A stretch of DNA of 33,875 nt from Oerskovia rustica. GTDB lineage: Bacteria; Actinomycetota; Actinomycetes; Actinomycetales; Cellulomonadaceae. Made by a program: the position numbers and the translations under genes. Below, piece by piece: positions 1 to 33,875 of this stretch. The first letter of the stretch is position 1; each line of letters begins with the position of its first letter. The notes beneath the pieces were generated by a model. That model was not told where the DNA came from and did not search any database. It was given only the letters and a program-made list of their open reading frames with translations. Where the stretch lies: the NCBI RefSeq assembly GCF_014836555.1, contig NZ_JACSQQ010000016.1:1-33875 (forward strand). The letters are read 5' to 3'.

Positions 1-111
1 AGCTGCGGGACGCCGGCCTCCGTCGTCGAGACGGACGGGTGCCGAACCCGACGTCGGCCGGCCGGCTCGGCCCCGTTGCCCGACGAACCTCGATTTCGGC
101 ACCCGTCGGGG
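1..111. other. Left-edge non-coding stretch downstream of the SGNH hydrolase
   Basis: No convincing gene is seen here; the open frames crossing it are antisense to the hydrolase. A weak inverted repeat (GCCCGACG at 78-85 against CGTCGGG at 104-110, long loop) ends next to the hydrolase stop codon and could be part of a terminator for that minus-strand gene. I would not call it with confidence. Confidence 0.3.
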
Positions 112-951
112 CTACGGCGACTGCACCGGCGTCAGCGCGGGGGCCTTGGGCTCGCGCAGGTCACCCGAGGAGTGGCCCCGGAGGCGCCGCGTCGCCCACG
201 GGTACACGTGCACCCGCACCCACTCGGCGTTCTGCCGGGCGCGGTCGAGGAGCGGGACGGGCGGGAGGGGAGCCAGCGGGTCGTCCCACGTGGCGTCGTC
301 GGGCGTCTGCCCCAGGCCCACGAGCGCGGCCTGCGCGACGCGACGGTGCCCGTCGGGCGTGAGGTGGATGCGGTCCTCGGACCACATGCGCCAGTCGTGC
401 AACGACGCCATGCCCCACAGGTCCAGGACGTGCGCGCCGTGGCGGCGCGCGATCGACCAGATGTGCGTGTTGAACACCCCCACGCGCCCGCGCGTGAGGC
501 CCACGAGCGGTGAGCCCGACGTGTCGAAGCCCGTGCCCAGCAGGACGTCGATGCCCTCGGCGCGCAGCCGCCCGACCGCGTGGTCCAGGTTGCGGGCCAG
601 GCGGTCGACGTCGGCCGCGGGGCGCAGGATGTCGTTGCCGCCGCCGATGAGGCTCACCAGGTCGGGCTTGAGCGCGAGCGCTGCCGGCACCTGCTCCGAG
701 AGGATCGAGCGCAGGAGGCGACCGCGGATCGCGAGGTTGGCGTACTCGAGCGGGGCCCGGCCTGCGGCGCTGCGTCGCGTCGACAGGTGCCCTGCGAGGA
801 GGTCGGCCCAGCCGCGCTGGCGGTCCGGGTCGTTCGGGTAGGGGTCCCAGAGTCCTTCCGTGAACGAGTCGCCGATCGCGACGTAGCTGGCCCAGCGGGG
901 CGCGTTCTCATCGTCAGGGTGCGAGGTGGTCACGGGTCCATTGTGTGACAC
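112..951 (-). CDS. SGNH/GDSL-family hydrolase (lipase/esterase-like)
   Basis: A 279-residue protein with the SGNH-hydrolase blocks in order. GDSFTEG at 27-33 carries the nucleophile Ser29. A block II Gly lies near 77. GGGND at 103-107 has the oxyanion Asn106. DRIH at 193-196 supplies the catalytic Asp193 and His196. No signal peptide or membrane segment is seen, so it is probably cytosolic. The family hydrolyses esters or removes acyl groups; the substrate cannot be read from the sequence. The GTG at 951 gives the longest frame. A second in-frame GTG at 933 would remove six residues and leave the fold intact, and neither has a strong ribosome binding site. The last 60 residues are Arg/Pro-rich beyond the core. 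It is 90 nt downstream of ung on the same strand. Confidence 0.85.
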   Translation of the reverse strand: MSHNGPVTTSHPDDENAPRWASYVAIGDSFTEGLWDPYPNDPDRQRGWADLLAGHLSTRRSAAGRAPLEYANLAIRGRLLRSILSEQVPAALALKPDLVSLIGGGNDILRPAADVDRLARNLDHAVGRLRAEGIDVLLGTGFDTSGSPLVGLTRGRVGVFNTHIWSIARRHGAHVLDLWGMASLHDWRMWSEDRIHLTPDGHRRVAQAALVGLGQTPDDATWDDPLAPLPPVPLLDRARQNAEWVRVHVYPWATRRLRGHSSGDLREPKAPALTPVQSP

Positions 952-955
952 GCGG

Positions 956-993
956 CGCGCTGCGTCCCGCGAGATCCCCGGCGGCGCAGCGCG
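956..993 (-). terminator. Possible hairpin between ung and the SGNH hydrolase
   Basis: CGCGCTGCG at 956-964 is perfectly complementary to CGCAGCGCG at 985-993 (9-bp GC stem, 20-nt loop). It lies just downstream of ung in the direction of its transcription. There is no U-tract and the loop is long, so the terminator call is tentative. Confidence 0.25.
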
Positions 994-1041
994 GCCCCGG
1001 TGGCGTGGCGCGGTCGTCCGAGGCGATACGGGCCGGGCGCG

Positions 1042-1830
1042 TCAGGTCGTCGGCAGCGTCCAGTCCACCGGCGCCGACCCCTGGGCCACGAGCAGCTCGT
1101 TGACCCGCGAGAAGGGCCGCGACCCGAAGAACCCGCGGCGAGCTGACAGCGGGCTCGGGTGCGCGCTCTCGACGACCGGGGTGTCGCCCAGGAGGGGCTC
1201 GAGCGTCGCGGCGTCGCGTCCCCAGAGGATCGCGACGAGCGGCTGGTCGCGGGCCACGAGCGCGCGGATGGCAGCCTCGGTGATGGCCTCCCATCCTTTG
1301 CGGCGGTGCGAGCCGGTGTCGCCGGCGCCGACCGTCAGGACCCTGTTGAGCAGCATGACGCCCTGGTCGCTCCACGCGGACAGGTCGCCGTGCACGGGCG
1401 TGGGGGCGCCGAGGTCGGTCGCCATCTCGGCGTAGATGTTCTGGAGGGAGCGGGGGACGGGGCGTACGTGCGGCTGGACGGAGAAGGACAGGCCCATCGC
1501 GTGCCCCGGGGTCGGGTAGGGGTCCTGGCCCACGATCAGGACGCGCACGTCGGCCAGCGGACGCTGGAAGGCGCGCAGGATGTCCGACGGCGCGGGCTGG
1601 TACGGGCGTCCGGCCGCGGCCTCGGCGCGCAGGAAGTCGCCCACGGCCCGGAGCTGGGGCTCGACGGGGGCCAGCGCCTCGGCCCAGTCCGGGGCCATGA
1701 TCTCGGCGAGCGGACGGTGGGTGTCCTCGGACGTGCCGTGGGGCACGGCGGCCGGGACGGTGGGGCCGGGAGCGGAGGACGGGGCCTGCTCGAGGGACCC
1801 CGAGGTCGGTGGCGTCGCGAAGGTGTTCAC
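1042..1830 (-). CDS. ung: Uracil-DNA glycosylase, family 1 (UDG)
   Basis: It removes uracil from DNA as the first step of base-excision repair in the cytoplasm. With the GTG at 1830 the protein has 262 residues. The water-activating motif [11 protein letters not shown] begins at 101 (catalytic Asp103). The uracil-contact stretch GLSFSV is at 113-118. The DNA-intercalation/His motif HPSPLS is at 224-229, followed by [11 protein letters not shown]. The first ~40 residues are Pro/Ser/Thr-rich and absent from typical ~225-residue UDGs. I prefer the 1830 start because a TANNNT box lies six bases upstream, as in leaderless actinobacterial genes. An internal start nearer LAEIMAPDW (residue 41) is the alternative. 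The same frame stays open upstream to 2280, but that extension is antisense to the DUF3263 gene and is not UDG sequence. Confidence 0.95.
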
Positions 1831-1836
1831 GCGGCG

Positions 1837-1842
1837 AGGGTA
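1837..1842 (-). promoter_or_regulatory. Candidate -10 box of a leaderless ung promoter
   Basis: On the minus strand TACCCT (TANNNT) is followed by six bases and then the GTG of ung, so transcription would begin at or next to the start codon. No clear -35 element is seen. Confidence 0.35.
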
Positions 1843-1855
1843 CGCGAGCGGGTGA

Positions 1856-1884
1856 ATGACACCGATGTGGTTCGCGCGTAGGCT
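1856..1884 (+). promoter_or_regulatory. Candidate sigma-70-type promoter for the DUF3263 gene
   Basis: ATGACA at 1856-1861 (5 of 6 to TTGACA), a 17-bp spacer, and TAGGCT at 1879-1884 (TANNNT). Transcription would start near 1891, giving a leader of roughly 55 nt. It sits back-to-back with the ung promoter, forming a divergent control region. Confidence 0.5.
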
Positions 1885-1947
1885 GGTGCGGTCCAGGTGC
1901 CCGCCCCTCCGGAGCGGGTCGCGTCCCGACGAGTGAGGATCCCGCCC

Positions 1948-2268
1948 ATGAGCGAAGCGTTCGCCGCGACCGAGCACCTCGACGCGCCCACCGGGACGGA
2001 CGACGCGCCCGTCGAGGAATCGGGGCTCTCGGCCCGTGACCAGGAGATTCTCGCCTTCGAGCGTCAGTGGTGGAAGTACGCCGGGGCCAAGGAGCAGGCG
2101 GTGCGTGAGCTCTTCGACATGACCGCGACGCGCTACTACCAGGCGCTCAACACCCTGATCGACTCGCCTGCGGCCCTCGCGCACGACCCCATGCTCGTCA
2201 AGCGCCTGCGTCGGATGCGGTCCACCCGGCAGCGTGCGCGGTCGGCCCGTCGCCTCGGCGACATTTAG
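1948..2268 (+). CDS. DUF3263 domain protein
   Basis: A small soluble protein of 106 residues. The conserved actinobacterial core reads [20 protein letters not shown], then [19 protein letters not shown], and closes with a basic tail ([14 protein letters not shown]). The pattern looks like a small helical, possibly HTH-like, DNA-binding protein, but no function is established. The ATG at 1948 is preferred over an upstream in-frame ATG (1897) because GAGG lies nine bases before it and the family homology starts soon after. It is followed 31 nt later by the LytR_C gene. The pair resembles Rv0430-Rv0431 of Mycobacterium tuberculosis, which also lie a few genes from groEL2. Confidence 0.85.
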
Positions 2269-2287
2269 TCGCTGGGCCAAGTCGGGC

Positions 2288-2293
2288 TAACCT
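2288..2293 (+). promoter_or_regulatory. Candidate -10 box of a leaderless promoter for the LytR_C gene
   Basis: TAACCT is followed by six bases and then the GTG start at 2300; no Shine-Dalgarno sequence is present. The -35 position (2265-2270, TTAGTC) is weak. Confidence 0.45.
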
Positions 2294-2299
2294 GTCGCC

Positions 2300-2962
2300 G
2301 TGAGCAAGAGCGATTACCCCTACGCGCCTGACGAGTTCGACGTCCCCGCGCCCGAGGGCGCACCCGTGGGGGTCTATCGCGCTCCGCGCAGCGGCTGGAG
2401 CAAGACGTGGCCCTTCCTCCTCGTCGCCGTGATCTTCGCGGGTCTCGCGGTCGGAGGGGTCGCCGCGATCTCCGGCGGGCTCGGCCAGAAGTCCCCGGCG
2501 GAGGCCGACAAGCCCGCGGCGGAGCAGCCGGCCGACGGTGCGGCTGCTGAGGAGCCTCCGGCCGCGGAGGAGCCTGCGGACACGGAAGAGCCCCCCGCCG
2601 CGGAGGAGCCTGCAGCCACGGAGGAACCGCCCGCGGACCCCGCCACGGACCTCACGGCCCTGCTCGCAGCCGCGGACAAGGGCGCGTACGTCCGGGTCCT
2701 GAACGACGGCGGGCCCGCCGGCGAGGCACGGACCGGCAAGGACGCGCTGGACGCCAAGGGGTTCACCAAGACCAAGGCCGAGGACTACCCCGGCGACTCC
2801 GGGCTCACGGCGACCACCGTCTGGTACACCGAGAACCGCAAGGAGACGGCGACGGCCGTCGCAGCGATCCTCGGCATCCCGGCCGAGCAGGTGACCCAGG
2901 CGCAGGTGCGCGAGGGGGACGTGGTCGTCGTCGTGAAGTCGGCCCTCGCGCCCGCTTCCTGA
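2300..2962 (+). CDS. Membrane-anchored LytR_C-domain protein
   Basis: A 220-residue protein with a short polar N-terminus. One transmembrane helix spans about residues 37-60 (WPFLLVAVIFAGLAVGGVAA). A low-complexity Glu/Pro/Ala linker covers about 65-112, with EEPA/EEPPA units repeated. A C-terminal LytR_C domain covers about 117-216, with YVRVLNDGG at its first strand. The expected topology is cytosolic N-terminus with the domain outside. LytR_C domains occur alone or attached to LCP cell-wall ligases; no catalytic role is known and a wall or polymer-associated function is inferred. The linker is a likely flexible spacer across the wall. Start: GTG, probably leaderless (see the -10 box at 2288). 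Confidence 0.85.
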   Translation: MSKSDYPYAPDEFDVPAPEGAPVGVYRAPRSGWSKTWPFLLVAVIFAGLAVGGVAAISGGLGQKSPAEADKPAAEQPADGAAAEEPPAAEEPADTEEPPAAEEPAATEEPPADPATDLTALLAAADKGAYVRVLNDGGPAGEARTGKDALDAKGFTKTKAEDYPGDSGLTATTVWYTENRKETATAVAAILGIPAEQVTQAQVREGDVVVVVKSALAPAS

Positions 2963-3012
2963 TCGCCCGGTCCCGCTTCCGGCCCCTGCTTTCCTCGTGT
3001 GACCTCTGCCAC

Positions 3013-3018
3013 TAGGCT
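3013..3018 (+). promoter_or_regulatory. Candidate -10 box for the cold-shock gene
   Basis: TAGGCT, the same hexamer as at the DUF3263 promoter. Transcription from it would give a ~60-nt leader before the cold-shock gene. The -35 region is weak (TTCCTC at 2991-2996). Confidence 0.35.
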
Positions 3019-3085
3019 CGACCCCACCACGGGGCGTCCGATGCTCCGATGCTCGCACCCGGTTCGTACGCACGAGGAGACGTCG

Positions 3086-3289
3086 ATGGCACAGGGCACC
3101 GTCAAGTGGTTCAACGCCGAGAAGGGCTTCGGGTTCATCACCCCGGCCTCGGGCGGGCCGGACCTCTTCGTCCACTACAGCTCGATCCAGAGCGACGGCT
3201 ACCGGTCGCTCGACGAGGGGCAGCAGGTCGAGTACGAGCAGGGGCAGGGTCAGAAGGGCCCCCAGGCCGAGCAGGTGCGCGCGCTCTGA
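3086..3289 (+). CDS. cspA: Cold-shock protein (CspA family)
   Basis: A 67-residue single cold-shock domain, a five-stranded OB-fold that binds single-stranded RNA and DNA. Both nucleic-acid-binding motifs are visible: RNP1-like KGFGFI at 16-21 and RNP2-like DLFVHYS, with the opening [15 protein letters not shown]. The ATG at 3086 is decided by AGGAG at 3075-3079, six bases upstream. An upstream in-frame ATG at 2999 would add a non-homologous leader. It has its own candidate promoter, and the next gene starts only five bases after its stop. Confidence 0.97.
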
Positions 3290-3294
3290 GCGCC

Positions 3295-4785
3295 GTGACC
3301 CCGGCCCGGCACCTGACCGAGGTGGACGTCGTCGTCGTCGGGTCGGGTCCCAACGGGCTCGCAGCCGCGGTGACGTGCGCCAGGGCCGGGCTGTCCGTGC
3401 GCGTCCTGGAGGCGCAGCCCACGGTGGGCGGGGGGTCGCGCACGCTGGACCTCGGGCTGGCCGAGGGCATGCTCCACGACATCTGCTCTGCGGTGCACCC
3501 CATGGCGTGGGCGTCGCCGTTCTTCCAGGCGTTCGACCTGCCGTCGCGCGGGGTCGAGCTGCTCGTGCCGGAGGTCTCGTACGCGCAACCCCTGCCAGGC
3601 GGCCGCGCGGGGATCGCCTACCGGGACCTCGACCGGACGGTCGACGGTCTGGGGCCCGACGGCGCCGCCTGGCGCTCGCTCCTCGGCTCGCTGTCCCGGC
3701 AGCCCGGGCACGCGGTCGCGACGGCGCTCGGTGACAAGCGCAGCGTCCCCGCGGGTCTCCTTCCGCGCGGGATCCCGACCGCGGCTCGTTTCGGCCTCGG
3801 TGTCCTCGAGCAGGGCACGAGCATGTGGGACCGGCGTTTCGTGGGGGACGTCGCACCGGCGCTCCTCACCGGGGTCGCCGCGCACGGGATCGCCCCTATG
3901 CCCTCGCTCGCGTCGGCCGGGGTCGCGATGCTCCTCGCCTCCCTCGCGCACACCGAGGGCGGCTGGCCGATCCCCCGTGGGGGGTCGGGAGCGATCGTGA
4001 CCGCTCTCGTCGCGGACCTCGAGGCGCACGGTGGCCAGGTCGTGACCGACCACCCGGTCCGCTCGGAGTCGGACCTGCCTCCGGCGCGCGCGATCATCTT
4101 CGACACGACCCCGCGCACGGTCGTCGAGGTCTTCGGGTCCCGCCTGACCGGCCGGGCCGCGCGTGCGCTCACCGCGTTCCCCTACGGCAACGCGGCGGCC
4201 AAGGTCGACTTCGTCCTGCGCGGGCCGGTGCCGTGGCAGCACGCCGACGTCGGACGAGCGGGGACCGTCCACGTGGGTGGTACGCGCGCGGAGATGGCCG
4301 CAGCCGAGGCCGCGGTCGCGGCCGGCACGCATGCCGAGCGTCCCATGGTCCTGGTGAGCGACCCCACGGTCGTCGACCCGTCACGCGGCGTGGGGGGCCT
4401 GCGGCCCCTGTGGGCGTACGCGCACGTCCCCGCCGGCTCCACGCTCGACGTCACCGAGGCGATCACGGCACAGATCGAACGGTTCGCGCCCGGCTTCCGC
4501 GACGTCGTCGTGACCTCGCGCTGCGTGCCTGCCGCGCGCATGAGCGAGCACAACGCCAACTACGTGGGTGGGGACATCGCGGCGGGGACGGTCAGCCTGT
4601 GGCGCGTGATCGCCCGCCCGACGGCGCGCCTCGACCCGTACGCGACCGGACTCGACGGGGTCTACCTCTGCTCGGCCTCCACGCCCCCCGGCCCCGGGGT
4701 CCACGGGCTCGGCGGCTGGTACGCGGCACGGCGCGTGCTGCACCGCGAGTTCGACGTGCCGCACCCGCCACGACTGGCGCCCTGA
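3295..4785 (+). CDS. Phytoene-desaturase-like FAD-dependent oxidoreductase
   Basis: A 496-residue flavoprotein of the COG1233 type. The N-terminal Rossmann motif VDVVVVGSGPNGLAAA has GSGPNG at 16-21, and a Glu (VLEA, about 39) ends the second strand to bind the FAD ribose. The typical GGG loop (VGGGSRT) follows. The C-terminus has the family's second FAD contact, GVYLCSASTPPGPGVHGLGGW. The substrate is unknown; relatives desaturate or isomerise carotenoid-like or other lipophilic molecules, but there are no carotenoid genes here. The GTG at 3295 is the first start after the cold-shock stop. It lies five bases downstream with no good ribosome binding site, so translation may be coupled to the cold-shock gene. 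The frame also runs upstream through that gene, which is not part of this protein. Confidence 0.85.
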   Translation: MTPARHLTEVDVVVVGSGPNGLAAAVTCARAGLSVRVLEAQPTVGGGSRTLDLGLAEGMLHDICSAVHPMAWASPFFQAFDLPSRGVELLVPEVSYAQPLPGGRAGIAYRDLDRTVDGLGPDGAAWRSLLGSLSRQPGHAVATALGDKRSVPAGLLPRGIPTAARFGLGVLEQGTSMWDRRFVGDVAPALLTGVAAHGIAPMPSLASAGVAMLLASLAHTEGGWPIPRGGSGAIVTALVADLEAHGGQVVTDHPVRSESDLPPARAIIFDTTPRTVVEVFGSRLTGRAARALTAFPYGNAAAKVDFVLRGPVPWQHADVGRAGTVHVGGTRAEMAAAEAAVAAGTHAERPMVLVSDPTVVDPSRGVGGLRPLWAYAHVPAGSTLDVTEAITAQIERFAPGFRDVVVTSRCVPAARMSEHNANYVGGDIAAGTVSLWRVIARPTARLDPYATGLDGVYLCSASTPPGPGVHGLGGWYAARRVLHREFDVPHPPRLAP

Positions 4786-4850
4786 CGGGGGGCACGGTGG
4801 CGGCGCCGACGGGCCGGATCGCTCGCGAGGACTCGGGTGGCCCGGGACCT

Positions 4851-4870
4851 CCCGGCCGGACGCGGCCGGG
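4851..4870. terminator. Hairpin between convergent genes (possible bidirectional terminator)
   Basis: CCCGGCCG at 4851-4858 pairs with CGGCCGGG at 4863-4870 around a 4-nt loop. It lies in the 91-nt gap between the stop codons of the FAD oxidoreductase and the convergent GH15 gene. No U-tract is present, as is common in GC-rich actinobacteria. Confidence 0.45.
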
Positions 4871-4876
4871 CGGGGC

Positions 4877-6331
4877 TCAGGGAAGCGCAGCGTCCGCAGC
4901 CCGCTGGTCCTCGAGCTCGACGAGCGTCAGCACCACGAGTGCCGAGCTCCACGTGAGCGGGGCGACCGCCGCAGGAGAACCGTCCGCGAGGACCTTCTCC
5001 GGGATCGCGCCCGAGGCCGTCCGATGGGTGTCGAGCCAGTCGAGCCAGCTCTCCGCGGCCTCGACCTCGCCGGTCGAAGCACCGGCCAGCGCGAAGAGGG
5101 CGGTCTGGGGCGTCCACGAGATGCCGTCGGTGCGCCAGCCCGCACCAGGTGCCACCCCGCCGGCGGGCCGGAGCATCGACATGACCGACGACCGCCACGC
5201 CTCGTCGGCCCCCTCGAGGGCTGTGGGCTGGAAGGGAGGCAGGGCGAACGTCGTCGCCGCGTCCTGGGGGCCGCCGGACGCGTGCCGCGGGTAGCCCTGC
5301 GGGCCGAAGCGCTCCTCGATCGCCGTGCGCAGCCGCGCGGCGGCGCGGGCGGCGTCAGCCGCAGACGCCCACTGCTCACCGTCGGCGTAGATCGATCGGG
5401 CCGCCTCGAGGCCCGCGAGCAGGGGGGCCGCGGTGCCGAGCGTGAGCTCGGTCGGGTGGACCTCCCAGTAGTCGCTCGACGGCGGGGGCAGCGCGGTGTC
5501 CTCGTCGAGGATGCCCAGGACGTAGCTCGTCGACGCGTCGACGAGCGGGGCGAGCCGCTCGCGCGCTGCCGCACGGTCCTGGGGGGCCTCGAGCTCGTCG
5601 AGCACGGTCCAGGCGGACCACAGTGCCCACCCGTTGCCGTCGGACTGGCCGCCCCGGTCGTCGGGCACGCCCGAGGCGTCTGGCAGGTAGCGCGCCTGGA
5701 ACGATCCGTCGGCCTCCTGGACCGACCGGAGGAAGTCCAGCACTCGCAGAGCGTCGTCCACGTGACCGGTGCGTGCGTAGGCCGCCGCCGTGAAGGACGC
5801 GTCCCGGGGCCAGACGAAGCGCCACCTCGGGGAGGGGGCGGCGAGCGAGGCGCCGTTCTCGAGCGTCATGGCGTGCAGGTCGAGCAGCGCGTCCTCCCCG
5901 AGAGCGGCGAACCGGGTGCCCTCGCCGGGGAGGTCCCCCTCGGCGAGCCAGGCCCTGGAGACGCTGGCTGCACGCTCGGCGGCCTCCGCGTCCAGGAGCC
6001 GGTCCGCCGTGAGGGGGGAGCCGGCGATCACCGTGAGGCGGTCGACCTCGCCGTCGGCCGGATCGAGGCTGCCGGCGGGCAGCGCAGGGTCGAGCGCGGC
6101 GGGGTCGAGGACGCGGCTGCCATCGAGGTAGGTGGCCGCCATGCCGTCCGGGAGGCGGAGCAGGGAGCCGTCCTCGGCCGTCGCGACGCCGTCCTGGTAG
6201 AGGTCGACGTGGACGTCGGTCGGCAGGGGGACGGGGGTGGCGCCCACGGTCACGAGCACCACGACAGGGGCGATCGCTGCTCCGAGCACCGCCAGTCGCC
6301 ACCGCGTCGTCGCGAACCTCACACTGCGCAT
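4877..6331 (-). CDS. Exported or membrane-anchored GH15 (glucoamylase-like) hydrolase
   Basis: A 484-residue protein. Residues 13-35 form one hydrophobic segment after basic residues (signal anchor or signal peptide), so the enzyme acts outside the membrane. The (alpha/alpha)6-barrel signals of GH15 are present. RFVWPRDASFTAAAY starts at 171. GGQSDGNGWALWSAW sits at 228-241, where the family has its QxDxxG segment. SSDYWEVHP has the likely general acid Glu290. GAIPEKV has the likely general base Glu445, followed by APLTWSSALVV. GH15 enzymes release glucose or related sugars from alpha-glucans or trehalose; the substrate here is unknown. Start: ATG at 6331. An alternative is the in-frame GTG at 6322, which lies seven bases after a TAGGAT box (leaderless). 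There are no carbohydrate transport genes beside it. Confidence 0.75.
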   Translation of the reverse strand: MRSVRFATTRWRLAVLGAAIAPVVVLVTVGATPVPLPTDVHVDLYQDGVATAEDGSLLRLPDGMAATYLDGSRVLDPAALDPALPAGSLDPADGEVDRLTVIAGSPLTADRLLDAEAAERAASVSRAWLAEGDLPGEGTRFAALGEDALLDLHAMTLENGASLAAPSPRWRFVWPRDASFTAAAYARTGHVDDALRVLDFLRSVQEADGSFQARYLPDASGVPDDRGGQSDGNGWALWSAWTVLDELEAPQDRAAARERLAPLVDASTSYVLGILDEDTALPPPSSDYWEVHPTELTLGTAAPLLAGLEAARSIYADGEQWASAADAARAAARLRTAIEERFGPQGYPRHASGGPQDAATTFALPPFQPTALEGADEAWRSSVMSMLRPAGGVAPGAGWRTDGISWTPQTALFALAGASTGEVEAAESWLDWLDTHRTASGAIPEKVLADGSPAAVAPLTWSSALVVLTLVELEDQRAADAALP

Positions 6332-6336
6332 CCTAG

Positions 6337-8202
<1,866 letters not shown>

Positions 8203-8251
8203 TCCGTCCGCTCGTGCGGTCGGGCTCGTAGGAGCCCGCGCAGCTCGACAT

Positions 8252-8293
8252 GAAGGGCCGTCCGGCCAGGGAGACCTGGCCGGACGGCCCTTC
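8252..8293 (+). terminator. Strong intrinsic-type terminator after groEL
   Basis: A perfect 19-bp stem: 8252-8270 pairs with 8275-8293 around a GAGA (GNRA) tetraloop. The stem base is GAAGGGCC and GGCCCTTC. It starts 50 nt after the groEL stop. There is no run of T after it, typical of GC-rich actinobacterial terminators. It separates groEL from the siderophore operon. Confidence 0.85.
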
Positions 8294-8308
8294 GGCGTTC
8301 TCGGGGGG

Positions 8309-8386
8309 CGTCCACGTCACCCGCGAACGAGATGGCAGATTGTCGGCATCTGTCCGTTCCGTGGACGACTCTTCCCCTGCGGGTGA
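8309..8386. other. Interleaved inverted repeats upstream of the siderophore operon
   Basis: CGTCCACG (8309-8316) is complementary to CGTGGACG (8360-8367). The adjacent TCACCCGC (8317-8324) is complementary to GCGGGTGA (8379-8386). The pairs cross, so they can form either of two hairpins or a pseudoknot. A small inner hairpin (CAGAT 8336-8340 with ATCTG 8348-8352) lies between the arms. Function unknown; chance is possible at this GC content. Confidence 0.3.
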
Positions 8387-8395
8387 AGTCTGTGC

Positions 8396-8434
8396 TTAGG
8401 TCTACCTCAGTGAGGGAAGGTTTACCTAACTCAT
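8396..8434. promoter_or_regulatory. Two tandem iron boxes (DtxR/IdeR/DmdR-type operator)
   Basis: TTAGGT-CT-ACCTCA at 8396-8409 and GAAGGT-TT-ACCTAA at 8416-8429 are both AGGT-N2-ACCT palindromes. Their AGGT elements are exactly 20 bp apart, so they lie on the same helix face. Against the 19-bp DtxR/IdeR consensus (TTAGGTTAGGCTAACCTAA type), 8396-8414 matches 11 positions and 8416-8434 matches 12. They sit 40-78 nt before the first siderophore gene, in the only AT-rich patch of the region. The inferred role is Fe(II)-dependent repression of the whole operon. Confidence 0.7.
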
Positions 8435-8473
8435 TCAACTAACTCGCTTCATACACCTGGCTCTGGGGGGACC

Positions 8474-9133
8474 ATGGGACTGCCGACGATCGCCGCCTAC
8501 GACGGCCCGGCACCGCACGAGTACCCGAGCAACCGCGTGACGTGGCAGGTCGACCCTGCCCGTGCGGTGCTCCTCGTGCACGACATGCAGCAGTACTTCG
8601 TGAACGCGTTCGACCCGGCGTCGCCCGCACTGCGGGACGCCGTCCACAACATCTCGCGGCTCGCCACGACGGCGCGCGAGCTCGGCGTCCCGGTCGTCCT
8701 GACCGCCCAGCCGCCCGCGCAGCGCCCCGCCGACCGCGGCCTGCTCACCGACTTCTGGGGTCCGGGCATCCCGGACGACGGGTCGGACGTCGTGATCGAC
8801 GAGCTCGCCCCGCAGCCGGGGGACACCGTGCTGACCAAGTGGCGCTACGACGCGTTCGTGCGCACCGGGCTGCGTGACCTCCTGCGTGAGCAGGGGCGCG
8901 ACCAGCTCGTCGTGACGGGCGTCTACGCGCACATCGGGTGCCTCGTCACGACGTGCGACGCGTTCATGCACGACGTCCAGCCGTTCCTCGTCGGCGACGC
9001 CGTCGCGGACTTCTCGCTCGCCCACCACCGTCAGGCCCTCGCGTGGGCGGCGGACCGGTGCGCCGTCGTCGGGACGACGGACGACGTGCTGACCCATCTC
9101 AGGGCGCGCGTCCCCGCGGTGGCGGGGGCATGA
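8474..9133 (+). CDS. dhbB: Isochorismatase (2,3-dihydro-2,3-dihydroxybenzoate synthase), stand-alone
   Basis: It hydrolyses the vinyl ether of isochorismate to 2,3-dihydro-2,3-dihydroxybenzoate and pyruvate, the second step of DHB synthesis. The 219 residues align with the N-terminal domain of EntB/DhbB throughout: MGLPTIAAYDGP, VHDMQQYFVNAF with Asp37, TKWRYDAF with Lys122 (EntB Asp37/Lys118), and GVYAHIGCLVTTCDAFM. Unlike EntB and DhbB it has no C-terminal aryl carrier domain; that function is a separate gene at 15377. The ATG at 8474 has GGGGGG at 8465-8470. It is the first gene after the iron boxes and overlaps the next by four bases. Confidence 0.93.
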   Translation: MGLPTIAAYDGPAPHEYPSNRVTWQVDPARAVLLVHDMQQYFVNAFDPASPALRDAVHNISRLATTARELGVPVVLTAQPPAQRPADRGLLTDFWGPGIPDDGSDVVIDELAPQPGDTVLTKWRYDAFVRTGLRDLLREQGRDQLVVTGVYAHIGCLVTTCDAFMHDVQPFLVGDAVADFSLAHHRQALAWAADRCAVVGTTDDVLTHLRARVPAVAGA

Positions 9134-9921
9134 GCACGCGCGTGGCTCTCGTGACCGGTGCCGCGGGCGGCATCGGGGCCGCGGTCGTGGACGCGCTCGC
9201 GGCGCAGGGCTACGTGGTCGTCGCGGGAGACCTCGACGGCACGGTCCCGACGGCGCCGCTCGGCAAGGTCGCGGCCGGCCAGGTCGTCCCGGCGCGCCTC
9301 GACGTGACCGACGAGCAGGACGTCGTGCGCGTGGTCCGCTGGGTCGAGGCCGAGATCGGTCCGCTCGAGGTCCTCGTGAACGCCGCCGGTGTCCTGCACC
9401 CCGGCGTCGTGACCGAGTCCACGCTCGCGGACTGGCAGCGCATGCTCGCGGTCAACGCGACGGGCGTCTATCTCGTCTCGCGCGAGGTCGCGCGACGTCT
9501 GTCCGAGCGTCGGCGGGGCGCGATCGTCACGGTCGCGTCGAACGCCGCAGGCGTCCCGCGCGTCGGGATGGCGGCGTACGCGGCCTCGAAGGCCGCGGCG
9601 TCGAGCCTGACCCGGTCGCTCGGTCTCGAGCTCGCGCCCTACGGGGTGCGCTGCAACGTGGTCTCGCCGGGCTCGACCCGCACGCCCATGCTCGCGGCAC
9701 TCGCGGGGTCGCCGGGGCCGGACGACCTCCGGGTCCTCGACGACCCGGCCGAGGCCCGCGTCGTGGCCGGGGTGCCGGAGGACTTCCGGCTCGGCATCCC
9801 GCTCGGTCGGCTCGCCGAGGTGCAGGACGTGGCCGACGCCGTCGCCTTCCTGGTCTCGGACGCGGCCCGGCACATCACGGTGCACGAGCTCGTGGTCGAC
9901 GGCGGCGCCACGCTCCGCTGA
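9130..9921 (+). CDS. dhbA: 2,3-dihydro-2,3-dihydroxybenzoate dehydrogenase (SDR family)
   Basis: It oxidises 2,3-dihydro-DHB to 2,3-dihydroxybenzoate with NAD+. It is a classical short-chain dehydrogenase of 263 residues. The cofactor loop TGAAGGIG is at 9-16, with an Asp (GDLDG, about 34) ending the second strand, which favours NAD+. NAAG is at 84-87 and the active site is Ser137, Tyr150 and Lys154 (YAASK). PGSTRTPM follows near 180, as in EntA/DhbA. The ATG overlaps the isochorismatase stop (ATGA). The frame is open upstream but is not SDR sequence there. Context, more than sequence, separates it from other SDRs. Confidence 0.9.
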   Translation: MSTRVALVTGAAGGIGAAVVDALAAQGYVVVAGDLDGTVPTAPLGKVAAGQVVPARLDVTDEQDVVRVVRWVEAEIGPLEVLVNAAGVLHPGVVTESTLADWQRMLAVNATGVYLVSREVARRLSERRRGAIVTVASNAAGVPRVGMAAYAASKAAASSLTRSLGLELAPYGVRCNVVSPGSTRTPMLAALAGSPGPDDLRVLDDPAEARVVAGVPEDFRLGIPLGRLAEVQDVADAVAFLVSDAARHITVHELVVDGGATLR

Positions 9922-10025
9922 CCGGCCCCACCCACCCCCCCCTGCGTCATCAGCACGACCTCTCGCACGTCCTCCTGCGGACGACCGCGCAGGCTCACGA
10001 ACCCCATCGACACCGAGGACGCCTC

Positions 10026-11387
10026 ATGACCGGCTTCACCGTGCTCGACGACCCGACAGGTACCGCGGTCGTGCTCGACACGGCGCACGCGCGCCGCCGC
10101 TCCCGGGCCACCGGGACCACCGCTCCCGCCGGAGCGCCCGACGACGACGCCCCCCTCGGGCACGCCGAGTTCCGTCTCGCGTCGCCCGACGTGGGCCTCG
10201 TGGCACACGGTGTGCGCGAGCGCCTCGACGTGCCGTCGTGGGACGGCCCGACGGTCGCGGCCGCCGCACGCGACCTGCTCGCCCGAGCGGCCTCGGCACG
10301 CTGGGCCGGCGAGCCCGCGCCCATCCTCGTGGGCACGATCCCGTTCGACTCCTCGCGTCCCGCGCACCTCGTCGTCCCGGCGCACCAGTCGTGGCGGCCC
10401 GTGGGAGCCGGGCACGGCGACCAGAGCGACCGGAGGGACCAGAGCCACCAGGACGATCCCGGACCGTCCAGCACGGTCCCCGCGCCGGCGGCCGACGGCG
10501 AGCCTGCAGCGGGACCGGTCCGCTCCGCGCCGACGGACCCCGCCGGGCCCACGGCCCTGCCCGGACGCGACGACGTGGTCTTCCGTGCCGCCGTCGGGCG
10601 GGCCGTGTCCCAGCTCGAGGACGGCGTGGCCGAGAAGGTCGTCCTGGCGCGCACCCTCGACGTGTCCGCGCCGGGCCCGCTCGACCGGCGCGCGGTGCGC
10701 GCCGCGATGCGACGCGCGAACCCCGACGCGTACGTGTTCGACGTCGAGCTGCCGGGCGACCAGGGGCACCTGGTCGGGGCGAGCCCCGAGCTCCTGGTCT
10801 CGGTACGCGACGGCGTGCTGCACAGCCACCCGCTCGCGGGGTCGGCGCCGCGCTCTGCCGACCCCGAGGAGGACCGCGCGACCGCGCAGCGGCTCCTGAC
10901 GTCCGAGAAGGACCTGCGCGAGCACGCGTTCGTGACCGACGCGATCCGCGAGGTGCTGCGCACGTACGTCGCCCACGAGGACGACCTGGACGTGCCGGCG
11001 ACCCCGGAGCTCGTCGCGACGTCGCACCTGTGGCACCTGGGCACGCCCATCAGCGCCCGCCTGAAGCCGGGTGTCTCGGTGCTCGACGTCGTCTACGCGC
11101 TGCACCCCACGCCGGCGGTCTGCGGGCACCCGCAGGCCGCCGCGCGCGAGCTCATCGGCTCGCTCGAACCGTTCGACCGCGGCTTCTACACGGGCCTCGT
11201 CGGCTGGGCGGACCAGGCCGGGAACGGCGAGTGGGCGATCGTGCTGCGCTGCGGCGTGGTGCGCGGCGCGGACGTGCGGCTCTTCGCGGGGGCGGGCGTC
11301 GTCGTCGGGTCCACGCCCGAGGGCGAGCACGCCGAGACCGCCGTGAAGTTCTCGACGCTGCTGTCCGCGCTGGGGAGCGTGTCGTGA
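10026..11387 (+). CDS. dhbC: Isochorismate synthase (EntC/DhbC)
   Basis: It converts chorismate to isochorismate, the entry step to DHB. The 453 residues end in the chorismate-binding fold. EKVVLART has the catalytic Lys204 and LVGASPELLVSV starts at 249. HPLAGSAPRS is at 268-277, TSEKDLREHAFV near 292, and LHPTPAVCGHP at 359-369. FDRGFYTGLVGW and GAGVVVGSTPEGE follow. The N-terminal region is variable. Residues about 125-178 are a low-complexity stretch rich in Asp, Gln, Ser, Pro and Ala (GDQSDRRDQSHQDD) that appears to be an insertion before the catalytic part. GAGGA at 10015-10019 precedes the ATG. A 104-nt gap separates it from dhbA, and its stop overlaps the next gene (GTGA). Confidence 0.93.
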   Translation: MTGFTVLDDPTGTAVVLDTAHARRRSRATGTTAPAGAPDDDAPLGHAEFRLASPDVGLVAHGVRERLDVPSWDGPTVAAAARDLLARAASARWAGEPAPILVGTIPFDSSRPAHLVVPAHQSWRPVGAGHGDQSDRRDQSHQDDPGPSSTVPAPAADGEPAAGPVRSAPTDPAGPTALPGRDDVVFRAAVGRAVSQLEDGVAEKVVLARTLDVSAPGPLDRRAVRAAMRRANPDAYVFDVELPGDQGHLVGASPELLVSVRDGVLHSHPLAGSAPRSADPEEDRATAQRLLTSEKDLREHAFVTDAIREVLRTYVAHEDDLDVPATPELVATSHLWHLGTPISARLKPGVSVLDVVYALHPTPAVCGHPQAAARELIGSLEPFDRGFYTGLVGWADQAGNGEWAIVLRCGVVRGADVRLFAGAGVVVGSTPEGEHAETAVKFSTLLSALGSVS

Positions 11388-13108
11388 CCGCCGCCCCACG
11401 GGTGCGTCCAGCGCCCCACGTGCTCGACGGCGCTGTGCCGGTCCCCGCCGAGGCCGCGGACCGCTACCGCGCGGCCGGGTTCTGGACCGACCAGACGCTC
11501 GGCTCGCTCGTGCGCGGTGCCGCGGCCGCACGGCCCGACGCGACCGCGCTCGTCGACGCGGCGCGCAGCCTGACCTACACGGACCTGGACCGCGCGGCCG
11601 ACGACCTCGCGCACGGCTTCGCGGCGCTCGGGCTGCGCCGGGGCGACCGCGTCGTCGTGCAGCTGCCGAGCGCGAGCGAGCTGGTCGAGGTGCTCGTCGC
11701 GCTCGGCCGCTCGGGCATCGTGCCGGTCCTCGCGCTGCCCGCGCACCGGCGGGCCGAGGTCGAGTACTTCGCGGCGCACACGGGCGCCGTCGCGCTCGTG
11801 GTCGGCGGCGTCGAGGCGGGCTTCGACCACGCGGCCCTCGCCCGAGAGGTCGCCGCGGCCGTGGCCTCGGTGCGGCACGTCGTCGTGGGCGCGCCCCCTG
11901 CGGCGCACGGCGAGCAGCCGGACGCACCCAGCCCGTTCACCGCCCACTCCCTCGACGACCTGCGCCGGGCCGACCTGACCGCGGTCCGCGGCCCCTTCGA
12001 GGACGCCGCCCACCCGGCCGACGTCGTGCTCCTGCAGCTCTCGGGCGGGACCACGGGCACACCCAAGCTCATCCCGCGCACGCACGCCGACTACCTGTAC
12101 TCGGTGCGGGAGAGCGCCCGGATCTGCGGCCTCGGCCCGGGCTCGGTGTACCTCGCGACGCTGCCCGTCGCGCACAACTACGCCCTGACGTCGCCCGGCG
12201 TGCTCGGGGTCCTGCACGCGGGCGGGACCGTCGTCCTGTCCCCGCACGGCGCCCCGGACACCGCGTTCGCGCTCGTCGAGCGGCACCGTGTCACGCATGT
12301 CGCCCTCGTGCCGCCGCTCGCGCACGTCTGGGCCGCGTCGCCGCTCGTCGCAGCGTACGACCTCTCCTCGCTCGAGGTCCTCCAGGTCGGGGGAGCCAAG
12401 CTGGGGACGAGCGCGGCCGAGCGCCTGCTCGACGTCTTCGGGGACACGCTCCAGCAGGTCTTCGGCATGGCCGAGGGGCTCGTCTGCTACACCCGGGCGG
12501 GCGACCCGCGCGAGGTCGTCGTCGGGACCCAGGGACGGCCGATCTCTCCCGCCGACGAGGTCCTCGTCGTGGACGACCACGACGAGCCCGTGCCGCCCGG
12601 GCACCCCGGGCACCTGCTGACCCGCGGCCCCTACACGATCCGCGGCTACTACCGGGCGCCCGAGCACGACGCCCGCGCGTTCACGGCCGACGGCTTCTAC
12701 CGCACGGGCGACCTGGTGGTGCGCGACGCCGCGGGGTACCTCACGGTCGTCGGGCGCGCGAAGGAGCAGATCAACCGCGGGGGCGAGAAGATCGCCCCCG
12801 CCGAGGTCGAGAACCACCTGCGCGCCCACCCCGACGTGCTCGACGCGAGCGTCGTCGGCGAGCCCGACGAGTACCTGGGCGAGCGCGCGACCGCGCGCGT
12901 CGTCGCCCGGCCCGGCACGGCAGCCCCGACCGGCCCGGTGCTGCGCCGGTTCCTGCGCGAGCGCGGCATCGCCGCCTACAAGATCCCCGACCGCTTCGAG
13001 ACCGTCGAGGCGCTCGCCACCACCGCGGTCGGCAAGGTCGACCGCGCCCACCCGGCCCCCGCTCCCGCGGCCGCCGGCACCGAACCCCAGCCGTGGAGCA
13101 CGCGATGA
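11384..13108 (+). CDS. dhbE: 2,3-dihydroxybenzoate-AMP ligase (DhbE/EntE)
   Basis: It activates DHB as the acyl-adenylate and loads it on the aryl carrier protein. The 574-residue stand-alone adenylation enzyme has the P-loop LSGGTTGTPKLIPRTH at 219-234, GMAEGLVCYT at 361-370, YRTGDLV at 439-445 and the C-terminal catalytic Lys551 (AVGKVDR). Specificity can be read directly: HNYALTSPG has Asn265 and Ser270, spaced as Asn235 and Ser240 of DhbE. Salicylate enzymes such as YbtE and MbtA carry Cys at the Ser position, so DHB is favoured. The GTG overlaps the dhbC stop; translation is likely coupled. The frame extending upstream through dhbC is a shadow. Confidence 0.95.
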   Translation: MTAAPRVRPAPHVLDGAVPVPAEAADRYRAAGFWTDQTLGSLVRGAAAARPDATALVDAARSLTYTDLDRAADDLAHGFAALGLRRGDRVVVQLPSASELVEVLVALGRSGIVPVLALPAHRRAEVEYFAAHTGAVALVVGGVEAGFDHAALAREVAAAVASVRHVVVGAPPAAHGEQPDAPSPFTAHSLDDLRRADLTAVRGPFEDAAHPADVVLLQLSGGTTGTPKLIPRTHADYLYSVRESARICGLGPGSVYLATLPVAHNYALTSPGVLGVLHAGGTVVLSPHGAPDTAFALVERHRVTHVALVPPLAHVWAASPLVAAYDLSSLEVLQVGGAKLGTSAAERLLDVFGDTLQQVFGMAEGLVCYTRAGDPREVVVGTQGRPISPADEVLVVDDHDEPVPPGHPGHLLTRGPYTIRGYYRAPEHDARAFTADGFYRTGDLVVRDAAGYLTVVGRAKEQINRGGEKIAPAEVENHLRAHPDVLDASVVGEPDEYLGERATARVVARPGTAAPTGPVLRRFLRERGIAAYKIPDRFETVEALATTAVGKVDRAHPAPAPAAAGTEPQPWSTR

Positions 13109-14550
13109 GCAACCCGTCCCGCACGCAGGACCCCCGCCGCACGGCGCACGACGTGGACGTCGACGTCCTGGGCCTCGGCTTCGGGCCGTCGAACATGGCG
13201 CTCGCGATCGCGGTCGAGGAGCACAACGCGACGTCCGACGAACCGCTGCGCGCGGTCTTCCACGAGCGTCAGGCGACCTCGCGCTGGCACCACGGGATGC
13301 TCTTCGAGGACGCGCACATGCAGGTCGCGTTCGCCAAGGACCTCGTGACGCTGCGCAACCCCACGAGCGACTACTCGTTCCTCGCGTTCCTGCACGAGCA
13401 GGGCCGCCTGGTCGACTTCCTCAACCGGGGCAGCTTCGCGCCGTTGCGCGTCGAGTTCGCGGCCTACCTGCGCTGGGCCGCGGCCCGCCTCGCGGGGTTC
13501 ACGCGCTACGGCTCGTCGGTCGAGTCCGTGACGCCCGTGCGCGACGACGGTCGGGTCGTCGCGTTCGACGTCATGGTCGCGGGCGAGCACGGCCCGAGCA
13601 CGACCAGGGCCCGCGACGTCGTCGTCGCCGCAGGTCTGCAGCCCCGGCTCCCGGCGGGAGTCGTCGAGTCCGGTCGGGTCTGGCACAACCAGCGCTACCT
13701 CGACCGCGTCGCGCTGGTCGACCACGACGTGCGCCGCGCCGTGGTCGTGGGCGCGGGGCAGAGCGCGGCCGAGATCATGATCGACCTCTACGACCGGTTC
13801 CCCGGGGCAGAGGTCCACTCGGTGTCGCGCCGCTACGGCTTCTCGCCCTCGGACTCGACGCCCTACGCCAACTCGGTGTTCGACCCGGGCGCGGTCGACG
13901 TCTTCTACGACGCCCCGCCCGCCGGGCGCAAGCAGCTCATGGCGCACCATCGCAACACCAACTACTCGGTCGTCGCCGAGGACACCATCCGCACCCTGCA
14001 CGAGCGGGAGTACCGCGACCGGTGGCTCGGTCGCGGACGCCTGCACTGGCACCGCTGCACCGAGGTGCTCGACGTGCGGGACACCTCGGACGGCCCGATG
14101 GGCGGCCCGGGGGACGGCCCGGTGGCTCTGACGCTCGCCGAGAACCTCACGGGGACGACAGCCGTCCTCGACGCGGACCTCGTCGTGCTCGCCACGGGCT
14201 ACCGCCCCCTGGACCCGACGACCCTCCTCGGCGGCACGACCGACCTGCTCGGTCGCGACGCCGACGGGGCCCTGGACCTGCACCGTGACCACCGCGCCCG
14301 CCTCACCGAGCCCGCCGACGCCGGGCTCTACCTCGTGGGGCAGTCCGAGCACTCGCACGGTCTCAGCTCGACCCTGCTGTCCACGCTGGGCGTCCGCGCC
14401 GGAGAGGTGCTCGCGTCGGTCCTGGCCCGCCGGGCCGCCGGGGCGGCCGGGCTCCCCCCGGGCCAGACGGCCGGTGCGACGCGCGCGACGCCGTCGGGCG
14501 GCGTCCTGCCCGGCGGCACGGTCCTGCCCGACCCGCTGGTCGTCCGATGA
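13105..14550 (+). CDS. L-ornithine N5-monooxygenase-like (siderophore hydroxylase)
   Basis: It N-hydroxylates the side-chain amine of a free diamino acid using FAD, NADPH and O2, making the hydroxamate precursor. The 481-residue protein has the FAD motif GLGFGPSNMALAIA at 23-36. The substrate-side segment MQVAFAKDLVTLRNPTSDYS starts at 72. The NADPH motif GAGQSAAEIM is at 216-225, HHRNTNYSVV starts at 281 and ATGYRP is at 363-368. The KDLVTLRNPTS and GRLVDFLN wording is closer to PvdA/SidA ornithine enzymes than to IucD-type lysine enzymes. The hydroxyornithine-type A domain in NRPS3 supports ornithine. The start overlaps the dhbE stop (ATGA), with GGAG six bases before it. The Gly/Pro-rich last 35 residues are non-conserved. 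Confidence 0.92.
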   Translation: MSNPSRTQDPRRTAHDVDVDVLGLGFGPSNMALAIAVEEHNATSDEPLRAVFHERQATSRWHHGMLFEDAHMQVAFAKDLVTLRNPTSDYSFLAFLHEQGRLVDFLNRGSFAPLRVEFAAYLRWAAARLAGFTRYGSSVESVTPVRDDGRVVAFDVMVAGEHGPSTTRARDVVVAAGLQPRLPAGVVESGRVWHNQRYLDRVALVDHDVRRAVVVGAGQSAAEIMIDLYDRFPGAEVHSVSRRYGFSPSDSTPYANSVFDPGAVDVFYDAPPAGRKQLMAHHRNTNYSVVAEDTIRTLHEREYRDRWLGRGRLHWHRCTEVLDVRDTSDGPMGGPGDGPVALTLAENLTGTTAVLDADLVVLATGYRPLDPTTLLGGTTDLLGRDADGALDLHRDHRARLTEPADAGLYLVGQSEHSHGLSSTLLSTLGVRAGEVLASVLARRAAGAAGLPPGQTAGATRATPSGGVLPGGTVLPDPLVVR

Positions 14551-15380
14551 GCCTCGCGACGACCGACCTGCGCGTCGGCTACGGCAAGCGCGACGTGCTC
14601 CAGGGCGTCGACCTCGAGATCCTCCAGGGCGAGCTCACGGTCATCGTCGGGCCCAACGGCTGCGGCAAGTCGACCCTGCTGCTGTCGCTCGCACGCATCC
14701 TGCGACCCACCTCGGGGACGGTCGAGCTCGACGGGCAGGTCGTCACGTCGATGCCTCCCCGAGAGGTCGCCAAGCGGCTCGCGTTCCTGCCGCAGGCCCC
14801 CGTCGGTCCCGACGGCATCCGGGTGCGCGACCTCGTGGCCCGCGGACGACACCCGCACCAGGGCTTCCTGCGTGCGCTGTCGGCCGAGGACCACCGGGTG
14901 GTCGACGAGGTGCTCCTCGCCACGGACACGCTCGACCTGTCGACCCGGCGCGTGAGCGAGCTGTCCGGCGGGCAGCGCCAGCGTGTGTGGATCGCCATGG
15001 CGCTCGCGCAGGAGACGTCCCTGCTGCTGCTCGACGAGCCCACGACGTTCCTCGACATCGCGCACCAGATCGACGTCCTCGACACGTGCGCGCGCCTGCA
15101 CGACGAGGGCCGCACGGTCGTCGCGGTCCTGCACGACCTCAACCTCGCCGTCCGGTACGCGACCCAGCTCGTCCTCATGAAGGACGGAGCGGTCGTGGCC
15201 CAGGGGCGCCCCGAGGAGGTCCTGGACGCCGACGTCGTCCGGCGCGTGTTCGGGATCCGCGCCCACGTCGTGACCGACCCCGAGGGCTGGCCGCTCGTGG
15301 TCCCCGTCCGCTCCGACGTCCTGGCCAGGCGTTCGCCCGCGCGCACCAGCGCACCGCACCCCGCCGGAGGAACCGCATGA
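14547..15380 (+). CDS. Ferric-siderophore ABC transporter ATPase (FepC type)
   Basis: The ATP-hydrolysing subunit for ferric-siderophore uptake at the cytoplasmic face of the membrane; 277 residues. Walker A GPNGCGKST is at 35-43, the signature LSGGQRQR at 139-146, and Walker B LLLLDEP at 159-165 with Glu164. The switch HDLNLA starts at 196. The ARGRHPHQG stretch at 98-106 is typical of the FepC/FecE/FhuC group. No permease partner (FepD/FepG) is found in the window; it must lie elsewhere or beyond the right edge. The start overlaps the hydroxylase stop (ATGA). The last 25 residues (Arg/Pro/Ala-rich) are poorly conserved. Confidence 0.93.
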   Translation: MSLATTDLRVGYGKRDVLQGVDLEILQGELTVIVGPNGCGKSTLLLSLARILRPTSGTVELDGQVVTSMPPREVAKRLAFLPQAPVGPDGIRVRDLVARGRHPHQGFLRALSAEDHRVVDEVLLATDTLDLSTRRVSELSGGQRQRVWIAMALAQETSLLLLDEPTTFLDIAHQIDVLDTCARLHDEGRTVVAVLHDLNLAVRYATQLVLMKDGAVVAQGRPEEVLDADVVRRVFGIRAHVVTDPEGWPLVVPVRSDVLARRSPARTSAPHPAGGTA

Positions 15381-15628
15381 CGCACCCGACCTCGACCATC
15401 ACGCGCGAGCAGGCGCTCGCGGACCTCGCCGACGTCCTCGGCGCGGGCGGCTCGGCCGCGCACGAGATCGGGCTCGACGACGACCTGACCGACCACGGCC
15501 TCGACTCGGTGCGGCTCATGGCACTGCTCGAACGCTGGCGCGCCGCGGGCCGGCCGGTCGAGTTCGCCCAGGTCGCGGTCGAGCCCACGCTGCGCGGCTG
15601 TCTGCGCGCGCTGGGCGTCTCCGCCTGA
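15377..15628 (+). CDS. Free-standing aryl carrier protein (ArCP)
   Basis: An 83-residue carrier that holds DHB as a thioester for NRPS1. The phosphopantetheine site is Ser44 in DHGLDSVRLMALLERWR, nearly the wording of the EntB carrier domain (YGLDSVRMMALAARWR). VEFAQVAVEPTLRGCLRAL continues the same alignment, so this is the missing C-terminal half of EntB/DhbB as a separate gene. GGAGG lies six bases before the ATG, which overlaps the ATPase stop (ATGA). No phosphopantetheinyl transferase is present in the window to activate it. Confidence 0.92.
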   Translation: MTHPTSTITREQALADLADVLGAGGSAAHEIGLDDDLTDHGLDSVRLMALLERWRAAGRPVEFAQVAVEPTLRGCLRALGVSA

Positions 15629-15740
15629 GGCGGGCCGCCCGCACCGTCAGCACCGCCCACCCAGCGCCGCCCCGCCGGCCCACGCACCACCTCCGATCCG
15701 CCGCACGACCTGGCCAGACCACCTCAAGGAGAACCCCAGC

Positions 15741-16769
15741 ATGTCCAGCACCCGAACCCTCACCACCGCACGTGGTACCCGGACCTCCCGCGCGACCGCC
15801 TGGCTGCTCGTCCCGGCCCTCGCCGGGGTCCTTGCCGTGGGCGGGTGCGCGGGCGGCACGTCGGCGGCCGACGAGTCCGCCGGTTCCTCGGCCGAGGCGG
15901 GCACCCGCACGGTCGAGACCGCGTTCGGGAAGGTCGACATCCCCGTGGACCCGCAGCGCGTCGTCGCCCTCGAAGGCGGCACGGGGCCGCTCCTCGAGGC
16001 GGGCATCGTGCCCGTCGCGACCGCGGACGGCGACTGGGCCGAGTCGTACCTGCCCGAGGAGTTCGAGCAGGTCGCGGACCTGCCGATCGTGATGGGCGCG
16101 GACGGGTGGGACTACGAGAAGATCGCGTCGCTGGGGCCCGACCTGATCGTCGGGTTCGTGCGCGGCGGCAAGGAGGAGGAGCTCAGCGCCGAGAAGAAGG
16201 CCGACTTCGACAAGCTGTCGCAGATCGCCCCGACCGTGCTCATCCGTGCCACGGGCTCGGCGACGGTCAAGGACGCGTCGGTCGAGATCGCGACGGCGCT
16301 CGGAGCGGGCGAGGAGGCCGAGGCGACGAAGGTCGAGTACGAGGCGCGCGTCGCGGAGATCAAGGAGACGTACGGCGACGTCATCGCGGCCAACACGTTC
16401 GCGGGGCTCGACTCGTTCGAGGAGATCACGGTCTACTCGCAGATCTCCTGGATCGGCGGCATCCTCACGGACATCGACGCGCCCCTGCCGAAGGTCGTCG
16501 CCGAGGAGACGACCGAGAACGGTGCGTTCCTGTCCTACGAGCAGCTCGGCCAGGTCGCGGACGCGACCGTCGTGCTGACCGAGCAGACGGTCGACGGCCG
16601 GCCCGGCCCCGGCGCCGAGGAGCTCGAGGCCGCCTCGACCTACCAGTCGCTCCCTGCCGTGACCGCGGGGCACGCGTACGGCATCCGCTACTTCTTCGCG
16701 GACCGCTACAGCCTGGCGCTCGACGTCCTCGACCAGCTCGAGGTCGTGCTCGAGGACCTCCAGGGCTGA
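15741..16769 (+). CDS. Ferric-siderophore-binding lipoprotein (FepB/FecB type)
   Basis: The extracellular receptor that hands the ferric siderophore to the ABC permease. The 342-residue protein has a basic N-terminus, a hydrophobic core ([13 protein letters not shown]) and a lipobox VGGC with Cys36 as the lipidation site. A Gly/Ser/Ala spacer leads into a class III periplasmic-binding fold. Typical opening and central phrases are [33 protein letters not shown] and [16 protein letters not shown] lies nine bases before the ATG. A 112-nt gap upstream holds no clear promoter. Its stop TGA shares one base with the ATG of NRPS1. An uptake gene placed directly before the synthetases supports a self-contained make-and-retrieve operon. 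Confidence 0.92.
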
Positions 16770-19700
16770 TGACGACGTCCTCCGCCCCCGACCTCCTGCC
16801 GTCCGGCGCCGCTCCGACGGGGCAGGCCGCTCCGACGGGGCAGGCCGTGCCGGTCCTCCCGGTCGCGCCGGTCCCAGCCGCGCCGCGCTCCGCGACGGCG
16901 ACGCCCGCGGCCTTCCCGCTCACGACCGCGCAGCTCGGCGTGATCGGCGCGCAGCTCGTGCGCCCCGACACGTCCGCGTTCGCGGTGGGCGAGGTCGTCG
17001 AGATCACGGGCGAGGTCGACATGGGCGTGCTGGCGCTCGCCGTCGAGCTGGTGGTCGGGGAGACGGAGGCGATGCGGACGGCGTTCGTGGTGTCGGACGA
17101 CGTCGCGCAGGTCGTCCACCCGGCCGGCGGTCCCGCGCTCACGAGGGCGCGCGCGGACGCCGTGACCGGCGGCGTCCGGGTCCTCGACCTGTCGAGGGTG
17201 CCCGACGCCCGGGAGCGCGCGGCCGCTCTCGTCGAGGCGGACCGGGCGCTGCCCTTCGCGCTCGACGTCCCGGGCCTGGCCCGCCAGACGATCGTCCGCC
17301 TCGACGCCACGACCGTGTGGTGGTCCCTCGTGGTGCACCACGCGATCCTCGACGCGTACGGGATCACGCTCGTCGTGCGCCGCGTCGCCGAGGTCTTCAC
17401 CGCGCTGACCTCGGGGCGCGACGTGGGCCCGAGCCCGTTCGGGAAGGTCGCGGACGTGGTGGCCGAGGAGACCCGCTACGCGGCGTCCCCCGAGCGGGAG
17501 CGGGACAGGGAGCGCTGGGCCTCGCGGGTGGGCGTCCTCGACGGCGGTCCCGGGAGCTTCAGCGAGGGGCCGCTCGCGGAGACCGTCGCCGGTCCGGTGC
17601 CGGCCGACGCCGTGGTGCGCGTCGCGCACGACGTGGGCTGCGCCGTCGGGCCGCTCGAGGAGGTCGCCGCGCGGTCCGGGGCCGGCTGGCCCGACGTCGT
17701 CGCGGCCACCTTCGCGGTCCACCTCGCCCTCGTCGCGGGGCGTCGCCGCGTGAGCGTCGCGATGCCCGCCATGAACCGCATGGGGTCGGTCGCGGCGGTC
17801 GTGCCGACCATGCGGGTCAACGTCCTGCCGGTCGTGGTCGACGTCGCACCCGGGCAGCGCGTCGACGAGCTCGTGACGCAGGTGCGCGAGCGCGTGGGCG
17901 AGCTGCGCCGCCACGGGCGCTACCCGGCCGAGCAGATCGTGCGCGACGCAGGCTCGGCCGTGACCGCGGCCGAGCTCAACGTCAAGCTCTTCGACCACGA
18001 CCTGCGCTTCGGCGCCGCCGTCGGCCGGCTGCGCAACGTGGCCGAGGGACCCGTCGACGACCTCGCCGTCTCGGTCGTGCGCGTCCCCGGGCCGGACGGC
18101 GACGAGCTGCGCCTGGCGGCCACCGCGCCCGCACACCTCTTCACCGCGCCCGACGTCGCCGCTCGCCTGCGCGAGCTGGCCCACCTCCTCGAGAGCGTGG
18201 GCCGGGCCGCGCCCGACGCGCGGGTCGGGAGCCTCGGCCTCGCGCCCACGGCGACCGAGGTCGCGATCGTGGCCGCCTCGACCGGCCCCGCGCTCCCCGG
18301 TGACGCGCTGCCCCGGCTCGCCGGGTCGCTGTTCGACCAGGCCGTGACCCTGCGCGGGGACGCCGTGGCGCTCGTCGCGCGCGAGACCTCGACGTTCCGC
18401 GCGCTCGACGAGGCCGTCGCGCACCTCGCCGGACGCCTGGTCGCGGCCGGCGCCCGCTCCGACACGCTCGTCGCGATCGACCTGCCGCGCGGCACCGACT
18501 ACGTCGTGACCCTGCTCGCGCTGCACCGCTGCGGGGCCGCCGCGCTCCTGCTCGACGACCGGACCCCGCCCGCGCGACGCCTCGCGCTCGTCGACCGGCA
18601 CGAGGCACGGCTCGTCGTCGCCGACGTCACGGCCGCTGCCGGCCCGTCCCTCCACAGCGGCGACGGCTCCCTGTGGACGGGACGCGTCGTCGTCGGGCCG
18701 CGCGGGGACGCCGCCGCCCGGGGCGAGACGCCCCTGTGGCACGCGCTCGACGTGCCCCGCGACGCGCTCGCCTACGTCCTGCACACCTCCGGCTCCACGG
18801 GCGAGCCCAAGGCCGTCGGGATCAGCCACGGCGCGCTCGCGCAGTTCCTCGCCTACCACCAGGAGCACGTCGTGCCGCGAGCGGGGCGGTACCCGGCCCC
18901 GGCGCAACGCGTCGCGCAGACCATGCCGCTCGTGTTCGACGGCTCGTGGGACACGCTGCTCACCCTGCTGCTGGGGCACGAGCTCCACCTGCTCGACGTC
19001 GAGCAGTACCGCGACCCCGGGACCCTCGTGGACCTCGTGGTCGAGCGCGGCATCCACCGCCTCGACCTCACGCCCACCGTCATGTCGGCCGTCGTCGAGG
19101 CCGGGCTGTTCGAGCGCGAGCACGTGCTGCGGACCGTGTCCGTGGGCGGCGAGGCCTGCCCGCCCGCGCTGTGGACCACGCTGCGCGCACAGCCGGGCCT
19201 CGACGTCCTCAACCTGTACGGGCCCACCGAGTACACGGTCGACGCCGTGGGTGCGACGGGCGACGACGCGGACCGACCCGTGATCGGGCGACCGCTCAGC
19301 GCGACCGCTGCTCTGGTGCTCGACCAGCACCTGCGGCCCGTGCCCGACGGTGTGGTCGGTGAGCTCTACCTCGCCGGCCCCCAGCTCGCGCGCGGCTACC
19401 TGCGCCGCCCCGACCTCACGGCCGAGCGCTTCGTCGCGAACCCGTTCGGGACGGCGGGGGCGCGCATGTACCGCACGGGCGACCTCGCGCGCCGTGACGC
19501 CGACGGACTGCTGCACTACGTCGGTCGGCGCGACCACCAGGTCAAGATCCGCGGGTTCCGCGTCGAGCCCGGCGAGACCGAGGCCGCGCTGCTCGCGCTG
19601 CCCGGCGTCGTGCAGGCGACCGTGCAGGCGCGCAGGTCCGCGCTCGGGGCACGTCTCGTCGCGTACGTCGTGGGCCCCGGGCTGGCAGGCGACGCGCTGC

Positions 19701-20266
19701 GCGCGGCGCTCGCGGACGTGCTGCCCGAGCACCTGGTGCCCTCGGCCGTCGTGGCGCTCGACGCGCTGCCGCTCACGACCAACGGCAAGCTCGACGTCGC
19801 GGCGCTCCCCGAGCCCGCGACTCCCTCGCCGAGGGTGACGGACCCCGCCGAGGGTGACGGGAGCGCCCGCCGAGGGCGACCGGAGCTTCCGCCGACGGTG
19901 ACCGACGTGTCCCTCGCGTTCGCCTCGGCCCTCGACAGCGGCCCCGTCCCGCCCGACGCCGACTTCTTCGCGCTCGGCGGCGACAGCATCCGCGCGATCC
20001 ACGTCGTGGCACGACTGCGCGAGAAGGGCTGGCGCTCGAGCGTGCAGGACGTGTTCGAGCAACGCACCGTCACGGGGGTCGCGGACAGGCTGCGGCCCCT
20101 CGAACCGGTCGCGTCGCCCGCTGCCCCGCCCGCAGCGACGACGCACGCGGCGAGCGCCACCCCCTCGGACGCGGCAACCCCGCTCCTCGACCTCGCGCCC
20201 GGCGACCTCGACCGCCTCGGCGCACTCCTCGGCGACCGCCGACGCACACGGAAGGCACGACCATGA
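16769..20266 (+). CDS. Siderophore NRPS 1: C-A-T
   Basis: It condenses DHB from the aryl carrier with the first amino acid. The protein has 1165 residues. C covers about 50-470 with HHAILDAYG at 190 (His191 and Asp195 present; the usual DG is DA). A covers about 520-1015 with [12 protein letters not shown] near 670, LYGPTEY, YRTGDLA and NGKLD. T has LGGDS with Ser1073. By alignment to GrsA PheA the specificity residues read D-G-D-D-S-G-L-V-D-K. I do not recognise this code; acidic residues at 239, 278 and 331 suggest a basic side chain (inference). The tail [16 protein letters not shown] looks like a donor docking helix. The first 45 residues hold an exact 18-bp tandem repeat and the A-T linker holds a 22-bp-period array. 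The ATG overlaps the lipoprotein stop. Confidence 0.93.
16811..16846 (+). repeat. Exact 18-bp tandem duplication at the start of NRPS1
   Basis: Two perfect copies (16811-16828 and 16829-16846) beginning GCTCCGACGG, read as [12 protein letters not shown] in the Pro/Ala-rich N-terminal extension before the C domain. It is in frame and unrelated to the 22-bp family. Confidence 0.9.
19827..19904 (+). repeat. 22-bp-period array A (4 units) in the A-T linker of NRPS1
   Basis: Cores GAGGGTGAC at 19831 and 19850, GAGGGCGAC at 19872 and GACGGTGAC at 19894; spacings 19, 22 and 22 bp. Each core is preceded by CGCC. Codons read RVTD, AEGD, RRGRP and TVTD, that is, different frames of the same DNA (residues about 1020-1046). 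Confidence 0.85.
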
Positions 20267-23200
20267 GCTCGACCGAGGCCATCGAGGCCGTCTGGCCCCT
20301 CACCGCGCTGCAGCGTGCGCTGACCGCGCACGCGGGGCTCACCGACGGCCACGACCCGTACGTGGGGCAGACCCTCGTCGAGCTGCGCGGCCCGCTCGAC
20401 GGTCCCGCCCTCGAACGCAGCCTCGACGCGCTCCTCGTGGCCCACCCGAACCTGCGTGCAGGGTTCGCGGTCGACGACGACCTGGACCCGGTCCAGTTCG
20501 TCCCCATCCAGGCCACGGCCGAGGTCGTCTGGTACGACGCGGACGTCCCGGGCTCCGTGGGTGCGGATACTGGCGGGCGAGGGGGCGCGGGCGGGGCCTC
20601 TGGCGCAGGCGAGGTGGGCGCCGACGACGCTCTCGGGGCCGACCGTGCCCTGCGGGACGCTGCCCGTGCCGCGGCCGAGGCCGAGCGGTCGCTCCCGTTC
20701 GACCCGGCCGACCCGCCGCTCGTGCGCTTCGGGGTCGTCTCGCTCGGCGCGGAGCACCACGTGCTGGTCGTCACGAGCCACCACCTGGTGCTCGACGGTT
20801 GGTCGATGCCGTTGCTCGTGCGCGAGGTCGCGCGGCTCTACGGGGCCGAGCTGTCCGCCGAGGGGGACGAGCCCACCCGCCGAGGGCGACCGGGTCTCGC
20901 GCCGACGGTGACCGACCCGTCGCCGACGGTGACCGACTCGCCCGCCGAGGGTGACGCCCTCGCCCCCGCCCGGGGCCGGTTCGTCGACCACCTCGTGTGG
21001 CTGGGACGGCAGGACGCCGACGCAGCACGCGCGCACTGGCGAGAGGCCCTCGCCGACGTCGAGCCGTCCCGCTGGCCCGTGGCCGACGCGTGGACGGCGA
21101 CGGGCGGAACGCCCTCGGACGCGTTCACGACCCACCGGACCCTCGGCACGACCGCCGTCGAGGCGATCCGCAGTGGAGCCCGCGCCCAGGGCGTCACGTC
21201 GGCCACGCTCGTACGCGCCGCCTGGGGCCTGACCGTCGCGGCCCACTCAGGCTCGAGCTGCGCGACCTTCGCCGTCCCGGTCGCGCTCCGCAGCCCCGAG
21301 GTCGAGCACGCCGACGAGATCGTCGGGATGCTCACCGAGTCGGTCGTGGCCCGCGTCGACGCCGACGCCGCCACGACCCTCGGTGAGGTCGTCGCGGACC
21401 ACTCCCGCCGGTGGAACGCCTCGTGGGAGCACCAGCACGTCGGGCTGCGTGGCATCCAGGCGGCGACAGGGTCCGAGACGCCCGTCGCGACGACGCTCGT
21501 GTCGTTCGAGCAGGCGCCCGGCGCCGGCGTGGTCGCGCCGACGATCGTCGGCCTCGACCCCGTGCGCCTGCGCGTGCTCGCGACCCAGGACGACACGCAC
21601 TTCCCCCTCGCGCTCGCGGTCGACGCCGGACCCGACACGTGGGACCTCGCCCTCGACGCGCACGCGGCCGCCTTCACGTCGACGGCCGCCGACGCTCTCC
21701 TCGCGACGTTCGAGCGGATCCTCCTCGCGAGCGCCACGACCCCGGGCGCGCGGGTCGCGGGCCTCGACCTGGTCCCGCGGCGTCCCGCCGCCCCGACCTC
21801 GGGCGGTGCGGCCACCGCGTCCACCCCGGGTGCACCCGCCGCGTCGGCCGCCGCCCCGGCAGCCGGCCTGGCGGCCGACACAGCAGCCGCCCCGGCAGCC
21901 GGCCGCGCACCGACGAGCCGCCCGGCCCTCGTGACCGAGGTCCTCGCCGACTCGATCGCGCGCCACCCGCACGCGGGCGCACTCGTCGTGGGGGACCGAC
22001 GGTGGACGTTCGCCGAGCTCGACCTCGCGGTCACGCGCGCCGAGCGTCGCCTCACGGCGTGCGGGGCCCGGCCGGGCGACGCGCTCGCGATCGACCTGCC
22101 GCGCGACGAACGGATCGTGCACGTGATCCTCGCGGCCCTCCGCCGCGGCCTGGCCGTGACGCCCCTGCCGCACGGGGCGCCCGAGCGCCGCGCGCACGTC
22201 CTGCGGATCAGCGGTGCGCGGCTCCTGTGGGACGAGGACGGGCCGCGCCCCCTCGACGCCTCGCCCGTGCCCGGCGGCAGAGCGACGGACGCACCCGGGG
22301 CGAGCGCCGCCGTCGGGCACGACGACGCGCCTGCGGCGTCCCGGACGCCCGAGCCGAGCACCGCCGTCGGGCACGACCTGCCGCCCGCCCCCGACGCCGC
22401 GACCCTGCGCGCGTGCGTCGGCAGCATCATCTTCACGTCCGGATCGACGGGCGAGCCCAAGGGCGTGGCCGTGGGCCAGGACGCGCTCGCGCACCTGCTG
22501 GACCGGCATCGCACCGAGCTCTACCCGGCGGGCGAGCGTCTGCGCGTCGCGCACACCGCGGCGTTCTCGTTCGACGCGCACTACGACGCGTTCCTCGCGC
22601 TCGCCGCGGGCCACGAGCTGCACGTGCTCGACGAGGACGTGTTCCTCGACCCGGTCGCGCTGCGCGACTACGCGGCCGAGCACGCGATCGACTACCTCGA
22701 CTTCACGCCGACCGTCTGGGGTGCGTTGCTCGCGGGCGCCGACTGGACGCGTCTGCCGCGGATCTGCGTCGCGGGCGGCGAGGCGTTCGGGCCCGCGCTG
22801 TGGACGCGGATGCGTGAGCTCGCGGCGCGCACGGGCGCGCGCGTCGTCAACCTGTACGGGCCGACCGAGGCGACCGTCGACGCCCTCGCGGCCGACGTCG
22901 CGGACACGGCCGAGCCCGTCGTCGGGCGACCCGTGGGACGCACGCAGGCCGTGGTGCTCGACGCTGCGCTGCGCGAGGTCCCCGCAGGCACCGTGGGCGA
23001 GCTGTACCTCGCGGGACCGCAGCTCGCCGAGGCGTACCTGGGGCGCGCGGGCCTGACCGCGAGCCGCTTCGTCGCCCGGCCCGGCGGGGTCCCGGGGGAG
23101 CGCATGTACCGCACGGGCGACCTCGCGCGCCGCGCCGAGGACGGCACCCTGAGCCTGCTGGGGCGCAACGACGACCAGATCTCGCTGCACGGGTTCCGGA

Positions 23201-26200
23201 TCGAGCCGGGCGAGGTCGAGCAGGCGCTCGTCGCGCTCGACGGTGTGGCCGAGGCTGCGGTCGTGCTCGCCGAGCACCCGCGCTGGGGTGCTCGGCTGGT
23301 GGCGTACGTGACGGGAGCTGGGCTGGACCCGGACGTTCTGCGTGCCGCGGCGGGCGAGCGTCTCGCGCGGCACCTCGTGCCGACCGCGTTCGTCACCCTC
23401 GACGCCCTGCCGCTCACGCGTCACGGCAAGCTCGACCGCCGTGCGCTGCCCGCGCCCGACTGGGACGGGTCGCGGACCTCCGGGGGCGGGGCCGGAGGCG
23501 TCGGTACCGCGTCCGTCGGGCGGCCCGCTGCCGAGCCGACGCCCGTCGAGGCGCAGGTCCGCGCGGCCGCCGCGCGCGTCCTGGGCGGGGAGAACGTGGG
23601 CCTCGACGAGTCCTTCTTCGCTGCGGGGGGCGACAGCATCGACGCGCTCCAGCTCATCGCCGCGCTGCGCCGCGAGGGGCTCGTCCTCTCGCCCGCGGAC
23701 CTGTTCGCGGCGCGCACGCCGCGCGAGATGGCGCGGCGCGTCCGGCCCGACGGCGCCGCGTCCGGGTCCGTCACCTCGGGTGCGGGTGCGGGTGGGGCCT
23801 CCGAGGTGCTCGTGGCGCTGACCGCCGCGCAGGCTGTCGCCTTCGACGAGCACGTGCGCGCGGTCGTGGCCGGTGCGTCCCGCGTCGTCGACGTGCTGCC
23901 CCTGACCCCGACCCAGCTCGGCATGGTCGCCGAGGCCGCGCGTGACGCGGCCGACGCGTACCGCACCACGACCCGGTTCACCGTGACCGGGCTGGGCGAC
24001 GACGGGACTGCGCGGGTCGTAGGCGCTGTGCAGGCGCTCGTGGGCCGCCACGCGAACCTGCGGGGCGGCGTGCTCCAGCTCGACCTGCCGGCGCCGGTCT
24101 TCTTCGTGCCCGATGCTGCCCGGGTTCTCGTCGCCGAGCACGACGGCCGCGGGCTCGACCCGGTGGCGCTGGCCGCCCTGCTCGACGAGGTGGACCTCAC
24201 CGAGCGTTCGCGGCTGGGCGACCTGTCGCTCGCGCCGCTCGTGTCGGGCGCGGTCGTGCGGACGGGCGAGGACGAGCACGTCCTGGTCCTCGCGATGCAC
24301 CACCTGCTGACCGACGGATGGTCGGTGCCGCTCCTGGCGCAGGACCTGCGGAGGACCCTCACGTCGGACGCTGGGTGGGGTGCTGGGCCGGGCGGGCCGA
24401 CCTTTCGTGACTACCTGACGTGGCTGCGCGACGCAGAGTCCACCCGTGCCGAGGTCGAGGCCCTGTGGCGGGCGGAGCTCGCCGGGCTCGAGGAGCCGTC
24501 GTTGCTGGGCGTGCACCATGCCGGCGCGCCGACGGTGACCGACTCGCCCGCCGACGGTGACGCTCGTGTCGTCACGACGCTCCCCACGGGAGCGGAAGGA
24601 CTCCGCGTGGCTGCCCGTCGCGCCGAGGTCACGCCCGCGACCGTCGTCCAGACGGCATGGGGCCTCGTCGTCGCGGCGCTGACCGGGCAGCCCGAGGCCG
24701 TCGTGGGCTCGACGGTCGCGGGTCGCCCGACCGACCTCGACGGCGCCGATCGCATCATCGGCATGTTCGTGAGCTCGTCGCCGGTCCGGGTCCCGGCCGG
24801 CGCGCACCTCGCTGCCGACGCGCTGCTCCAGGACGTCCAGGCGCGTCAGGCCCGCCTGCTCGACGCTCACCACGTGGGCCTTCCGTCGATCGCACGGATC
24901 GCCGGTCACTCGCTGTTCGACACCCTCGTGGTCGTCGAGAGCTATCCGCGCGGGACGGCCGCGGTCGCCGTCGGCGGTGCTGCGGTCACCCTCGACCCGA
25001 GTGCCGGTCACCCTCGACAGGCAGGCACGTCACCCTCGGGGGGCCGGCACGTCACCCTCGGCGGGCAAGCACGTCACCCTCGGCCCGTCGACGTCGTTCC
25101 CACCGGCGGACACGACGCGACGCACTACCCCGTGACCGTCACGGTCCTGCCCTCCGCGGACGGCGGGCTCACGATCGAGATCGAGGAGCGTCCCGGCACG
25201 CTCGACCCCGCGGTCAGCGCCGTCCTCCCGGCCGCGCTCACCGCGGCGGTCGAGCACCTGGCCCGCGGCGGCGCCCTCCCGACGGCGCACGCCCTCGTCG
25301 GTGAGGTGCGCGTCCCACGCCCGGCCCCCGCCGAGCCCGCCCCCCGCACGGAGTCCCGGCCCGCACCCCGGGCCGACGCCCAGGGTGACGCGAACGTGCC
25401 GACGAGCGGCGCCGTCGGGCCGCACGACCACCACGCGGACGAGCGCACCGAGCATGTCCGTGCCGAGATCGCCCGCGTCCTGGGCGACGACGTCGGCCCG
25501 ACGACCGACTTCTTCGCCGCGGGCGGCGACAGCATCAGCGCGATGCAGCTCGTCGGCGCGTTGCGCGGACGGGGGCTGTCCGTGACGGTCGGGGCGGTCT
25601 TCGCGGGCCGCACGGCCGCGGGCATCGCCCTCGCCGCGACCGAGGTCGCGCCCGCTCCCGCGCGACCGGCCGCCCGCACCGCGGACGTCGCCGAGTCGGG
25701 CGACCTGCCGCTCACCCCCGCGCTCGCGTGGCTCCTGGAGACCGGTGGCGACCACCGCGGGTTCGTCCAGGTGCGCGTCCTGCGCACGCCCGCCGGCCTC
25801 ACCGAGGACTCGCTGCGGGCGGCGCTCGCGGCCCTCGTGGAGGCCCACGGCGCACTGCGTCTCGCGGTGCACGACGGCGCCGCGCGCGTCCTCGACGCGG
25901 CCTCACCCGCCGTGGTGGCCGGGTCGGGCGACGTCCTGCACGTCACCGACGGCCCTCTCGCCGAGGCGCTGCGTGGCGCGGCGGCGCAGGTCGACCCGGC
26001 GACGGGCCGGGTCCTGCGCGCGGTCTGGGACCGGGGGACGCACGAGCTGGCCCTCGTGGCTCACCACGTCGCGGTCGACGCCGTGTCGTGGCGCATCCTC
26101 GTGGACGACCTGCGGACGCTCGTCGCGGGTGGTTCGTTGCCGCCCGCGTCGTCGAGCCTGCGGGCCGCGGCGTCCGCCATGCACGACGAGGCCGCGCACC

Positions 26201-28899
26201 GGGCGGGCGAGCTGCCCGCGTGGGTCGACGTGCACTCCGGCGAGGCCGTCTCGCTGACGGCTCGACCGCTCGACCCGGCGCTCGACACCGTGTCGAGCGC
26301 TCGCGAGGTCGTCGTGCGTCTCGGTGCCGACGACACCCGGCTCCTGCTGGGACTTGCCCCCGAGCACCGCACGGACCACGTGCTGCTCGCGGCGCTGTCG
26401 CTGGCCGCGGCGGACGTGGCGGCCGCCGGCGTGGCATCCGACGCGGCATCTGACGTGGCGCCGGGCGCGGCGCGGGCCGGCGCGGACCTCGTGGTCGAGA
26501 CCGAGGGGCACGGGCGACGTCTCGACGGCGAGGGCCCGGACCTCTCGCGCACGGTCGGCTGGTTCACGACCACCTGGCCGCTGCGCCTCGCTGCCGTGCC
26601 CGGAGCCACGCCGACCGCGCACCTGCGAGCCACGTCCCGCCAGGCCGCCGCGGTCCCGGGCGACGGCCGGGCGTACGGCCTGCTGCGCCACCTGGCGCCG
26701 GGCGCGTCGGCGGCGTTGCGCGACGCCGCGGCAGCCTGCCCGCCGCAGGTCCTCGTGAACTACCTGGGGCGTGAGACGGAGAGCGGCGACGACTGGGGGA
26801 GCGTGGCCGACGCCGCGCACGTCGAGTCCGCGCTCGGCCTGCACGCCGACCTGCCTCTGTCGCACCCGGTCGAGCTCAACGCGTACGTGGCCGACGGCCC
26901 GGTGCCCGAGCTCGTGGCGCGCTGGATCCTGGCCCCCGCGGTGACCGGGAACGGTGAGGCGTCACCCTCGCGGGGCGAGCCGGTCACCCTCGGCGAGGGC
27001 GTCGGCTCGTTCGGCGAGACGCTGGTCGAGGCGTGGGTCCAGCACCTGCGCGCGCTCGTCCGCGGGGCCGTCGCCGAGGCGGGCGATCCCACCGTCGGCC
27101 CGGCGACGACGATCCCCGCGGGCGCTCCGTGGCCGCTCACCCCCGTCCAGCGCGGCATGGTCCTGCACGCCCTGGAAGCACCGGTCGACCGGTACACGAG
27201 CGCGATCGACGTGGGGCTCGACGGCCCGCTCGACGTCGCCGCGCTGCGTGCCGCCGCGGCCGACGTCCTCGCGGCCCACCCGCAGCTCCGCCTCGCGGTC
27301 GCAGCACGCGGCCCGCAGGACGTCGGGCTCGTCGTCACGGACGTCACCGAGGTCCCGCTGCACGAGGTCACGCTGCCCGACGACGTCGCTCACCCGGACG
27401 CCGTGCGCCGAGCCCTGGGCGAGATCATGGCCGACGAGCTCGACCGTCCGTTCGACCTGGCGCGCCCGCCGCTGCTGCGGCTCGTCGTCGTCCGGGTCGG
27501 CTCCCACGAGGGCGCCCGGCACCGGCTGGTCGTGACCAACCACCACGTGCTGCTCGACGGCTGGTCGGTGCCGTTCCTCGTCGACCTCCTGCTGGGGGCG
27601 TACGTGCGCCGCGTCGGTGCACCTGCGGGAGCGACGCCGTCCGGCTCGCCGACGGGGCTGGTCCTGCCCACGCCGAGCACGGCCTGGCAGCTCTCCCGGC
27701 GCCTCGCACGGCGCGACACCGGCGCGGTGGACGTGTGGCGAGACGCCCTCGCCGGGGCGCGGCCCGTGCGCGTGGCCGAGCCCGAGGACACGGGTGAGCG
27801 CCCGGCCGTCCTGCACGCGACGCCCGAGGGCCTGGGCACCCGGCTCGTCGCGGCCGCACGGGCCGCGCAGGTCACGACCGCCGACGTCGTGACCTCGGCC
27901 TGGGGGCTCGTGCTCGCCGCCCTCACGGGGGAGAGCGACGTCCTCACGGGCACGACCGTCGCCGGGCGGCCCGCGGAGATCGAGGGTGCACACGACGTGC
28001 TCGGGATGTTCGTCAACACGGTGCCCGTGCGGATCGCGGTCCGGGGGCCGGGGGACAGCACGGCCTGGACCCTCGCGGACCTGGTCCGCTCGGTCCACGA
28101 GCGGCAGGCGGGCCTGCGGGACGTCGACCACGTCGGGCTCGCGGACGTGCAGCGCGCGCTCGGGGTCGGCGAGCTGTTCGACACGCTGCTCGTGGTCGAG
28201 AACTACCCGCGCGACGCCGACGCCCAGCCCGGCGCCGGGGCCGGGCTGCGGATCACGGACGTCCAGGGCGACGACCGCACGCAGTACCCGCTCGCGCTGA
28301 CCGTCGACGCGTCCGAGGGGCTGAGCGTGCAGCTCGACCACCTGGCGTCGGTGCCCGCCGACCGGGCCGGGGCGGCGCTCGCGGCCGTCGTCGACGTGCT
28401 CGGGCTGCTGGCCGACGCCCCCTCGACGCCCGTCGAGGACGTGCTGGCCGGGCTCGCGGAGCGACACCCGGCGTTGTGCGAGCGCGCATCGGCAGGGCAG
28501 CGCGGGGGCGTGGCCTCCACGGCGGACGCGCCGGAGGGCGCGCCCGTCGGCGTCGTCCGTGAGGTCTTCGCCGAGGCGCTGGGCGTGCAGCGCGTGGCCG
28601 ACGACGACAACTTCTTCGCCCTGGGCGGCGACTCGATCGTCGCGATGAAGGTCACGACGACGCTCCGCGCGCGGGGCTGGACGGTCGACCCGCGCTTGGT
28701 CTTCGCGGCGCCGACCCCGGCCACGCTCGCCGTGCGGGCCCGCCTCACCGCCGTCCCTGCCACGACCGCCGCCGTGTCAGGACCAGCGGCCCCTCGCGAC
28801 CCCGCTGGTCCTGACAGCCCCCCGCTCGTCTCCCCGCTCCTCGCGATGTCCGCGAGCGAGCTCGGCGACCTCGACGACCTGATGAGGAACCTGACATGA
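20263..28899 (+). CDS. Siderophore NRPS 2: C-A-T-C-T-E-C-T with two A-less modules
   Basis: A 2878-residue megasynthase. C1 at 1-500 (HHLVLDG from 173). A at ~550-1060 ([11 protein letters not shown] near 723; LYGPTEA; YRTGDLA; HGKLDRR). T1 Ser1125. C2 at ~1205-1690 (HHLLTDG from 1346). T2 Ser1757. E at ~1810-2260 ([10 protein letters not shown] from 1934, EGHGR 2081-2085, NYLG from 2166). C3 at ~2285-2720 (HHVLLDG from 2427). T3 Ser2791. The tail [16 protein letters not shown] resembles a donor docking helix. T2 and T3 follow short linkers with no trace of an A domain. The single A domain reads D-A-D-D-V-G-L-V-D-K, close to that of NRPS1, and its A8 segment is QISLHG instead of QVKIRG. E is intact, so residue 3 should become D and C3 should be a D-donor type. 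It overlaps both neighbours by ATGA. Four 22-bp-period arrays lie inside. Confidence 0.93.
20856..20957 (+). repeat. 22-bp-period array B (5 units) inside the C1 domain of NRPS2
   Basis: Cores at 20860 (GAGGGGGAC), 20882 (GAGGGCGAC), 20904 and 20925 (GACGGTGAC) and 20947 (GAGGGTGAC); spacings 22, 22, 21 and 22. It falls at residues 198-232, in the loop after the HHxxxDG helix. Its unit order overlaps that of arrays A and E. Confidence 0.85.
21850..21904 (+). repeat. Duplicated 19-bp segment, 36-bp period, in the C1-A linker of NRPS2
   Basis: A 19-bp sequence starting GCCGCCCCGG occurs at 21850-21868 and 21886-21904 (identical), coding for AAPAAG in an Ala/Pro linker. This is an ordinary low-complexity linker repeat. 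Confidence 0.8.
22301..22377 (+). repeat. Duplicated 23-bp segment, 54-bp period, in the A domain of NRPS2
   Basis: 22301-22323 and 22355-22377 differ at one base and both encode AVGHD in a Pro/Ala/Ser-rich insertion just before the A3 motif. It is a separate family from the 22-bp-period arrays. Confidence 0.75.
24527..24562 (+). repeat. 22-bp-period array C (2 units) in the C2 domain of NRPS2
   Basis: GACGGTGAC at 24531 and 24553, each after CGCC, 22 bp apart; read TVTD then ADGD (residues 1422-1434). Confidence 0.8.
24985..25094 (-). repeat. 22-bp-period array D (5 units, inverted) in the C2 domain of NRPS2
   Basis: GTCACCCTC occurs at 24985, 25007, 25029, 25051 and 25073, exactly 22 bp apart each time, with 13 variable bases between. 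It is the reverse complement of the forward cores. The protein reads VTLD, GHPRQ, SPSG, VTLG and RHPR, stepping through the three frames (residues 1575-1611), just before the conserved THYP segment of the C domain. Confidence 0.93.
26961..27004 (-). repeat. 22-bp-period array F (2 units, inverted) between E and C3 of NRPS2
   Basis: GTCACCCTC at 26961 and 26983, 22 bp apart, read as SPSRG then VTLGEG (residues 2233-2248). Confidence 0.8.
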
Positions 28900-31800
28900 C
28901 CACGACCGACGAGCGCACCACCCCCGCTCCCACGATCGCCGAGGTCCTGCCCCTCGCCCCGCTCCAGGAGGGTCTGCTCTTCCACGCCGTCTCGGAGGAC
29001 ACAGGCCTCGACGTCTACACGATGCAGTCGACGTACCGGTTCCCGGGCGGCGTCGACGAGCCCGCGATGCAGCGCGCGTGCGAGTCGCTGCTGCGGCGGC
29101 ACGCGGTCCTGCGCGCGGGCTTCGCGCACGAGCGCTTCGCGCGCCCGGTGCAGTTCGTGCCCACGGCGGTCACGGTCCCGTGGCGGGTCCAGGATCTCTC
29201 CGACCTCGTCCTCGCGCGGCCCGACGACTACACCTCCGCCCTCGACCGGCTCCAGTACGACGAGCGCCAGCGCCGCTTCACCATGGACCGCCCGCCGCTC
29301 ATCCGCTTCGTGCTCGTGCGGCTCGGCGAGCAGGGGGCCGCGCTCGTCGTCACGAACCACCACATCCTGCTCGACGGCTGGTCCGACGCGCTGCTCGTGA
29401 CCGAGCTCCTGCGGCACTACGCCGCGGGCGGCGAGGACGCGAGCCTGCCGCCCGCCCCGCAGTTCCGCGACTACCTGGCGTGGGTCGCGGCGCAGGACGA
29501 CGACGCCGCGGCGACCGCGTGGGACGTCTCGCTGGCGGGCCTCGCGGAGGGGACGCTCGTCGCCCCGCCGGACCCGCGCCGTCGGGCCTCGATGCCCGAG
29601 GTCGTCGAGCGGGACCTCGACCCGACCCTCTCGCTCGCGGTCCTGGCCCTGGCGCGCACGTGCGCGGTCTCGGTCAGCACGGTCTACTCGGCCGCGTGGG
29701 CGCTCGCGCTGCGCTCGGTCACGGGGAGCGACGACATCGTGTTCGGCAGCACGGTCTCGGGTCGCCCGCCGGCGCTCGCGGGCGTCGAGGAGATGGTCGG
29801 GCTGTTCCTCAACACCGTGCCCGTGCGGCTCGCGACGCGGCCTGGGGAGCCGTTCCGCGACCTGGTGCGCCGCTTCCAGTCGGAGCAGGCCGAGCTCATG
29901 GACCACCACCACGTGAGCCTGGGCGAGCTGCAGCGCCGGGCGGGCGTCGGGACGCTGTTCGACACGCTCTACGTCATGCGCAACACGCCCGAGGACGACG
30001 CCGAGCTCGACCGCCTCAGCGCGGCCGTGGGCCTCGAGGACGTCGAGGGCGGCGACGCCACGCACTACCCGCTGACGTTCGTGGTCCACCCCGGGCAGCC
30101 GTACCGGCTGATCCTGTCGCACCGCACCGACGTCGTGGACGCCGCCCGGGCGCATGCCCTGCTCGACCAGGTCGAGGCCGTCCTGCGCCGCGCGGTGGGC
30201 GAGCCGGGTGCTCCGGTCGCCCGGGTCGCAGCGGTGACCGACGACGTCGCGCCCCTCCTCCTGTCACGTGGCGTCCGCTCGGCGCAGGACGTCGGCGACG
30301 ACTCGTTGCTCGACCTGCTGGACCGGGCCGTCGCGGCCCACCCGCAGCGCACGGCGCTGGTCCACGGCACCGACTCGGTGACGTTCGCCCGGCTCGGCGA
30401 GCGCGTCGACCTGCTCGCGCGCGCACTGGTCGCGGCCGGTGCCGGGCCCGAGGACGTCGTGGCGCTCGCGGTGCCGCGCGGGATCGACTTCGTCGTCGCG
30501 CTGTTCGCGACCCTGCGGGCCGGGGCGGCGTACGTGCCGCTCGACGCCGCGCACCCGGCCGAACGGCTGTGCGCGATCGTCGAGGCGGCAGGTGCGCGCG
30601 CCGTGGTGCTGGACGAGTCGTTCCGGGGTCTCGTGGGGCCGGCACTGGCGGGCCGCGCGGTGGTGCCGGCGCCCCAGGTCCCCCAGGACCTCCAGGTCCC
30701 CCCGACGGCGACGCACCGGCTCGCCGAGGGTGACGGACCCGCCCGCCGAGGGCGACCGGACCTGCCGCCGACGGTGACGGACGCGCCCGCCGAGGGTGAC
30801 GCGAACCCGGCCCGGGGCGACGACCCGTGGCCCGCCTACCGCCACGACCGGCTCGCGTACGTCATGTACACGTCGGGCTCGACGGGTGCGCCCAAGGGCG
30901 TGGCGATCGAGCACGGGGGGCTGGTCAACATGCTGCGCAACCACCGGGCGGAGATCTTCGAGCCGCTCGTGGCCTCCCGCCCGGCCGGGCTCCGGGAGGA
31001 GCCGGTCCGGGTCGCGCACACGGTCTCGTTCGCGTTCGACATGTCGTGGGAAGAGCTGCTGTGGCTCGTCGACGGCCACGAGGTGCACCTGCTCGACGAG
31101 GCCGTTCGACGCGACCCGCACGCGATGGCGACGTACTGCGCGGCGGAGCGGATCGACGTCGTCAACGTGACGCCCTCGGTGTGCTCGGCGCTCCTCGCGG
31201 AGGGCCTGCTCGACGAGGGCCGGTACCGCCCGGGCCTCGTGCTGCTGGGCGGCGAGGCCGTAGGTGCGGAGGTGTGGGACGCGATCGTCGCCACCCCGGG
31301 GACGCGCGGCTACAACCTGTACGGCCCGACCGAGTACACGATCAACACGCTCGGCGGCGGCACGGACGAGAGCCGGCGCCCGACCGTCGGGCGTCCCATC
31401 GCCAACACGTCGGTGTACGTCCTGGACTCCGGGCTCGCGCCCGTGCCCGACGGCACGCCGGGCGAGCTGTACGTGAGCGGGATCGGGCTCGCACGCGGGT
31501 ACCACGGGGCGCCCGGGCTGAGCGCCGAGCGGTTCGTCGCCGACCCGTTCGGGGTGCCGGGTGCGCGGATGTACCGCACGGGTGACGTCGTGCGCCGCAG
31601 GCCCGACGGGCAGCTCGACTTCCTGGGGCGCAGCGACGGTCAGGTCAAGATCCGGGGCTACCGGGTCGAGCCGGGGGAGTCGCAGGCGGTGCTGGCGCGC
31701 GACCCGCGGGGCGCGCAGTGCGCCGTGGTCGCGCGCCGGGGCGCCGGGGGCGGTCACGTCCTCGTGGGCTACGTGGTGCTCGCCGAGGGCGCCGAGACCT

Positions 31801-33128
31801 CCGACGGCGACCCGGCCCTGCTGGCCGACGTCCTGCGGACCATGCGCCGAACGGTTCCCGACCACCTGGTCCCGTCGGCCCTCGTCCCGCTCGACGAGCT
31901 ACCGCTGACGCCGCACGCCAAGCTCGACGTCCGGCGCCTGCCCGCTCCCGACCTCACGCGCGAGGGCGGGCGCGAGCCCCGGACCGACCTCGAGCGCGAG
32001 CTCTGTGCGATCTTCGCCGAGGTCCTGGGCGTGACGACCTTCGGCGCCGACGACGACTTCTACGCCGCGGGGGGCCACTCGCTCCTGGCGATGCGTGCGG
32101 TCTCGATGGTCCGCACGCGGCTGGGGCGCCCGCTCAGCGTCGGCGTCCTCGTGACCGCTCCGACGGTCGAGGCGATCGTCGCGCACTGGGACGCCCCGGA
32201 GACCGACCCGTTCGCGGGCACGCTCACTCTGCGCGCTCCGGCGCCCGGGACCGTAGCAGGGACCGGGACCGCGCCGCTCTTCTGCTTCGCCCCGGCGGGC
32301 GGCCTCGGGTGGTCCTTCGCGTCACTCGTCCCGCACGTCCCGGCCGGGACGGCGGTGCACGCGCTCCAGTCGCCGCGTCTCGCGGGGCCCGACGGCGCCC
32401 CCTCCTCGCTCGTCGACCTCGCCGAGCAGTCGGTCCGGGCGGTGCGCGAGGTGCAGCCGCGGGGGCCGTACCACCTGCTCGGCTACTCGTTCGGGGCCCA
32501 CCTGGCCCACCTGGTGGCGACCCGCCTGCAGGAGGCGGGGGACGTCGTCGCGAGCCTGACGATGCTCGACGCCGAGGCCGTCGTGCCCGGGGTGGGCGGC
32601 GCCGTCGGGCAGGACGGTCACCCTCGGCAGGGGAACGCGTCACCGTCGGCGGGGGGCGGCGAGGTCGACGCCGACGATCTCGCCAGCGTCGAGGTCGACG
32701 CCCTGCGGTCGCTGCTCGCCGCCGGCGGCGCCGACCCCGACGTGGTCGCCGCGCCCACGCGCGACGACGTCCTCGACGTCCTGGCCGACGCGCCCGGTGC
32801 CTGGGGCGACCTCGACGAGGACGGGCTCGCCGCGGTCGTCGACACCTACCTGTACTCGTGCGACCTCATGGGACAGGCCCGCTACACCCCGTTCCGGGGC
32901 GACCTGCTGCTGTTCACGGCGAACGAGGGCGCCGACCGCCCTGACCTCACGGCCCAGCGCGACGCCTGGGCCCCGCACGTGACCGGGACCGTGACCCAGC
33001 ACACGGTCCTCGCAGGCCACCACGACATGGTGTCGCCCGCGGCGGTCGGCCAGCTCGGCCCGGTCCTCGCGCGACACCTGTCCCAGGCTCCTGCGGCCAC
33101 CCGACCCAGCACCGACGAGAGGCACTGA
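28896..33128 (+). CDS. Siderophore NRPS 3: C-A-T-TE, N5-hydroxyornithine-type A domain
   Basis: The terminal synthetase, 1410 residues. C has [15 protein letters not shown] near 14 and HHILLDGWS at 155-163. In [11 protein letters not shown] lies near 658, LYGPTEYT follows, the A8 motif is [13 protein letters not shown], and A10 is PHAKLD with Lys1009 (the usual Gly before Lys is Ala). T has GGHS with Ser1062. TE has GYSFG at 1196-1200 with Ser1198, then Asp1225 (MLDAE) and His1375 (GHHDMVSP), like the EntF thioesterase. The specificity residues read D-M-E-N-L-G-L-I-N-K, exactly the published Orn/hydroxyornithine code, matching the hydroxylase upstream. TE may hydrolyse, cyclise or oligomerise the product; the sequence cannot tell. 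Arrays E and G lie in the A domain before A3 and in TE. It overlaps NRPS2 by ATGA. Confidence 0.94.
30704..30813 (+). repeat. 22-bp-period array E (5 units) in the A domain of NRPS3
   Basis: Cores GACGGCGAC 30704, GAGGGTGAC 30726, GAGGGCGAC 30748, GACGGTGAC 30770 and GAGGGTGAC 30792; every spacing is 22 bp. Residues 603-640, immediately before the A3 phosphate-binding loop. Confidence 0.9.
32617..32660 (-). repeat. 22-bp-period array G (2 units, inverted) in the thioesterase of NRPS3
   Basis: GTCACCCTC at 32617 and GTCACCGTC at 32639, 22 bp apart, read GHPRQ then SPSAGG (residues 1241-1256). It lies after the strand carrying the catalytic Asp1225, in the region expected to form the TE lid. 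Confidence 0.75.
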
Positions 33129-33131
33129 CCC

Positions 33132-33377
33132 ATGAACCCCTTCGACGACTCCGAGGGCACCTTCCTGGTGCTCGTCAACGACGAGCAGCAGCACTCCCTG
33201 TGGCCCGAGTTCGCGGCAGTCCCGCCCGGGTGGGACGTCGTGCTGGGCGCCTCGACGCGCGCGGTCGCGCTCGCGTACGTCGACGCGCACTGGACCGACC
33301 TGCGCCCCGCGAGCCTGCGCCGCGAGCTCGACGGCGCCGCTCCCTCGGGGCCCCGGACCACGACGACGGCGACGTGA
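33132..33377 (+). CDS. mbtH: MbtH-like NRPS accessory protein
   Basis: A small protein (81 residues) that binds adenylation domains and is often needed for their solubility or activity. The family signature is clear: NPFDD at the start, [11 protein letters not shown] with the Ser-Leu-Trp triad at 22-24, PPGWDVV at 31-37, and [14 protein letters not shown] near 49-62. Two usual residues differ: EGQ is EQQ, and the Cys before Leu-Tyr is replaced (ALAY). The ATG lies three bases after the NRPS3 stop, with GAGAGG upstream. The stop overlaps the next GTG (GTGA). Partner A domains are presumably those of NRPS1-3. Confidence 0.96.
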
Positions 33378-33875
33378 GCGCCTCGGGCATCTTCTCCGCG
33401 CTCGCCCTGGACCTGTCGCCGCTGCGCGCGAGCCGAAGCTTCCGCCTGCTGTTCGCCGGGCGCGTCGTGTCCCTGCTGGGGCTCGGCATGCTGGTGGTGG
33501 CGCTGCCCGTGCAGGTCTACGCGCTGACGGGCACGTCGCTGCACGTCGCGGGCGTCAACACGACCCTGGGGGTCGCGGCGTTCGCGGGGACGCTCGTCGC
33601 GGGCGTCGTCGCCGACCGGACGGACCGGCGCCGCGTCATCCTGTGGTCGCGCTCGGCCGCGATCATGGGCTTCGCCGCGCTGCTCGTGAACTCGCTCGCC
33701 GAGTCGCCCTCGGTCGCCGCGATCTACGCCGTCGCGGCGTGGGACGGACTGGCGGGCGGGTTCAGCGTGGTCGCGCTCGCGGCCGCGGTGCCGTCGCTCG
33801 TACCGCGCGGCCAGCTTCCTGCGGTCGCGGCGCTCCAGGCGATCTCGCTCGACCTGGGCGCGGTCGTGTCCCCCC
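33374..33875 (+). CDS. entS: EntS-like MFS siderophore exporter (cut by the window edge)
   Basis: The first 167 residues of a major facilitator protein expected to export the finished siderophore. It starts [26 protein letters not shown]. Hydrophobic helices follow: [37 protein letters not shown] and [15 protein letters not shown]. The loop-2/3 signature [11 protein letters not shown] is present, as is [14 protein letters not shown]. The line-up with EntS (ARFISIVSLGLLGVAVPVQ, ADRYERKKVIL, IYLLGLWDGF) is close throughout. The GTG overlaps the mbtH stop by GTGA. The 3' end is outside the window. Confidence 0.9.

Follow-up and report, generated by a model that had tools for sequence, protein, structure and literature searches.

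Short dispersed repeats in bacterial genomes are usually explained by a transposase, as in the case of REPs and their RAYTs, or by DNA uptake. GTAG REPs, BIMEs and REPINs, which go together with RAYT transposases, are dispersed, located at the 3' ends of genes and arranged in inverted pairs. The DNA uptake sequences of Neisseria and Haemophilus are asymmetric boxes of 9-12 bp that form inverted pairs after genes, and the stoperators of mycobacteriophages are asymmetric boxes with many intergenic copies in phage genomes, where they are not known to occur in tandem at fixed phase. The nearest described class to the repeats analysed here is that of the CGTC-tagged REPs, to which RPE-4 and RPE-6 belong (Di Nocera et al. 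2013, PMC3733652); the term 'Actinobacteria' is absent from the main text of that paper. A literature search at the level of titles and the beginnings of abstracts, in which subscription journals were sparsely covered, found no description of the family of phased boxes that we report here from the genus Oerskovia.

Phased arrays in the NRPS genes of the window

The window, by which we mean the whole stretch of 33,875 nt of Oerskovia rustica DNA that was analysed, contains three adjacent NRPS genes (16769-33128) that are part of a siderophore-type cluster. All three are on the + strand: NRPS 1 (16769..20266; 1165 aa) with condensation, AMP-binding and PP-binding domains, NRPS 2 (20263..28899; 2878 aa) and NRPS 3 (28896..33128; 1410 aa) with a thioesterase. 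The region upstream of them (10026-16769) encodes a chorismate-binding enzyme, an AMP ligase, a lysine/ornithine monooxygenase, an ABC ATPase and a periplasmic binding protein.

A search with the 9-bp core pattern GA[GC]GG[TCG]GAC revealed 26 cores in seven arrays, all within the three NRPS genes; 13 of the 26 are exactly GAGGGTGAC. Sixteen of the 19 within-array steps measure 22 bp, two 21 bp and one 19 bp, and four arrays are on the + and three on the - strand. The first-pass annotation of this DNA had described the same seven arrays, thirteen exact cores, sixteen 22-bp spacings and four-to-three split in orientation; its total of 25 cores was one short, an extra core at 24964 giving array 4 six cores and the window its 19 steps, and three of its four + strand array starts were placed 4 bases early, the other starts agreeing with ours.

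NRPS 1 carries array 1 (19831..19902, +; 4 cores at steps of 19, 22 and 22 bp; residues about 1021-1045), which lies between AMP-binding_C (936-1007) and PP-binding (1055-1108). Four arrays are found in NRPS 2, namely array 2 (20860..20955, +; 5 cores at steps of 22, 22, 21 and 22 bp; residues about 200-231), array 3 (24531..24561, +; 2 cores; residues about 1423-1433), which is within the condensation-domain match (1210-1562), array 4 (24964..25081, -; 6 cores; residues about 1568-1607) and array 5 (26961..26991, -; 2 cores). In NRPS 3, array 6 (30704..30800, +; 5 cores; residues about 603-635) falls within the AMP-binding match (476-870) and array 7 (32617..32647, -; 2 cores; residues about 1241-1251) within the thioesterase match (1127-1380). 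Taking the best stretch per Pfam family, at least three of the seven arrays are therefore inside domain matches, so that the arrays are not confined to linkers.

Exact 22-bp spacing is shown by 16 pairs of cores in the three genes. In 500 synonymous-codon shuffles such pairs averaged 0.54 and never exceeded 3, which rules out codon bias, a possible source that the first-pass annotation had itself named. Elsewhere in the window the core occurs as scattered copies, never closer than 67 bp on the same strand, and scattered single cores are present inside the NRPS genes too. An Rfam search of the window gave 0 matches, ruling out a known RNA family for this stretch. Finally, across 41 arrays that lie within predicted genes in a larger set described below (each orthologue entering as an array of its own), the core is translated in each of the three frames and on both strands; the repeat is therefore DNA and not peptide, as had been proposed from the window, and a peptide repeat can be ruled out.

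The repeat unit and its distribution

The arrays are not an NRPS feature: they are mainly intergenic and most often lie just downstream of a gene. The O. rustica genome (G000; 4.35 Mb) contains 131 two-unit matches with up to two mismatches, compared with 0 for the reversed pattern. Within an unselected 360 kb of contig 2 of O. turbata NRRL B-8019 (G003), of which 88.7% of bases are coding, none of the ten arrays (36 units) is inside a gene and two overlap a gene end, gene predictions in this work being those of a simple custom codon-usage script and not of a published gene finder. The earlier statement that the repeat is found only inside the three NRPS genes thus holds for the window and fails for the genome, and the reading as a family of coding DNA is not supported. 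Our larger set of 169 arrays and 603 units from six species, mostly loci picked for their arrays and with orthologues counted separately, includes 41 arrays that fall within predicted genes. The NRPS genes of five species account for 27 of these; other array-bearing genes include an ABC transporter and a permease-ATPase fusion, in which the array is between domains, and a phosphopantetheinyl transferase, in which it follows the domain. Where two genes stand in tandem, the stop codon of the upstream gene is the closer end for 18 of 22 elements, with a median distance of 18.5 bp. Among 49 intergenic elements, 13 are in convergent gaps, where 5.9 would be expected by length and 9.1 by gap number, and 14 are in divergent gaps, which are not avoided (15.0 expected by length, 12.1 by gap number). 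No gene family was found recurrently beside the O. turbata arrays; among the ten neighbour clusters shown, the largest looked, by eye, like ABC ATPases, NRPSs and permeases, and an array-linked gene family was accordingly dropped as a candidate. Single boxes outside arrays number 12 in the same 360 kb, against a mean of 3.6 (sd 4.8) for 1512 9-mers of the same composition, 63 of which are commoner.

The logo of 399 units from 110 intergenic arrays defines a 22-bp unit made of an asymmetric 14-bp box, CGCCGAGGGTGACG, which is kept, and 8 free bases, which are not; the core letters are invariant partly by construction of the pattern, whereas the CGCC and the trailing G are not fixed by it and are conserved all the same. 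In the 169 arrays, 383 of 434 unit-to-unit steps are 22 bp and 33 are 21 bp, and these shorter steps are about tenfold commoner in genes (26 of 113 genic against 7 of 289 intergenic steps; Fisher p = 3e-10, a value that is too small, as orthologues are not independent). Arrays at separate loci are far more alike in the box than in the 8 bases between boxes, and therefore something appears to act on the box itself. Read on the opposite strand, the unit starts with CGTCACCC; a G at +9 in 77% of the 399 intergenic units corresponds to a C preceding GTC, and hence to a CGTC, on that strand.

Arms of opposite orientation are arranged in one way. Adjacent arrays within 120 bp of each other form 34 inward, 0 outward and 6 same-direction pairs (orthologues counted separately), with centres of 5-7 bp in 17 of the 34 inward pairs, and an opposite box with up to one mismatch lies beyond the inner end in 67 of 166 arrays, compared with 4 on the outer side and 4 after shuffling. 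When merged, the arrays yield 127 elements, each being a single arm in 89 cases, an inward pair in 35 and a same-direction double in 3. A fold-back origin of the two arms was ruled out, since they are not mirror copies (0.576 vs 0.584).

At up to one mismatch, two-unit matches number 89, 3, 20, 233, 49, 34 and 0 in the seven Oerskovia species G000 to G006, which include O. merdavium (G001) and O. enterophila DSM 43852 (G004), and a search of 52 further genomes from this family and order found none. When 396 Actinomycetota genomes were sampled, more than two matches occurred in O. rustica alone, with 1-2 matches in 7 of the 395 others; in a Bacteroidota sample 3 of 394 genomes besides Hoylesella oralis had one match each, fewer than the five genomes matched by the reversed pattern. 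Within these samples, the counts rule out a widespread family with the same box and suggest, within the explanation that we tentatively favour below, a phased box family specific to Oerskovia. All five array-rich species among the seven genomes carry the NRPS cluster, and a 2.4-kb piece of it found no good match in either O. merdavium or G006 (best E 3.5e-8 and 4.9e-6, respectively, with 40 candidates scored in each). The array-poor O. merdavium is the closest relative of the array-rich O. enterophila. Searches of phage and plasmid collections with one O. turbata element returned no match, and so lent no support to an origin from either.

Change between species and the origin of the arrays

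O. rustica and O. turbata group together (FastTree support 0.96 in a 3-kb block), and their NRPS 1 genes have different bases at 9.9% of 775 fourfold sites. Of 34 O. rustica elements considered, 25 could be anchored in the O. turbata stretches that had been retrieved, to which the comparison is limited; at these sites the number of cores is larger in O. turbata in 13 cases, smaller in 4 and equal in 8. At another site the number of units is 1 in G002, 2 in O. rustica and 4 in O. turbata. For the seven NRPS sites and four other species, all 28 length comparisons gave multiples of 3 (three of them zero), as intact reading frames require. The array 1 site is occupied in all five species compared. 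Array 2 is missing from three of the four orthologues (G005, O. enterophila and G002), each of which is shorter by exactly 87 bp and retains one core-like 9-mer that may be either the seed of an array or what is left of one; other empty sites in which a single core is present could likewise have arisen by contraction and not mark a birth. Arrays 3 and 5 each have 2 cores in the window and 5 in O. turbata, the gain of 66 bp, seen twice, being that of three units. The presence in coding DNA described by the first-pass annotation is thereby borne out, in frame and with variation between sister species, and its question of whether arrays keep their positions receives, within the genus, a mixed answer: several are co-located, yet the unit numbers of shared arrays differ at most NRPS sites and array 2 is lacking in three species.

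At six equal-length sites, orthologous identity is 57% in the free bases, 82% in the core and 89% in the flanks (core below flanks, p = 0.016). Change is therefore quicker in the arrays than around them, and quickest in the free bases, and the core is conserved only relative to the free bases and less than the flanks; a separate figure of 96% core identity counts only cores that still fit the pattern. The spacers of an array shared by five species are little changed, so that spacer replacement is local rather than universal and 'hypervariable spacers' was dropped as a general rule. In G005 (L128), the orthologue of L119:765-840 has 22-bp units of a different sequence, near GTCACCGTGGGCGGGTGGCCCG, from which it follows that the phase can persist while the box changes. 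Within arrays, two spacers next to each other are identical in 16% of 203 cases, and 63 of 229 O. turbata spacers have an identical copy in the same array. Together, the differences in unit number at the same sites and the identical neighbouring units in O. turbata show that arrays change where they stand, by gaining and losing whole units.

The explanation that we prefer, with confidence slightly short of even, is that these are REP-like arrays of a phased box, specific to the genus, which gain and lose whole 22-bp units in place and whose box is bound by a putative protein. Under this explanation, an array, mainly between genes, is a single arm or a pair of inward-facing arms with a hairpin or short centre between them, and grows and shrinks in place by whole 22-bp units. 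The box is probably recognised by a sequence-specific protein, to which the units would present themselves about two helical turns apart, and which might either stabilise the arrays or cause breaks or stalls from which units duplicate. Arrays in NRPS and a few other genes would be passengers, surviving only where their net length keeps the reading frame. Several findings count against this explanation: the core is less conserved than the flanks, divergent gaps are not avoided, empty sites that retain one core may be contractions, loci share a palindromic centre and more near-identical spacers than expected, and the donor search described below covered part of the O. rustica sequence. We favour a box-binding protein with local growth and loss because the evidence counts against transposition, pure slippage and selection as RNA hairpins.

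The main rival, a possibility that we consider rather unlikely, holds that a transposase which has escaped recognition copies a miniature palindrome of REP/RPE type into new places, and that tandem units then grow from it. One inward pair, recognisable in five species between the same convergent genes, argues for it: its centre is a perfect palindrome with a 14-bp stem in O. merdavium and G005; O. enterophila and O. turbata have a near-palindrome there, and in O. rustica it has decayed. A second locus has the same kind of palindromic centre. Also consistent with this rival are the location of the arrays after and inside genes, as in REPs, and the clean presence/absence at C33:9035 of O. rustica, where the element is present and the site is empty in the six other species (a difference of 94 bp from G002). 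Published CGTC-tagged REPs have no known transposase (PMC3733652), and by eye the 22-bp arrays of Legionella quateirensis (L014) and Sphaerotilus natans (L060) start at a full CGTC-type hairpin with a stem of 7-9 bp. There is, in addition, some excess of near-identical spacers between loci: spacers within one mismatch of one at another locus number 19 of 76 in O. rustica (11.4 expected), 101 of 229 in O. turbata (75.8 expected; identical ones 41 vs 7.8) and 11 of 52 in O. enterophila (5.6 expected), under a column-wise null that ignores correlations between columns. This excess would fit some exchange between loci.

The searches for traces of transposition itself tell against such copying. Around 127 elements, flanks shared 5- to 8-mers no more often than in a swapped-flank control, giving no evidence for a transposon or MITE with target duplication, and no conserved flanking sequence was found. 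The mobility-enzyme search, which covered the Y1 transposase and reverse-transcriptase families, detected the Y1 (IS200-like) transposase PF01797 in none of the seven Oerskovia genomes, compared with 5 of 14 controls, and reverse transcriptase in none of the seven either; neither a RAYT-driven REP nor retroelement-driven diversification thus finds evidence. No near-identical donor array was seen among the 44 O. rustica arrays sampled, and the best listed match to the 94-bp insertion within its own genome was 82% identical, with 40 of 1455 first-look candidates scored. Moreover, 89 of the 127 elements are single arms, and a stem of 8-9 bp was not found inside the Oerskovia unit, where 446 distinct units show a weak CCC/GGG consensus pairing. 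In the partly sampled sequence, we found no sign that arrays insert as transposon copies, which is absence of evidence; the mobility that the first-pass annotation had proposed is not, in the transposon sense, supported by these results.

A plain minisatellite, whose 22-bp units arise and disappear through slippage in G-rich sequence without any recognising factor or function, appears improbable. It would account for the variation in unit number, for the identical neighbours and for change that is faster than in the flanks, but the copying of whole units should not keep 14 of 22 positions across unrelated loci while the other 8 drift, nor should it yield 34 inward and 0 outward pairs.

At one site (L110:10561-10749), and likewise in O. 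turbata, a long hairpin distinct from the arms (GACCCCGGTGG...CCACCGGGGTC) lies between them; arrays may form around terminators. Least probable of all is that the arrays are terminators or 3'-end stabilisers selected as RNA hairpins of opposite arms: their position after stop codons, this one site in two species and four centres of 31-32 nt that fold at -16.5 to -29.8 kcal/mol would fit, but no compensatory change was found at core position 3 (C opposite G 4, C opposite C 0 in 17 array-type inner pairs, small numbers from which 2 of 19 rows were left out as not array-type), no opposite box with up to one mismatch is within about 60 bp of 36 of 41 genic arrays (5 of the 41 have one) or 63 of 125 others, and pairing within the unit gives no signal where it could be tested. 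Here the two candidate stem pairs with a variable core side pair at 0.534 and 0.186, where column composition predicts 0.557 and 0.199, outer candidate stem positions pair in 16-44% of the 446 units, and the folding energy of units equals that of spacer-shuffled ones; a hairpin within the unit is ruled out to that extent, the covariation test being silent on pairs that contain an invariant core letter.

We also considered whether the phased-box arrays of Oerskovia exemplify a wider phenomenon, that is, a recurrent class of bacterial elements with a lineage-specific box, expanded in place by a box-binding factor, often as inward pairs and compatible with reading frames; at present this is a speculation with the odds well against it. 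Among the matches listed from a whole-collection scan, unrelated bacteria also have 22-bp arrays of the same nine letters, at many places in Hoylesella oralis, a Prevotella MAG and an actinobacterial MAG. The recurrence of the period, and of some inward-facing arrays in the two MAGs, supports such a class, in a scan that preset both box and period, so that the likeness to Oerskovia is not independent evidence. In H. oralis (L131, L132) long arrays of GAGG[TG]TGAC in one orientation recur every 22 bp at many loci, with a well conserved spacer.

Further support comes from Bacteroidota genomes with several loci at 22 bp. Among 395 genomes, G709 and G701 each have several loci with four copies of GTGAC at this period (7 and 2 matches), as G822 and G818 have with four copies of the reversed word (10 and 3); the GTGAC search also matched H. 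oralis, which had been picked for its arrays, and at 23 and 20 bp it gave single matches only (345 genomes). The case is weakened in that, among the 344 genomes common to the searches at 22, 23 and 20 bp, the two words together match two genomes at each period (10, 2 and 2 matches). The repeats of G709 (L165, L168; 7 matches on two contigs) have the form GTCAC-N8-GTGAC-N4, again 22 bp, with orientations that alternate within the unit.

Nothing found for the Oerskovia arrays points to a transposase or to DNA uptake. With a box common to many loci, free bases between boxes, 0 to 233 two-unit matches among seven congeners and NRPS proteins that differ between sister species by whole in-frame blocks, the genus therefore offers a tractable system for studying how short sequences multiply in genomes, be it by copy-and-paste or on the spot, and how such arrays are accommodated by modular enzymes.

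Comparison with described repeats

The Oerskovia arrays share an asymmetric box in many copies between genes with mycobacteriophage stoperators, from which they differ in their tandem arrangement at fixed phase and in that the one O. turbata element searched had no phage or plasmid match. They share the asymmetric box and the inverted pairs after genes with DNA uptake sequences; these, however, show a strong excess of single copies, whereas single Oerskovia boxes are not strongly enriched. Dispersal, 3'-end location and inverted pairs are likewise common to GTAG REPs, BIMEs and REPINs, but the Oerskovia family has no GTAG tag, no palindromic unit and, in any of the seven genomes, no RAYT-type Y1 transposase. 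The comparison with Rickettsia palindromic elements drawn by the first-pass annotation, which on the whole is partly supported, is valid for the in-frame outcome inside protein genes, seen here in the 41 genic arrays, and not beyond it: those elements are palindromic units or dimers from another phylum, and ours are phased asymmetric tandem units.

The closest likeness is with the CGTC-tagged REPs (PMC3733652). Both have the CGTC tag at one end, for which TGTC or CCTC can stand in those REPs and which is on the opposite strand of the Oerskovia unit, and both are short, dispersed and located mainly after genes or between convergent genes and sometimes inside them. The REPs described there, however, have a palindromic stem of 8-9 bp with a loop of 4-5 nt, which the Oerskovia unit lacks, and a short unpaired tail, mostly CCA, for which we see no counterpart: such a tail would show as TGG before the box, but in the unit logo T is nowhere the commonest base outside the core. 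According to the same paper (PMC3733652), head-head dimers predominate and tandem dimers are negligible, whereas Oerskovia has 603 units in 169 tandem arrays (arrays that were defined as tandem); pairs with the tags inward (tail-tail) are rare there and make up 34 of 34 opposite-arm pairs here; and the 22-bp phase is a feature of the Oerskovia arrays. Set beside the six features used to recognise CGTC-tagged REPs, the Oerskovia family thus has the tag and the location and departs in three, namely stem, dimer type and tail. The arrays should not be filed as CGTC-tagged REPs, although they may be derived from one, since the 22-bp arrays of Legionella and Sphaerotilus begin, by eye, at a full hairpin of the CGTC type.
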